Below, in pieces: positions 1 to 61,958 of a stretch of DNA of 61,958 nucleotides. A model generated the notes under the pieces. The model saw only the letters and a list, made by a program, of their open reading frames with translations. It ran no database searches and had not been told where the DNA came from. The stretch's first letter is position 1. Each line of letters opens with the position of its first letter. The translations under genes were made by a program, and so were the position numbers. Source of the DNA: Gemmatimonadota bacterium (GTDB lineage Bacteria > Gemmatimonadota > Gemmatimonadetes > Longimicrobiales > Gaopeijiaceae); NCBI GenBank assembly GCA_028874985.1, contig JAPPGI010000177.1, positions 1 to 61,958 on the forward strand, read 5' to 3'.

Positions 1-46
1 CCGGGACATTTTCCATGCCGATAACCGGGACATTTTACGTGCCGAT
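1..46. repeat. 24-bp tandem direct repeat at window edge
   Basis: The motif CCGGGACATTTT followed by a GCCGAT-containing tail occurs at 1 and again at 25, a period of 24 bp with only a few differences. Repeats of this kind often lie at the ends of IS481/IS21-type insertion sequences, so this may be the edge of an element lying to the left of the window. No transposase is visible here, so that is inference. Confidence 0.4.
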
Positions 47-496
47 TGACACGAATCCGAAACCGTACATGGTCAAATGGGCCTGTGATCAGACGATTTG
101 GGACGCTCATGCTCGGATGGGACCGCGAACCCGTGATTCGGGACGGTCCTGCGGGAAGGGGCCCGTGGCTCCGGCAACATGCGGTTGGGGAACCCGCGAT
201 GCCGGGGATGCCCGGACCCCCCCGGTCGAACCGCACGCCCGCCGCCGCGGCAAATCAAGGGACAGCCGCATGCTCGATTGGGACGCCCCCGCTCGATTGA
301 CTCCGTTCCCTTCCCACCGTCCTGTCAGTCGAGCACCCGCTCCATCCCCGCCGCGAAGTCGGCATTGCGCTACGGCGGGATCACCCTGCCGACGCGCCGC
401 CACGGTCTGATGGCGCCTTTTCGGCACCCGCCGCACCGTCTTACGACATATCACGTGTGGCATGACACTAGTATGTGGCGGGGACCCGAAGTGTGC
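47..496. other. No convincing gene
   Basis: Several overlapping open frames exist on both strands, but they are rich in Pro, Arg and His, resemble no family I know and have no ribosome binding sites. I read them as chance frames in GC-rich DNA. The stretch may be degraded mobile-element sequence joining the repeat at the left edge to the toxin-antitoxin promoter. Confidence 0.5.
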
Positions 497-530
497 TTGC
501 AAAACACATGTGTAACCATCATAATGCTGC
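497..530 (+). promoter_or_regulatory. Leaderless promoter and candidate operator of the TA operon
   Basis: A -35 box TTGCAA (497-502) and a -10 box CATAAT (520-525) are separated by 17 bp. The ATG of the antitoxin is at 531, about six bases past the -10 box, so transcription should begin at or next to the start codon; no Shine-Dalgarno is present. The perfect palindrome ACACATGTGT (504-513) lies in the spacer and is a plausible site for autoregulation by the ribbon-helix-helix antitoxin. Confidence 0.55.
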
Positions 531-767
531 ATGCCAAAATCGATCACGATCCGGGATGTCCCCGAGGGAGTCCGTCGCGTGCTCGCGTCGCGGGCCGCGG
601 CCACCGGCCGCTCTCTCCAGTCCTACCTGCGTGCGGCCCTCATCGAACTCGCCGACCGGCCGGATGTCGGTGAAGTGCTGGAGAGGATCCGGGAGCGCAA
701 GTCGCTGGCCGGCACGAGGCTCCGGGCGGCGTCCGTTCTCCGGTACCGGGACGCGGATCGCCGGTGA
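531..767 (+). CDS. FitA-like ribbon-helix-helix antitoxin
   Basis: A 78-residue protein whose N-terminus (PKSITIRDVPEGVRRVL) is the beta strand and first helix of FitA/VapB ribbon-helix-helix antitoxins. These dimerise, bind the operon promoter, and use their C-terminal tail to inhibit the partner PIN nuclease. The Arg-rich C-terminal tail (RIRERKSLAGTRLR and beyond) is the likely toxin-binding part. The stop overlaps the toxin's GTG start by four bases (GTGA), the usual coupling in such pairs. The start has no ribosome binding site and sits at the predicted transcription start, so translation is probably leaderless. Confidence is high for the family and moderate for the exact subfamily. Confidence 0.85.
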   Translation: MPKSITIRDVPEGVRRVLASRAAATGRSLQSYLRAALIELADRPDVGEVLERIRERKSLAGTRLRAASVLRYRDADRR

Positions 768-1156
768 CGCTGGTCGTCGACGCGACCGTGGTCACATCAG
801 CCCTGATCGATAGCGGTCCCACGGGAACTTGGGCCGCCGAGCAGCTGGCCCCGGGCCCGTTGGCGGCTCCGCATCACATGCCCGTGGAGGTGGCCAACGT
901 GCTGCGGCGCGCCGTGCTTCGCGGCGAGGTTCCGCGGAGTCTCGCGTCGCTCGCCATCCAGGATCTTCTGGACCTGCGAATCGGGCTGTTCCCCTTCGAG
1001 CCGTTCGCCCGCCGGGCATGGGCGCTTCGCGACAACGTCAACCCCTACGATGCCTGGTACGTCGCGCTGGCGGAATCGCTGGAAGTCCCTCTCGCCACGC
1101 TCGACGCCAGGCTCAGCCGGGCGCCCGGGTGCCGGTGCGTGTTTCGCACGCCGTGA
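764..1156 (+). CDS. PIN-domain toxin, VapC/FitB type
   Basis: A 130-residue PIN-domain ribonuclease, the toxin half of the pair. The acidic metal-binding residues expected of the fold are present: Asp6 in LVVDATV, Glu42 in PVEVANVL, Asp96 in NPYDAWYVALAE and Asp114 in TLDARL. All four look intact, so the enzyme should be active. Known relatives cut tRNA, rRNA or mRNA; the target cannot be read from sequence. The GTG start overlaps the antitoxin stop. The final residues (CRCVFRTP) follow the last PIN element closely, so the gene is full length. Confidence 0.85.
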   Translation: MTLVVDATVVTSALIDSGPTGTWAAEQLAPGPLAAPHHMPVEVANVLRRAVLRGEVPRSLASLAIQDLLDLRIGLFPFEPFARRAWALRDNVNPYDAWYVALAESLEVPLATLDARLSRAPGCRCVFRTP

Positions 1157-1389
1157 TCTCCGGGTCGCCCTTGGAAGGCGCCGATCGGGAGCGAGCCGGT
1201 GAGGGCGCCGATTTCAACGGGGCTCCGGCAGCGGCTTGCCCCGAAAAGCGGTGAAGCAGCAGCGCCGCTGTGATCGTCCTGGTCAGCGGTCTCATTGCCC
1301 TCCACCAATCCCGGCGCACACCCGTGTCGGCGTCCGCCCGGTTCGTCGGTGAGGGCTGCCGGGCGCCGCCACTCCTCCGAAGGTGGCCT

Positions 1390-4300
1390 TCACCGCCACT
1401 CCGTGCCCCCGGCCCCTCTGCTTGGCGTCCGCATGGCTTCCCGCATTCGCCGCACCTCCGCCAGCCCCTCCAGCGACCGGTTCTCCAGCGCGTGGTCCAG
1501 CGGCGTCCGGCCGTCCGCGTCGCGCGCGTTCGGATCGGCGCCCAACCGAAGGAGCAGGGGGAACACGGCGGGATGCCACAGCGCGGCCGCGTGCAGCGGG
1601 GTGCGACCGGACCCGTCCGCCCGCTCCAGGTCCGCGCCGGCGCGCACCAGCGCCTCGACCACCGGGGCGTTCCAGGTCGCCCCGCTCAGGGGGGCCGCCG
1701 CCATGAACAGCGGCGTCCGGTCGTTCGTCCTGCGCCCGGAGGGAACGTACCCGTCCGGGTCCCGCGCATTGACGTCGGCCCCGGCGGCAATCAGCGCGGC
1801 CACGATCTCGGGATTGGGGTTGTTTCCGGCGGCCGCGTGCAGGGGTGTGTAGCCGTAGTAGTCGCGCGCGTTCACGTCGGCCCCGGCCTCCAGCATGAGC
1901 TTCAAGACCGCGGGGTTCGAGTTCGATTTGGCGGCTATGTGCAGCGGCGTTTCGACGCCCCAGGGGGGAGTCACGTCCGCTCCGGACGCCAACAGGGCTG
2001 CGATGACGGTGGGGTTCGGGTTCCCGGCCGCGTCGTCCAGCGGTGTCGTTCCCCCTTCCATGGCCGCGTCGAGGTCCGCTCCCCCCTCGAGCAAGGCCTC
2101 CATGACGCCGGGGTCCGGGTTCCCTGCCGCCGAGTTCAACGGGGTCCAGCTCCGTCCGCAGGGGGCGGCGACGCTGACGCAAACAATGTCCAGAGACGCC
2201 ACCGCGTCGGGATCCGCACCGGCCTCCAACAGGGCACGCACTACCCCCGGGGTGCCGTTCGCCGCGGCGCGGTGCAGGGCCGTGAAGCCTCTCGTGCCAC
2301 GGCCGTCGCGCACATGAACATCAGCTCCGGCGCGCAGCAGGACGGAGACCACGGCGGGGTCGGATGTCCAGGCGACGAGATGGATTAGCGGGACGGGAAT
2401 GAAGAAGCACCGGGGAGGCGGTGACTGCGACGTGTCCCCGGCGGCGCTCGCGCATGGGTGCGCGTTGAAGACGGCCCGCACGTCCTTTCCGGCCTCGATG
2501 CAGCCGGCCACGACATCGGCGGTGGCGAACGCGAAGAATATGCGGGTGCCCCAGCGTTCGCAGGCCACCGGATCGAACGGGTTGCCCGCACCGTCCCGGG
2601 CCGCCGGGTCGGCCCCGAGCCGCATGAGCGTGCGCACCAGGGTGGGATCGTCAATGCTCACGGCGACGTGCAGCGGTGTCTGTCCGCGGTTGTTGCGGGC
2701 GTCGAGGTCCGCGCCCGCCGCCGCCAGGAGGTGCAACAGGGTGTCGCTCGATCCTCGCCAGGCCACCGCGGCGTGGAGCGGCGTCGAACCCTCCGAGTCG
2801 CGCGCGTTCGGGTGGGCGCCCGCATCCAGCAGTGCCGATGCGACTACGGCGAGGACGGACGCCGGGATCGTGCCGGACGCTGCGCTGGCGAGATGGAGGG
2901 GTGTCCTGCCCAGAGTGTCCCGAGCGTTGACGTCCGCGCCCGCGGCCACGAACAGGGGAAGGACGTTGGCGACATCGGCGCAGCAACCACGCGCGGACAC
3001 CATCCCCGCCAGGGGCGTGACGCCGTCCGGGCCGCGGGCGTCCACCGGGACCCCGCTCTCCAGGCACCCCTGCACGCTTTCAGGGGGCGAGTTGGCGAGA
3101 AAATTCCATGCGTCCCGGCCCGCGGTCCAATAGCAGACGGCAACGGCGGTCCTGCCGACATCGTCGCGCAATTCGGGGTCGGCCCCCAGTTCCAGGAGTT
3201 TGCGCATGGCCGGGAGGTTGTGGAGAGCGCGGGCCGCGTGCAGCGGCGTCTGGCCCATTTCGTTGCGGGGGTTAAGGTCCGCCCCGGCCCGAACGAGCCA
3301 GGACAGCGCGGTCGTGTCGCCCCGCTCCGCCGATTCGCGCAGCTGGATCGACAGGTGCAGGGGAGTGTCGCCCGTGGCGGTGCGCACGTTCAGATCAGCG
3401 CCCGCCTCCAGCAACGCGGATGTGCGCAGCTTCCAGCGCTCCTTCCGCATCTCGTCCCGGATCCGGGAGGCCCAGCCCCTCCGCACCGCATGGTGAAGGG
3501 GCGCACGGGAGTTGCCGTCGAGTCCGTTCGGGTCCACACCCGCGTCCGCCAGGAGAGCGATGACCTCGGGGCCCGCATGCACTGCCGCGGCATGGAGCGG
3601 CGACGCGCCGTCGTCGGTCAGCGCGTCCGGATCCGCGCCCGCCTCGAGCAGGGCGCGAACGGCCGCCGGGCGGTCGGCACTGGCGGCCGCGTACAGCGGG
3701 GTCCGGCCCTGTTCGTCCCTCGCGTCGGGATCCGCGCCGGCCCAGAGAAGGACGATGACGACGGCCTCCGTGCTCCTCCGGGGCTGTACGGCGTGCAACA
3801 GGGGAGTGCCGAAGCCGCCGGCTCCGGCGTTGACGTCCGCTCCCGCATCCAGCAGAGCATGCACGATCTCCGCAGCCCCGCCGGAAGCGGCCTTGTGCAA
3901 GGGCGTGATGCCCGGTCCCGATGTCGCATGAATGTCGGCCCCCGCCTCCAGGAGGATCCTGACGACGTCCAGGTTCCCCCTTTGGGCAGCCGCCTCGTGG
4001 AGCGGTGTGAGACCGCGATGACCCGGCGAATTGACATCGGCTCCGGCCTCCAACAGGGCGGCGACGACGCCGGCGCGTTGGTTGCTGACCATCGCCAGGC
4101 GCAGCGGGGTCCAGCCCCTCTCATCGCGCGCGTTGACGTCCGCGCCCGCCTCCAACAGGACCGGGACGAATGCCGGCCTGGAATAGGCGGCCCAGTGGAG
4201 CGGCGATCTCGTCCCATCTTCGGGCGCATCGACCTTCGCCCCCGCCTCGAGACATGCCCGCACGAGTTGTCGCGAAGCGGACGTGAAGAAGCCCAGGTCA

Positions 4301-4401
4301 CCCCAGTCGTCGCAGGTGGGGCGGTACGCTCTCGGCGCGCCCGCGCAGGCCGCTACGAGGAGCAGGGACACGGGTGTGATCGCGATGGTCGACGGTTTCA
4401 T
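1390..4401 (-). CDS. Ankyrin-repeat lipoprotein 1 of 4
   Basis: A 1003-residue protein of ankyrin repeats (repeated G-TPLH-AA and ADVNARD signatures) with a lipoprotein signal: short N-terminus, hydrophobic LLLVAAC and lipobox Cys19. It should be exported and lipid-anchored. Besides ankyrins it has modules of the form C-x2-W-x(3)-FF-x(n)-V-x2-C[LI]-x2-G: PTCDDWG at the mature N-terminus, CYW near residue 422 and CERW near residue 612. The paralogues have an additional module near residues 190-270 that is missing here, which explains the shorter length. A GGAG lies upstream of the ATG. It is the last gene of the leftward array. Ankyrin proteins bind other proteins, and symbiont versions are often host-directed, but the ligand is unknown. 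Confidence 0.9.
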   Translation of the reverse strand: MKPSTIAITPVSLLLVAACAGAPRAYRPTCDDWGDLGFFTSASRQLVRACLEAGAKVDAPEDGTRSPLHWAAYSRPAFVPVLLEAGADVNARDERGWTPLRLAMVSNQRAGVVAALLEAGADVNSPGHRGLTPLHEAAAQRGNLDVVRILLEAGADIHATSGPGITPLHKAASGGAAEIVHALLDAGADVNAGAGGFGTPLLHAVQPRRSTEAVVIVLLWAGADPDARDEQGRTPLYAAASADRPAAVRALLEAGADPDALTDDGASPLHAAAVHAGPEVIALLADAGVDPNGLDGNSRAPLHHAVRRGWASRIRDEMRKERWKLRTSALLEAGADLNVRTATGDTPLHLSIQLRESAERGDTTALSWLVRAGADLNPRNEMGQTPLHAARALHNLPAMRKLLELGADPELRDDVGRTAVAVCYWTAGRDAWNFLANSPPESVQGCLESGVPVDARGPDGVTPLAGMVSARGCCADVANVLPLFVAAGADVNARDTLGRTPLHLASAASGTIPASVLAVVASALLDAGAHPNARDSEGSTPLHAAVAWRGSSDTLLHLLAAAGADLDARNNRGQTPLHVAVSIDDPTLVRTLMRLGADPAARDGAGNPFDPVACERWGTRIFFAFATADVVAGCIEAGKDVRAVFNAHPCASAAGDTSQSPPPRCFFIPVPLIHLVAWTSDPAVVSVLLRAGADVHVRDGRGTRGFTALHRAAANGTPGVVRALLEAGADPDAVASLDIVCVSVAAPCGRSWTPLNSAAGNPDPGVMEALLEGGADLDAAMEGGTTPLDDAAGNPNPTVIAALLASGADVTPPWGVETPLHIAAKSNSNPAVLKLMLEAGADVNARDYYGYTPLHAAAGNNPNPEIVAALIAAGADVNARDPDGYVPSGRRTNDRTPLFMAAAPLSGATWNAPVVEALVRAGADLERADGSGRTPLHAAALWHPAVFPLLLRLGADPNARDADGRTPLDHALENRSLEGLAEVRRMREAMRTPSRGAGGTEWR

Positions 4402-4425
4402 GGCTACGCTCCGGTCATGCTGGGT

Positions 4426-4475
4426 TTACCGCTTGTACACCGGAGTCGACATTCCTCTCCGCTCCCGGGGTTGCA
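4426..4475 (-). repeat. Untranslated copy of the ank4 C-terminal coding end
   Basis: Just beyond the stop of ankyrin gene 2, the reverse strand would encode PRERRGMSTPVYKR. This closely matches the real C-terminus of ankyrin gene 4 (PWERVKMSTPVDKK, 11426-11475). In gene 2 an earlier stop leaves this tail outside the reading frame. It is a relic of duplication: the ancestral gene probably ended with this tail. It now forms part of the 94-bp spacer before ankyrin gene 1. Confidence 0.6.
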
Positions 4476-4495
4476 GCGGCCGGATCTCCATCGCA

Positions 4496-7400
4496 TCACC
4501 GCTCTCTCCGGCCCCTCCACAGCGCCTCCCACATCCGCCGCACCTCCGCCAGCCCCTCCAGCGACCGGTTCTCCACAGCGTAGTCCAGGGGCGTCTTCCC
4601 ATCCTCGTCCCGTGCGTTCGGATCGGCGCCCAGCCGCAGGAGGAGGGGAAAGACGGCGGGGTTGCGAAGTGCGGCGCCGTGCAGTGCGGTTCGGCCGGTG
4701 CCGTCGGTCTGCGCCAGGTCGGCGCCGGCGCGCACCAGAGCCTCGACGACGGCGGCGTTCGAGGTCGGCCCGCCCCAGCGGTTGGCCGCCACCAATAGCG
4801 GAGTGCGGTCGGCCACGGGACGCCTGGAGGGAACGTATCCGTCGGGGTCGCGCGCATCGACCTCGGCCCCGGCGGCGATCAGCGCGGTCACGATCTCGGG
4901 GTTGGCGTTGCTCCAGGCGGCTGCGTGGAGCGGCGTGTGACCCTGCTTGTCGCGGGCGTTCACGTCGATCCCGGCTGCCAGCAGCAGGTTCAGCACCGCG
5001 GGGTTCGGGTTCCCGGTAGCGGCCGCGTGGAGCGGCGTTGCGCCACCCCGGGGGGCGTTCACGTCAGCCCCGGCCTTCAGCAGGACCGCGGTCACCGCGG
5101 GGTTGGCGTTCGCGGCTGCCTGGTAGAGCGGTGTCAGTCCTTCTGATGTGGGGGCCTCGACGTCCGCTCCCGCTTTCAGCAAGGCGGCCACAACGTCGGG
5201 ATCGGGATTGTGCTCCGCCGCCAGGTGGAGCGGGGTCCAGCTCCAAACGAGGTGGTCGAATGTCATTATCCCCGTCGCCCGCGCATTCACGTCCGCGCCG
5301 GCTTCCAGCAACGCCCGCACCACCCCCGGGGTACCGTGCCGGGCGGCGTGGTGGAGGGGCGTGTACTCGACATGATCGCGCTCGTTCACATCGACGCCGG
5401 CCCGCAGCAGGACGGGGACGGTGGCGGGGTCGCGGCTGAAGGACACGAGGTTGAAGAGAACCGTACCGGGAGAGAGCCAATGGGACGGTGCATCCAAATC
5501 CCCGCCGGCGGCGATGCAGCCGGCCACGATGTCGGCGGTGGCCAGCTCGGCGAAGCTGCGGGTGTCCCAGTGCTCGCAGGCGACCGGATCGGCGGTGTTC
5601 CCCGCACTGTCCCGGGCGGTCGGGTCGGCTCCCAGCCGCAAGAGAGCGCGCACCGCGGGGGTGTCGTCATGGTCCAGTGCGATGTGCAGCGGGGTCCGGC
5701 CTTCGTTGTCGCGCGAGTTGAGATCCGCGCCGGCCGCTGCCAGCGGGGGTACGAGGGCGCCCATTCTCACGAGAGGGGGCCACCGGTGATGCAGCGGGGC
5801 GCGGCCGGCGTTGTCGCGCGCGTTGGGGTCGGCGCCCTCATCCAGCAGGGCCGATGCCACTCGGACCCGAATGGACTCCGGGACCCAGGGGGACGTATTG
5901 GCGATTCGATGCAGCGGGGTGCGGCCCGCTTCGTCCCGAGCGTTCACGTCCGCGCCCGCGGCCACAAACAGGCGCAGGACGCTTTCGAAGTCGGCGCAGC
6001 AGAGCTCCGATGATACCATCCCCGCCAACGGCGTGGCGCCGTCCCGGTCGCGTGAGTCCGCCGGGACTCCGCTCTCCAGGCATCCCTGCACGCTTTCGGC
6101 CGGTGACCGCGCGAGAAAACGCCATTCCTGCCCGAAGTCGCCGCCGTCCCAATAGCACAAGGCATCGGCGGTCCTCCCGGCGTTGTCGCGCGCCCCGGGG
6201 TCGGCCCCGAGTTCCAGGAGCTTGCGCGCGATGGGGAGGTTGTTGCGGGCGCGGGCCCTGTGGAGCGGCGTCTCGCCCAGGTGGTTTCCGGCGTTGACGT
6301 CCGCCCCGGCCGCCACGAGCCCCGACACCAGCGCCGTGTCGGATCGCTCCGCCGCCAGGTGCAGGGGGGTGTCACCCTGTCCGTTGCGGACGTTCGGATC
6401 CGCGCCCGCGTCCAGCAGGGCGAATGCGCGCGTCCGCCAGCGCGGCTCCTCCGGCGCACCGGGCGAACCGTGGTGCCCGAGCGAGGAGACCGCAAGGAGG
6501 AGCGGGGCCTGGGCGTCGTCGTTCATGCCGTCGACGTCCACCCCGGCTTCCGCAAGGAGGGTGATGACCTCGGGGATGGAGAACAGGGCCGCGTTGTGAA
6601 GGGGGGAATCGCCGTCGTGGGATAGCGCGTGCGGGTCCGCACCCGCCTTGATCAGCGCACGAACCACCGCAGCCGCCTCGTTGTCGGCGGCCATGAGCAG
6701 CGGGGTCCGTCCCCACGCGTTCCCCGCGTTGGGGTCCGCGCCCAGCGCCAGCAGTCTCAGCGGGAGATCGGCGGCCCGCCCGCGCGGGTCGCTAAGTCCC
6801 AGGCTCGCCATCAAGGGAGTCTCACCGGACGTGTCGGCGGCGTTCACGTCGGCGCCCGCATCCAGCAGGACGTCGATGGTGGCTGCGGCGGCTTCGCCGA
6901 CCGTGCCCCGGTCGTAGATTGCGCTGAACAAGGGGGTTCCGTAGCCGCCTGTCCCGACGTTGACGTCGGCCCCGGCGGCGAGGAGCGCAGTGACGATCTC
7001 CGTCCGCCCATCGCTCGCCGCGGTGTGCAGCGGCGTTTCGCCGTAACCCCCCGGCGCGTGGATGTCCGCGCCGGCCTCAAGCAGCCGCGTTACTGCGGCC
7101 AGGTTTCCGGTTTCGGCCGCCTGGTGGAGCGGTGTGGTTCCGTCGGCGTTGCGCGCATTCACCTCCGCGCCCGCTTGCAGGAGGAGCGCCACAACCGCCC
7201 CGTCCGGGTTCTCCACCGCGTGGTGCAGGATCGTGTTGCCGTCCTTGTCGCGTGCGTGTACGTCCTGGCCCTCCTCCGCCAGGCACCGCTCGAAGTCGGC
7301 GAGAAGGGCCAGCCGGGCGAAGGTCGCCGTATTCCAGTTCCCGCAGCCGGCCGGATCGGCGGGGCGGCCGTGGTGGTCGGTGGCGAGCGGGTCGGCCCCC

Positions 7401-7921
7401 GAACCCAGCAGCGCCTGGACGACGGCGGGGTTGGGGTTCCGCCAGGCCGAATGCAGGGGCGTTCGGTCGTGGAAGTCCCGGGTCTCGACGTCCGCACCGG
7501 CGGCGACCAGTGCGTCGACGATGCCGGGTTTGGGATTCAGCGCCGCGGCCACGTGCAGCGGAGAGCCGCCGGTTCTTGTCCTGGAGTGGCCGTTGGGATC
7601 TGCCCCGGCTGCCACGAGGAGGTCGATGACGGCGGGGTCGGTTGCGTGGCGCGCTGCAAGGAAGATGATCCCCTCGTTGGGATCCGCACCGGCCCGAAGA
7701 CATTCGTGGACGCGGTCTGCCGAAGCCGACTCGAAGAAGTCCCACTTGCCCCAGTCGTCGCACGTGGGTTGGGTGGGGGTTGGGGGGGACGTGGATGTGG
7801 GTGCCGGGTCGGCTGGAGGTTCCGGTGCCGGATCCCGCGCCGGGCCCGGTCCGGCGGCACCCGTGCAGGCCGCCACGAGAATCAGGAGCGGTGGCGTGGT
7901 TGCGATGCCGAATGGTCTCAT
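4496..7921 (-). CDS. Ankyrin-repeat lipoprotein 2 of 4
   Basis: About 1141 residues. I place the start at the ATG at 7921 rather than 7960. A GGGGGAAGG sequence precedes it, and the lipobox then falls at Cys19 (LLILVAAC) exactly as in paralogues 1 and 3. After a Pro-rich linker the mature protein opens with PTCDDWG, followed by ankyrin repeats interrupted by four Cys-pair modules: N-terminal, then near residues 192 (CGNW), 588 (CYWDGG) and 781 (CEHW). Between modules 3 and 4 a CCAD motif is shared with the paralogues. Exported, lipid-anchored and probably protein-binding. The C-terminus ends early, leaving an untranslated tail downstream. Confidence 0.9.
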   Translation of the reverse strand: MRPFGIATTPPLLILVAACTGAAGPGPARDPAPEPPADPAPTSTSPPTPTQPTCDDWGKWDFFESASADRVHECLRAGADPNEGIIFLAARHATDPAVIDLLVAAGADPNGHSRTRTGGSPLHVAAALNPKPGIVDALVAAGADVETRDFHDRTPLHSAWRNPNPAVVQALLGSGADPLATDHHGRPADPAGCGNWNTATFARLALLADFERCLAEEGQDVHARDKDGNTILHHAVENPDGAVVALLLQAGAEVNARNADGTTPLHQAAETGNLAAVTRLLEAGADIHAPGGYGETPLHTAASDGRTEIVTALLAAGADVNVGTGGYGTPLFSAIYDRGTVGEAAAATIDVLLDAGADVNAADTSGETPLMASLGLSDPRGRAADLPLRLLALGADPNAGNAWGRTPLLMAADNEAAAVVRALIKAGADPHALSHDGDSPLHNAALFSIPEVITLLAEAGVDVDGMNDDAQAPLLLAVSSLGHHGSPGAPEEPRWRTRAFALLDAGADPNVRNGQGDTPLHLAAERSDTALVSGLVAAGADVNAGNHLGETPLHRARARNNLPIARKLLELGADPGARDNAGRTADALCYWDGGDFGQEWRFLARSPAESVQGCLESGVPADSRDRDGATPLAGMVSSELCCADFESVLRLFVAAGADVNARDEAGRTPLHRIANTSPWVPESIRVRVASALLDEGADPNARDNAGRAPLHHRWPPLVRMGALVPPLAAAGADLNSRDNEGRTPLHIALDHDDTPAVRALLRLGADPTARDSAGNTADPVACEHWDTRSFAELATADIVAGCIAAGGDLDAPSHWLSPGTVLFNLVSFSRDPATVPVLLRAGVDVNERDHVEYTPLHHAARHGTPGVVRALLEAGADVNARATGIMTFDHLVWSWTPLHLAAEHNPDPDVVAALLKAGADVEAPTSEGLTPLYQAAANANPAVTAVLLKAGADVNAPRGGATPLHAAATGNPNPAVLNLLLAAGIDVNARDKQGHTPLHAAAWSNANPEIVTALIAAGAEVDARDPDGYVPSRRPVADRTPLLVAANRWGGPTSNAAVVEALVRAGADLAQTDGTGRTALHGAALRNPAVFPLLLRLGADPNARDEDGKTPLDYAVENRSLEGLAEVRRMWEALWRGRRER

Positions 7922-7978
7922 GGCCTTCCCCCGGTCACCTTCAGATTGCTTGTTGTCCACGGGTTCCTCCAGGGCGGT

Positions 7979-10900
7979 TCAAGGAGGCGGCGACCCGGGT
8001 CGCGACGCCTCGCGCATCCGCCTCACCTCCTCCAGCCCCTCCAGCGACCGGTTCTTCAGCGCGTAGTCGAGCGGCGTCCAGCCGTCTTCGTCGCGCGCGC
8101 TCGGATCGGCACCCAGCCGCAGGAGCAGGGGGAAGACGGCGGGGTGCCGCAGCGCGGCGGCGTGAAGCGGGGTTCGGCCGGCCCCGTCCGGGAGCTCCAG
8201 GTTTCCCCCGGCGCGCACCAGAGCCTCCACGACCGCGGCGTTCCAGGTGGGGTGGTCCCGGCCCATGCGATCCGAGGCCAGCCAGAGCGGGGTGCGGTCG
8301 TTCGCCCTGCGGCCGGAGGGCACGTGTCCGTCGCGGTCCCGCGCATTCACATGGGCGCCGCCGGCAATGAGCGCGTTCACGATCCCGGGATGGGCGCTGT
8401 ACCAGGCAGCCTTGTGCAGCGGTGCGTGACCGTTGGGGTCGGGCGCGTTCACGTCGGCCCCGGCCTCCAGCAGCAGGTTCAGCACCGCCGGGTTCGAGTT
8501 CGCGCGGGCGGCCACGTGGAGCGGTGTTTCACCTGTCCACGAAACGGCGTGCACGTCCGCCCCGGCCTCCAGCAGGAGTGCGGTGACGGCGGGGTTCGCG
8601 TTCGTGGCCGCCTGGTGCAGCGGGGTGTACCCCTCCCTGCTCCGCGCCTCGAGGTCCGCTCCCGCCCCGACCAGGGCGGCGGCGACGCCGGGCTCCGGAT
8701 TCTGCCCGGCCGCGAGGTGCAGCGGCGTCCAGCTCCAGCCGTGGTCGACCAGGAAGCCGGCCGCCCAGGCGTCGACATCCGCGCCGGCTTCCAGCAGGGC
8801 CCGCACCACCCCCGCGGTACCGTGCTCGGCGGTGGTGTGAAGGGGCGTGTAGCGCCGGAGGCCGTGGCGTCCGTGCACATCCGCCCCGGCCTGCAGCAGA
8901 ACGGAGATGACGGCGGTGTCGGGCGTCCGCGCGGCGGCGTGGAAGAACGGCCTTATGGAGAAGGAGCTGTCGACCAGGGCGCGGGCGTCCGCTCCGTCCG
9001 CGAGGCAGCCGGCCACGATTTCGGCGGTGGCGACCGCGAAGAAGCTCTCCGCGCCCCAGCGCTCGCAGGCGGCCGGGTCGGCCGAATTCCCCGCACTGTC
9101 CCGGGCGGCCGGATCGGCACCAAGCCGCAACAGGGTGGGAACCCTCGCCGGGTCGGGGTGATAGCCGGAGCCCCAATGCGCGAGATGCAGGGGAGTCCGG
9201 CCCTCGTGGTCACGCGCGTCGAGGTCGGCGCCGGCCGCCGCCAGAAGGGGCATCACGGTGCTGTTCCTGCCCAGTGCCCGCGCCGCCGCATGCAGCGGCG
9301 TCGAACCCCCGTGGTCGCGCGCATTCGGGTCGGCTCCCGCATCCAGCAGCGCCGATGTCACGGTCACAAGGGCCGACTCGGCGTACGCATGGGACCAGAA
9401 GACGGCACGGTGCAGCGGGGTCCTGCCCTTTTCGTCCCGTGCGTTCACGTTCGCCCCCGCGGCCACCAACTCGCGCAGGACGTTCTCGAAATCGGCGCAG
9501 CAGCCGATCGTGGAGACCATCCCCGCCAGGGGCGTGACGCCCTCCAGGCCGGGTGCGTCGATAGGGACGCCGCTCTCCACGCACCCCTTCACGCTCTCAG
9601 CCGGCGCGTTGGCGAGAAAACTCCATGATCGGAATGGATTGCCACCACCGTCCCAATAGCACACGGGATCGGCGATCCTTCCGGCGTTGTCGCGCGCTTC
9701 CGGGTCGGCGCCGAGTTCCACCAGCTTGGCGATGGCCGCGAAGTTGCTGCGCGCACGGGCCTTGTGCAGCGGTGTCTGCCCCAGGCCGTTCCTGGCGTCG
9801 ACGTCCGCGCCGGCCCGCACGAGCCCGGACACCAGGACCGTGTCGGGACGTCCGGCCGCCAGGTGCAGCGGCGTGTCGCCTTGCCCGTTGCGCACGTTCG
9901 GGTCCGCGTCCGCCTCCAGCAACGCGAAGGTACGCGACCGCCAGGTTGGCTCCTCACGGTACCGGGGAGGGCTCCGGTGTCCCCTCGAGGACACGGCAAG
10001 ATGCAGGGGCGTACTGGCATCTTCGTCCGGGCCGTCGACATCCAGCCCGGCCGCCGCCAGCAGGGTGATGATCTCGGGGCTCGAGGCCTCGGCGGCAGCA
10101 TGCAGAGCCGACCGGGCGCGGTAGGATCTCGCGTGAATGTCGGCTCCCGCCGCCAGGAGTGCGCGGATCAGCGCCGGATCCGCGTTGTAGGTGGCCAGAT
10201 GCAGTGCGGTCGTGCCGTATTCGCCCCCTGCGTTGGGATCCGCGCCCAGTGCCAGCAGTCGCAACGCAAACTCGGAGGCGGCCCCCACCGGGCGGTTTTC
10301 TGACAGGGTCTCCAGCAACGGCGTATTTCCGTCCGAATCGGCAGCGTTCACGCCGGCGCCCGCTTCCAGCAGAGCGTTGGCCGGTGCTTCGTTGATTCCC
10401 GTATTCCGCCCGTGCCCGAGGGCATACAGAAGGGGAGTGCCGTAACCGCCGGCTCCGGCGTCGACCTCGGCCCCGGCATCGAGCAGCGCGGTCACGATCT
10501 CCGCGCCCTCGTTGCGGGCGGCGGAGTGCAGCGGCGTGGCGCCGAGGCCCGCCAGCGCGTGGATGTCGGCCCCGGCCCGCAGCAGGAGTCTCACAATGGC
10601 CGGCCTCTCGCTCCGGGCGGCCTCGTGGAGTGGAGCGGTTCCGTCGGCGCTGCGTGCCTTCACGTCCGCACCCGCCCGGATGAGCAGTGCGATGACCGAC
10701 GTGTCCGCTTTTGCCGCCGCATGGTGCAGGATCGTCTTGCCGTCGCCGTCGCGCGCGTGTACGTCCGAGCCCCGCGCCAGGCAGCGCTCGAAGCCGGTGA
10801 GGAGGGCCAGCCGGGCGAAGACAGCCGTGTTCCAGTTCAGGCAGCCGGTCGGGTCGGCGAACCGGCCGTGATGATCGGTGGCCACCGGGTCGGCGCCCGA

Positions 10901-11401
10901 CAGCAGCAACGCCCGGACGACGGCGGGATTGGGGTTCCGCCAGGCCGAGTGCAGGGGCGTTTGGCGGTGGGCGTTCCGCGCGCCGATGTCCGCGCCGGAC
11001 GCCACCAGCGCGTCGACGATGCCGGGCGTGGGATTCAGGGCCGCAGCCGTGTGCAGCGGAGTGCTGCCGTTGCTGGTGCGCAGATTGGGGTCCGCGCCGG
11101 CGTCCGCGACAAGGGCGATGACGAGGGGGTCGGTCGCGTATTCGGCGGCGAGGAGAATCGCGCTTCTGTAGGGAGAAGGATTGTGGGGATTCGCGCCCGC
11201 CTGGAGACACTCCCGCACAAGCGAGGCCGACGCCGACTTGAAGAAGGTCCGCGTGCTCCAGTCGTCGCAGGTGGGTTGGGTGGTGGTCGATGCGGCGGGC
11301 ATATGTGCCGGGTCCGTCCCGGGGTGCGGGGTGGGGGCGCCCGCGCAGGCCGCGACGAGAAGGAAGGCCGGCGACTTGATCGCGATGACGGTCGGTCTCA
11401 C
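7979..11401 (-). CDS. Ankyrin-repeat lipoprotein 3 of 4
   Basis: A 1140-residue paralogue starting at GTG 11401 with GGGAG seven bases upstream. The signal peptide ends in LLVAAC with lipobox Cys19. The mature part opens with PTCDDWS and carries the four Cys-pair modules: N-terminal, then near residues 186 (CLNW), 580 (CYWDGG) and 778 (CERW), separated by canonical ankyrin repeats (TPLHLAA, GADVNARD). It lies 24 bp downstream of gene 4 and its stop is 57 bp before the start of gene 2, so the array is probably one transcription unit. The conserved Cys in an exported protein suggest structural disulfides. Function beyond protein binding is unknown. Confidence 0.9.
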   Translation of the reverse strand: MRPTVIAIKSPAFLLVAACAGAPTPHPGTDPAHMPAASTTTQPTCDDWSTRTFFKSASASLVRECLQAGANPHNPSPYRSAILLAAEYATDPLVIALVADAGADPNLRTSNGSTPLHTAAALNPTPGIVDALVASGADIGARNAHRQTPLHSAWRNPNPAVVRALLLSGADPVATDHHGRFADPTGCLNWNTAVFARLALLTGFERCLARGSDVHARDGDGKTILHHAAAKADTSVIALLIRAGADVKARSADGTAPLHEAARSERPAIVRLLLRAGADIHALAGLGATPLHSAARNEGAEIVTALLDAGAEVDAGAGGYGTPLLYALGHGRNTGINEAPANALLEAGAGVNAADSDGNTPLLETLSENRPVGAASEFALRLLALGADPNAGGEYGTTALHLATYNADPALIRALLAAGADIHARSYRARSALHAAAEASSPEIITLLAAAGLDVDGPDEDASTPLHLAVSSRGHRSPPRYREEPTWRSRTFALLEADADPNVRNGQGDTPLHLAAGRPDTVLVSGLVRAGADVDARNGLGQTPLHKARARSNFAAIAKLVELGADPEARDNAGRIADPVCYWDGGGNPFRSWSFLANAPAESVKGCVESGVPIDAPGLEGVTPLAGMVSTIGCCADFENVLRELVAAGANVNARDEKGRTPLHRAVFWSHAYAESALVTVTSALLDAGADPNARDHGGSTPLHAAARALGRNSTVMPLLAAAGADLDARDHEGRTPLHLAHWGSGYHPDPARVPTLLRLGADPAARDSAGNSADPAACERWGAESFFAVATAEIVAGCLADGADARALVDSSFSIRPFFHAAARTPDTAVISVLLQAGADVHGRHGLRRYTPLHTTAEHGTAGVVRALLEAGADVDAWAAGFLVDHGWSWTPLHLAAGQNPEPGVAAALVGAGADLEARSREGYTPLHQAATNANPAVTALLLEAGADVHAVSWTGETPLHVAARANSNPAVLNLLLEAGADVNAPDPNGHAPLHKAAWYSAHPGIVNALIAGGAHVNARDRDGHVPSGRRANDRTPLWLASDRMGRDHPTWNAAVVEALVRAGGNLELPDGAGRTPLHAAALRHPAVFPLLLRLGADPSARDEDGWTPLDYALKNRSLEGLEEVRRMREASRPGSPPP

Positions 11402-11425
11402 GGTCTACTCCCTGTCAACTGTATA

Positions 11426-11475
11426 TTACTTCTTGTCAACCGGAGTTGACATTTTTACCCGCTCCCACGGCTGAA
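11426..11475 (-). repeat. Gene-end repeat with GTCAAC palindrome
   Basis: The 3' end of ankyrin gene 4 and the spacer before gene 3. It contains GTCAAC-CGGA-GTTGAC (11435-11450), a perfect 6-bp inverted repeat, and a further GTCAAC at 11413-11418. The related but degraded sequence lies at 4426-4475. The inverted repeat could be a weak hairpin between two genes of the array or a relic of the duplication; no regulator is implied by the sequence itself. Confidence 0.4.
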
Positions 11476-14400
11476 GCGCTTCATTCTCCCTCGCGTAGTC
11501 CATCGGTGTCTTCCACCTGGCGTCGCGGGCTTCCGGATCGGAGCCCAGCCGCAGGAGCAGCGGGACGACGTCGGGCCTCCGAAGCGCTGCCCGGTGCAGC
11601 ACGGTGCGCCCGTCAAGGTCGGTCAGCTCCAGGTCCGCGCCCGCGCGCGCAAGCGCCTCGATCACGGCAGGGTGTCCGTCGTTGCGAACCGCCAGGTACA
11701 GGGGTGACAGGTGGGTGGCGGGCGCGGACGCGGAGTCGATGCGTACGAGCGTTCCCCGCCCGTCTACATCCGCGCCCGCCGCGACGAGTGCCGCTACGCT
11801 GGCCGGAACTGCCCAGTAGAGGGGAGTCAGGTTGCCGGACCATCCCCAGTGGGACCAGTCGCTGTTCTCTCCGCGTGCATTCGGGTCGGCTCCGGCTTCC
11901 AGCAGGAGGGCGAGCACCGCCGTGTTCGGGTTCGCGGCGGCGTGGTGGAGCGGCGTGTCCCCGTCGAACATCCGGGCGTTCACGTTGGCGCCGGCCTCCA
12001 GCAGGAGCTTCGCCACCTCGGGGTTCGGGTTCCGTGCGGCCGTGTGCAGCGGAGTGCCGCCCCATAGCGAGGGTGCGTTGACGTGGGCGCCGGCTGCGAG
12101 GAGCAGGGCGGCGACATCCGGATTCGGATTGGACGCCGCACGGTGCAGGGGGGTCCGGTTCCCCCGGGAATCGAAGGAAGGGCCGAGCTCCCTCCCCCTT
12201 GCGTGCGGGTCCGCCCCCGCCTGAAGCAGAGCCCGCACGGCGGCGGGGGTGCCGAATTCGGCGGCCTCGTGAAGGGGCGTGTAGCCGAATCTGTCGCGAA
12301 CATGCACATCCGTCCCCGCTTCCACCAGGACGCTGATCACTGCGGAATCCCGCGCGTGGACGGAAGCCAGGTGCAGCAGCGTGGGCCATTTGCGGTATTC
12401 CATTCTCGGCCATGGGTTCGGGTCGGCGCCCGCCTCGAGGCAGGCGGTCACGATGTCGACGCTGGCCGCGGCGAAGAAGGTCGCGGTCCCCCAACGCTCG
12501 CAGGTCGTGGGATCGGCCAGGTTCCCCGCGCGATCCCGCGCGGTCGGATCCGCCCCGGCTCCCAGCAGCCTCATCACGGTGGCCGGCCGGTCCGCTCCCA
12601 GGGCCACATGCAGCGGCGTCCGCCCGTCGCTCATTCGGGCATCCACCTCCGCGCCGGCCTCCACCAGGGCGGTGACGGCGTGAGCGCGCTCCGCCCTTCC
12701 AAGCACTCTCCGGTGTCGCGAAGCGGCAACATGCAGCGGGGTCTCGCCCAGGTGCGTGCGGGCGTTCACGTCCGCGTCCGCCTGCAACAGGAGCTGCAGG
12801 ATCGTGTCCTCCTCAGTTGCCAGCGCGGCGATGTGCATAGGAGTCCAACCCTGCGAATTGCGCGCGTTCACATCGGCACCCGCACCCACCAGCGCAGCTG
12901 CGGCGACCTTGGCGCGGGCACCGCCCCAGGCGACCGCGTGGAGCGGTGTTTCCGCATCGTCGTCGGTCACGTTGGGATCCGCCCCCGCCGCGACGAGGAG
13001 GGCGATCTTCTCGGGAACGCCCCGCTCGCGCCGGAAACCTCCATCGGCCAGGTCCACCAGCAGAGGGAATCGACCGGACCAGCGGGGGCCGTCCACCCGG
13101 GCACCGGCCTCCAGACAGTCGCGCACACTTTCGAGGGGGGCCCACCCCAGAAACCACCCATCCAGATCGCACATGGGCGCGTCCCTCCGATCGACGTTCT
13201 GCGAAACCGGGGCGACGCCTTCCGAACCGGGGGCGGCCCTCTCGGGTCCTGGACCGGCCCCGAGCGCGAGCAGCCTGCGGGCGCCCGCCGGGTTGCCGGT
13301 CTTGCGGGCCACGTCGAGCGGGGTCTCGCCGTTCCCGTTGAGCGTGTTCACACCGGCCCCGGCGCTGGCCAGCAGGGAAACCACGGCCGTGTCCCCGCCC
13401 GCAGCCGCCAGGTGCAGGGGCGTGTCGCCCTTCGCGTCCTGAACATCCGGATTCGCCCCCGCCTCCAGCAGCGCGGCCACGCGCACGTCGGCACCATCCC
13501 CGGGGACCGCCTTGTGCAGCGGCAGCGAACCATCCGCCGGGCTCCGGCTGTTGACCTCCGCTCCGGCCGCCACGAGGAGCCGGATGACCTCGGGTTCGGC
13601 GGATTCGGCGGCGGCTTCGATTGCCGATTCCCCGTATTCCGTCAGGGCGTTCGGATCCGCGCCGGCCGCCAGCAGGGCACCGACCAGTGTCGCGCCTCCG
13701 TATTGCGCAGCCCTGTAGAGCGGCGTTATTCCATACTCGCCGCGCTGGTCGGCGTTCGCGCCGGCCGCCAGCAACTGAAGAGCCAGTTCCGTCGCGGTCG
13801 CCGGTGCCGAACGCAGTCGCCTGAGAGCCTTCGTCAACGGCGTACCACCATACTTTTCCGCCGCATCGGTGTCCGCGCCAGCCTCCAGCAAGACCGACAC
13901 GGTGGCCGGGTTCCGGCCCTCCACCGCGTTGTGGAGCGGCGTGGTCCCGCCGCTGTTGCGTGCATTCACGTATGCGCCGAACGCCAGCATCCGCGCCGTG
14001 ACAACCGCATCCAGCGAGGCGGCGCCGTGGAGGGCGGTGTTTCCGTGCTGGTCGCGCGCGAACACGTCCGCGCCTTCCTCCAGGCATCGCGCATAGTCGT
14101 CGGGGGTCGCGGCGCGACGGAAGTTCGACGTGTGCCAGTCCCCGCAGTAGGTGGGGCTGGCGATCCGGTCGATATCGTCGCTCCCGAGACCACGGGCCCC
14201 CAACCGCACCAGTTCGCGCATGACCGCCACTCGATTCGTGCCCAGGTCGCCGAGACGGCTGCCGGCCCGGGCCACTTCCAGCGGCGTCTTGCCGGAGGGG
14301 CCGGGAAGATTGGGGTCGGCCCCCGCCTCCACCAGGGCGGTGACGACGGCCGGGTCGCCGGAGATCGCCGCCACGTGGAGTGGGGCGACGCCGTCCCGGT

Positions 14401-14959
14401 CCCTGGCGTTCGGATCCACACCGGCTTCCACCAGCGCGGCAATGACCCCGACATGTCTGGAGTTCCGGTCGGCGGCCTCGTGCAGAGGGGTCAGGCCATC
14501 CCAGGTCCGGGCATGCGCATCCGCGCCCGCGGCGACGAGCAGCGAGATGACGGCCGGATGCGGCGTCTCTCCCGCCGCGACGAAGAGGGGGGGCAGGGGG
14601 TAAAGGCCCGGGGCCCCGTTGGGGTCCGCGCCCGCCAGGAGGCACTCGCCTACGTCCTCCGGCGAGGCCTGGCGGAAGAAGGCCTGCGTGCCCCAGTTGG
14701 CGCAGGTGGTGTCGGCGGGGTTGGGGGGTTCCGTGTGTGGGAAGGCGCCGGCGAAAGACGTAGTTGGGTACCCAATCCGCTGGCTGATGGCCTGGACCGT
14801 TGGGATGTGGGCGGGTGCGAGCGGGGGGTCCGCCGGCGAGGCGCCCGCGCAGGCCGCGGCCAGGAAGGGGGTGAGGCCGAGGAGAGGGCTCCGGCGGAAG
14901 CCGGCCGGAAGTGTTTGAAGGGGGAGTTGTCCACGGGCTGCAGGCACGGACTGTCTCAT
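11426..14959 (-). CDS. Ankyrin-repeat lipoprotein 4 of 4, first gene of the array
   Basis: About 1177 residues from ATG 14959, chosen because AAGGAGGAAG lies directly upstream; a longer frame reaches 15049 without such a site. The signal ends PFLAAACAGA, a lipobox, after an unusually long n-region. The mature part has a Thr/Pro linker, then TTCANWG, the first Cys-pair module. Others are near residues 271 (CGDW), 595 (CDLDGWFLGW, more divergent) and 817 (CERWGTATFF). Ankyrin repeats fill the rest. The C-terminal tail (VKMSTPVDKK) is intact only here. It is more divergent than the other three and heads the leftward unit, with a promoter candidate about 100 bp upstream. Confidence 0.88.
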   Translation of the reverse strand: MRQSVPAARGQLPLQTLPAGFRRSPLLGLTPFLAAACAGASPADPPLAPAHIPTVQAISQRIGYPTTSFAGAFPHTEPPNPADTTCANWGTQAFFRQASPEDVGECLLAGADPNGAPGLYPLPPLFVAAGETPHPAVISLLVAAGADAHARTWDGLTPLHEAADRNSRHVGVIAALVEAGVDPNARDRDGVAPLHVAAISGDPAVVTALVEAGADPNLPGPSGKTPLEVARAGSRLGDLGTNRVAVMRELVRLGARGLGSDDIDRIASPTYCGDWHTSNFRRAATPDDYARCLEEGADVFARDQHGNTALHGAASLDAVVTARMLAFGAYVNARNSGGTTPLHNAVEGRNPATVSVLLEAGADTDAAEKYGGTPLTKALRRLRSAPATATELALQLLAAGANADQRGEYGITPLYRAAQYGGATLVGALLAAGADPNALTEYGESAIEAAAESAEPEVIRLLVAAGAEVNSRSPADGSLPLHKAVPGDGADVRVAALLEAGANPDVQDAKGDTPLHLAAAGGDTAVVSLLASAGAGVNTLNGNGETPLDVARKTGNPAGARRLLALGAGPGPERAAPGSEGVAPVSQNVDRRDAPMCDLDGWFLGWAPLESVRDCLEAGARVDGPRWSGRFPLLVDLADGGFRRERGVPEKIALLVAAGADPNVTDDDAETPLHAVAWGGARAKVAAAALVGAGADVNARNSQGWTPMHIAALATEEDTILQLLLQADADVNARTHLGETPLHVAASRHRRVLGRAERAHAVTALVEAGAEVDARMSDGRTPLHVALGADRPATVMRLLGAGADPTARDRAGNLADPTTCERWGTATFFAAASVDIVTACLEAGADPNPWPRMEYRKWPTLLHLASVHARDSAVISVLVEAGTDVHVRDRFGYTPLHEAAEFGTPAAVRALLQAGADPHARGRELGPSFDSRGNRTPLHRAASNPNPDVAALLLAAGAHVNAPSLWGGTPLHTAARNPNPEVAKLLLEAGANVNARMFDGDTPLHHAAANPNTAVLALLLEAGADPNARGENSDWSHWGWSGNLTPLYWAVPASVAALVAAGADVDGRGTLVRIDSASAPATHLSPLYLAVRNDGHPAVIEALARAGADLELTDLDGRTVLHRAALRRPDVVPLLLRLGSDPEARDARWKTPMDYARENEALQPWERVKMSTPVDKK

Positions 14960-15059
14960 GCTTCCTCCTTGGCCCAGCGGCATCGGCCGGGCCGAAGATC
15001 CGGAACGGCTACGCGGAATCCTCCGCTTCCACATGTTCACCAGCTCCATTGATCATCCC

Positions 15060-15068
15060 ATAATACCA
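15060..15068 (-). promoter_or_regulatory. Extended -10 candidate for the ankyrin array
   Basis: On the minus strand TGGTATTAT reads as an extended -10 element (TG-N-TATTAT) about 100 bases upstream of the start of ankyrin gene 4. No good -35 box is seen 17 bp further up, which is tolerated by extended -10 promoters. The AT-rich hexamer stands out in GC-rich DNA. Confidence 0.35.
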
Positions 15069-15199
15069 CCCGGCCATCCGGCTCGCCGCGCCCAACCGTG
15101 CGGCTGTGGCCAAGGGGACACGCTCATCGTGGAGCCATGGACACGGGACGCGCGCCGGGGGAAGGTTTCGGCGCCGGTCCCATTCTTGCGCTGGCACGC

Positions 15200-15491
15200 C
15201 CGTGGACAGAATCCCCCCGGCGCTCCCCTCGACGCTGGGGATGCCGCATGGTTCCAGCCCACGGAGGAGCCGGAGTCGGGGTTGCCGGACCGGTGGAGCG
15301 TATTCGGCACCGAGGGAAGGTGGCTGGGCACCCTGCCCGAGCTCGATTACCCGGTACGCTTCAACATGTTCGTGTCCTGCCATTGGCGGTTCTCGCCCTG
15401 CTGGATCGACCGGGACTTCTTCCTGGCCGTCAGGCGTGATGGGGTGGGGGTGGAGCGGGTGGAGGGGTACCGGATCCGGCGCAACGGGTAG
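15200..15491 (+). pseudogene. C-terminal relic of a 6-bladed beta-propeller protein
   Basis: The plus-strand frame ending at 15491 contains DRWSVFGTEGRWLGTLPEL and ends VRRDGVGVERVEGYRIRR. This resembles the last blade of the 6-bladed beta-propeller proteins common in Gemmatimonadota, which typically end with WSVFD-GRWLGT and, further on, GVEHVRLY-like segments. Upstream sequence in this frame does not look like propeller blades, and the frame runs back into the start region of the oppositely oriented ankyrin gene. I therefore treat it as a truncated remnant, not a working gene. The family match is from memory of conserved residues. Confidence 0.5.
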
Positions 15492-16010
15492 CGGGGACGG
15501 CTCGCCCCAGTGAAATGTCCACGCCTCCGGCCGGGTCAACGAGCCCCAGCGCTTGCGCCCGCTCGGTTTCCGTTGGATCATAGCAGGACGAAAAAATGCC
15601 TGGATGGCAGGGGTTCGGATCGAAGCCCCATCACTGCATCCCGCAGCCCATACGAGAGCCGTCCCTGCCATCCAGGCGAAAACCGCCCAAATCCCTGCAT
15701 TCGCGCGTCGGAACCCCCACCGAGCCCCCGGATTTGGGATACAGATGCGTATGTGGCCATATACCACCCTTGGTCAAAAAGGTTCCCCACCTAGCCCGGC
15801 CGGGTGGAATGAGTTCCCGGAAACCGCGAAAAACCTTGCGATTCGCTTCCCCCCGGAAGCCGGATCCGCATCCAGTCGCCGGCGGCCGTGGAACGGATTC
15901 CGCGGCGTTCGGCCTGGATCCCGGAAGCTCCGGGGACGGGTGTGGACGGTGAGTCCGGATAGCCCCGGTGAGTCGTCAGCCCTCCTGGCCGGGTGTCGTT
16001 CAGGGAGCGG
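15492..16010. other. Intergenic region with one large hairpin, no gene
   Basis: No reading frame here is credible. Short minus-strand frames across 15578-15790 are Arg/Gly-rich and simply read through the inverted repeat. The notable content is the 15-bp perfect inverted repeat at 15598-15677. The rest, next to the stop of the BTAD regulator at 16011, shows nothing I can interpret. Confidence 0.5.
15590..15677 (-). terminator. Large stem-loop followed by U-run
   Basis: GCCTGGATGGCAGGG (15598-15612) and CCCTGCCATCCAGGC (15663-15677) are perfect inverted repeats 50 bases apart. On the minus strand the stem is followed immediately by ATTTTTT (15592-15598), the pattern of an intrinsic terminator. 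The 50-base loop is much longer than usual and has its own pairing potential, so a small structured RNA ending here is also possible. It lies about 330 bases downstream of the regulator operon. Confidence 0.45.
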
Positions 16011-19000
16011 CTACCTGGCAAAGGGAACGAACTCGTGGGCCAGGTCCGGCAAATTGAGTTCCCTGGCCCGGTCACGGGCGAGCGCCGCCAGTTCGGGCCG
16101 TGCGTTGCCGCTCCGCCGAGCCAGCCTCACGAGGTCGAGCGTGAGGCGCAGCCAGTGAACCGGCCGGTCCGCCCCGTACGCTTCCGCGGCATGCTCCAAG
16201 AGGGCCAGGGCGGCGGTGTTGTCGCCCCTTCTCGACAGCAGGCGGGCGTGGAAGAGGACGAGTTCGGGAGCGGTGTCGGCCAGGGGCTCCGCGACGGGAT
16301 GGTTTCCGGCGACTTCGACCGCCTGGCCGAACTTCCCGGACTCCAGGCATAGCGAGCCCTGGAGACTGGCCAGTGCGCCGGAGAGGTTGGGGGGTGGCGG
16401 GGAACCGCGCCGCACCGGCCCGTCGTGGGGATCCGCGGGTTCACCCCGGCCTTCGCCCAGGGCCGTGGGCGAGGCCGAATCACCTCCGGCGGCCCCTTGC
16501 AGCGCGGACATCGCGGTCGGCAGGTCGCTCCGCGCCAACGCCAGATTCCCCCGCGCCAGATGCTCCAGAGCCCGGATTTCGGGGCAGTCCATCGGTGCGG
16601 TCATGGAACGGGCCTCTTCGAGGATTCCGGAGGCGATTTCGGGATTCCCGGTGGCCGTGTGCCACTCGGCCAGGGCCAGCAGGATCACGACGTACGAGGA
16701 GATGTCGTCGCTGCGCCGAGCCTCGGATCTGGCGAGAGCCACCGCCGTCCGCCCGCGGTCGGTAGCGAGCAGGCCCGCGGTGGCCAGGGTCGCCACATAC
16801 CGCTGCAAGGCCGACAGGACCTCGTCATGGAGCTGCGATTCGCGTGCTATGTCCACGGATTTGAGCGCGCGCTCGAGGCCGGTCGCCGGATCGCCGTACG
16901 CGGCCACCAGGGCCCCGGCGGCGAGAATCCGGCAATTTGCCCGCGGGTCACGGAAACCGTGCGTTCCCTCGAGGGTGTCCAGCAGTCGGACGACATCGTT
17001 CCGGTTTCCGGCCCGGTGAAGAACCAGCAGGTTGGTGTCCACAACCGCCGCCAGTGCCGCGTCGTCCCCTTTTTCTCGCACCACGGCTTCCAGTTCCGCG
17101 AGCCGGGCCAGGGTTGCGGCAAGCGGCCGCCGGCCCAGGAGGTAGTCGGCGTCGGCGACGATCAGACGCATTTCGACGTGCTCCGAGCGGGACAGACCGG
17201 CTCCCCGGGTGAGCGCTTCGTTTCCGTACCGACGCGCCGCCTTCAGCCTGCGGGCACGATGGTGGGCGCGTGCCAGGGGCGGTACCACGCGATCGCGGCG
17301 TGCCCCCTCGCCGGCCTCGTAGGCGATCTCCAGCAGTCTGAGCCGGTCGGCGGGGGGACACCGGGTCTCCGGCCTAGCCGCCTCGAGGGCGTAAATGTAG
17401 GAGAGCTCGCGATTACCGGCCCGGTGGTAGTGGAGTGCGACGAGGTCCGGCCGGGAACCGGCGGTTGCCGATCGAAACGCCTCCGCGGCGAGCCCATGGA
17501 GCAGGGATCGGCGGGCCTGGCTGAGGCCCTGGTACACCGCGTGGCGGACGAGACCTTGGCGAATGGTCACCTTGTCGCCGTTCGGTGCGACAAACCGTCG
17601 TCTCAGCAGCGATTCAAGGGAGTCGATGCACTCATGTCGGCCCCGACCCGTGATCCGCGAGAGCTGTCGCAAGTCGGCGGGTTGTCCGAATACGGCGAGG
17701 CCGGCCAGCAGATTCCTGGCGTCGGACCCGAGTTCGCCCATGCGGCGAGCGATGATCGCCCGTACGGCATGGGGTACGCGAACATCGGCGTCCGTCTGCC
17801 GTCGATCTCCGCCGGCAACCGCGTCGGCCGCCAGTTCGATGAGGAACAAGGGGTTTCCACCGGCGAGTCTGACGATTCTGTCGACGCGCGGCTCATCCAG
17901 TTCTTCGGCCCCGAGCGACGCCACAAGCTCTCTTGCCGAGGACTCCGTCAACTCGCCGAGCCGAATTGGCGTCGATCCCGCCTTTGCTTCCATTTCGGCG
18001 ATGAGCCGCCCCGCGAGCTGGTTTCGCGCGAGCTCCTCCTGCCGGTAGCACGCCAGCAAGGTGAGATCCCCTCGCCGCCAGCGCCTCTTGAGAAACTGGA
18101 CGACGGTGACGGACGCCTCGTCCGTCGAGTGGAAGTCGTCGAGGAAGACGAGCACGGGCCGCGATTCCGCGATGGCCGTGAACAGCCGCAGAAGTGCTTC
18201 GCAGGTAAGGTGCCGCGTCACATCCGGGGTGCCCGTGTGGGCATCGGGTGTTTCGGAGCGGAACTTCACCAGGTGGCCGAACTGCGGGAGCAGGGACAGG
18301 AGGTGGGACCGCCAGGGATCGGCCAGGGATTCGAGGATCGGCGCGACCCACGGCTGGTTGAGCGCTTCCAGCAAAGGGCTCAGCGGGATGTCGCGCTCCA
18401 GGTCGCCCGGACATGCGCGCATCACATGGTAGCCGCGGAGATCGGCGCTGCGAATCGCTTCCTCGACGAGCCTGGTCTTTCCGAGTCCCGCCTCTCCGCT
18501 GACGGTGATGGTGTGCCACGGATTCCGGGAATTGCTCCGGAAGATGCTCGCGCCAATGTGCGCCAGTTCGCTCGCACGCCCCGCCAGGGGGAGACCCGCG
18601 CCCTCTTCCGCAATTCCGGGTTTTCGACCCGGGAACCGACCGAGGATCCTGACCATCTTCAGGAGATCCCTGGCCCCGGATTCGGGTCTCCCGCGGCTCG
18701 AAGTGTCGGCGTGTTCGCCAAGAGACCGATACAGGGCTTCTGCTTCCCGGACCATGCCACCCGTCGCCTGGGCACGCAGGACCTGCCGGAGAGTGACTTC
18801 GTCGTGCGGATCGAGACGGAACAACACCTGGGCCGAATCCCGGGCGTTCAGCCAATCGTTGCTTGCGGCGGAAGCACCCCAGGCGGCAAGCGCCTTGCTG
18901 CGCAGGCGGGCCCGCTTGCCGATCTCGAGTTTCTCAATCCAGTCAGCGAGAGCGTCCGTCTTCCTGCTCGGGAAAGCCGAAAGGAACCCGCGCTCAAGGA

Positions 19001-19403
19001 GCCCGAGGGCCGCGCGGAAGTCGGACAACCGGATCAGCGTGTCGAACTCCTGTAGATCGGTAGCGACGGCACGGGTGTTGACTCTCATGTACTCCCCCTC
19101 CAACGCAATGATCCTGGTCCGGCATCGATGGTTCGTCTGATAGACGAGCTGGCTCAGCCGGTGTCTGACGGCCCTGCCCTGATCGTTGCCCCAGAGCAGC
19201 CGCTGAACCTTGGACCTGGGGATGAGGGTCCGGCCGGTCCCGAAGGCAATGGCCAGTAGTCCGGCCTGAAAGGGGGAGATCCGGACGGACTCGCCGTCGC
19301 GCCACAGAGCCGGACCGCCGAAGAAATCCAGCCGCAACGGCTGCGGCCGCTTCTGCGTGGAGAAGACGGACGGTTCCGAAAGCGGAGTCGATGGTCCTGT
19401 CAC
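16011..19403 (-). CDS. BTAD/AAA ATPase transcriptional regulator
   Basis: About 1130 residues. The start is GTG 19403, overlapping the AraC gene's TGA by four bases (GTGA); an upstream extension of the frame is low-complexity and lies over the AraC gene. The N-terminus (roughly residues 20-110) looks like the winged helix of SARP/AfsR-type regulators, followed by a bacterial transcriptional activation domain to about residue 230. An AAA domain follows with Walker A GEAGLGKT and Walker B PVLVFLDDFHSTDEAS. The long C-terminal part is Ala/Leu-rich helical repeat (TPR-like). Such proteins are ATP-dependent switches that activate nearby genes. Translational coupling to an AraC regulator suggests a two-regulator module with an unknown target. 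Confidence 0.8.
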   Translation of the reverse strand: MTGPSTPLSEPSVFSTQKRPQPLRLDFFGGPALWRDGESVRISPFQAGLLAIAFGTGRTLIPRSKVQRLLWGNDQGRAVRHRLSQLVYQTNHRCRTRIIALEGEYMRVNTRAVATDLQEFDTLIRLSDFRAALGLLERGFLSAFPSRKTDALADWIEKLEIGKRARLRSKALAAWGASAASNDWLNARDSAQVLFRLDPHDEVTLRQVLRAQATGGMVREAEALYRSLGEHADTSSRGRPESGARDLLKMVRILGRFPGRKPGIAEEGAGLPLAGRASELAHIGASIFRSNSRNPWHTITVSGEAGLGKTRLVEEAIRSADLRGYHVMRACPGDLERDIPLSPLLEALNQPWVAPILESLADPWRSHLLSLLPQFGHLVKFRSETPDAHTGTPDVTRHLTCEALLRLFTAIAESRPVLVFLDDFHSTDEASVTVVQFLKRRWRRGDLTLLACYRQEELARNQLAGRLIAEMEAKAGSTPIRLGELTESSARELVASLGAEELDEPRVDRIVRLAGGNPLFLIELAADAVAGGDRRQTDADVRVPHAVRAIIARRMGELGSDARNLLAGLAVFGQPADLRQLSRITGRGRHECIDSLESLLRRRFVAPNGDKVTIRQGLVRHAVYQGLSQARRSLLHGLAAEAFRSATAGSRPDLVALHYHRAGNRELSYIYALEAARPETRCPPADRLRLLEIAYEAGEGARRDRVVPPLARAHHRARRLKAARRYGNEALTRGAGLSRSEHVEMRLIVADADYLLGRRPLAATLARLAELEAVVREKGDDAALAAVVDTNLLVLHRAGNRNDVVRLLDTLEGTHGFRDPRANCRILAAGALVAAYGDPATGLERALKSVDIARESQLHDEVLSALQRYVATLATAGLLATDRGRTAVALARSEARRSDDISSYVVILLALAEWHTATGNPEIASGILEEARSMTAPMDCPEIRALEHLARGNLALARSDLPTAMSALQGAAGGDSASPTALGEGRGEPADPHDGPVRRGSPPPPNLSGALASLQGSLCLESGKFGQAVEVAGNHPVAEPLADTAPELVLFHARLLSRRGDNTAALALLEHAAEAYGADRPVHWLRLTLDLVRLARRSGNARPELAALARDRARELNLPDLAHEFVPFAR

Positions 19404-20260
19404 AGGGAAGCCGCGGACGAAGGCGGGAGGGTCGCGGGCCTGTCGGGATCGCCGGAGCGGGGAACGACGATGGTGGGGCGGCTGCCCAGCACGCTCCGGG
19501 GCAGCGTGCCCCGCTCGGCCTCGCTTGCCAGCCAGGTTTCGAAGAGCCACTCCCATCCAAGACGCTGGCGGGCCTCGAGCGGCCGAACGCCGCAGAGGCG
19601 CTTCATCTGGTTGCTCAGCGAGAACCCGTCGGGGTAGCCGAGAGAGGTGGCGATTCTGAACAGGCTGGCGTCGGTGTTCTGCAACTTGAGCGTGACGCGG
19701 AGGATCCTTGCGATCTGCAGCCAATGGGACGGTACCGGCAGACCCTGGGCGAGCAGGCGGCGCGCGAGGGCGCGCCTGGACATGTACAGGTGCCGGGCCA
19801 GCGCCGTGATGGTCTGAACGCGATCACTGAGTTCCAGGGTGCGGCGGACGATCTTCCGCGTATCCGGATCCAGCGGAATTCCCCGCCAGTCCAGGTAGTC
19901 GGTCACGCTGGATGCGAGGGAGGTGGGTGGGCGCCGGATGACGGTGGCGATTTCGCGCGGGCACGGAACCTGATGGTGGGGCAGCACCACCTGCGGCCGG
20001 GTTCGCTCGATGAGGCGCAGGATTCGCAGAACGGACAGTTGGTCGTTTCCGTCCGGAAGGATGATGACGAGCGGAATGCCGGCAAGGCGGTCGGTGACCA
20101 GCTCCTTGCCGTCGCGCCATCGATCGCTTCCGAGGTTCCACGTCAGCGACCAGCCGCCCTCTTGTGGCTGGGCGGGATCGGCGAGGTCTACAGCCTGGAA
20201 CTTACGGTACGGCGGTCCCAGCAACAATACCGATTCCCTCCCGCTGTCGACATGCGGCAT
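19400..20260 (-). CDS. AraC-type HTH regulator
   Basis: A 286-residue protein with an AraC DNA-binding domain near residues 145-235. The first helix-turn-helix is at TITALARHLYMSRRALARRL; the second covers ASLFRIATSLGYPDGFSLSN, followed by the MKRLCGVRP element characteristic of the family (the F-x3-G-x2-P region). The N-terminal part resembles no sugar-binding domain; it may be receiver-like or another sensor. The ATG at 20260 is preceded by GGGAG nine bases upstream. It overlaps the start of the BTAD regulator, so the two are expressed together. Confidence 0.8.
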   Translation of the reverse strand: MPHVDSGRESVLLLGPPYRKFQAVDLADPAQPQEGGWSLTWNLGSDRWRDGKELVTDRLAGIPLVIILPDGNDQLSVLRILRLIERTRPQVVLPHHQVPCPREIATVIRRPPTSLASSVTDYLDWRGIPLDPDTRKIVRRTLELSDRVQTITALARHLYMSRRALARRLLAQGLPVPSHWLQIARILRVTLKLQNTDASLFRIATSLGYPDGFSLSNQMKRLCGVRPLEARQRLGWEWLFETWLASEAERGTLPRSVLGSRPTIVVPRSGDPDRPATLPPSSAASL

Positions 20261-20519
20261 TGACGGTCGCTCCCTGGTTCCGGCGGTTCAGTTGGACCGT
20301 CAGCCTAAGTCGCTTCCATCATCAACCGATCAGCACCGCCCCTCCCCTCCCCACGTTCTGGCCCGGAACGGACTCCGTCCCGGCTTCCCTGCCCGCGCAA
20401 CCCGGTTGCGCCCACGCCACCCCGGAAATGATCTTTCCCGGTGGGACCGCATGTCACCATGCGATCCCCACCGCCCCCTGTCCGCTCCCCCGCCGAGATC
20501 ACCGAAAGCAGGACCACCG

Positions 20520-22130
20520 TTGCCCGATATCGCCGCCACCACCGCCACCAACGCCCCCGACCCCACCCTCACCGCCGCGTTGCGCAGCCTCGGCGGCCGC
20601 GCCACGCTGGGGGATGTCGTCTCGGCCACCGGCATGCCCGACCACGAGGCCGAGAGCGCGCTCAAGGGCCTTCTGGAGACGCACCGCGGCCACCTGGAGG
20701 TCTCCGACGCGGGCGATCTCCTCTACCAGTTCGACCCGAAGCTCATCGCGCGCGACCGGGCGCCCTTCGGGGTCCGCTTTCGCAAGGCGGCCTGGTCGGC
20801 CTTCAAGACCGGGTTCAAGGTGTGGACTGCGGTCATGCTGGTCGTCTACTTCGTGATCTTCGTGGCTCTCATCCTCGTGCTCATGTTCGCCAACAGGGAC
20901 GACCGGGGCGGCGGCTTCGGGGGGCGCCGGGGCGGTGGCTTCGGGTTGGGGGACTTTCTGATTCTCCACTGGCTGATGGGGGGGCGCGGCTGGAGCCGGG
21001 GCAGCCTCTACTACGGGCATCGCCACGCCAGACGGCTGCCGAAGGAGGCGCAGCCGCCGTTCTACAAGAAGGTCTTCGCCTTCATCTTCGGACCCGAGGA
21101 GCCGCGGCCCACCCAGGTGCAGAAGGACCGGAGCGTGCTCCGCCTCATCAGGGCTCGCAACGGTGTGCTCACATCGGCGGAGCTGGTGGAGCACACGGGG
21201 CTGGCCCTGGCCGCCGCCGACGAGGAGATGGGCCGCCTGACGGGCGCCTACGGCGGGGATCCGCGCGTCTCGGAGCGGGGAGAGGTGGTCTACGCCTTCC
21301 CGGGCCTCATGAAGAGCGCCCACGGGCGGGTGCGCGCGAAGGAGCCCAACCCGGCGTGGCTCAGGCTGGAGTACCCGAGGAAGCTGACCGGCAACGCGTC
21401 GAGCTCCAACTGGGGTATCGGCGCCCTGAACGGGTTCAACCTGGCGGCGTCGTTCGTGCTGGGGCTGGGTCCGGCGCTCGGAACGACGGCCGTGGAGGCC
21501 GTCCCGGTGGGCGCGCTCTGGTTCTACGGGCTCGGCGTGGTGCCCGCCGCCTTCAGCAGCATGTTCTTCGGCATTCCGCTGCTCCGCTCGATGGGCCTAG
21601 GGCGTGAGAACCGGGGACGCATGCGGCGCAACATCCGCCGTCTCCTGATCGGTCTGGTGTACGCGCGCAGCGTCGGGAGGGTTCGGTGGATCCCGGTGGG
21701 CGAAGCGATCGCCCACGTGCAGAAGCGGCTCGAAGGCTGGAAGGTGACCCCGGCCGACATCCTTCGTGAACTGGAGAAGCTGGCCGCCGAGTTCGACGCC
21801 GCGGTCGAGGCGGACGACGCGGGATTCCGCTATCGGTTCCCTGCCGTGCGGGAGACCTTCGTCGAAGCCGAGCTGATGCGCCGCCGTCTCGGGCTGGAGC
21901 ACCAGAAGCTCGGCCGGATCGTCTACGCCACGTCCGACACGAGCAGTGAGGCCTCAAAACGCGACCGGGACGCCTTCGACCGGGAGCTGGCACGCGCCGA
22001 GGCGGATGTGTCGCGCTACCTTCCCTCGCCGGGCAAGGTGGGCTACGAGGAGGACTTCGAGGTCGTCATGGAGGAGGCCGCGGTCCGGACCGCTCCCCGC
22101 CGCCGCCGGCCTCCTCCTCGATGGCAGTGA
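20520..22130 (+). CDS. Membrane protein with three winged-helix-like segments
   Basis: About 536 residues; I do not recognise a named family. I choose TTG 20520, with AGGA six bases upstream, over ATG 20451, whose extra N-terminal residues are Pro-rich and look untranslated. Three similar cytoplasmic winged-helix-like segments can be seen: around residues 12-75 (TLGDVVSATG), 200-265 (TSAELVEHTGLA) and 420-470 (TPADILRELEKL). Each closes with an aromatic Y-x-F or YRFP strand. Between them lie a hydrophobic helix near residue 100, a Gly-rich stretch (GGFGGRRGGG) and two further hydrophobic segments near 310 and 345. Its 3' end overlaps that of the convergent DsbA-like gene by 65 bp. Confidence 0.65.
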   Translation: MPDIAATTATNAPDPTLTAALRSLGGRATLGDVVSATGMPDHEAESALKGLLETHRGHLEVSDAGDLLYQFDPKLIARDRAPFGVRFRKAAWSAFKTGFKVWTAVMLVVYFVIFVALILVLMFANRDDRGGGFGGRRGGGFGLGDFLILHWLMGGRGWSRGSLYYGHRHARRLPKEAQPPFYKKVFAFIFGPEEPRPTQVQKDRSVLRLIRARNGVLTSAELVEHTGLALAAADEEMGRLTGAYGGDPRVSERGEVVYAFPGLMKSAHGRVRAKEPNPAWLRLEYPRKLTGNASSSNWGIGALNGFNLAASFVLGLGPALGTTAVEAVPVGALWFYGLGVVPAAFSSMFFGIPLLRSMGLGRENRGRMRRNIRRLLIGLVYARSVGRVRWIPVGEAIAHVQKRLEGWKVTPADILRELEKLAAEFDAAVEADDAGFRYRFPAVRETFVEAELMRRRLGLEHQKLGRIVYATSDTSSEASKRDRDAFDRELARAEADVSRYLPSPGKVGYEEDFEVVMEEAAVRTAPRRRRPPPRWQ

Positions 22131-22830
22131 AGAGTTCGACCCACCACTCCAGGGGCTGAGCCCCCATCACCGGCTTGCCGTCTACCAGGAAAGCCGGGGT
22201 GCCGCGCAGGCCCAGGCGCCGCCCCGAGATGACCCCGCTCCGCACCCGGGCCGCGGGACGCTGCTCGTTGATGCAGGCCTGGAGTTCATCGACATCGACG
22301 CCCGCATCCCGGACGATTCCGGTGAAGACGGAAAAGGGGTCCGCCAACCGGTTCCAGTCCGGCTGGCGCTCGAAGAGGACGTCGCTGACCGGGGTGAAGA
22401 GCCCCTGCTCGCCCGCGCACTCGGCCACGAACGCGGCAGCCAGGCCGTTGGCGAACGACCCGCTCACGTAGGTGACGTACTTCCAGCGCACCTTTCCGGT
22501 CTCGATGTAGTCCTTCAGAAGGGTGGGGAAGGTCTCCGCATGGAAGCGGCGGCAGTATCCGCAGCCGTAGTCGCTGAACTCGATGACGCCGATGGGGGCG
22601 TCGTCGGAGCCGAAGTCGAAGCCGAGTTCCTCGAGCGGGATCTCCTGGGCCGGGGGCTGGTAGACCGCACCCTCTTCGGCCAGCATGTCGGTTGTGAGGC
22701 CGGAAGCGGGAGGGGTGCCGCCGGACGGGGAGGCATCCCCGCCGTCGTTTGAGCCGCCACAGCCCAGGACGGCCATGAGGAGTAAGGCGGCCGGGGTTGC
22801 CGGCCCTGGTGGCGGGTAGTGAGGATTCAA
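22066..22830 (-). CDS. DsbA-like thioredoxin-fold lipoprotein
   Basis: About 254 residues. The thioredoxin fold has the redox motif C-G-Y-C in SDYGCGYCRRFHAETFP and the cis-Pro region RGTPAFLVDG, both typical of DsbA/BdbD-type oxidoreductases that form or repair disulfides outside the cytoplasm. The start is uncertain. From GTG 22899 the lipobox (VLGC) would be at residue 47; from TTG 22830 it falls at residue 24, a normal signal length, so I prefer the latter. Anchoring should be by lipid at the Cys. It may help fold Cys-containing exported proteins such as the ankyrin lipoproteins, but that is inference. It converges on the winged-helix membrane gene. Confidence 0.85.
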   Translation of the reverse strand: MNPHYPPPGPATPAALLLMAVLGCGGSNDGGDASPSGGTPPASGLTTDMLAEEGAVYQPPAQEIPLEELGFDFGSDDAPIGVIEFSDYGCGYCRRFHAETFPTLLKDYIETGKVRWKYVTYVSGSFANGLAAAFVAECAGEQGLFTPVSDVLFERQPDWNRLADPFSVFTGIVRDAGVDVDELQACINEQRPAARVRSGVISGRRLGLRGTPAFLVDGKPVMGAQPLEWWVELFTAIEEEAGGGGERSGPRPPP

Positions 22831-23039
22831 ACGCGTCGTTCTCTCGTGTCTGGAGGTCCCGGAAGCATCGCAGGTCGAATGGCGGTGGGATTTGTCCACG
22901 GGCTGCCGGAGGTCACGGGATCCTCAATGCTGGCACGGCGCGGCTGCTGCCGCCACCCCCTCGAAACCAGGTGGCCGCGTGTCGATTCCCTTCGGCCGAG
23001 GCATGCCGGGCACCGACGGGGTGGGCGGTCATGGCCCTT

Positions 23040-23531
23040 TCATCGCCGTCTCAGGAGGGTCCCCAGAAGCAGTCCGGCCGCCACGCCGCCAAGGGCGGAG
23101 AGCACCATCAGCTTCTCCAACGTGCGTGTTGGGGATGCCCGGAAACCGAAATCCGCTTCCGTGCGCACCGGCGGGAGCCCCGGATCGGCCGCCGCCAGTT
23201 CCAGAGCCGAAGTGTGCTCCCGTTCCTCCAGGTAGCCGCGAATCCGCCCTTCCTCGTCCTCGAATCCGCAGGAGGTGCACGAGACGAAGCCCCGGTCACG
23301 CGCCGTCCGGTTCGGGTAGCACATCTCGCCGTCGCCCTGCGGGCATGGAACGCCGGCCGGGAGCGGCGCGATGATCTCGTAGAGAGCCCCCTTGGAGAGA
23401 TCCAGATCCCTGGCCAGCTGGTTGACGCTCGCGCCGGAGCGCCAGTAGAGGTCGTTGGCTCGGGCGATCGCTTCGGCGGACAGAGGGTCGGGCCCAGCCC
23501 CGGGCTTTTTCACGGTGACCATTTCGTCCAT
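23040..23531 (-). CDS. HTH / zinc-ribbon / C-terminal membrane anchor protein
   Basis: About 163 residues from ATG 23531; an upstream TTG at 23570 is possible. The N-terminus has a helix-turn-helix (SVNQLARDLDLSKGALYEII). The centre has paired cysteines in CPQGDGEMC and CTSC, a likely zinc ribbon. The C-terminus is a single membrane helix (LSALGGVAAGLLLGTLL) followed by Arg residues. A DNA-binding domain tethered to the membrane suggests a sensor or sporulation-style regulator, but I know no characterised homologue. It is divergent from the next gene across a 130-bp region with AT-rich islands. Confidence 0.7.
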   Translation of the reverse strand: MDEMVTVKKPGAGPDPLSAEAIARANDLYWRSGASVNQLARDLDLSKGALYEIIAPLPAGVPCPQGDGEMCYPNRTARDRGFVSCTSCGFEDEEGRIRGYLEEREHTSALELAAADPGLPPVRTEADFGFRASPTRTLEKLMVLSALGGVAAGLLLGTLLRRR

Positions 23532-23662
23532 CCTGCAGTCACGGGTCGGGAACGGCAAGCTACCCTTCAAGATATGCCGGACGATACCATATATGTTACA
23601 GCGCCGGCCCGCACGCCGCCGCCGCGCGGCCGGCCGCCCCTGACCCCGAATCGGAGCGAGGA

Positions 23663-23920
23663 ATGCGCACCAGATCCCAAATCATCGGGAGCCTCGAAGG
23701 GGTTTACCGGGAGGCGTTCGAGAAGGCGGGCGAGGCGGGGGACCGGGCGCGCATGGACGCACTGGACTTCGGGTTTCAGCGGGACCAGGTGACGCTGGAG
23801 GTCCTGCTCGACATCCGGGACCTGCTGTCGGAACTCCGGCAGGCCGAAGCGCCGGAGGAGGCGGGCCTCCTGGAAAAGGCCCGTGCCATCCGCAAGTTCA
23901 CGCGCCTGGGGTCGCGGTGA
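23663..23920 (+). CDS. Small conserved hypothetical protein
   Basis: 85 residues, mostly charged amphipathic helix (EKAGEAGDRARMDALDFGFQ, LLDIRDLLSELRQAEAPEE). It has no signal, no cysteines and no motif that I recognise. GGAG precedes the ATG. Its stop overlaps the GTG start of the cobalamin adenosyltransferase by four bases, so the genes are co-translated, but whether the functions are linked is unknown. Confidence 0.7.
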   Translation: MRTRSQIIGSLEGVYREAFEKAGEAGDRARMDALDFGFQRDQVTLEVLLDIRDLLSELRQAEAPEEAGLLEKARAIRKFTRLGSR

Positions 23921-24474
23921 AGATCTACACGAGACGGGGCGACTCGGGCGAGACGGGGCTCTTCGGGGGCGGACGCACACGCAAGGACGACCCTCGCGTG
24001 GAGGCATACGGCACGGTGGACGAGCTGAACGCGGCGATCGGAGCCGCCACCGTCCACCTGACCGACGCCGGCATCAGGGCCCGCCTGGGTCTGCTCCAGT
24101 CCGACCTGTTCGCAATCGGTGCCCACCTGGCCACGCCGCCCCCGCGGAAGGGTCGGCCGGTGCCGTCGCTGCCGGAACTTCCGGCCGAGCGCGTTGCCGA
24201 AATGGAAAGCTGGATAGACGAGGCCGTGGCCGCTGCGCCCCCGCTCCGCAGTTTCATCCTGCCCGCCGGGGGTGCGGGGGCGAGCGGCCTGCACCTGGCC
24301 CGGGCGGTATGCCGGAGGGCGGAGCGGCGAGTGGTGGCCCTCTCGGCGGCGGCGCACGTCGACCCCGTGATCATCCGCCACCTCAACCGGCTTTCGGACT
24401 ATCTCTTCGCGGCCGCCCGCGTGGAGAACCTCGCCGCGGGCCGCGGGGACATCGAATGGCGCGGAAGCGGATGA
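23917..24474 (+). CDS. Cob(I)yrinic acid a,c-diamide adenosyltransferase, PduO type
   Basis: 185 residues with the complete PduO-family signature. The N-terminus TRRGDSGETGLFGGG binds ATP, followed by KDDPRVEAYGTVDELNAA; the C-terminal half has RAVCRRAERRVV and LNRLSDYLF. The enzyme transfers the adenosyl group of ATP to cob(I)alamin to make adenosylcobalamin. The B12-binding radical SAM enzyme near 49 kb uses a cobalamin too, though such methylases usually need methylcobalamin. It is coupled upstream to a small protein (GTGA overlap) and downstream to a hydrolase (ATGA overlap). Length is normal for the family. Confidence 0.92.
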   Translation: MKIYTRRGDSGETGLFGGGRTRKDDPRVEAYGTVDELNAAIGAATVHLTDAGIRARLGLLQSDLFAIGAHLATPPPRKGRPVPSLPELPAERVAEMESWIDEAVAAAPPLRSFILPAGGAGASGLHLARAVCRRAERRVVALSAAAHVDPVIIRHLNRLSDYLFAAARVENLAAGRGDIEWRGSG

Positions 24475-25298
24475 GGCACGAGCGCGCGGAAACGATCCCC
24501 CCGCACGGCGATACCATACGCGCGGACATCCGGCGCCCGGCGCGGAGCGACCCCCGCACGGCGGTGCTCGTCGCACACGGCTTCAAGGGCTTCAAGGACT
24601 GGGGTTTCTTCCCGTACCTCTGCGAGCGCCTGGCGCGGGACGGCCACCTGGTCGTCTCCTTCAACTTCTCGCTGAATGGCACGGGCGCCAGTCTGGTCGA
24701 GTTCACCGATCTGGAAGCCTTCGGCCGCAACACTCTGTCCCGGGAGCTGGAGGATCTGCGCTGGATGGTGGACCGCACCCGCGCCGGGGAGTGGAGCGGT
24801 GGCCGGCCTCCCGCCGCGTTGGGACTGCTCGGGCACAGCCGCGGCGGTGGGGGCGGCATTGTCGCGGCGGCCGAGCACACGGGAGTCTCCGCGCTGGCGA
24901 CCTGGGCCGCCGTGGCGACCTTCCACCGCTGGGGCGAAGAGCACGTCCGGGATTGGACCACGCGGGGCGTGACCTGGATCGCCAACGCCCGCACCGGCCA
25001 GCGGATGCCGCTCTACCGCACCCTCTGGGACGATCTGCGCGAGAACGCGGCCCGTCTGGACGTGGTCGCGGCCGCGGAGAGAGTTCGCGTTCCGTGGCTT
25101 GTCGTCCACGGCGAGGAGGACGCCACGGTGCCGGTGGGCGAGGCCCGGAGGTTGGCCGAGGCCGGTCCGGCGGCGGTGCTGAACGTGATCGCCGGGTCGG
25201 GACACACCTTCGAAGCCGTGCATCCGCTGGCGGGTACCACGCCGGGGCTGGAAGCGGCGGTCGAGGCGACTCTCCACCATTTCCGGGAGTCGCTCTAG
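24471..25298 (+). CDS. Alpha/beta hydrolase (dienelactone hydrolase/esterase-like)
   Basis: About 275 residues from the ATG overlapping the previous stop (ATGA, 24471); an ATG at 24456 is also in frame. The fold is clear: an oxyanion-region strand AVLVAHGFKGFKDWG, the nucleophile elbow LGLLGHSRGGGGG with Ser in G-H-S-R-G, an acid in HGEEDATVPVGEA, and a catalytic His in IAGSGHTFEAVHP. The whole triad is therefore present. Substrate is unknown. It is cytoplasmic, with no signal sequence. Confidence 0.85.
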   Translation: MRHERAETIPPHGDTIRADIRRPARSDPRTAVLVAHGFKGFKDWGFFPYLCERLARDGHLVVSFNFSLNGTGASLVEFTDLEAFGRNTLSRELEDLRWMVDRTRAGEWSGGRPPAALGLLGHSRGGGGGIVAAAEHTGVSALATWAAVATFHRWGEEHVRDWTTRGVTWIANARTGQRMPLYRTLWDDLRENAARLDVVAAAERVRVPWLVVHGEEDATVPVGEARRLAEAGPAAVLNVIAGSGHTFEAVHPLAGTTPGLEAAVEATLHHFRESL

Positions 25299-25373
25299 CG
25301 GACCAGGGTTGCGGCCCCGATTGCGTTCGGTGATCATAGTGGCCGCGAAACCCGCAAGCACAGAGGTGGTCAG

Positions 25374-25610
25374 TTGACCTATATCATCACGGAACCGTGC
25401 ATCGGAACCAAGGACGCGAGTTGCGTCGAGGTCTGTCCGGTGGACTGCATCTACGAGGCCGGCGAACAGTATCTGATCCATCCCGACGAGTGCATCGACT
25501 GTGGCGCCTGCGAGCCGGAGTGTCCCGTGCAGGCGATCTTTCCGGACACGGATGTGCCGCCGGAGTGGCACGACTACATCGAGAAGAACATCTCGTACTT
25601 CGAAGAATGA
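25374..25610 (+). CDS. fdxA: 7Fe ferredoxin, FdxA/FdI type
   Basis: 78 residues from TTG 25374 with GAGGTGG upstream. Cys9, Cys17 and Cys50 match the [3Fe-4S] ligands of Azotobacter ferredoxin I, while Cys21, Cys40, Cys43 and Cys46 match the [4Fe-4S] ligands. Cys25 corresponds to a free Cys of that protein. The position equivalent to its other free Cys (residue 12 here) is Thr, so the seven ligands are complete and no spare Cys sits near the 3Fe site. It is a soluble electron carrier. A strong hairpin lies just past the stop. Confidence 0.9.
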
Positions 25611-25616
25611 ACGACA

Positions 25617-25650
25617 GAGGGGGGCGACCGGTTGACCGGTCACCCCCCTC
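25617..25650. terminator. Strong hairpin between convergent genes
   Basis: GAGGGGGGCGACCGG and CCGGTCACCCCCCTC form a 15-bp stem with one mismatch around a four-base TTGA loop. It begins six bases past the ferredoxin stop and sits between the ferredoxin and the convergent small gene, so it probably ends transcription from both sides. There is no T-run on either side. Confidence 0.6.
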
Positions 25651-25711
25651 GCCTGGGTCGGGCCTGGGCACCGCGGCAGGATGGGCCACGGGCCAGCCCC
25701 CCGATCGCGGC

Positions 25712-25891
25712 CTAGATGCCCAGCTCTCTGAGCCTCTCCAGCCGGATGTCGGTGGGGACCTTCTCGCCCGGGGGCAACTTGTCGGCCTTGGCCTCTGCGG
25801 GCTCAAGCCGATCGTTCCCCTGCCGGAGCAGAGCCAGGCCGGCGGCCACCAGGGCGGCCGCACCCAACAGGTTGACGGTTGACTTGCGAAT
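25712..25891 (-). CDS. Small membrane protein with apparent ATT start
   Basis: About 59 residues. A hydrophobic N-terminal helix (LLGAAALVAAGLALL) is followed by a charged tail ending IRLERLRELGI. No ATG, GTG or TTG is near the helix start. An ATT at 25891 is preceded at normal spacing by AGGAGGAG, the best ribosome binding site of the neighbourhood, and gives a positive n-region (RKSTVN). The alternative ATG at 25987 adds 32 residues with no ribosome site. I therefore propose ATT initiation, which is very rare. Function is unknown. The tail is probably exposed on the outside of the membrane. Confidence 0.6.
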   Translation of the reverse strand: MRKSTVNLLGAAALVAAGLALLRQGNDRLEPAEAKADKLPPGEKVPTDIRLERLRELGI

Positions 25892-26105
25892 TGCTCTCCT
25901 CCTGTGGTTGTAGGTGAATGGTTTCCGCGGACACCACGACCTGCGGACAATGCAATATAGCAAATTTCGTGCCAGCAATCCCGGCACCGTCGCGGATCCG
26001 GAGACAGTGCCGGATAACGCTGTCTACACCTACGTTTTCTCCCCGTCTCCCTTTCCGTGCCGAGGGCCGGCCGCCGGAACGACGGTGTCCCCTTTTCCAC
26101 ACTGA

Positions 26106-27302
26106 ATGCCAAAAACGGACCACAGGAAACGGCTCGATGCGGGGTCAGCGCCCGCCGGATCGCCGCCCCGCGATCCGGTCACGATGACACGACGCCTGGT
26201 GCGCACGCCGTCCGTCAACCCGGTACTTGAGAAAGGTGGGGGCGGGGAGGAGCGGATTGCCCGGCTGGTGGCGGGATGGCTGGCCGACTGGGGGTACGCC
26301 ACTCGGATCGCCGAGGTTGCTCCCGGCCGGTACAACGTGGTGGGGCGCCGGGGCGCGGGATCGGGCGCCGTGCTGCTGCTGAACGGTCACCTGGACACGG
26401 TAGGCGTGAGCGGCATGTCCGACCCCTTCTCCGGATCGGTCCGGGAAGGGCGGGTGTACGGCCGGGGTGCGGCGGACATGAAGGCCGGTGTCGCCGGCAT
26501 CCTGGCCACCGCCGCCCGGTTGGCCCCGGAAGAAGTGCCGGGAGAGTTGATCGTGGCCCTGACCGCCGACGAGGAGCATGCCTCCCTTGGGATGGAGGCG
26601 CTGGTGGCGGACGGAATCTCGGCCGACGCGGCGATCGTCTGCGAGCCCACCGGCCTGGCGGTCATGCCGGCTCACAAGGGATTCCTCTGGATCGATGCGC
26701 GGGTCAGGGGCCGGGCCGCCCACGGTTCCCGGCCCGGGTTGGGGATCGACGCGATCACCTGGGCCGGTCACCTCCTGGTGGCCTTCGAGGCCGAGGGGAA
26801 GCGGCTTGCCCGCGACACCGGCCATCCGCTTCTCGGACCGGCGTCCCTCCATGCGGGCACCATTTCGGGTGGAAGCGCGCCGTCCGTCTACCCGGACGGT
26901 TGTCATGTCGTGTTCGAGCGAAGGACGCTGCCGGGCGAGACGGAGGCGCAGGTCATGCGCGAAGCCGGGGCGGTGCTGGTGGAGGCGCAGCGGCGCTGCC
27001 GGAGCCTGGAGGCCAAGCTGGAACCGGGCCTCTTCCGCCCGGCGACTGAAGTGGCGGAGACGACACCCCTGGTGAGGGAGCTGCTTGCGGCGTGCGTGCG
27101 GGCCGGGCTCCCCGGGAAGGTTGCGGGAATGTCCGCTTGGGTCGACGCCTGTTTCCTCAACGAGAGCGGGACCCCGGCGGTCTGCTTCGGACCGGGATCG
27201 ATCGCTCAGGCGCACACCGCCGACGAGTGGGTCGAAGTTTACGAGATCGAGACCTGCGCCGACATCCTCACGGATTTCGCGCGTCGCTTTCTCCGCGCGT
27301 AG
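26106..27302 (+). CDS. M20 family metallopeptidase (ArgE/DapE-like)
   Basis: 398 residues. The metal-binding and catalytic motifs of M20 peptidases are all present: LLLNGHLDTVG (zinc His and catalytic Asp), GRGAADMKAG (bridging Asp), TADEEHAS (catalytic Glu and zinc Glu) and a C-terminal His in QAHTADEWV. The N-terminal RRLVRTPSVNP is the usual opening. Members deacetylate or deacylate amino-acid or peptide substrates such as acetylornithine or succinyldiaminopimelate; which one cannot be decided from the sequence. There is no signal, so it is cytoplasmic. No ribosome site is evident before the ATG. Confidence 0.88.
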   Translation: MPKTDHRKRLDAGSAPAGSPPRDPVTMTRRLVRTPSVNPVLEKGGGGEERIARLVAGWLADWGYATRIAEVAPGRYNVVGRRGAGSGAVLLLNGHLDTVGVSGMSDPFSGSVREGRVYGRGAADMKAGVAGILATAARLAPEEVPGELIVALTADEEHASLGMEALVADGISADAAIVCEPTGLAVMPAHKGFLWIDARVRGRAAHGSRPGLGIDAITWAGHLLVAFEAEGKRLARDTGHPLLGPASLHAGTISGGSAPSVYPDGCHVVFERRTLPGETEAQVMREAGAVLVEAQRRCRSLEAKLEPGLFRPATEVAETTPLVRELLAACVRAGLPGKVAGMSAWVDACFLNESGTPAVCFGPGSIAQAHTADEWVEVYEIETCADILTDFARRFLRA

Positions 27303-27692
27303 CTACCTGCTCTTGGAGGTCAGGATGATCGCCCCCCCCGTGACACCGGTGCCGAAACGCAGCGTGGCGTCGGTGGCGGCCAGGAACCGGATCGACTCGA
27401 CGTCACCGGCGGGAATCTGGTCCAGGTAGTCCACGGCGAGTCCCAGCCGGTTTCCGTCCCGAACGGCCACGGGGTCGCCCGCCCGGCCCTGGAGCCACCG
27501 GGGACGGAGGCGCTGGACGACCTCCAGGCAGTTGAGGCTGGCGAAATCGGCCAACTCCTCGGCCGTGATCAGGTTGGGGTCCCGCCGTGGTCCTTGCCCT
27601 CCTCCCGTTCCGCTGGCGCAGGCGGTGGCGAGCGTGGCAAGGCCGAAGACGGCGAGGAGGGTCAGCGGGGGTTGTAGACGGCTGGGCTTCAT
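27303..27692 (-). CDS. Small lipoprotein with TonB-plug-like motif
   Basis: About 129 residues from ATG 27692, chosen because GGAGG precedes it; an upstream start adds an implausible leader. The signal ends in TLATAC (lipobox). After a Gly linker comes NLITAEELADF and the C-terminal VESIRFLAATDATLRFG followed by GGAIILTS. This last part resembles the plug-domain signature of TonB-dependent receptors. Gemmatimonadota carry many such short lipoproteins. Function is unknown. It converges on the M20 peptidase with no gap. Confidence 0.75.
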   Translation of the reverse strand: MKPSRLQPPLTLLAVFGLATLATACASGTGGGQGPRRDPNLITAEELADFASLNCLEVVQRLRPRWLQGRAGDPVAVRDGNRLGLAVDYLDQIPAGDVESIRFLAATDATLRFGTGVTGGAIILTSKSR

Positions 27693-28012
27693 TCGGTCCT
27701 CCGTTGAATGGCTGGAACGCCGGGGGCCCACGCTCGGTTCGGCGCGGGATCGCGGGTCGGGCTGTGGCAGTCATTATGTGTCGGCGGCTCCCCGTGCTGT
27801 CAAGTTTCCGCTCCAAGCGCCGGTCCCCGGCGTGGCGTCGTCTCCACGGTCAATTGGCGGCGCTGAAGTGAAGACACGACCGATCTCCTTGCGCGAATCC
27901 CCGTCCCCCTCCGTATCCAGGCCCGGGATCACCTATCCTTAAGGGGTCCGCAGGCGTTCCCGGCAGCGCGGGTCAACTCCGCTGGCATTCGGTTGGCTCG
28001 AACGGAGGCGAG

Positions 28013-28606
28013 ATGAAGAACCGGTTTGCGATACTGACGGCGTTGGCCCTGCTGGGCATCCCGGCGGCGAACGTCCAGGGGCAGGCCAGATTCGGAATCA
28101 TCAGCGGACTCAGCCGGGCAACTTTCACGGGAGGGGGTGCCCAGGGGGTCACCTGGCGAACCGCTGTGATGGTCGGCGGCGTCGCCGACCTTCGCCTGGG
28201 AGACGCCCTGGCGATGCGGTCCGAACTGCACTTCGCGACGAAGGGTTCGCGGGCGCGGGTGGGGAAGACGGCGGAAGCCGCCTTGAGACTGTCCTACCTT
28301 CAGCTTCCCGTCCTCATGCAACTGCTCACCGAACCCGATGTTCTGTTGCGCCCGCGACTGTACGGGGGCGTGTCGTTCGGCCTGCTCATCAGTTGCCGCC
28401 GGGAGGACATGGCCTGCAGCGACGATCTTCACGTTCACGACTTCGACACAAGTCTTCTCGTTGGAGGCGAGATCGAGGTCTTCGGAACGGGATTCGGGGT
28501 GCGCTACGAAGCGGGTCTCGGTTCGGTGACCGCTCAGGCCCCCGGGCTGGAGATCCAGAATGGCGTGTTGTCGCTCACGTTGCGCTATCTGTTCGAGTCC
28601 CGATGA
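28013..28606 (+). CDS. Outer-membrane beta-barrel protein (PorT-like)
   Basis: 197 residues. A signal peptide (LTALALLGIPAANVQGQA) is followed by alternating beta strands such as GVSFGLLIS, FGVRYEAGLGSV and a C-terminal strand LSLTLRYLF, which together suggest an 8-stranded outer-membrane barrel of the OMP_b-brl family. A two-cysteine loop (SCRREDMACSDD) could form an external disulfide. GGAGG precedes the ATG. Its presence supports a diderm organism. The role of such small barrels is generally structural or unknown. Confidence 0.75.
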   Translation: MKNRFAILTALALLGIPAANVQGQARFGIISGLSRATFTGGGAQGVTWRTAVMVGGVADLRLGDALAMRSELHFATKGSRARVGKTAEAALRLSYLQLPVLMQLLTEPDVLLRPRLYGGVSFGLLISCRREDMACSDDLHVHDFDTSLLVGGEIEVFGTGFGVRYEAGLGSVTAQAPGLEIQNGVLSLTLRYLFESR

Positions 28607-28639
28607 ACTGCCCGGTGCCGAAGGCGCGGGCAGCGGCGG

Positions 28640-29359
28640 TCAGCTGAAGAACTCCCGCACGAAATCCGTCCCCGGGTTCTCCGCCAGCGCCGCTGGCGTT
28701 CCACTCTGGACAACCGAGCCGCCTTCGAGCGCGTAGACCGAGGGCGCCCCGAGGGCACGGACATCGCGCACATCGTGGGTGACGACCAGGGAAGGCGTGT
28801 TGCGTCCGGCCAGACGGCCGGCCAGGAAGCGGCGGATGTCGCGGCGGGTGGCGGCGTCGAGTGCGGCCAGCGGCTCGTCGAGGAGGAGGAGGTCCGGTTC
28901 GGCCAGGAGCGCCCTGGCGAGGGCCACGCGCTGCTTTTCTCCTCCGGACAGTCTGGCCGGGAAGCGTTCCAAGAGGTGACCGCAGTCCATCTCGTGCAGG
29001 AGGGTGGCGGCGGCGCTCAGGCGGTCGCCGAGCGGTGGGCGCGGACGGACGGAGGTCAGGCTGAACGCCACGTTGTCGAGGACGTTCAGGTGCGGAAAGA
29101 GCCCGTAACCCTGTGGAACATACCCGATGCGGCGCTGCTCGGGGGCGAGGCGCACCCCCGCATCCGAGTCGTACAGCACGCGGTCGCCGACGCGGATCCG
29201 GCCCGCCGTGGGAGGGTGGCCTCCGGAGACCACGCGCAGCAGGGTGGTCTTCCCGGATCCGTTCGGCCCGATCAGCGCAACCGGGGTACCGTCTCCCGCG
29301 ACGGTCGCATCGAGCACGAAGGAACCTGCGCGGGCATGGATGCGGGCCTTCCAGTGCAT
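28640..29359 (-). CDS. modC: Molybdate ABC transporter ATP-binding protein
   Basis: 239 residues of ABC ATPase. Walker A is GPNGSGKT, the Q-loop lies in GYVPQGYGLFPHLNV, the signature is RLSGGEKQR, Walker B is LLLLDEPLAALD and the switch His is in VVTHDVRDV. It powers the permease upstream. Typical ModC has a C-terminal MOP molybdate-binding domain of about 65 residues; this protein ends right after the ATPase core and lacks it, so feedback by bound molybdate is unlikely at this subunit. It lies 45 bp after modB and is last in the operon. Confidence 0.85.
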   Translation of the reverse strand: MHWKARIHARAGSFVLDATVAGDGTPVALIGPNGSGKTTLLRVVSGGHPPTAGRIRVGDRVLYDSDAGVRLAPEQRRIGYVPQGYGLFPHLNVLDNVAFSLTSVRPRPPLGDRLSAAATLLHEMDCGHLLERFPARLSGGEKQRVALARALLAEPDLLLLDEPLAALDAATRRDIRRFLAGRLAGRNTPSLVVTHDVRDVRALGAPSVYALEGGSVVQSGTPAALAENPGTDFVREFFS

Positions 29360-29404
29360 GCCGTCAGCGGGCCGGTGTTCGGGGGGGCGGCGCGGGTCTC
29401 GGCT

Positions 29405-30220
29405 TCAAGACGGGCCGTCCTGACGTGCGTCGAGCCCGCGCGAGAGCAGTGTCGGGAGCGCGCGGAGGGGGACCAGGAGAAGGACGCTTGCCGCCGCGAG
29501 GACGAGAGCCAGGGCGACCGCGACCCGGGTGTCGGACTCCAGGGCGGTGTAGATCGCCAGCGGCATGGTCTGGGTCGACCCCGTGAAGTTGCCTGCGAAG
29601 AAGAGGGTTGCGCCGAATTCTCCCAGCGCACGGGCCCACGACAGGGCCGCGCCCGCGACCATTCCGGGCAGCGCCAGAGGGACAGCGACGCGCAGGAAGG
29701 CACCAGCCGGGGACTGGCCGAGCGTGCGGGCGACGATGAGGAGGTCGTCGTCGAGGCGGCGGAAGGCTGCGGCCGCACCGTGGACGTAGAAGGGCGCCGA
29801 GACCACCACCTGGGCCATCACGACGGCGGGCGTGGTGAAGGGCAGGCGGATGCCGAGCGCCGCCAGGGTCGGCCCGAGCAGCCCGTTCGGCCCGAAAGTC
29901 TGCAACAGCGCTATTCCCATCACTGCGGGCGGGATCACGATCGGAAGGTCCACCAGCACCTCTGCGACACGCGGGGAACGGCCGGCGGCACGCGCCAGCC
30001 ACCAGGCCAGGGGGGTGCCCGCGATCACTATCACCGCCACGCTGGCAAGGGTGGTGCGGGCGCTCAGCCAGAGCGCCGGGACGAAGAGGGGGTGGCGGGC
30101 GCCGGCCGCGATGTCCGCGGGTGAAGACGACCCCGCCAGCGCGATCACGGGGACGGTAACGACGGCGAGCATCGGGAGTGCGGCGACCAGCACCCCCCTC
30201 CCCCCCCGCGGCTCCCTCAC
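29405..30220 (-). CDS. modB: Molybdate ABC transporter permease
   Basis: 271 residues with about six membrane helices and the EAA loop [19 protein letters not shown] that docks on the ATPase. [16 protein letters not shown] and [12 protein letters not shown] are conserved in ModB and related sulfate/molybdate permeases. The GTG start overlaps the modA stop by four bases. It forms the inner-membrane channel for molybdate (or tungstate). Confidence 0.9.
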
Positions 30221-31014
30221 TGTGGGGGCGCGGCGCCCGCCACGAATCCCCGGCGCTCCAGAATCTCACGCCCCGTGGCCGAAGCCACGAAGCCGAGCCA
30301 GCGCGCCGCACCCTCGGGGTTGGCGGCGTCGGCGACCGTGCCAATCAGGTATTTCGCGCGCACATTGGCCTCGGGTGGCAGGGGGATCGCATGCACGCGG
30401 CCCGGCGCGACATCGGTTCGGTACACGATCGCCGCGTCGGCCACCCCCAGCTCCACCTTGGCGCGAACCAGCCGGGCGTTGCTCTCCTGGGAGACCACCC
30501 GGCTCAGCACGGCGCTCTCGAACTCCTTGCCAAGGCGCCTGCCCGCGCGTCGCAACGCCTCGCGCGTGTAGGCACCCACCGGCACGTGTTCGGTCCCGAT
30601 CACGAGGCGTTCCGCGCGCCGGAGGTCGGCGAAGGACCCGATCCCGGCGGGGTTGGCGGGTGGCACGATCAGCGCCAGTTCGTTGCCGGCGAAGTGCCGG
30701 TATCCGGAGAGCAGCCCCGCGCCCGCGAGGGACTCCAGGTGGGTGCGGTCCGCCGAAGCGAAGATGTCCGCCCCGGCCCCCTGTTCGATCTGAAATCTGA
30801 GGACCTGGCTGCCCGCGAAGACGAGTCCCACGTCGGTGTCCGGGTATTCGGCCTCGAAGGCCGTTTCCATCTCCCGAAAGGCGTCCGTCAGCGACGACGC
30901 CGCGAAGACCCTGAGGGGCTTCCGGCCACCCCCGTCCCCGCCGCAGCCGGCGACCGCGGCCGCGGCCAGGAGGCGGAGGCAGTTCGCGAAGGCGGCGCGA
31001 ACGCTGGACGTCAC
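30217..31014 (-). CDS. modA: Molybdate-binding lipoprotein
   Basis: 265 residues. A signal peptide leads to VAGC, a lipobox. The mature N-terminus [13 protein letters not shown] and the segment [22 protein letters not shown] are the ModA oxyanion-binding signatures, including the two Ser that bind molybdate. [12 protein letters not shown] near the C-terminus is also conserved. It captures molybdate and delivers it to ModB. The GTG start overlaps the stop of the upstream regulator (31011-31014). Confidence 0.92.
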
Positions 31015-32108
31015 GCGGCCTCGACCGTCGTTACGTGCCCGCTCCGGGAGCCGTCATATCCGGGCAGATGCTCCACTTCGCTCCGGAAGGCCTGGTCGTC
31101 CAGCGTCTCCATAAGGCGTGAGACCGGGGGTCCCGCCGCGATGTCGGCCGGGACCACCAGGTCGAAGCTCTCCTCCGCCAGCGGGACGAAGTCGAGTCCT
31201 TCCGCCAGGGCCGCGCTCTCGATGGCGATCCCGGCATCCGCCGTCCGCAGGTGAACCAGCCGGGCCACCTCGCGGTGACCCGCGGCGAGGGGTCCGTCAC
31301 CGCCGCCCTCGCCCTGCAGCAGCCGGGAGGACAGTTCCTGCGCCCCCGAGCCTTCCTCGCGCCGGGCCAGGCGCAGTCCGGGTCGGAGCAGATCGGCGCC
31401 CGCGGCCAGCCCGAGGGGGTTGCCCGGCGGGACGACCAGTCCCTGCTGCCAGCGCGTCAGGTTGACCAGGAGCAACCGGCGGCCCGGCAGCGCCCGCCTG
31501 GCGGCGGCCACCGTGCTCTTCGCTCCGTCGGCGGCGGCGAGATGAAGGCCCGCGACGTGCACCAACCCCTCCGCCAGCAGCCGCATGGCGCTCCGGTTGC
31601 CCATGGGCAGCCAGGTCACGCGGGCGTCGGCGAAGCGCCGGTTCACCCTGCTTGCCAGGGCGCCGAGGAGAGGGGCGCACCCCGCGACCAGCACATGGTG
31701 CGCGAGGCCGGTGCCGTCGGACAGGGTCCGGACCACCGCCTCCCCGTCGCCCGCCGACTCAACGATTCCGTCGGCTCCGGTGATGCCGTGTGCGGGTAGC
31801 CGGTGCGCCACCCAGCGCCCTCCGACGTTGCCGAGCGCGACCCGGGAGTTGCTCTCGCGTCCGACCGGCGCGGGCGCCAGGCGTGCGCGGATCGCCGGGT
31901 CCGGGGTAAGGCGGAAGATATCCTCGACGCTGCATCCCAGTGTGATGGCCAGCTTCAGCCCCAGGCTGGTCGAGGGGACGTTGCGGCCGGCCTCGATGGC
32001 GAGGATCGCCTGCCGCGAAACGCCCACCCGCGCGGCCAGGGCATTCTGGGAAAGACCGGCGGCTTTGCGTTGCTGCTTGAGGTGATTGTCAAGACGGGGT
32101 TCGGACAT
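31011..32108 (-). CDS. XRE-HTH regulator with periplasmic-binding-like domain
   Basis: About 365 residues from ATG 32108 with AGGAGG upstream. Residues 1-65 are an XRE helix-turn-helix (LSQNALAARVGVSRQAI). The rest (about 90-360) is a PBP-like domain of the type found in molybdate-responsive regulators (ESGAQ-like segment EEGSGAQELSSRLL and GIAIESAALAEGLDFVPL). This domain is also seen fused to MopR/ModE-like regulators and usually senses molybdate or a molybdenum cofactor precursor. Being first in the mod operon, it probably represses modABC when molybdate is plentiful. Its own promoter carries a clear palindrome. Confidence 0.85.
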   Translation of the reverse strand: MSEPRLDNHLKQQRKAAGLSQNALAARVGVSRQAILAIEAGRNVPSTSLGLKLAITLGCSVEDIFRLTPDPAIRARLAPAPVGRESNSRVALGNVGGRWVAHRLPAHGITGADGIVESAGDGEAVVRTLSDGTGLAHHVLVAGCAPLLGALASRVNRRFADARVTWLPMGNRSAMRLLAEGLVHVAGLHLAAADGAKSTVAAARRALPGRRLLLVNLTRWQQGLVVPPGNPLGLAAGADLLRPGLRLARREEGSGAQELSSRLLQGEGGGDGPLAAGHREVARLVHLRTADAGIAIESAALAEGLDFVPLAEESFDLVVPADIAAGPPVSRLMETLDDQAFRSEVEHLPGYDGSRSGHVTTVEAA

Positions 32109-32162
32109 CGGGTTCCTCCTGTGGGGGGGTCGGAAGCTCCTGAAGCACACCACACACACCCA

Positions 32163-32191
32163 ATTGTAATGTGTGCATTACATGATGTAAA
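32163..32191 (-). promoter_or_regulatory. Promoter and palindromic operator of the mod operon
   Basis: On the minus strand a -35 box TTTACA (32186-32191) and a -10 box TACAAT (32163-32168) are separated by exactly 17 bp. The perfect inverted repeat TGTAATG-N4-CATTACA (32165-32182) overlaps the -10 box and spacer, where a bound repressor would block RNA polymerase. The likely ligand-binding partner is the XRE-PBP regulator encoded directly downstream. Confidence 0.7.
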
Positions 32192-32222
32192 GCAGGGTTG
32201 TCAGCCTGTCCGCCAGCCCTAC

Positions 32223-32249
32223 CAGTCCGTGGATTCTGTCCACGGGCTG
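32223..32249. repeat. Hairpin copy of the recurring palindromic element
   Basis: CAGTCCGTGGA and TCCACGGGCTG form an 11-bp stem with one mismatch-type pair around TTCTG. It touches the stop codon of the GPP34 gene and so may end its transcript. Single-arm versions of the same motif are found near several other gene edges in the window. Confidence 0.55.
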
Positions 32250-32915
32250 CTACACCATGTGCGGCCGTATCGCCTGGGTGAGCGAGACCTCGATGTCCCA
32301 GATGGCAGCCGTGACCGCGCGCCCGATCAGGTCCATCCCGCGGATGAGTTCGATGCGGGGCATGGCCAGCCTCACTTCGCGCCTGGAGAGGAGTTCGGTG
32401 AAGATCCCGCAGGCGTCGGCGAGGCAGATGATGACGACGTCCCGGGGGGTGGGGACCACATCGCTGAAGAGCACCTCCATGATGCGCAGCTTCACCTCGC
32501 GTTCGGCCTTTCCGTCGACCAGCGGGTAGCGGCGCGACCGGAACACCCACAGGAACCGGCCCTCGCGCCGTTCCAGGATACCGCGGGCGATCAGGCTCTC
32601 GATGGCGGCCTCCCGGATCTCGTCGGCGCGATTCGCCTCGCGCTCCACCCAGAAGCGCGCGTCGCGGTGCGCGTCGCGGGTCTCCGCAGCGGCGGCGATG
32701 CCGGCCAGGGCAGGGTCGAGGATCTCGTCCCCGAGCGGTGTCGGATCGACCAGGATGAGCTTTTCGAGGTCCGTGTCGATGCGATCCTCCAGCGCGAGGT
32801 CCATCAGGACGCCGCCGGCGAGCGCGTACCGCAGGGACCAGTCGGGGACCCGCAGGAACCTCGCCCCCTCGTCATCGAGGAGGAGGAGCATGATCTCTTC
32901 GGCGAATCTCAGCAT
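32250..32915 (-). CDS. GPP34 (Golgi phosphoprotein 3-like) family protein
   Basis: 221 residues matching the GPP34 family: LLLLDDEGARFL, LRYALAGGVLMDLALEDRID at the N-terminus, ESLIARGILERREGRFLWVF in the middle and a C-terminal helical bundle. Eukaryotic GOLPH3 binds phosphatidylinositol-4-phosphate; the role of bacterial members is not established, though they are often near regulators and membrane genes. AAGGAAA precedes the ATG. It lies just downstream of the frameshifted GntR gene in the same direction. Confidence 0.8.
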   Translation of the reverse strand: MLRFAEEIMLLLLDDEGARFLRVPDWSLRYALAGGVLMDLALEDRIDTDLEKLILVDPTPLGDEILDPALAGIAAAAETRDAHRDARFWVEREANRADEIREAAIESLIARGILERREGRFLWVFRSRRYPLVDGKAEREVKLRIMEVLFSDVVPTPRDVVIICLADACGIFTELLSRREVRLAMPRIELIRGMDLIGRAVTAAIWDIEVSLTQAIRPHMV

Positions 32916-32952
32916 TTTCCTTGCGTCGTGGAGGTTCCTGGGGGACAGTCCG

Positions 32953-33652
32953 TCACCAGCTGCCCAGCTCGCCGGTGCGCCCGATCACGCCGCTCAGCCG
33001 GTGGGCCGCGTTGCGCCAGTTGATCCGCACCGAGTTCTGCGCCAGATCGCAGTCGCCCTTTTCGAGGGCGTCCGCGATCACCCGGTGTTCGTCTACGGAA
33101 AGGGAGATCTGGTCGAACAACGTGTCTACGTAGAGTCTGGAATACCGCTCGGCCTGTGGCTTTATCGCGTCGTGCAGAGCCAGGAGGCGGGGTCCCGCGC
33201 CGGCCTCCACGTAGGAGCGGTGGAACCGTGTGTCGAACTGGAAGATCCGTTCCCGGGAAGGTCTCCGTCTCCGGGTTTCGGCCAGGAGCCTGGTGTTGAG
33301 GCGGTTGAGCCTGTCCACGAGGCGGCGGCGCTTTTCCTGCCTTGCGGCTCGCCAAGCCGCGAGACCCTCCAGCTCCCCGACGATGTAGAACAGCTCGCGA
33401 CGCGTCGCACTGCGTGAGGGGGGCCACGAAGGGGCGGCTCTGACGACCGCGGCCCGGATCGGAAATGTAACCCTCCTGCATGAGGCGCTGCAATGCGCTT
33501 CGGACCGGTGTCCGGCTCAGACCAAGGCGCTCCGCAATCTCCGTCTCGATCAGGCGGGAGCCGGGAGCGAGTCGGCCCCGCACAATCAGCTTCCGCAGGC
33601 TCTTGTAAGCCTGCGTGCCGCGGTCGTCCGCGGATGATACGGGTGGTGCCAT
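32953..33652 (-). pseudogene. GntR/FCD-family regulator, frameshifted
   Basis: The N-terminal GntR winged helix (IVRGRLAPGSRLIETEIAER, RTPVRSALQRLMQEG) is read from 33652 to about 33405. The FCD ligand-binding domain (ELFYIVGELEGLAAWR and later RFHRSYVEAGAG, VDEHRVIADAL) is in another frame from about 33400 to 32953. The change is a single extra base within GACGCGTCGCGAGC around 33401-33404; without it the text D-A-R-E-L-F-Y-I-V is restored. The domain is otherwise complete, so this is either a very recent inactivation or a sequence error. Targets of such regulators are often neighbouring catabolic genes. Confidence 0.8.
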
Positions 33653-33852
33653 CGGACTGTGTACGGTAGGGCCGGGGCGGAACGGTCTGCAGTGGGGTCA
33701 ACTAACCTAACACACACGGCGGTCAAGGGTTGCGGGAGGATGCCCGGTTCCCGGGACCGACTCCTGTATTCCTTGCAGTATACAGACGGTTGCCGTACCG
33801 TGGGACGCGCGGTCGTGCCTGGCCAACCGAACGGAGTCGCAATGAAAGCCTC

Positions 33853-34710
33853 ATGACCACAGCCGCCGAAACCGGGTGCATCGCCGGTGCCGCCGACGCT
33901 CTGCGGATCCATGTCCGGCCGGTCAAAGCCCGGAAGGAGTATGAGGCCTTCGTCGAACTCCAGCGCGAGACGTGGGGCCGGGATTTCACCGACACCGTCC
34001 CGGTCACCATGATGGGGACCGCCGTCAGGATGGGGGGGATCTGTCTGGGGGCTTTCGATTCCGACGGCGAGCTGCAGGGCGCCGTCTTCGGGGTGACGGG
34101 TCCCAGGGAGGGAGAACTCGGCCATTGGTCCCACATGCTGGCCGTGCGGAGGGCGGCGCGGAACCTCGGCATCGGGAAGAGGCTCAAGTTCGCTCAGCGG
34201 AAGGCCGCGGCGGCGATGGGAGTGGCTGCCGTGTACTGGAGCTTCGATCCGCTCGTGGGGCGCAACGCCTATTTCAACCTCAACCAGTTGGGCGCTTCGG
34301 TCATCGAATACGTCCCGGACATGTACGGGACCACGAACAGCGTGTTGCACCGGCTCGGGACGGACCGGTTCATTGCGCGGTGGGACCTGGGTGACGACCC
34401 CGGGGCGGTGGTGCGGGAGCGGAGGGATATGGTGGCCGGAGCCGGGACGATGGGCAGGGCGGTGGTGGGCGTGCCCGGTGAGTGCGCTGTTCCGCCCGTC
34501 GGCGCCGATGTCGTCGAGGCGGTGGTGCCCGCCGACATCAGGTCGGTCGAGGAACGATGCCTTGACGAGGCATTGGCGTGGCGCGCCGCGAACCGCATGG
34601 CATTCGTGGGGCTGCTGGGTGAGGGTTTCGAGGTGGTGGGGTTCGCCAGGGGAAGGGAGTACGGGAGGTACGTGCTGAAAAGGGGGGCCGGTAGCATGGG
34701 TGGTTTGTGA
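33853..34710 (+). CDS. GNAT-family acetyltransferase-like protein
   Basis: About 285 residues from ATG 33853. An acyl-CoA-binding GNAT core is visible: GELGHWSHMLAVRRAARNLG followed by GIGKRLKFAQR, then a YWSFDPLVGRNAYFNLNQLG segment typical of a group of predicted GNAT proteins (COG3375). The natural substrate is unknown. Its stop overlaps the start of the dadA remnant (TGATG), so the two were once translated together. A tiny ORF (M-K-A-S, 33842) precedes and overlaps the start. Confidence 0.75.
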   Translation: MTTAAETGCIAGAADALRIHVRPVKARKEYEAFVELQRETWGRDFTDTVPVTMMGTAVRMGGICLGAFDSDGELQGAVFGVTGPREGELGHWSHMLAVRRAARNLGIGKRLKFAQRKAAAAMGVAAVYWSFDPLVGRNAYFNLNQLGASVIEYVPDMYGTTNSVLHRLGTDRFIARWDLGDDPGAVVRERRDMVAGAGTMGRAVVGVPGECAVPPVGADVVEAVVPADIRSVEERCLDEALAWRAANRMAFVGLLGEGFEVVGFARGREYGRYVLKRGAGSMGGL

Positions 34711-34955
34711 TGCGGGTGGGGGTGGTGGGGGGTGGAGTGATCGGACTTGCGACCGCCTGGTATCTGAAGAAGGCGGGCGCGGATCCATTCGTCATCGAGG
34801 CGCGGTCCGTGGGCGGGCGTTGTTCGCAGGGGAATCCGGGGTGGATCTGCGAGAATGTGTTCGTGAGTACGGGGCACCAGATGCTGGGGGTGACGCTGGC
34901 GCCGAGTACCGGCAGGGTGGTGGCCGGGATGATTGTGGGGGATGAGTCCGGATAG
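34710..34955 (+). pseudogene. D-amino-acid dehydrogenase (DadA-like), internally deleted
   Basis: 82 residues. The N-terminus is a perfect FAD-binding motif of the DAO family (GVVGGGVIGLATAWYLKKAG, then CSQGNPGWI). It is followed immediately by the typical C-terminal end of the same family (STGHQMLGVTLAPSTGRVV). About 330 residues of the usual 410 are missing between GWIC and the C-terminal fragment, and the frame is kept. The product could not be an active dehydrogenase. The parent presumably oxidised D-amino acids in concert with the GNAT enzyme upstream. Confidence 0.85.
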
Positions 34956-36176
34956 TCACTTCGCCACCCGCACCCGTGCCGACTTCAACTTCGCCAGAGG
35001 AACCGCCGGCCCGCCCCACGCCACCCCCCGCCCCATCGTCAAAATCGCCGACCGCCAGATCATGTACGCCGTGAGCAATCCGGCCAGAGGAAGCGGAAGC
35101 GCGCTCCACCACGCATAGGACCGATCGCGCGTGACGGTGGTGGCCACGAGCCAGTAGACGAGGGGACTGGCCGCGAAAAGGAGGCCGGCCGGCACCTCAT
35201 GCGTCGCCAGCAGCAGCGGCGCAAGCACGACCGGGACGACGGTGAGCCAGATCAGCCCGGCGCTGGCGGAGACCATCTTCAGAAGGCTGTAGTCAAGCGC
35301 GGCGAAGAGGTTCTTCTCGACCCCGCGCACGAGACCTCCGAGCGAATGGTACCAGGGGCACGCGATCATCTCCTCGCCCTCGAGGAAGGCCGACCGCATG
35401 CCCGACATCTTGACGAGCTGCCCCAGCCGGAGGTCCTCGTCGGGGCGGAGTGCGACCCGTGCGTGGCCACCGAGGGCCTTGTAGGAGTCGGCGCGCATGA
35501 ACGTGCAGGATCCGACCCCGAAAAAGGCCTTGCTCCCGGGGTCGCGCACCTTCCAGAGACGCTGCTTGGCGCCGAGGAAGAGCTGGAAGGTGATCAGGCA
35601 GGACTGGAGCATCGTGCCGGTGACCGCGAGGCGGGGCGACGCGCTCAGATGATCGAGCCGCTCGCGGAGAAGGTGGCGCACGCCGTGGCTGGCGGCATCG
35701 GGCGCAAAGGACACGTCGCCGTCGGTGAAAAGCAGGACTTGGCCCGTGGCCGCGTCCGCTCCGCGCTGGACCGCGTGGCATTTTCCGAACCAGCCAGGGG
35801 GCAGATTCTTCATGTGGAGCACGGTAAGCCGGTCGTCTTCCGCACTCAGGCGTTCGGCGATGTCACCGGTGCGATCGTCGGAGCGGTCGTTGACGAAGAT
35901 GACTTCCAGGTCGTGGTAGTGGAGGGCGAGAAGTGATCGGAGGGCCCCTTCGACGGAGCGCTCTTCGTTCTTGGCGGCGACAATGATGGAGAGGTGGGGG
36001 AGCGGGGGGTCGTCCGAGTGGGGCGGTGAGACTTCTTGGAGTTGCGGGATCCTGATCGCGGCGAAGACGGAAACGAGCGCGATTCCGAGCCAGACGGCGA
36101 GGGTGAGGGCAGCCAGGGCGACCGCAACGGTGCTGGTGTCGATGGGGTCTCCGGGGTTGGTGGGGTGGCCGGTCAC
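34956..36176 (-). CDS. Membrane glycosyltransferase family 2
   Basis: 406 residues. An N-terminal membrane helix is followed by a GT-A domain: LSIIVAAKNEERSVEGALRS, VIFVNDRSDDRTGDIAERL, WFGKCHAVQ and the DxD-type LLFTDGDV. Two to three C-terminal membrane helices (LIWLTVVPVVLAPLLL, LPLPLAGLLTAYMI) follow. The layout resembles CrtQ/HpnB-type transferases that glycosylate carotenoids or hopanoid intermediates. The acceptor is not known. It starts at GTG 36176, divergent from apt across about 85 bp. Confidence 0.85.
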   Translation of the reverse strand: MTGHPTNPGDPIDTSTVAVALAALTLAVWLGIALVSVFAAIRIPQLQEVSPPHSDDPPLPHLSIIVAAKNEERSVEGALRSLLALHYHDLEVIFVNDRSDDRTGDIAERLSAEDDRLTVLHMKNLPPGWFGKCHAVQRGADAATGQVLLFTDGDVSFAPDAASHGVRHLLRERLDHLSASPRLAVTGTMLQSCLITFQLFLGAKQRLWKVRDPGSKAFFGVGSCTFMRADSYKALGGHARVALRPDEDLRLGQLVKMSGMRSAFLEGEEMIACPWYHSLGGLVRGVEKNLFAALDYSLLKMVSASAGLIWLTVVPVVLAPLLLATHEVPAGLLFAASPLVYWLVATTVTRDRSYAWWSALPLPLAGLLTAYMIWRSAILTMGRGVAWGGPAVPLAKLKSARVRVAK

Positions 36177-36260
36177 GGGCTTGATGCGTCCGATCCGCCG
36201 CGTTCTGTTTGCAAGCTTACCGGAAGAAGACTACGGGGGTCAACGCGAGGAGTCCGTGAC

Positions 36261-36887
36261 ATGAGCGTATCGTCGTCCGCCGACCGTGCGGACCTGGAGG
36301 ACGACCTGGCGTCCGCTGGCGGCTCCGGCCCGGCGCCGGGGGATCACCTGTCGGTGCGAATCAAGTCCCTGATCCGCACGGTGCCGGACTTCCCGGTACC
36401 GGGGATCCGCTTTCGCGACGTGATGGGTCTGGTGGAGGACGCCGGTGGGTTCCGCGCGGCGACGGCGGCGACGGCGGAACGGTTCCGCGAAGCGGCGCCC
36501 GAAGTAGTGGTGGGGATCGAGGCGCGCGGCTTCATTTTCGGTGTGCCCGTCGCGCAGGAACTCGGCGTGGGATTCGTGGCCGTGAGGAAGGCGGGGAAGC
36601 TGCCGGGGGAGGTGAGGAGCGTAGACTACGCGCTCGAGTACGGGACCGCGACGCTGGAGATGCAGGTGGTGGCGCCGATAGGGGAGGGGACGAGGGTGCT
36701 GGTGATCGACGACCTGCTGGCGACGGGAGGGAGTGCGGGGGCCGCGATCGAGCTGGTGCGCGGGATGGGTGGGGTGGTGGTGGGGGCGGGGTTCGTGGTG
36801 GATCTGCGGGGGTTGCCGGGGAGGGAGAGGGTGGAGGGGCTGGGGGTGGAGGTGTTTGCGCTGTGTGAGTTTATGGGGGAGGAGTAG
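36261..36887 (+). CDS. apt: Adenine phosphoribosyltransferase
   Basis: About 208 residues from ATG 36261, preceded by GAGGAG. It converts adenine and PRPP to AMP. The PRPP-binding motif VLVIDDLLATGGSAGAA is intact, and PDFPVPGIRFRDVMGLVED, GIEARGFIFG and VRKAGKLPGEV are the usual Apt landmarks. The first 25 residues before the core are an extra, disordered extension. The last third is coded by an unusually G-rich stretch. Confidence 0.93.
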   Translation: MSVSSSADRADLEDDLASAGGSGPAPGDHLSVRIKSLIRTVPDFPVPGIRFRDVMGLVEDAGGFRAATAATAERFREAAPEVVVGIEARGFIFGVPVAQELGVGFVAVRKAGKLPGEVRSVDYALEYGTATLEMQVVAPIGEGTRVLVIDDLLATGGSAGAAIELVRGMGGVVVGAGFVVDLRGLPGRERVEGLGVEVFALCEFMGEE

Positions 36888-36911
36888 TAGTGGGGGTTTG
36901 TGAGTGGAGAT

Positions 36912-37136
36912 TCAACGCGCCGACCAATTCGGTCGAAGAGGGCTGGGAACCGGAAGTCCGTCGTTCCTGAGCTCTTCGACGTAGAGCTCAATTGCTTCGT
37001 GGATGAGGGTGGAGGCTTCTTCACGAGTGTCCGCGGCGGCGACACAGCCGGGGAGTTCCAGGACGTGGGCTCCGTAGCTGGTGGGTCCCTTTTCGATGAC
37101 GATGGTGTATCCAGGCAGTCCGTGGATAACGTTCAT
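36912..37136 (-). CDS. Orphan HicB-like antitoxin
   Basis: 74 residues of the HicB partial RNase H fold: YTIVIEKGPTSYGAHVLELP, PGCVAAADTREEASTLIHEA and a short tail. Normally HicB neutralises the HicA mRNA interferase encoded next to it. No hicA is present: upstream is an IS630 scrap, downstream is apt. It may be a solitary regulator or the remnant of a broken pair. The start region includes a copy of the recurring TCCACGG motif in variant form (37113-37127). Confidence 0.8.
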   Translation of the reverse strand: MNVIHGLPGYTIVIEKGPTSYGAHVLELPGCVAAADTREEASTLIHEAIELYVEELRNDGLPVPSPLRPNWSAR

Positions 37137-37171
37137 GGCCGCCAGCGGCCACCCCGCGAGCCGAAACCCCC

Positions 37172-37290
37172 ACCCACAAGCACATCAAGGTCAAGCGCTG
37201 GCTCGCCGCCCGGCCGCGCTACCATCTCCACTTCACCCCCACCGTGGGCGGTTCCATGTCCCGATGGGCCAGATTCCCGAGCGGCCCCTC
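37172..37290 (+). mobile_element. IS630-family transposase fragment
   Basis: The plus strand reads HKHIKVKRWLAARPRYHLHF followed by TPT. In IS630 transposases this stretch near the last DDE residue is typically THKHPKVKRWLAARPRYHVHFTPT. Only about 40 residues remain, and they run into unrelated sequence, so the element is dead. It sits between hicB and dnaE2 and may mark the event that removed hicA. Confidence 0.75.
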
Positions 37291-40584
<3,294 letters not shown>

Positions 40585-40683
40585 GACTCTTACCCGGCCT
40601 CTCAAGGTGCGCCCGCGGTCGGACTTCGTTATACTAATCGCAATGCAGCGTGGGATTGAAGGTTCGGGCAAGGAGTGAACACA

Positions 40684-41229
40684 ATGGAACGTAAGAGGCT
40701 GTTCGAGCAGGCGCTGGGGCTGGAGCGGTCGTGGTACGTTGAGAAAACCGAGTTCGACGACGAGGAGCGCCAGCTGGACCTGTACCTGAACTTCCAGGCC
40801 GGCGGAACATTCCCGTGCGGAAGCTGCGGCAGGGACTGCAAGGCCTACGACACGGCCTGGAAGCAGTGGCGGCACCTGAACTTCTTCGAATACTACACGC
40901 TGGTCCACGCGCCGTCGCCGCGGGTGGATTGCCCCTCGTGTGGAATCAGGCAGGCGCGGTTGCCGTGGACGCGCCGGCGGAGCCGGTTCACACTGCTGTT
41001 CGAGGCGCTCGTGGTGTCGATGGCGACCGAAATGTCGGTTCGGGCGGTGGGGCGCATGGTCGGGGAATACGACACCCGCCTGTGGCGCATCGTCAACCAC
41101 TACATGGGTGAGGAATCGGCGACCGACGCGGAGGATGACGAGGACCGGCGGTTCGAGGATGGATCCGCGCGAGTACCGGAGGCGACGACGGACCACCCGG
41201 AGTCCGTGGCTCACGCGAAAAGCCCGTGA
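40684..41229 (+). mobile_element. Truncated ISL3-family transposase
   Basis: 181 residues. The N-terminal zinc ribbon CGSCGRDC and CPSCGIR and the following HTH region (LLFEALVVSMATEMSVRAVG, TRLWRIVNHYM) are typical of ISL3-family transposases. After about residue 145 the catalytic DDE domain is absent; the frame ends in unrelated sequence at the 3' end of imuB. AAGGAG precedes the ATG. The insertion divides imuB from dnaE2, which usually lie together. Confidence 0.8.
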
Positions 41230-42794
41230 AGGAACCAGCGGGACGCTGCTCCGGTATCCCGCGCACCTTCGCGATATAACCAGTAGCGGCGGCCTGCCTC
41301 GTCCTCGGCCAGGTAGTAATCGCGGTGCGGAGCGTCCTCCCGCCACCACTCGCATTCCATCCGCTCCGGTCCTTCGCTCGCACACACGCGATGCTGTCGT
41401 CCGCATCGTTGAAAACCGAGTGGGGGCCCGGTTGACTCCAGGGTGACGGCTTCCACCGGCTGCGGAGGAGAAAACAGCCGCAACGGCCTGCGGCGGCCGA
41501 CAGGCCAGCTCGCAGCGCCATCGCCGCGCGTTGTCAGAAGGGCGTGATGGCGGACGGCACGCTCGGGTAGCCAGCTCTGGTGCGGCGCCGGCCGGGTAAT
41601 GCGGCCGAACCCGAAACGGTTCCCCAGCCGGTCGAGGAGGTTCGCCAGCCCTTCCTCTTCGTCGGCTTGGTATCCTCCCGCAGCCCCGCCGGTCCAATCG
41701 GTCTGAAGTTCGTCCAGGGTCTCGACCACATCGGTGGCCAGCGCGATCTCGTCGATCCCGAAGCCGGGCTCTACCTGGTCCAGCCTTTCGGCGAAGAGTC
41801 CCATGAGCGGCTTCTTGCGGCTGAGCGGGCGGCTGGTGCCTACGGTGAGGGTCCGCCGGTCGCCATCAACCCGCCGGCAGACGAGGTGCAGCCGCCGCGC
41901 GCCCTCCCCGGACCGGCTCAGGGCGAGACAGAGGTCGTCCAGGAGGCCGTCGACCGCGGCGTGGATGTCGGCCGCAGTCGAGATCGGCTCGGCGAAGGCG
42001 CGGTGGGCTTCGCGCGGGGGGAGGGGGCGGAGCGGTGTGATCGGCTCGGGGACGAGCCCGAGGGCCTGCCGCAGCCGTGTGACCGGTTCCGGACCGAATC
42101 GCCGGGTCAGTTTGACAGATTCGATGACAGATAGTGTGCAGATTCTGTCCAATCCGAAGGAAATGAGCGCGGCGGCCACATCCGCGCTCAGGCGCAGAGC
42201 CGCCACGGGCAGCCTGGCAAGTGCGCTCCCTATCCCGGAAGGTCCAGTGCCGGTCGGCACCACGGCAGGGTCCGCGGCGCCGTAGTGGGCGAGTGCCCAG
42301 GCCGCGCCCGGGGTGTCGGCCAGAGCAAGCCGCACGGTCAGGCCGAAGTTCTCGAGTGCGGTCCGCAGCGACGCCATCAGCGCTTCCTCGCCGCCGAAGA
42401 GGCGGTCGCAGCCGGCGATGTCGAGATAGAGCGTGTCCGCGCGATCGGGCATGACGCGCGGGGTGAAGCGGTCGGCCCAGCGCGCGAGGCGCTCCAGCGC
42501 GAGGATGTCGGCGGCGGGGTCGGAGGGGCGGACGACCACGCCGGGCACGATGGCACGCCCGTCGGCCAGGGGCATGCCGGGGGTGAGGCCGGACCGGGTG
42601 GCACGGGGATTGGCTGCTTCGATGACCAGCCGCCCCCTGTGATCTCCGACGGTTACGAAAGGGTGGGTGCGGGCTTCAGGATGGCGCCGGGCCAGTCTCT
42701 CGGTCGGCCACCACGGCAACCAGGCCGCAAGGATGCGGTGGGGGGGCGGGGTCGGCAGCTGCCGCGCGAACGGGGTCGTGGGCTCGGGGGACAT
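41211..42794 (-). CDS. imuB: ImuB, Y-family-like mutagenesis protein
   Basis: About 527 residues from ATG 42794. The N-terminal part is the Y-family polymerase fold (ILAAWLPWWPTERLARR, GLTPGMPLADGRAIVPG), but it lacks the full set of catalytic acidic residues, as ImuB proteins do. The C-terminal half links to the beta clamp and DnaE2 in known systems. The last part (ECEWWREDAPHRDYYLAEDE) is the conserved C-terminal ImuB element. It acts as an adapter recruiting DnaE2 to the replication fork after DNA damage. Its start is only about five bases from the predicted transcription start. Confidence 0.92.
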   Translation of the reverse strand: MSPEPTTPFARQLPTPPPHRILAAWLPWWPTERLARRHPEARTHPFVTVGDHRGRLVIEAANPRATRSGLTPGMPLADGRAIVPGVVVRPSDPAADILALERLARWADRFTPRVMPDRADTLYLDIAGCDRLFGGEEALMASLRTALENFGLTVRLALADTPGAAWALAHYGAADPAVVPTGTGPSGIGSALARLPVAALRLSADVAAALISFGLDRICTLSVIESVKLTRRFGPEPVTRLRQALGLVPEPITPLRPLPPREAHRAFAEPISTAADIHAAVDGLLDDLCLALSRSGEGARRLHLVCRRVDGDRRTLTVGTSRPLSRKKPLMGLFAERLDQVEPGFGIDEIALATDVVETLDELQTDWTGGAAGGYQADEEEGLANLLDRLGNRFGFGRITRPAPHQSWLPERAVRHHALLTTRGDGAASWPVGRRRPLRLFSPPQPVEAVTLESTGPPLGFQRCGRQHRVCASEGPERMECEWWREDAPHRDYYLAEDEAGRRYWLYREGARDTGAASRWFLHGLFA

Positions 42795-42804
42795 GGCCCG
42801 TGAA

Positions 42805-42833
42805 CGATAACCGAATATATACCGAAATGTCAA
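42805..42833 (-). promoter_or_regulatory. imuB promoter with direct-repeat SOS operator candidate
   Basis: On the minus strand -35 is TTGACA (42828-42833) and -10 is TTATCG (42805-42810), 17 bp apart. The spacer carries TTCGGT-N5-TTCGGT, a direct repeat with 11-bp spacing (plus-strand ACCGAA at 42810-42815 and 42821-42826). The imuA promoter has the same layout. The site is therefore probably bound by LexA or another damage-responsive repressor. The transcription start falls about five bases before the ATG. Confidence 0.7.
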
Positions 42834-42839
42834 TCGGTT

Positions 42840-43380
42840 GCCCGGCGACCCCGCCGAATGCGACGCTGCTGTCACCGTGGCCTGCGAGCAACCGATCGGT
42901 CCCGGAGGCGCGACGGCTCCAGGGCCTGTCCCGGGGGGCGAAATGGCGGTGCCTGCGGCCACCCCGACCCAGGAGTGGCCCACCGTTGACGGCGTGCTGC
43001 AACGGTTCGCCGCCGCCGGGGAGGAGGATTTCGAGGCCCTGAACAAGGCCCGCAACGACGCCGGCAGCCTGTTGAGACAGGTGGATGGCCCCTTGGCGGC
43101 GGAGGAGATCGAAGACCGCTGACGATATTCGGGGCGTGCCCGGTTCCGGAGGCGTTCGACGCGCTGGTGCGGATCTACGAGACGCTCGCGGAGCGGGCTC
43201 TTGCCGAGGGGGCGCTGCGGTTGATGGCACCCGCCGCACCGTCTCGTGCGAGACGCCGTACCTGCTTGGGGGGGCGGCACGAATTCCGCCGGTGGCCTGT
43301 CCCATTCCGACATGCTCGCGTCCCGGGTTTCGCCGCGGCGACGGGCGGGCGCCTGATCACGCCACCGCCTCCAGCGACGG
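42840..43380. other. Degenerate region upstream of imuB
   Basis: Between the imuB promoter and the HNH remnant there is no complete gene. Two plus-strand stretches look coding-like in composition: 42943-43122 (GVLQRFAAAGEEDFEALNKA) and around 43125-43210 (PVPEAFDALVRIYETLAERA). I cannot assign either to a family. Neither has a ribosome site, so they could be broken gene pieces. Confidence 0.35.
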
Positions 43381-43680
43381 CGGGACCGCCGAGTCGACGA
43401 AGCGGGGGGCGGCGTCGCACGCCATGCGCCGCGATGTCTCCGCGCTCATCAGCACGGCGCCGACCTCCGGTTCGAGCCGCCCCCCGCACCACGTACATCC
43501 CGTCGGCGTCGATCGCAACCGAGAAGGTGCGGCTTTGGCGGCGGACCTCCTCGGCCGCGAGTTCGCCGTCCCGCGACAGCCTCTTCCACCCCCGCCAGCC
43601 ATTCCAGCCGCGCGGCGGAGGTCGACTGCGCGTACTCGAACAGCGTGGCCTCGGTCTCGGGCGTGGCGACCCGGGTCATG
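43381..43680 (-). pseudogene. DUF222/HNH endonuclease remnant
   Basis: Minus-strand pieces of a DUF222 HNH protein lie in three frames: ATLFEYAQSTSAARLEW (43677-43600), then WKRLSRDGELAAEEVRRQSR and DADGMYVVRG (about 43600-43490), then RLEPEVGAVLM joined directly to SAETSRRMACDA (to about 43400). The last join lacks the long segment normally between them, and the HNH motif itself is not found. It therefore has at least two frameshifts and one internal deletion. DUF222 proteins are often linked with mobile DNA. Confidence 0.75.
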
Positions 43681-43912
43681 GTCATTGTGGAAACGGTCCC
43701 CGGCGCCGCGAGACCGGCGCCCTGCGTCACATTATCAGCGCGGACTTGTCCCCGGATGGCCGTGGGTGGGCGTACGTGCTGGGGCCTCGCACTCCGCAAG
43801 CTGGCGGTCGTCCAGCGTCCGCAGGTCCAGCGTGGCGCGACCGCTACTTTCGGCGTGGTTTCACAAACGAACCCCCCTGCCGGCGATGCCCTCGTTCCGC
43901 TGAGCGAGATGG

Positions 43913-44638
43913 TTACGGTGCCGGAGGAGGACCCCGTGCGCTCCAGTCCCCGTCCCCCCACCCCACCAGCCACTCCCCCGGCCTCCCGCCCCGGCAGTGC
44001 AGCATCTGGACGAGCCACCTCGCTTCCGCCCCGCCCCCGCCCTCACCCAGTCCCGGGACGGCTGTGACCCGCCAGCGGCTGACCGCCGCCGATACCCCCA
44101 CCCCACCGCGCCGCCTCCCGCCTCCGCGCGACAGGACCAGCCCCAGCACGCCCGTCCCCTCCGCGGCGAGCATCAGCCGCCTTCCCGCCGCCCGGCCGAT
44201 CGCCTCCACCTCGGCAACCACCCCCGCGAGCGCGCGGCAGCGCAACGCCTCCTCCATGGCCCACAGCATGTCGGTCTGCCGGTTCAGCCCCGAGACGATC
44301 AGCAGCCGTCCCGCCCCGATCCCGTAGCGCACCAGACCGGGGGCGTAGAGGTCGTCGCCGCGGACGAGCCACAGCAGCGAACTCCCCGGCGTCCCCGTGC
44401 GGTTCCCGGCACTCGCGGCCCGCCCGAGCAGGACGGCGCAGAAGCCGGTGGCGGCCTCGTCGCCCCCCACCTCGTGGATACTGCCCGGACGCAGCCCCCC
44501 ACCCGGAAGGCTCCGGTCGATCTCGGGGACGCCCAGCAGCAGATGCGGCCGGCCCGGCGACCGGGCATCCTCGATTTCCCGGATTGCCCGGCGGAGTGCT
44601 TCGGCGGTGTCCCGCCTTGTCTTCGGTGCAGCGGCCAT
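43913..44638 (-). CDS. imuA: ImuA, RecA-like mutagenesis protein
   Basis: About 241 residues from ATG 44638. It resembles a RecA/SulA-type fold: RPHLLLGVPEIDRSLPGGGL followed by GSIHEVGGDEAATG and SLLWLVRGDDLYAPGLV, all conserved in ImuA. It has no complete Walker A, as in other ImuA proteins. It acts with ImuB and DnaE2 in damage-induced mutagenesis; it does not itself polymerise DNA. The C-terminus becomes Gly/Pro-rich after about residue 190 and ends in a plain linker-like tail. The gene is separated from imuB by about 1.1 kb of decayed DNA but keeps its own SOS-like promoter. Confidence 0.85.
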   Translation of the reverse strand: MAAAPKTRRDTAEALRRAIREIEDARSPGRPHLLLGVPEIDRSLPGGGLRPGSIHEVGGDEAATGFCAVLLGRAASAGNRTGTPGSSLLWLVRGDDLYAPGLVRYGIGAGRLLIVSGLNRQTDMLWAMEEALRCRALAGVVAEVEAIGRAAGRRLMLAAEGTGVLGLVLSRGGGRRRGGVGVSAAVSRWRVTAVPGLGEGGGGAEARWLVQMLHCRGGRPGEWLVGWGDGDWSARGPPPAP

Positions 44639-44647
44639 GGGCCGGAG

Positions 44648-44676
44648 AGGATACCGAATAAAAACCGTAATGTCAA
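44648..44676 (-). promoter_or_regulatory. imuA promoter with direct-repeat SOS operator candidate
   Basis: On the minus strand -35 is TTGACA (44671-44676) and -10 is TATCCT (44648-44653), 17 bp apart. The spacer holds TACGGT-N5-TTCGGT (plus strand ACCGAA at 44653-44658 and ACCGTA at 44664-44669), the same 11-bp-period repeat as before imuB. Transcription should begin three to four bases before the ATG, so imuA is almost leaderless, and no ribosome site is present. Confidence 0.7.
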
Positions 44677-44875
44677 TGATCGTGCCCCCGTTCCGACTCC
44701 GCGTCCCCGGCACTCCCCGGCAGCCCGTGGCGGATTTGACAATCGATGGTGGTCCGCCGCCACTTTCCGATACCAGGACTTGAGAGGCTGTCGGGCCGGG
44801 ATGTGGTCGCACCGGCCAATCGAAAGGAGATGACCGCATGTTCTTGCTGGCCGCGTGTTCCGGAGACCTACGGAC

Positions 44876-45301
44876 ATGATACTGGAATGGCGAGGTGCCG
44901 AACTGCTGCTGATCGGCACACTGACCCTTACATCCGGTTGTTCACTGGCGCTTGTGGACGGACCGCCCGACTTCATCCCGGCCGACCAGCCGATACCAAG
45001 GGGAGCATGCACCATCGACCGAACCCTGCCCCTCATGGACGCCATCGGGGCCGGAACTCTTCTGTTCGTGGCCGCCACCAGCTCCGAAGGGGACCGTGTA
45101 CGGTTCGGCGCCGTCCTCGGCGGTGCGCTCGGGTATTCCGCCTATTCGGGGTTCCGCAGCGTGAAGCGATGCAGGGAGAGAATGCTCCTGAGGCCGGAAC
45201 CCCCGCCGTCGCCGGACACGACGATGCCCTGGTCCTGGGAGCCGCACCATCTCCAGCGGACGCGACCGGGCGAGAGCAAACCCGCGGGATCGAACGGCTG
45301 A
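44876..45301 (+). CDS. Small hypothetical lipoprotein
   Basis: About 141 residues from ATG 44876 with GGAG eleven bases upstream; a GTG at 44855 is in frame. The signal ends TLTSGCS (lipobox Cys22). A hydrophobic middle region (FGAVLGGALGYSAYSGF) could be a second membrane or amphipathic helix. Two further cysteines lie in GACTIDR and KRCRERM. No recognised family. Gemmatimonadota genomes have many short lipoproteins of this general form, but that comparison is from memory. Confidence 0.65.
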   Translation: MILEWRGAELLLIGTLTLTSGCSLALVDGPPDFIPADQPIPRGACTIDRTLPLMDAIGAGTLLFVAATSSEGDRVRFGAVLGGALGYSAYSGFRSVKRCRERMLLRPEPPPSPDTTMPWSWEPHHLQRTRPGESKPAGSNG

Positions 45302-45310
45302 AAGGGCTTC

Positions 45311-46438
45311 TCAGCTCCCCGCACGACACACCGGCAGCGCCGTGTATTGGTCCTTCAGCCCCATCAGCCGGAAGTAGTTCTGCCCCAGGGCGATGTTGCG
45401 GAAGGCCTCGTCGCTCAGGAACCGGTTGATGCGGCTGGTGACCTCCAGCTCTCTCCTGTAGACTTCGAAGTCCTTGTTCGACGATGCCAGGAAATCAGTC
45501 CCAGGCAGAATCCGGTCCGAGTACTCGTTCAGGAAGTCGACGTACAGCGGCTGGTTCTCCTCCTTGGAGAAGTAGTTGTCGTCGATGATCCTCCAGGCGA
45601 TGTCGAGCATGAGGTTCGGATACCGGTCCAGCATCGACTTCATGAGGCTGATGTGCTCGGTGGCCGGCATGGTGATGAGTTCCAGCGACAGTCCCATGTG
45701 CATCCAGACGACCTTGTTGTCGGGATAGCGGTCGAGCACCTCCTGCATCAAGGGCAGGTAGCGGGTCGGTTCCTTGTTGTTCCCGAGATCGGAGTGGATG
45801 GCGATCGGGATGTCGCGCTCCCGCAGGCGCTTCATGAAGGGCTCCCACTCCGCGATCCTGGCCAGGGGCACGGGCTCGTGCCAATTGTCGAAGAGCGCCT
45901 GCTTGACCAGGTTGACCTCCCCCATCCACCTGAACATCCCCGGGTACTCCGCCTCCAGCAGATCCATGCCCGCGAGGACCGTTTCGGGGCGGGCGAGGTC
46001 GGGGAAGGTCATGGCCAGCGTCACATGGATATCCGACGGAGGGTTGGCCAGCAGGTTGGACGCGTTGGCGAAGTCGTTCTTCAGCGTGGGCGTGACCGGG
46101 GTGCCGGGGCAGTCCAGGTAGTAGGTGCAACCCGAACTCACGGGGAGCATCTGGCCGATGCCGTAGATGTTGACGAAGACCACACCGGTCTCGCGCAGGT
46201 ATAGCATGACCTCGTCGAAGGGCACGGGCGGCCCGCCGAAGGGGCGGAGGTGGAGGTGGGTGTCGACCACCGAGGTCTGGGGCAGGGCGGAGCGGTCGTA
46301 GCAGCCTGGGACCAGACCCTGGAAGGCGTTGATGCCGGGCGGTGGGGTGGTGGCGCAACCGGCCGCACCGAGGAGGGCGATTGCGGCGCAAAGCGGCCCG
46401 GCGCGGCGGGAAATCATCGGGATTGCGGAAGGCGGCAT
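45311..46438 (-). CDS. Amidohydrolase-2-like TIM-barrel lipoprotein
   Basis: About 375 residues from ATG 46438; a second ATG at 46417 would also serve. A lipobox is visible (LLGAAGC). The metal motif HxH is in VVDTHLHLRPFGG and a further His region is in IPIAIHSDLGNN; NKVVWMHMGLS and LPGTDFLASSN are typical of amidohydrolase family 2 (PF04909), in which a metal activates water to hydrolyse or decarboxylate small substrates. The substrate is unknown. The lipid anchor places it outside the cytoplasm, which is unusual for this family. Confidence 0.8.
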   Translation of the reverse strand: MPPSAIPMISRRAGPLCAAIALLGAAGCATTPPPGINAFQGLVPGCYDRSALPQTSVVDTHLHLRPFGGPPVPFDEVMLYLRETGVVFVNIYGIGQMLPVSSGCTYYLDCPGTPVTPTLKNDFANASNLLANPPSDIHVTLAMTFPDLARPETVLAGMDLLEAEYPGMFRWMGEVNLVKQALFDNWHEPVPLARIAEWEPFMKRLRERDIPIAIHSDLGNNKEPTRYLPLMQEVLDRYPDNKVVWMHMGLSLELITMPATEHISLMKSMLDRYPNLMLDIAWRIIDDNYFSKEENQPLYVDFLNEYSDRILPGTDFLASSNKDFEVYRRELEVTSRINRFLSDEAFRNIALGQNYFRLMGLKDQYTALPVCRAGS

Positions 46439-46535
46439 CCGGTAAAGTTGGAAACGTGAGCCGGTCGAGACAATAGGCGGGGTTCCGATCGGGTTCCGAT
46501 CGGGGCTCCGATCGGCCTGCTGAAGAGCGGCGAAG

Positions 46536-46961
46536 TCAGCTCTCTTCTTCGTGCAGGAACCGCGACGCGGAGCCCGGCGGGGGTAGCGGGCAGTCGTCGC
46601 TGCGGCCGAACCAGCGGTAGCGATTGCGCGCGAGGACACGGTAGACGGCGTCGCGCACGGGGCGGGGAACGAGGAGGGCGAGGGAAAGGGCCGGGTAGGG
46701 GAAGCGCAGGTGGCGCGCCATGCGCAGCACGGCGGTGGAGGTTGTGTGGACGCCGCCCTCGTCGGCGAGCACGATGGTGTCGGGGAGCGCGTCGAAGTCG
46801 GCGTGGGGGTCCGCGAGGGCGACGGCGCGACGGGCGGCGGCGGAGCGAAGGGGCGCGAATCGAAGTCGTGCGAGGGGGTCCCGCTCGATGGTCCAGCGCA
46901 CGGTGGCGCTGCAGAAGCTGCAGTCACCGTCGAAGAGCACGACTGGGGGGGAATCGTTCAT
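46536..46961 (-). CDS. DCC-family thiol-disulfide oxidoreductase (DUF393)
   Basis: 141 residues. The hallmark D-x-D-C-x2-C is found as FDGDCSFCS (Cys14, Cys17) next to VVLFDGDC at the N-terminus, and a middle segment (FAPLRSAAARRAVAL) and a C-terminal YRVLARNRYRWFGR complete the family pattern. Members are predicted thioredoxin-fold redox proteins with poorly known partners. It is cytoplasmic. Confidence 0.88.
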   Translation of the reverse strand: MNDSPPVVLFDGDCSFCSATVRWTIERDPLARLRFAPLRSAAARRAVALADPHADFDALPDTIVLADEGGVHTTSTAVLRMARHLRFPYPALSLALLVPRPVRDAVYRVLARNRYRWFGRSDDCPLPPPGSASRFLHEEES

Positions 46962-47134
46962 GGGTGCATCGTCCGACCGATTGCGCGCGGCCGTCCGGAG
47001 GGGCGATTGTAGCGTCCGGCGCCGGGCCGAAAGCTAACGCGGCGGGGTGCGGGACGCCTCACCGCCCGAAATCCGCGGTCACTTCGGTCCCGGATCCGGT
47101 TACGGACGGAAAACGGAACAGGAGGCTCGACGAG

Positions 47135-48187
47135 ATGGGTGTGCGGTTGCTGGTCGGTACGGCGAAAGGCGGTTTCTGGGTGACGAGCGACGATCGTAGC
47201 GAGTGGGAGGTCGCCGGGCCCTTCTTCAAGGGCTGGAAAGTCACGGCGGGGCTGCGGCTCCGGGACGGAAGCTTCGTCGCGGCCGTCGCCAGCGACATCT
47301 ACGGCCCGGCGATCTTCCTGTCGCCCGACGGCGACGAATGGGAGCAGGTTGCGGACGGCCCTGCCTACCCCGACGGCGACGACCGCAGGTTGCGCCAGAT
47401 ATGGACGTTGCGCGAGAACCGGGGGAAGGTGTACGCCGGCGTGCAGGACGCGGGGGTCTTCACCAGCGGCGACGGGGGCAGGTCCTGGCAGCCGGTGCCG
47501 GGACTCAACGAGCACGAGACGCGCGGGGGGTGGATGCCGGGGGCGGGGGGGCTCTGTTGTCACGCCTTCCTCTTCGACCGCGGCAATCCGGATCGCATGT
47601 GGTGCGGCATCTCGGCGGTGGGCGTCTTTCGCACCGACGACGGGGGCGCCAGCTGGATACCGAAGAACCGGGGCGTGTACTGGGCGCACGAGCACGAGGA
47701 ATTCAAGGAGATCGGGCACTGCGTGCACGGTCTGGCCCAGGATCCCGGCGATCCCGGGCGCATCTACCGGCAGGATCATTCGGGGATGTACCGGAGCCGG
47801 GACGGCGGCGAGCTGTGGGAAAAGAACGAAAACGGGCTCGCGACCGCCTTCGGCTTCCCGATCGTCCTGGACCGGGCCAGCAGGTATCTCTTTGCGGTGC
47901 CGCTCGAGGCGGACCAGTACCGGCTGCCGGTCGGAGGGGCGCTCAAGGTGGTTCGGAGCACGGATGGGGGGGACAGCTGGCACACGGCCTCGGAGGGTCT
48001 TCCCGCGGAGCACGCCTATGGCGGGGTGCTGCGGGGTGCGATGGCGGTCGACGACCTGGAGCCGGGGGGCGTGTACATGGGGACGACTTCGGGCACGCTG
48101 CACGTGAGCCGCGATCTGGGAGAGAGCTGGACGAACCTGGCGGTGAGCCTGCCGCGGGTCCTCCACGTCTCGGCCTGGGTCGAGTGA
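47135..48187 (+). CDS. BNR/WD40-like beta-propeller protein
   Basis: About 350 residues from ATG 47135, preceded by AGGAGG. Repeated Asp-box (S/T-x-D-x-G-x-x-W) motifs include SGDGGRSWQPV, RTDDGGASWIP, SRDGGELWEK, STDGGDSWHT and SRDLGESWTN, which mark the blades of a beta-propeller as in sialidases and exo-alpha-sialidase-like proteins. No signal peptide is seen, so it is probably cytoplasmic. The stop overlaps the MoaD-like gene (GTGA), so the two are coupled; I do not know the function. Confidence 0.85.
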   Translation: MGVRLLVGTAKGGFWVTSDDRSEWEVAGPFFKGWKVTAGLRLRDGSFVAAVASDIYGPAIFLSPDGDEWEQVADGPAYPDGDDRRLRQIWTLRENRGKVYAGVQDAGVFTSGDGGRSWQPVPGLNEHETRGGWMPGAGGLCCHAFLFDRGNPDRMWCGISAVGVFRTDDGGASWIPKNRGVYWAHEHEEFKEIGHCVHGLAQDPGDPGRIYRQDHSGMYRSRDGGELWEKNENGLATAFGFPIVLDRASRYLFAVPLEADQYRLPVGGALKVVRSTDGGDSWHTASEGLPAEHAYGGVLRGAMAVDDLEPGGVYMGTTSGTLHVSRDLGESWTNLAVSLPRVLHVSAWVE

Positions 48188-48552
48188 GGGTGGACAGTTC
48201 CGGGGTGGCGCGCGTGGCCGAACCGCCGAGGCCGGGGGTCACCGTCTTCCTTCCCTCCCTCCTGGGGCCGGTCACCGGGGGCGTCCGCGAGCTGACGGTG
48301 CGCGGCGGATCGCTGCGGGAGGTCTTCGCCGACCTGATCGAGCGCGAGCCGCGGCTCAGGCCCCACCTCTTCAACGAGGCGGGCGACTTGCGGCGCCACG
48401 TGCTGTGCTTTCACAACGGGACGAACACGCGCTGGCTCGCCGGTCCGTCCCCCGGGGGCGTCGATTCGCCGGTGGAGCGAACGGACGGATGGGCCACACC
48501 GGTGGGGGAGGGGGACACGATCCTGTTCATGCAGGCGGTGTCGGGTGGGTAG
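48184..48552 (+). CDS. MoaD/ThiS-like ubiquitin-fold protein ending in GG
   Basis: 122 residues from GTG 48184. It has a ubiquitin-like fold: VTVFLPSLLGPVTGG, LREVFADLIEREPRLRPHLF, a middle loop and DTILFMQAVSGG. The C-terminal diglycine is exactly where sulfur carriers such as MoaD and ThiS become adenylated and thiocarboxylated. It differs from plain MoaD by a long mid-loop. It could feed sulfur to an unknown enzyme, possibly with the BNR protein coupled upstream. No E1-like activating enzyme is in the window. Confidence 0.75.
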   Translation: MRVDSSGVARVAEPPRPGVTVFLPSLLGPVTGGVRELTVRGGSLREVFADLIEREPRLRPHLFNEAGDLRRHVLCFHNGTNTRWLAGPSPGGVDSPVERTDGWATPVGEGDTILFMQAVSGG

Positions 48553-50290
48553 CCCCATTGACCGGCGCGGCCGGTCGGTCCTCCGAACTGAGCGCGAGCT
48601 GGAACGCCGCCAGACTCTCGGAGATCCCGTCCCCGGCATGGCGGAACTCCTCGGGGATCGTGCGCTGGCGCGCCATTGCGCGCCGCAGCGCCCCCTGTCT
48701 GGCCCGGTCCGCGACTCCCGGTGCCGCATCGGACCCCCACCCGGCTTCATTGAACGAAGCCAACTCCGAATCCAGGTACGCCTTGAATTCCCTGAGAACG
48801 GTCTGCTGTCGCGTGAGCTTCTCGCAGTGATAACCCATGGCGGCCAGGCGGATTGCCAGCGGCAGGAATCGCGGATGGTCCCTGGAGACCCTGGCGATGT
48901 AGCGTGAGAATACCGGCAACTGGTCCGGCGTCAGGCGCCGCCGGATTCCCATGATGCCCAGATAGAGAAGGTGCTTGCTCACCGGCTTGTAGATGTGCGG
49001 TACCGGATTGAGGTTGTCCAGCAGGGTCAGGCAGCGGTCGAAATAGTTCTCCAGCGTCGAATCGTAGATGGTTCCGACGACCCGGAGATACCCTTCCACC
49101 AGCGTCCGGGGATCCATCTGCGGCTTGAAGTTCAGGGCCGTGGCGTCGATTTCGACGGGTTTGTCCAACAACCGGTTCTCGCGCTCCAGCCGGGTCCAGA
49201 GGTTCGTTCCCTTGAGTGCGGTCAGCAACCCGACCAGCGCGATCGGAATCCCGGCCTCCTGGATGAACTCGATCTGGGCGTCGAAGGCGTCGTCGTCGTC
49301 GTCGTCGAGGCCGAGGATGAAGCCGCCCAGAACCATCATTCCCTTCCGCTGGATCCTGCGCACGGACGTGAACAGGTAGTTGTCGTCGCGCATGTCGAGA
49401 TTCTGGGGCTTCTTCATCTTCCTGAGGGCCTTCGGGTTGGGCGTCTCGATGCCTAGGAAGACGGCGTCGAAGCCGGCCTCGATCATGTCGTCCATCAGGT
49501 CGTTCATCCGGACGAGATTGACGCTCGCTTCGGTGAACAGCGAATAGGGATGGCCGCGCTCCTTCTGCCATTCGGCGATCACTGGGAGAAGCCTCGAAAC
49601 CTCGCGCTTGTTGCCGATGAAGTTGTCGTCGACCAGGAAGAGCGGACCCCGCCACCCCAGCTCGTACAGGCGGTCGAACTCGGCCACCATCTGCTCCGGC
49701 GACTTCGTGCGGGACACGCGGCCGTACAGCTTGGTGATGTCGCAGAACTCGCAGTCGAAGGGGCATCCCCGCGAGAACTGGAGACACATCGAGTGATACT
49801 CGCTCATGTCGATGAGGTCGAAACGGGGAACCGGAGCCGTGCTCATGTCCGGCTTCCTCGGGGCGCGGTAGACGGCCCGCGCGGTGCCGTTCTCCAGGTC
49901 GCGAAGGAAGGTCGGGAAGGTCTCCTCGACCTCGTCGAGCACGAAATGATCGATTCCCTCCATCTCTTCGTGAAAGGTGGTGGGGTGCGGTCCGCCGGCG
50001 ATGACCGGAACCCGCGCGCGGTTGCAGCGCTCGACGACCAGCTCGAGCGAGGGGCGCTGCGGAATCATGGTCGACGTGAAGGCCAGGTCCGCCCACTCCA
50101 GATCGGCGTCCTCTAGCGCGGTCACGTTGAGGTCGACCACGCGCAGGTTGTACCGGGATGGGAACATCGCGGCCACGGTGAGCAGACCGAGCGGAGGAAA
50201 GGCCGCCTTGATGCCCAGCAGGTCCAGGGCGTAGTTGTTCCCCCAGTACGTGGGAGGGTGCTTCGGGTAGACGAGGAGGGCGTTCGTCAT
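48527..50290 (-). CDS. B12-binding radical SAM enzyme (HpnR-like)
   Basis: 587 residues. The N-terminal part (LLVYPKHPPTYWGNNYALDL, VIAGGPHPTTFHEEM) is a cobalamin-binding domain. The radical SAM motif C-x3-C-x2-C is RGCPFDCEFCDITK, followed by FLVDDNFIGNKREVSRLLP and GFDAVFLGIETPN. A C-terminal DUF4070-like extension follows (about residues 430-530). The layout resembles hopanoid C-3 methylase HpnR and related methylases; the actual substrate cannot be proven. Run of Asp (LDDDDDDAFD) in a linker. It overlaps the MoaD-like gene tail to tail by 26 bp. The nearby cobalamin adenosyltransferase is consistent with B12 use. Confidence 0.8.
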   Translation of the reverse strand: MTNALLVYPKHPPTYWGNNYALDLLGIKAAFPPLGLLTVAAMFPSRYNLRVVDLNVTALEDADLEWADLAFTSTMIPQRPSLELVVERCNRARVPVIAGGPHPTTFHEEMEGIDHFVLDEVEETFPTFLRDLENGTARAVYRAPRKPDMSTAPVPRFDLIDMSEYHSMCLQFSRGCPFDCEFCDITKLYGRVSRTKSPEQMVAEFDRLYELGWRGPLFLVDDNFIGNKREVSRLLPVIAEWQKERGHPYSLFTEASVNLVRMNDLMDDMIEAGFDAVFLGIETPNPKALRKMKKPQNLDMRDDNYLFTSVRRIQRKGMMVLGGFILGLDDDDDDAFDAQIEFIQEAGIPIALVGLLTALKGTNLWTRLERENRLLDKPVEIDATALNFKPQMDPRTLVEGYLRVVGTIYDSTLENYFDRCLTLLDNLNPVPHIYKPVSKHLLYLGIMGIRRRLTPDQLPVFSRYIARVSRDHPRFLPLAIRLAAMGYHCEKLTRQQTVLREFKAYLDSELASFNEAGWGSDAAPGVADRARQGALRRAMARQRTIPEEFRHAGDGISESLAAFQLALSSEDRPAAPVNGATHPTPPA

Positions 50291-50592
50291 GGTTCAGCCG
50301 GCGCCGGTGCCGTCGACATGGCCGGGCAGTCCGTGGATCATGCCGGGAGGGCCGTTGTCACGGGTCGGCACCGGCGGCGGCACCCCGTGTTCGCGTCGCC
50401 TCTTCATGTCCACCCCTCATCGGTTGGCCTCCCATGTCGGAATGATGAACGGACCCGTAACGAGGGAAAGGATTCATGGCGGTCATTGCACGTTAAGTCA
50501 AGGTCATACCGTCACTTTGCCACCGTGGGCGATCGCTGGTATCGGGGCCGAAGTCCTGAATCCGTAGAACCTGGACGAGGGGTCGAGCGGGG
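50291..50592. other. Intergenic; carries a variant palindromic motif
   Basis: No gene seen. It holds GGGCAGTCCGTGGATCATG near 50324-50341, related to the recurring motif and very like the first codons of the hicB gene (I-H-G-L-P-G), possibly a scrap of such a gene. The promoters of the radical SAM gene (leftward) and of the decayed gene to the right must lie here, but I see no clear boxes. Confidence 0.4.
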
Positions 50593-51971
50593 TTGTCCGC
50601 TGGTCCGGATTCGGCCAAGGCGGCGGCGTGCGTGGCCTTTGTGATCGGCGCGGAGACGCAGGGCCATCCGTCGCGGACGCGTTCATTGGCGGACTGGACG
50701 GCAGGGCATTCGGACGCGATCCACGGCGTGGCCGATCTCGACGCGGACGCTCTGCGCCGGGACATCTACGATGGCACGGAACCTCATATCCTCGTGGAAG
50801 TCAGCGAACTGAGAGAGCCCGAAGGCAGGTTGCTGGTCGTTCGCATACCCCCGGGAATGCCTCCGCACACCACATCGGACGGCGTGGCCAGGATTAGGGT
50901 CGGCAAGGAAAGCAAGCCGCTGACAGGATCCAATCTGGCCAATCTGGTCGTGTCCCGGGGCAGGCGGGACCTTACCGCCGAGATCCTCCCGGATGTGAGA
51001 TTCTCCGACCTCGATCCGCAGCAATTCGACCGCCTGCGCCGACTGGTCAGGGCCGATCCAGCCAGAAGCGATCTGGCGGAACTCGAGAACCGAAAGCTGG
51101 CGGAAGCGCTCGGCCTTGCATCACGCAGAGGCGTTACCCTGGCGGCAGTCCTACTCCTCGGATCGCGGTCCTCGCTTTCCCGCTCCGTCCCGCGTCATGA
51201 ACTGGTCTTCTCCAGATCGCGCGGCCCCACACGATACGATGTGCGCCGGGATCTGCGTGCTCCCCTGTTGGAAACCCTGGAGGAAGTCCGGCGCCTGCTG
51301 ACCGCGAACCTTCGGGTCATGCCCATCGGACCCGCAGGATTCCACCAGCTCGAAATCCCGGACATCACATGGTGGATCGCGCGGGAGGCCGTGCTGAATG
51401 CGCTGGTTCACCGCGACTATTTCCTGCACCAGTCCATTCACCTGCGCGCTACGAGGCCGACGAGTCCCACGTCAAGCTGGTCTTGCCCACACGGACACAC
51501 GCCGACTTTGCCCGATTCGTTCAGGACATTCGAAGCGGAGGTGAAGAACTCGGGGTCGACGAGCTGATCGTCTTTCGTGGATTGGCACGGCGACCCGTTC
51601 TCGACCGGTGGTCGGCGTCCAGGATCCTCCAGCTTTCCGCCAACGAGGCCGCGGAAATCCTGGTGTCGCTCAGGATACGTGGATTCCTCGTTCCCCAGGG
51701 AAGGGGCCGAGGGACGAAATACCGCCTGGCCCGCCGATACGCGGCACTGATCGAATCCGCCGGTGACAACCAGGACATCTGGCTGGACGAGGAGTCCGTA
51801 AGGCTTCGACTCCTCACGATTCTCCCCGAGAGGGGCCGTCTGACAAACGCGGAGATCCGACGTTTGTCAGGGTACTCCAGGACTCAGGTGCTGAGGCTCA
51901 TGCGCTCATTGCGACGGGAGGGGGGCTCACTACGTGGCGGCGGATCCGGAGGAGTAGCGCTACTGCGGTGA
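50593..51971 (+). pseudogene. AlbA_2/HATPase DNA-binding regulator, internally deleted
   Basis: The first frame (50593 to about 51462) has a Schlafen-type AlbA_2 domain (LLVVRIPPGMPPHTTSDGVA, RIRVGKESKPLTGSNLAN), then the start of a histidine-kinase-type ATPase fold (ITWWIAREAVLNALVHRDYF, LHQSIHLR). Then the frame jumps to the C-terminal part (YEADESHVKLVLPTRTHADF, FARFVQDIR) in the next frame, which normally follows more than 100 residues later. The join is at CTGCGCGCTACGAG (51445-51460). A winged helix ends the second piece (LTNAEIRRLSGYSRTQVLRL). The N-terminus also lacks an obvious start. Related proteins are RecG/Schlafen-like regulators in defence or mobile contexts. Confidence 0.8.
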
Positions 51972-54503
51972 TAGGGTGGGTCTGTCTATCGACTTCCCGG
52001 CCCCCGCCGCTCGCCCGACCCGCCCCGCAGCGAACTCCCGATACCTGCCGAACGCGTCGTTCACGATGTCTTCGGTCAAGCCGTAGTCCGCGATGTCATA
52101 CCTGTGCCGCTTCTCGCTGCGTCTCTGCTCTTCCTGCTTCCAGAACCAGGCCCTCATCGCTTCGGCGGACCGCGGCTCGATCGACCACCCGAAGCGGCGG
52201 TAGACGCCGCCCACCACCGCCAGGGGGTTGCGCACCAGGTCGTAGAAGCTCACATCGTGCCAGCGATCCTCCAGCTCCGGGTGTGACTGCCGGAAACCGA
52301 CCGCCCGGTCCAGCATCCGGCTCATCGCCTTCAGCTGCTCGGTCCCGAGCTGGTCGCGCGGGAGCGGTTCGCTGATCTTCGACCGGACCCGCTCCACCAG
52401 GCTGCACCACGATCCCATGAACTCGACGGGTTCGCGATGCGTCTGGATGAACAGGGCGTCGGGATACGCCTCGAGCAGGGCCCCCAGCTCCATGAGGTGG
52501 GTCGGCATCTTGAACAGCCATTGCCCCTGCAGGCCGGGGTGGCACTCCCTGCGCTGGAAGTTGTAGTGCTGCATGGTGGCGCGATGGACCTGATAGGCCT
52601 CCCTGGTGCCGCTCTCTTCGAGCCAGCGCTCGTATCCGGGCAGACGGTATCTGGTGGTGAACACCCATGTCTTGAGCGACAACCTGAGGATGGGGATATC
52701 CTCCTCCGGTTCGTCGAGCGCGATATGGTGCATGCCCGCGAAGGAATCGACGATGCCCGACGCGTCGAATACGTCCGCCGCCTTGATGCGGCGGGGATCT
52801 TCTGGCGTCCCGGCGACCGCGGCGTAGTGGCCGTCGGGGATGACGGGCTCCACGTATTCGTAGGCCCGTAAGGCCCAGAACTGCCGGTCGCGTGCCAGCA
52901 GGCGGTGCAGGAAGGTCGTTCCCGTCCTGTTGATGCCCACGATGAACACCGGGCGCACGATTCTCTGCCGCCCGATTTCCGGCAGCCGCAGGCGCTCTGC
53001 GGCCAGTTCGGCATTGTTGCGCAGGATTCGGCACAGATCGAAGACGCAGTGTCCGATACGCCTTGCCGTCAGGCCGGCTTCCGGAGAATTGAAGGCTTCA
53101 ACGAGACGGGTCAGCCCCTCGAGCATCCACTCGGGGTAGGTGGAATCGAAGGGCACTCCGTTGTTCCTGGCGTAGGCCCCGGCCTGGTTCAACAGGTTGT
53201 CGAGGCTCAGCCGGTCCTGGGGAATCGCCTGCGGCCACTCTTCCCGATGATCCCTGATCCAACGGTTGTAGCGCACATACCTGGTGAGTGGACCTGGCCA
53301 ACTGATGGCGCCCGGGCAGTCCTCGCGGATGGCGCGGTCGGAGACCGGCAGAGTCCGGACCGCTTCGGTGCCGCGGAACCAATAGGGGGCGAAGTGGTCG
53401 ACCAGGGCCCAGTTGCGGGCAAGCGGAGAGGCGTCGCCGCGGGCCTGGCAGGCGCGCTTGAAGGCGAGGTACGAAACCTCCGGATAGTCCAGCCCGAACT
53501 CCGCGAGCCGCATGGCCCTGTAGGACGGTGCAGGGTTGCAACAGCTGTAGATGGTGAAGCGCCGATTCGGGTTCAGGGAGACTTCGGTGCAGATCCGGGT
53601 CATGGTATCCGCGGGGTCGTCGTTGAAATGCACCGTGAATCCTTGCGGGATCATTCCGACATCGACGACCGCGGCGAAGAGACGCTGGGCGATGTTGCCC
53701 GGCTGGGTGTATCCGGTGGAGGCCAGGCTGGTCTGCCCCATTCGGAAGATGGCGGCCGGCAGGCCGGCCGAGTGCGCGTACAGGATGGCCTGTTCGGCCA
53801 CCAGCTTGCTCCAGGGATACCCGAGGAACCCGAGCGGGATCGCCCTCTTCATGCGGACCAGGTCCGGCTGCATGTGGTCGTCGATGCGGCAGTCGCCGTA
53901 CTCGCGGGCGAAGGAGAAGATGTACTCGGGGAACACCGCCATGGTCGAGACGTGGAACAGGTGCTTGAGGCGGGTGTTCAGGCACAGACCCAGGACGTTT
54001 TGGACGCTGAAGGCGTTGACGCGGCGGATCGACCGGTAGGAGGCGTTGAGGCTGAGGGTTGCCGCAAGGTGGTAGACGGCGTCAGTCTCCCGGGAGAGCC
54101 GCCCGAAGTCGGCGCCGGAGAGTCCGAAGTGCGATTCCGCGACGTCACCGGCGTACACGTGGATCCGGGGCGCGAAGGCATCGTCCCAGGTCTCGGCGTG
54201 CCCCATGTTCGCGCGCAGACGCTCGAAGCCGTGCTCCGCCGATTCGGCCCGCACGATGCAGTGGACCGTCAGATTGGAATCATGCGCGAGGAGGTCTCGA
54301 ACCAGGAAGCGACCCATGAATCCCGTTGCTCCGGTGACCAGGACACGGCGGAAGTCGGCGGGAGAGACGGGGTCCTCGGGCGAGGCGTCCTGGAGCGCAC
54401 CGCGGACAAAGCGGCGCAACGCGGCAAGGTCGGCCTGGCAATCGGGCGGCAGGGTGCCCGCCAGGGGTGGAACCGGATGCTGTCTGGCGGGCGGCCGGGC
54501 CAT
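51960..54503 (-). CDS. Thioester reductase-sulfotransferase fusion (SwfB-like)
   Basis: About 847 residues from ATG 54503, eight bases after the PKS stop. Residues about 50-350 are an NAD(P)-dependent thioester reductase domain: VLVTGATGFMGRFLVRDLL, STMAVFPEY and Y-x3-K in GYPWSKLVAE. Residues about 560-830 are a sulfotransferase: PAPS motif VFIVGINRTGTTFLHRLLA and FKMPTHLMELGALLEAYP. The reductase would release the acyl chain from the PKS carrier protein as an aldehyde or alcohol, and the sulfotransferase could sulfate it; the product might be a sulfated alkyl chain. I recall the same domain pair in swf-type loci of sponge symbionts, not verified here. Both motifs look intact. The 3' end overlaps the neighbouring pseudogene by 12 bp. 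Confidence 0.85.
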   Translation of the reverse strand: MARPPARQHPVPPLAGTLPPDCQADLAALRRFVRGALQDASPEDPVSPADFRRVLVTGATGFMGRFLVRDLLAHDSNLTVHCIVRAESAEHGFERLRANMGHAETWDDAFAPRIHVYAGDVAESHFGLSGADFGRLSRETDAVYHLAATLSLNASYRSIRRVNAFSVQNVLGLCLNTRLKHLFHVSTMAVFPEYIFSFAREYGDCRIDDHMQPDLVRMKRAIPLGFLGYPWSKLVAEQAILYAHSAGLPAAIFRMGQTSLASTGYTQPGNIAQRLFAAVVDVGMIPQGFTVHFNDDPADTMTRICTEVSLNPNRRFTIYSCCNPAPSYRAMRLAEFGLDYPEVSYLAFKRACQARGDASPLARNWALVDHFAPYWFRGTEAVRTLPVSDRAIREDCPGAISWPGPLTRYVRYNRWIRDHREEWPQAIPQDRLSLDNLLNQAGAYARNNGVPFDSTYPEWMLEGLTRLVEAFNSPEAGLTARRIGHCVFDLCRILRNNAELAAERLRLPEIGRQRIVRPVFIVGINRTGTTFLHRLLARDRQFWALRAYEYVEPVIPDGHYAAVAGTPEDPRRIKAADVFDASGIVDSFAGMHHIALDEPEEDIPILRLSLKTWVFTTRYRLPGYERWLEESGTREAYQVHRATMQHYNFQRRECHPGLQGQWLFKMPTHLMELGALLEAYPDALFIQTHREPVEFMGSWCSLVERVRSKISEPLPRDQLGTEQLKAMSRMLDRAVGFRQSHPELEDRWHDVSFYDLVRNPLAVVGGVYRRFGWSIEPRSAEAMRAWFWKQEEQRRSEKRHRYDIADYGLTEDIVNDAFGRYREFAAGRVGRAAGAGKSIDRPTLSPQ

Positions 54504-54511
54504 GTCGTGGG

Positions 54512-57500
54512 TCAGCGGTCCCGGCCGGCCGTGACCTTCGCAGCACCGGCAGGCATAGGGCGATCTCCGGATCCGTCGACGCCGGCGACCGGGGAGAATC
54601 CTCCGTTCGGAAAGTGATCCTCGTGCCGGTTCGCAAAGGGAGATATTCTTCTGTGCGCCCGCCGCGTGGACTGCCGGGACTCGGCTGCGGAAGCGTCCGG
54701 TGCGGCCTCCGCTTCGGACGCTCCATCCGACGCGCCACCCTCGACGATGGTCTGCGCGAGGGAAAGGGCCGTGGCGGTGGTCATCAGCTCCAGCGCGCTG
54801 ACCTGGTGGTTGTACTGCGTCTGAATGAACGCGCCGAGTTCCGCCACCGAAATCGAGGTGAGCCCGAAGCTCGACAGGGGCTCGGTCATCTCGCCCTCCT
54901 CGTGTCCGCACAGATCGGCGACCTTGGCCGAGATCTGGGCGACGACCCCCTCGACGGTCAGATCACCGCCCGCATCCACCTCGAACGCCGCCTGATTGTT
55001 CACGAGCCGTCCGTTGCGCATGTAGTCGGGGGAATCGACGGACCAGGGCGGGTTGGAGAAAAGCGCGGTGACGAGATGGTCCTGCTCGGGCATGGTGCGC
55101 AGGGCGTAGTCGAGATTGGCGATCGCGAAGTTGGCGCTCACGGTCGTCATCCCGGCCGCTCTCATCATGCGCATGACGTGGAGGCTACGCGCCGCCATCC
55201 CGACTTCGGTGACCGGACCCAGGTTGTAGGAGAGAGCGGGGAGGCCGCGGCGCCGGCGCCACGCGGCCAGTCCGTCGAGGAAGGCGCTCGCGCCGCTGTA
55301 GTTGATCTGTCCGAGATTGCCGAAGGTCGAGGCTATCGAGGAGAAGAGCACGAAATGGTCCAGGTCACATTCGGTGGTGGCGCGGTGCAGGTTCAGGGCG
55401 CCCTGCGCCTTGGGGGCGAACACCTTCCTGAGAGACTCGGGAGACGTGTCGAGGAACGAGCGGTCCTCGAGCGTTCCCGCCAGGTGGAACACCCCCTTCA
55501 ACGGGCGCTCCAGCCTGGCGATGCACCGCTCAACGTCGGCCTGGCTGCGCACGTCGCCCGCGACGATGTCGATTTCGTAGTCCTCTTCCATCTTCGACAG
55601 GGTGGTGTTCTGCCGGATCCAGTGCAGGTCCCGGCATCGCTCCGGATCCCTGTCCATCAGGGTCAGGTGCCGCGCCCCGACGGCGATCAGGTAGGGGACG
55701 AAACGGAGGCCGAAACCACCCAGGCCGCCCGTCACCAGGTAGGTCGCGCCGGGATCGAGGAAGGGCCGTGTGTCCGCGATCCCGAAACCGGGATCCGTGC
55801 CGGCCGGAGGTGCCGTGAGGACCAGCTTTCCTTGGTGCCGGCCGGTCGTCATGAGTCGAAGCGCCCTGGCGTAGTCCCCGTACGGGAAGGCCGTGAGCGC
55901 CGGCGGGGGCACCGCACCCTCCGCCATCAGGTCCAGACAGGCCTGGGAAAGGACGTGGGACAGCACCGGATCGTCCAGCATCAACCGGTCCACGTCGATG
56001 GCGGCGAAGCGGAGGTTCCTGCGGAACACGCGCATGCTGAGCGAGTTGTCGGTGTAGATGTCGACCTTACCGATCTCGCAGTGCCAGCCGGAGGGACGCA
56101 GGGCCTTGAGGCAGAGCGCGATGTGATGGCCCGCGAGCGAATTCAGCACGACGTCGACGCCCTTGCCTCCCGTGGCCGCCATCAGGTCGTCGTACCACCG
56201 GAGGCTGTGTGAATCGAAGGCTCCCCGCGCCCCTATCGCCAACAGCTGTTCGCGCTTGCTCTCGTTGCCCGCGGTCGTGTAGATCTCCGCGCCCACGTGC
56301 TTCGCCAGCGCGATGGCGGCCTGTCCGACACCTCCCATGGCCGAGTGGATGAGGACCCGCTGTCCCTTCCTCAGACGCGCCAGGTGGATCAGCGCGTAGT
56401 AGGCGGTGACGTAGACCGACAGCGAGGATGCGGCCTCCTCCATGCCGATCCGGTCCGGCCTGAGGAACGCGAGGTGCTCGTTCACCACGACGCGGTTGCC
56501 GATGCAGCCGCCCGTCGTCACCGCCACCTCGTCGCCGACGCTCAGCCGCTTCACGCCGTCGCCGATGCGCCGGACGATTCCGCTGCCCTCGATGCCCACT
56601 TCGCGTCCGAGCGCCGAGCGCTCGTAGGCCATCGCGGGTAGGAGCCCGAGCGTGACCATGACGTCGCGGAAATTCAGCGCCGCCGCGGTCATCTCGATCT
56701 CCACGTCGGACGGACCCGGCGGGGGAGGCTCGAACGTCGTCATCTGCCGTCCGCTGACCTGGCCCGGGTTGTCGAGGCGGAGCCGGTAGGAGGCGTCCTC
56801 GCCTGCGGGCAGAAGCGGAGCACGGTCGCGTACGCTCACGATCCGCGGAACCCACACCCGTCCCTCCCGCACCGCCACTTCGCGCTCGCGCAGGTCGCAC
56901 CGGTCGAGGAGCGCCATCGCCTCCAGGTCGCTCCCGGCGCCCAGGTCCACGAGCTGGAAATCGATCCGCGTGTCCTCGGCGAGCAGCTCCAGGGCGAGAC
57001 TGCGAACGGCTCCCCACAGCGTGCTCCCGCGCGGGTCGTCCACGCCGCAGACGGCCCCGTGCGTCACGATGGTGAGGCGGCAGTTCCGCGTCGCGTTCTC
57101 GAGACGGTACGGCGCGATGGCCTGAAGGAAGGCGACCAGCTGCCAGACCGCCCGCTCACCCGTGGGATCGGTGGGATCCGCGCCGCAGAAGATGTCGATC
57201 GCGGCCAGATCGGCCCCCCGGGGCCATTCTTCGAGCGACGCGAAGTCGCTGTTCTCGTAGCATGCCCACGGCACCTGGTGAACCTCGGGCGAGTCGAGCA
57301 GGGCCACCCAGTCCGAAGCCCGGCCGTCCGGTGCGCCGATGACCCAGCGCGGGCGTGACTCGTCCCCCGACCGTTCCGGTTCGCGGTAGCTCCGCGGCGC
57401 CTGGAGCAGCGTGGTGCGCCGGCCCGCGTGGAGTGTCGACCAGCCGTCTCCCGGCTCGATGGCCTCGCCGTCGTCGTGGGAAACCAGCGCGAGACCCCCG

Positions 57501-58558
57501 GGGACGGCGAGCCGACGCAGGAGCGTCCACTCCTTCTGCCCGAAGTCCCGCGCCTCGGCATGCAGGAAGACGATTTCGGCAGCCGCCGCACGCAGCAGCC
57601 CGAAGTCTCCGTCCAGCAGCTCATCCGCCGATTCCGCCTCCGGATCGAGCGGCGCGAACCGAATCGCGGCGTCCCGGTGGTTGAACGCATCGTAGTGGGC
57701 CCGTGTATGATCCTCGTCCTCGCCGAGGAGCCAGTATTCCGTCTGCGCGTCGGCACCCGACAGCTGTTCGACGCATCGGTTGAGGATCGTCCGCTTGGGC
57801 GATCGCCGGCCGGCCACCTCGATCACGTGACACGCGTACCGGTGACCGGGCCCGCCCTTCTCGAAGGCGGCGATCAGCGCGGCGGGATTGACCTCGCCGT
57901 CCGCGATCGCGTCGCCGACAGGCGGCTCCGGAGGCACGAACTTGGGCTGCCACTCGACGAGATGCTTGCTGTCGGGCACGTCGCTCCAGCGGGGGTTGCT
58001 GTTGAAGGAGTGGTATTCGCCGATGTGGGCGATCAGGTGTCCCGTGGCGCGGTCGTAGAAGGTGAGCCGCCCGATGTACAGTTCGCCCAGAGGCTTGGTG
58101 TACTGGCCCCGCTCGTCCACATCGTACCATTCCCCCGTGTCCACCAGGTGACACGCGATCCGCGGCCCCGTCGGGGGACGCAGGAAGGTCACGTTGCAGG
58201 CCCGCTGCGGCATGGAGAAGAAATCGGGCAGGCGCATCAGGTAGCGCAGGAAGATCTGGAGTCCGCCGTCCGTCAACGGGGGATACAGGACATATCCCTC
58301 CTCCTGCGCGTCGCCCCACAGATCTCCGTCGACTTCGATGTCCAGCAACATGTCCGTCGAGTTGGCGTCCATGTCGATCTGCCTGATGCTGCGGAACTCG
58401 GGGCCGAACTCGAAGTCGTCGCCCACGACCGCCTCGATCTGTTCGTAGAACTCGTCGCCGGTGCTCAGGGGCTCGGGATCGAAGTCCGAGGCCAGCACGT
58501 CGTCCAGGGTCGCGAAGGCGTTCACCTCGTGATCGGCCGCCACCCGGCGGACCCGTCC
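54512..58558 (-). CDS. PKS third frame: end of DH, degenerate MT, ER, KR, ACP
   Basis: The frame opens at VAADHEVNAFATLDD and continues to the stop at 54512. The end of DH is seen as YPPLTDGGLQIFL. The methyltransferase-like part (near 57900-57350) lacks the SAM motif GAGTGG: the place reads VIEVAGRRSPKRTI. ER has the NADPH motif HSAMGGVGQAAIALAK. KR has TGGLGGFGL and the Ser of FSSIAST; its Tyr motif is NYSGASAFLD, with Ser where Asn is usual. ACP has the phosphopantetheine Ser in FGLTSISVAEL (Thr in place of the common Asp). This fragment could be translated alone but would lack KS and AT. Confidence 0.8.
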   Translation of the reverse strand, partial: GRVRRVAADHEVNAFATLDDVLASDFDPEPLSTGDEFYEQIEAVVGDDFEFGPEFRSIRQIDMDANSTDMLLDIEVDGDLWGDAQEEGYVLYPPLTDGGLQIFLRYLMRLPDFFSMPQRACNVTFLRPPTGPRIACHLVDTGEWYDVDERGQYTKPLGELYIGRLTFYDRATGHLIAHIGEYHSFNSNPRWSDVPDSKHLVEWQPKFVPPEPPVGDAIADGEVNPAALIAAFEKGGPGHRYACHVIEVAGRRSPKRTILNRCVEQLSGADAQTEYWLLGEDEDHTRAHYDAFNHRDAAIRFAPLDPEAESADELLDGDFGLLRAAAAEIVFLHAEARDFGQKEWTLLRRLAVPGGLALVSHDDGEAIEPGDGWSTLHAGRRTTLLQAPRSYREPERSGDESRPRWVIGAPDGRASDWVALLDSPEVHQVPWACYENSDFASLEEWPRGADLAAIDIFCGADPTDPTGERAVWQLVAFLQAIAPYRLENATRNCRLTIVTHGAVCGVDDPRGSTLWGAVRSLALELLAEDTRIDFQLVDLGAGSDLEAMALLDRCDLREREVAVREGRVWVPRIVSVRDRAPLLPAGEDASYRLRLDNPGQVSGRQMTTFEPPPPGPSDVEIEMTAAALNFRDVMVTLGLLPAMAYERSALGREVGIEGSGIVRRIGDGVKRLSVGDEVAVTTGGCIGNRVVVNEHLAFLRPDRIGMEEAASSLSVYVTAYYALIHLARLRKGQRVLIHSAMGGVGQAAIALAKHVGAEIYTTAGNESKREQLLAIGARGAFDSHSLRWYDDLMAATGGKGVDVVLNSLAGHHIALCLKALRPSGWHCEIGKVDIYTDNSLSMRVFRRNLRFAAIDVDRLMLDDPVLSHVLSQACLDLMAEGAVPPPALTAFPYGDYARALRLMTTGRHQGKLVLTAPPAGTDPGFGIADTRPFLDPGATYLVTGGLGGFGLRFVPYLIAVGARHLTLMDRDPERCRDLHWIRQNTTLSKMEEDYEIDIVAGDVRSQADVERCIARLERPLKGVFHLAGTLEDRSFLDTSPESLRKVFAPKAQGALNLHRATTECDLDHFVLFSSIASTFGNLGQINYSGASAFLDGLAAWRRRRGLPALSYNLGPVTEVGMAARSLHVMRMMRAAGMTTVSANFAIANLDYALRTMPEQDHLVTALFSNPPWSVDSPDYMRNGRLVNNQAAFEVDAGGDLTVEGVVAQISAKVADLCGHEEGEMTEPLSSFGLTSISVAELGAFIQTQYNHQVSALELMTTATALSLAQTIVEGGASDGASEAEAAPDASAAESRQSTRRAHRRISPFANRHEDHFPNGGFSPVAGVDGSGDRPMPAGAAKVTAGRDR

Positions 58559-58561
58559 CCC

Positions 58562-59739
58562 GGCAGTGCAGCGTGCCCGCGTCGTCGTCCTCGAAGGACC
58601 TGGACGAGATGGTGAATGTGAACTGGTCCGGAGCGTTGGGGACCGGGAACAGGGCGGTCTGGAGTCGCACCGGCATCCTGCCGACGGGGGTGTGCTGGAT
58701 GAACTCGATCTCCTCGATGTTGATGGGAGTGCCGGAGAACGCCTGCAACAGCAGCTCGATATAGCCGGCCGCCGGGATGATGGGCGCCCTGTGAACCCGG
58801 TGGTCGGTCAACCAGGGGAAATCGCGCTCGGAAAGCCGGCCCTCGTATAGGATGTGATCGCAGGGGACCCGGTGGCCGACCAGCGGTCCGTGCGAATACT
58901 CGCCGCGATTGACGAACATCTCGTCGTCGCTCAGGTCGTCGCTGACCGTCGTCTCCTCCGTCGGATGGCCGGGCAGGAGATGGGCGATGGGCTCGGGGCG
59001 GGGATACTGGGATTCGAAATCGAGCGCGACGCCGGCCCGGTAGAGGGCTCCCAGGGTTTGCTGGAACCCCAGGCACACGTCCTCGTCCTTCATGAGAGAG
59101 GGAACGCTCTCCCCTGACGACGCGCCCACCTCCAGGCACTGCCGGATCAGCGGCTGAAGGGCGCTGTGTGGCGCGATCTCGAGGAACACGTGCGGCTGGA
59201 TCTCGCGCCTCACCGTGTCCATCGCCGCCGCGAAGCGGACCGGCTCGCGGATGTTGGACCACCAGTATTCGCTGTTCAGCCTGTCCACGACCGTGCCGGT
59301 GACCGAAGACACCATGCGGACATCGCCGTCGAAAGCGCACTCGTCCAGGAAGGCCAGGGCTTCGAGCGCATCTTCGTGCAACGGGTCCATCGCAGTCGAA
59401 TGGAAGGCGATGTTTCCCGGAATCAGCCGGTTCTGGAGGTCGCGGCGGTCGAGCTCCACCATCACGGGCGTCAGCGCCGACTCCCTTCCGCAGATGACCG
59501 TATTGGCCGGCGAGTTCTCGCATGCGATCTCGACCTGCGCGCGTCCGTGGTTGCCGGCACGGAACGAAACGCCGAGTTCCTCCAGCAGTCCCTCCACCCC
59601 GGGGAGGTCCAGTCCGATCGCCAGCATGCGCCCGGAACCGGCCACCCGCTGCTGCAGCGTGGCACGGTGATAGACCAGGTGCGTCGCGTCCGCGAGGGAA
59701 AGCGCACCGGACGCGTAGGCCGCGGCCACTTCGCCGGAA
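58562..59739 (-). CDS. PKS second frame: C-terminal AT and first half of DH
   Basis: Follows the 7-bp duplication. It reads SSGEVAAAYASGALS, the end of the AT catalytic loop, then NRLIPGNIAFHSTAMDPLH (the loop with the catalytic His) and the AT end. The DH begins at EYSHGPLVGHRVP, with its catalytic His in WLTDHRVHRAPIIPAAGYIE. The usual Gly of HxxxG is Arg here. The piece ends at SFEDDDAGTLHCRG, where the extra G shifts the frame. Confidence 0.75.
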
Positions 59740-59753
59740 CTGTGACCTGTGAC
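59740..59753. repeat. 7-bp tandem duplication at the AT active site
   Basis: CTGTGAC occurs twice in a row. A single copy gives the expected V-V-G-H-S-S-G-E-V-A across the join; two copies shift the frame by one. Tandem duplications of 7 bp are typical of replication slippage rather than of base-calling error. Confidence 0.85.
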
Positions 59754-61641
59754 CCACGACGCAATCGGGATGCACACCCCAGGTCGCCAGCAACTCCACC
59801 AGCGCGCACTGGATCATGAAGATGGAGGGCTGGGCCAGCTGCACCTCGTTCAGTTCTTCCTGGCTGGCCGAGAAGCAGGCTTCGCGCAGGGAAACGCCGG
59901 AGTACCGGCTCCACTCCTCCTCGATGGCGTCGACCACCCGCCGGAAGACGGGGTCGGCGTCGTAGAGCGCGCGGCCGCATCCGGCCCACTGGGTACCCTG
60001 TCCGGAGAAGACCATGGCCACCCGTCGCTCGCCCTCGTCCACGGTGGACACCGGAGCGGGGTCATCCACGAAGGCGTCCAGGGCTTCGCCGAGCTCTCGG
60101 CGGTCACGTACCGCAAATGCGGTGCGGGCGGGGAAGTGGGTGCGGCGCCTGCCGAGATTTCCCGCCAGAGTGTAGAGATCGGCGTCCCGCTCATCCAGGC
60201 TTCGCCGGAGGTCCCGCGCGCTTTCCGTCAGGGCGCTTGCCGTGCGTGCCGACAGCGGAATCATGTAGCCTGACTCGGGTGCCACGGGGGCCGACCACAC
60301 CCGGGGCCGTACCGGCCGGTATTCCCGAACCACACAATGCCCGTTGGCGCCGCCGAAACCGAAGGAATTGATACCGACCACGACGGAGCGGTCGGGGAAC
60401 GGCTCGCATGTCGTCTGCACCTGCATCGGGCAGCTGTCGAAGTCGATTTCCAGATTGGGCGCCAGGAAGTTCCTCGATATCGGCGCGAAGGTGCGCCGCT
60501 GCATCATCACGACGACCTTGAGCAGCGCGCAGGTGAAGGCGGCCGCTTCCAGGTGCCCGACGTTGCTCTTGACGCTGGCCACGCGCAGCGGAACGTCGCG
60601 CTCGACGCCGCCGAAGGCCTCGGCGATGGCATTCCCCTCGATGCGGTCGCCCACGACGGTGCCGGTGGCGTGCGCCTCGATGTAGTCGAAGTCCTCGGGC
60701 CCCAGCCCCGCGCGCTCGCATGCGGTGCGCATCAGTTCGACCTGCGAATGGCGGGTCGGAGCGGTGATGTACCGGCCCTGGGCGAGACCGGCGGTGTCGT
60801 CCGCGGTGCCGGCCGTATTCACCGAAGTCGCCTCGATGACGGCGAAGATGTGATCACCGTCCCTTTCGGCTGCCTCCAACGGCTTGATGGCGAAGACGAA
60901 GCACCCTTCGGAGCGCATGTAGCCGTTGGCGTCCGCGTCGAACGAGTGACACCGGCCGTCGGGGCTGATCACGCCGAGGGCATTGAAGGATACGCTGCAC
61001 CTGGCCGAGCCCAGATAGGTCACGCCTCCCACCAGCGCGCGGTCACAATCGCCCTGCCGGATCGCGTTCACCGCCGTGTGCAGGGCGGTGAGGGACGCGG
61101 AACAGGCGGTGGAGCACGAGAGCGACGGCCCCATCAGGTTCAGGTGGTAGGAGATGCGGTTGGCGAGCATGGAGGCGTCGATGCTCAGGATGGCGAACTC
61201 ATTGGATCCGTACAGCGCGCGCCAGTTGGCCGTCGACGCGACCTGGGTCCCGATGAAGACGCCGGTGGGACTGTTCCGCAGTGCGTGCAGATCCCACCCG
61301 GAGCGCTCGCAGCTCTCCCAGGCGCAGTTCAGCAGCATGCGGATCTGGGGATCCATGTAGGTCATCTCATGGAGGGACACGCCGAAGAGGCCCGGGTCCA
61401 TCCGCTGCTCCCCGTCGTCCCTGATCAGCCCCTCGTGGGCGCTCCCGAATCGGCCCGGGCCGGAGAATCCGCCGATCGGCCGGTACCCTCGGCCGTAGCG
61501 GTCGGCGATGGGTTCCCGGACGACTTCGCGTTCCCTCAGCAGGCGCCAGAAGTCGTCGTCCGTGAGAATGCCGCCGGGCATGCGATAGCCGTATCCGACG
61601 ATGGCAACGGGACAGGCGGAGGCCGAGGATGCCGATCTCAC
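59754..61641 (-). CDS. PKS first frame: KS and N-terminal AT
   Basis: Starts CPVAIVGYGYRMPGG, the N-terminus of the ketosynthase. The catalytic Cys is in CSTACSASL, the two His are in EAHATGTVVGD and NVGHLEAA. AT begins RVAMVFSGQGTQWAG and proceeds to DCVVGH, one residue before the active Ser, where the duplication breaks the frame. All KS catalytic residues are present, so this domain is sound. Confidence 0.8.
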
Positions 61642-61713
61642 GTCAGGAAACACCTCCAATGGCGGGTTCGGTCCGGCAGTCCGCGGATATGACCGCTCGA
61701 GTGTCGGGGGGGG

Positions 61714-61739
61714 TCCACGGGCTGCCGGCAGCCCGTGGA
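61714..61739. repeat. Perfect 26-bp palindrome
   Basis: TCCACGGGCTGCC followed directly by GGCAGCCCGTGGA, with no spacer, lies about 70 bases before the PKS start and after the stop of the small gene upstream. It is the fullest copy of a motif found near other gene edges in the window. It might end transcription of the upstream gene or be a short mobile palindrome. Confidence 0.6.
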
Positions 61740-61764
61740 GAACCGGCCGGGAAGCCGGAGCGGA

Positions 61765-61950
61765 CTACTTTGAGTCGGCGTACTCCTGCATGGCGTTGTC
61801 CGCGATGTCGAACATCCTCTGCAGAACCCGCTTCCGCCGGACCTTGAACGCCTCCACCAACTTCCACAGTGACTCGCGGATTTGCGCGGCCGCCGCCTCC
61901 TTTTCCGGCTCTTCACCTGTCGTGGTGGGTGGGGAGGATCCGAAGCTGAA
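61765..61950 (-). CDS. Partial small frame at window edge
   Basis: A minus-strand frame of 61 residues ends at 61765 (TAG). It reads EKEAAAAQIRESLWKLVEAF, then KVRRKRVLQRM and ADNAMQEYADSK: amphipathic helices with phasin-like composition. No ATG, GTG or TTG opens it within the window before a stop at 61951, so it may begin with a frameshift or a rare start, or may be a chance frame. It is the last feature before the edge. Confidence 0.35.
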   Translation of the reverse strand, partial: FSFGSSPPTTTGEEPEKEAAAAQIRESLWKLVEAFKVRRKRVLQRMFDIADNAMQEYADSK

Positions 61951-61958
61951 TCATAGGG

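Follow-up and report, generated by a model that had tools for sequence, protein, structure and literature searches.

The DNA analyzed here (the window) is an entire contig of 61,958 bases from a MAG of 4.25 Mb in 230 contigs, and it carries a swfA-swfB-swfC operon, complete in gene content, of a sponge-symbiont-type Gemmatimonadota bacterium whose genus is related to Ca. Palauibacter. Operons of this kind are already known, and the present copy is a further member, here in a Gemmatimonadota genome. The swf synthases are among the most widespread synthase families of sponges. Their host and their product had both been called unresolved, the source organism after poribacterial contigs were withdrawn (PMC4245539). 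The swf-like character of the locus had been proposed from the DNA alone (the original prediction), and it is now borne out by signature motifs, the position of the KS in a tree, the order of the genes, and SwfB orthology; family membership here rests on motifs, architecture, and comparison with named MAG relatives.

The synthase gene swfA (54512-61641, minus strand; possible alternative start codon at 61659) encodes a mono-modular synthase in which domain searches find, from the N terminus, KS (60478-61611), AT (59028-60012), DH (58169-58886), ER (55817-56716), KR (55208-55747), and ACP (54746-54937) domains, in agreement with the single reducing PKS module that had been predicted. The module is not one open reading frame over 54512-61641, as had been assumed. 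Instead, two frame breaks, one inside the AT domain and one inside the DH domain, spread swfA over three frames (58522-61659, 57621-59777, and 54512-58543). All of the published SwfA signatures (PMC3908369) are present: DPQ[I/V]R (here DPQIR) and HATGT in the KS domain, and QCALVEL, FSGQGTQW, GHSSGE, and IAFH in the AT domain, with GHSSGE encoded in the second frame. The Cys-His-His residues of the KS are intact, and the ACP carries GLTSI. An alignment of 43 intact SwfA proteins reveals that the catalytic residues of all six domains are kept, namely the Cys and two His of the KS, Ser and His of the AT, His and Asp of the DH, the active site of the ER, Ser and Tyr of the KR, and Ser of the ACP. 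Upstream of swfA, at 61771-61884 (minus strand), a small conserved gene is cut by the end of the contig, so that its C-terminal part alone is present; the partial sequence is 53-55% identical over 38 residues (E about 1e-11) to the gene found upstream of swfA in relatives.

The KS phylogeny had been named as a check on the assignment. In a maximum likelihood tree, 27 SwfA KS domains fall into one clade with support of 100/100, apart from the modular and WcbR-type synthases, and the KS of the window sits among those of Gemmatimonadota; the comparison set comprised WcbR-type, modular, Deinococcus, and Planktothrix synthases and other synthases of the Palauibacter genus, without Sup and PUFA synthase KS domains. 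The SwfB tree agrees with the KS tree. The same data bear on whether the gene is an ordinary WcbR/RkpA-type capsule or lipopolysaccharide synthase, a reading with a precedent in the literature, as poribacterial swf was first annotated as wcbR (PMC3908369). However, the swf KS domains are fully apart in the tree from two WcbR-type loci with capsule neighbors, the KS motifs differ, and the features that define WcbR (DPQQR, HGTGT, and capsule neighbors) are not found here. Tree and motifs refute a capsule synthase, and the probability that we would still attach to one is vanishingly small.

Eight bases separate the end of swfA at 54512 from the start of swfB at 54503, the spacing that had been predicted. 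The intact swfB gene (51960-54503, minus strand) encodes 847 residues, and the proposed fusion of a reductase with a sulfotransferase is recovered as NAD_binding_4 and Sulfotransfer_3 matches, the thioester reductase spanning residues ~17-430 and the sulfotransferase residues ~503-830. Both active sites are intact, as had been expected from the sequence: the reductase Y-x3-K motif has Y229 and K233, the PAPS site has R526-T-G-T-T, R690, and S698, and 32 homologues show no or almost no variation at these residues. The reductase also keeps TGATGF. Identity between SwfB and its homologues across phyla ranges from 44 to 80%. An AlphaFold2 model of SwfB reached a pLDDT of 88.5 (an earlier model built from 11 sequences, with a pLDDT of 50, was left unused), and a fold search of the PDB with this model returned the terminal reductase of myxalamid biosynthesis (Z 41.5, 2.7 Å over 380 residues) and the mycobacterial sulfotransferases STF9 (Z 38.6) and STF1 (Z 37.7). 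The myxalamid enzyme is one of the four-electron reductases, which form alcohols (PMC2835699). One SwfB homologue from Bryobacterales (L084:10043-12415) has no SwfA within 10 kb upstream and carries an Ala in place of S698 of the PAPS site.

The third gene of the operon, swfC (48527-50290, minus strand), had gone unnoticed although it lies inside the window. The original prediction gave the swf layout a phosphopantetheinyl transferase gene in third place, which was mistaken: the published third gene, swfC, encodes a radical SAM enzyme (PMC3908369), and that report together with the gene content observed here rules out the transferase in this role. The swfC of the window is intact and encodes 587 residues with B12-binding, radical SAM, and DUF4070 domains (Pfam). 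It is 88-93% identical to the swfB-adjacent swfC of most relatives in the genus and is single-copy in the host genome. Its best matches are weak, all far below the cut-off, and are B12 radical-SAM enzymes, including hopanoid/lipid methyltransferases. A match to an Sfp/HetI-type phosphopantetheinyl transferase is found in the host genome on a separate contig (C184). The original prediction had suggested looking for such a gene to the right of the window, but the contig ends there. Between swfB and swfC, an SLFN_AlbA_2 (Schlafen/AlbA-like)/winged-HTH gene is present in two frames (50593-51971, plus strand), and the swfB-swfC gap is 1.67 kb here, compared with no more than about 60 bp in the relatives examined.

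The best explanation of the operon, and in our judgment a probable one, is that it provides for chain building, release of an alcohol, sulfation, and methyl branching to yield an alkyl sulfate. SwfA, charged in trans by a phosphopantetheinyl transferase of the Sfp/HetI type, would assemble an acyl chain from malonyl units with repeated full reduction. The reductase of SwfB would free this chain from the ACP as a primary alcohol at the cost of two NADPH, its sulfotransferase would move sulfate from PAPS onto the primary alcohol, and SwfC would add a methyl group to an unactivated carbon of the chain. The product is likely a long-chain, perhaps methyl-branched, alkyl sulfate. The iteration of SwfA, its substrate, the order of the steps, and the product are inferred from the genes and domains present, the family to which they belong, their intact active-site residues, and their folds. 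The sequence of chain building, reductive release, and sulfation had been put forward in the original prediction, and it fits the published proposal as well as the domain and fold evidence. The authors who described swf suggested a product of this kind but were unable to detect it, heterologous expression gave no new metabolite (PMC3908369), and no alkyl sulfate is tied to swf in the reports consulted. A Streptosporangiaceae (actinobacterial) MAG encodes KS-AT-DH-ER-KR-ACP-reductase-sulfotransferase as one protein of 3180 residues (L099:2933-12475), and this protein supports a single assembly line with a reductase and a sulfotransferase at its end; no other fusion of swfA and swfB was found in 250 genomes of the same order. 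SwfC may act elsewhere because in some loci swfC lies away from swfA and swfB, and 8 of the 13 genomes with such loci show no swfC at all.

A different role for the sulfotransferase, discussed by the swf authors, would be to activate a leaving group in the manner of curacin and olefin synthases, where a sulfotransferase sits beside the release domain (PMC3908369), and the product would then be a hydrocarbon or alkene. However, no thioesterase is present, and the release domain of SwfB is of the alcohol-forming reductase type; the sulfotransferase therefore comes after an alcohol-forming step. The nearest solved folds are STF1 and STF9, and the curacin enzyme is missing from the fold list, although this last point is not decisive. 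We regard a leaving-group role as improbable and favor sulfation of a released alcohol.

The two breaks in swfA were located by comparison with the nearest intact relative (L046, 90-93% amino acid identity). In break 1, 7 bp are duplicated in tandem exactly at the AT active-site GHS codon (about 59742-59760, minus strand), and break 2 is a one-base length difference in a G-run of the DH domain (58555-58566, about 58561, minus strand). An unbroken swfA of about 2350-2450 codons is found in 43 relatives. The dN/dS values of the three swfA segments are 0.12, 0.13, and 0.18, compared with 0.11-0.17 for pairs of intact genes. Because all three segments are thus equal to intact pairs, the breaks are either recent in origin or errors of assembly. 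If the assembly is right, full-length SwfA is not made from the present copy.

Frame breaks in the AT region are also seen in three other Gemmatimonadota genomes, each different and each within about 45 bp of the same codon, such that four different indels fall within a span of ~90 nt (L051 at ~4720, L056 at ~4761, L088 at ~4876, and the window at ~59757). The chance that four of six frame-changing lesions would lie within 90 nt is about 1e-4 as a post hoc estimate. Conservation, GC content, and folding were checked at the site, and nothing unusual was found. The genomes do not agree in the direction of the net shift, which makes programmed frameshifting at this position unlikely. A chimeric assembly between species was rejected, as the nearest relative is the same one on either side of the AT break. 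In Ca. Palauibacter rhopaloidicola (L060), the 5' third of swfA is missing and the remainder starts at codon ~771; a phage-integrase-family gene (L060:122-1282) directly precedes the remaining part.

Whether the breaks are errors or the onset of decay can be weighed from these data. That both are assembly or sequencing errors, with swfA one intact gene as in its 43 relatives, is nearly an even call. The normal dN/dS values of swfA speak for error, as does the frequency with which contigs end in or near swf in the host genus. On the other hand, a 7-bp tandem duplication is atypical of short-read errors, no switch of partner occurs at the AT break, and the breaks of four genomes cluster around one codon, although the site is otherwise ordinary. 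Alternatively, swfA may be a young pseudogene, its function lost in the host species while swfB and swfC were kept, with repeated loss of swfA in the genus. The co-occurrence of two breaks with a gene inserted between swfB and swfC would fit such decay, as would the AT breaks of the three other genomes and the truncated swfA beside an integrase in Ca. Palauibacter rhopaloidicola; moreover, a single-contig genome of the genus has no more than 74 residues that resemble swfB, and another member gave no match. This picture is at odds with purifying selection across all swfA segments and with swfB and swfC genes that are nearly without breaks, and the host genome is a fragmented MAG. We consider the pseudogene a tenable but somewhat doubtful account. 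It is conceivable, though unlikely, that inactivation, reversible or recurrent, genuinely concentrates at the AT active-site region of Palauibacter-type swfA; if so, the production of a sulfated lipid would be switched or repeatedly lost among sponge symbionts.

SwfB or fragments of it (52-85% identity) occur in about 20 of the 23 members of the host genus, and a sample of 24 genomes from the order's other families gave nothing beyond weak SwfB matches. This links swf to a single Gemmatimonadota genus; the majority of its species have the operon, and the contigs concerned reach 448 kb. Named relatives are found in MAGs of Gemmatimonadota, Acidobacteriota, alpha- and gammaproteobacteria, Nitrospirota, Spirochaetota, Binatota, and Rhodothermota. 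Gemmatimonadota loci run A-B-C, and those of several other groups run A-C-B. One genome of the same genus (L045) has the A-C-B order and groups with Acidobacteriota; its swf may reflect horizontal transfer or a misbinned contig. Some bins labeled Gammaproteobacteria (L059 and L097) carry Palauibacter-type swf and may be mislabeled. No relative of swfB was found on viral contigs, and no plasmid record spans both halves of SwfB. Near one intact swf locus, fragments of a second SwfA KS (L078:14594-15084, minus strand; 51-52% identity) are a possible degraded swfA copy. Most members of the genus, and the window's own genome, also encode another, distinct type I synthase of about 3400-3500 residues (L142, L143, and L145). 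Elsewhere in the window, four tandem open reading frames of 1003-1207 residues (1390-15049, minus strand) consist almost entirely of ankyrin repeats. Ankyrin-repeat proteins are a eukaryote-like class that is frequently reported from sponge symbionts. In the available portions of two reports, the sponge MAGs with swf-like clusters are from Nitrospirota, Latescibacterota, and Acidobacteriota (PMC9426513) and from "Thalassonella" of the Tectomicrobia (PMC10227082); the host lists in those portions do not include the Gemmatimonadota, Binatota, Rhodothermota, and alpha- and gammaproteobacterial hosts found here. Taken with this distribution, the resemblance in structure between SwfB and an alcohol-forming reductase plus a sulfotransferase makes the alkyl sulfate hypothesis directly testable.

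The window can be compared with several known systems. The published swf operon (pPS11G3) likewise has the A-B-C order with a small gene upstream of swfA, a KS-AT-DH-ER-KR-ACP swfA with unique KS and AT motifs, a reductase-sulfotransferase swfB, and a B12 radical SAM swfC, whereas in the window swfA is broken twice, a Schlafen/AlbA-type gene splits swfB from swfC, and the host belongs to Gemmatimonadota. The mono-modular mycobacterial synthases of the Pks2/MAS type are also single, fully reducing iterative modules, and Pks2 is among the best NCBIfam matches of SwfA, yet far below the equivalog cut-off; unlike swf, these synthases have no SwfB-like partner, either reductase or sulfotransferase. 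The terminal reductase of myxalamid MxaA and the mycobacterial sulfotransferases STF1 and STF9 share the folds of the two SwfB halves (Z 41.5 and about 38, respectively) but are separate proteins with 24-30% identity, in contrast to the fused SwfB. A contiguous reductase-sulfotransferase is also described for the coccidian type I FAS (cited in PMC3908369), which is, unlike swf, a eukaryotic multimodular protein.
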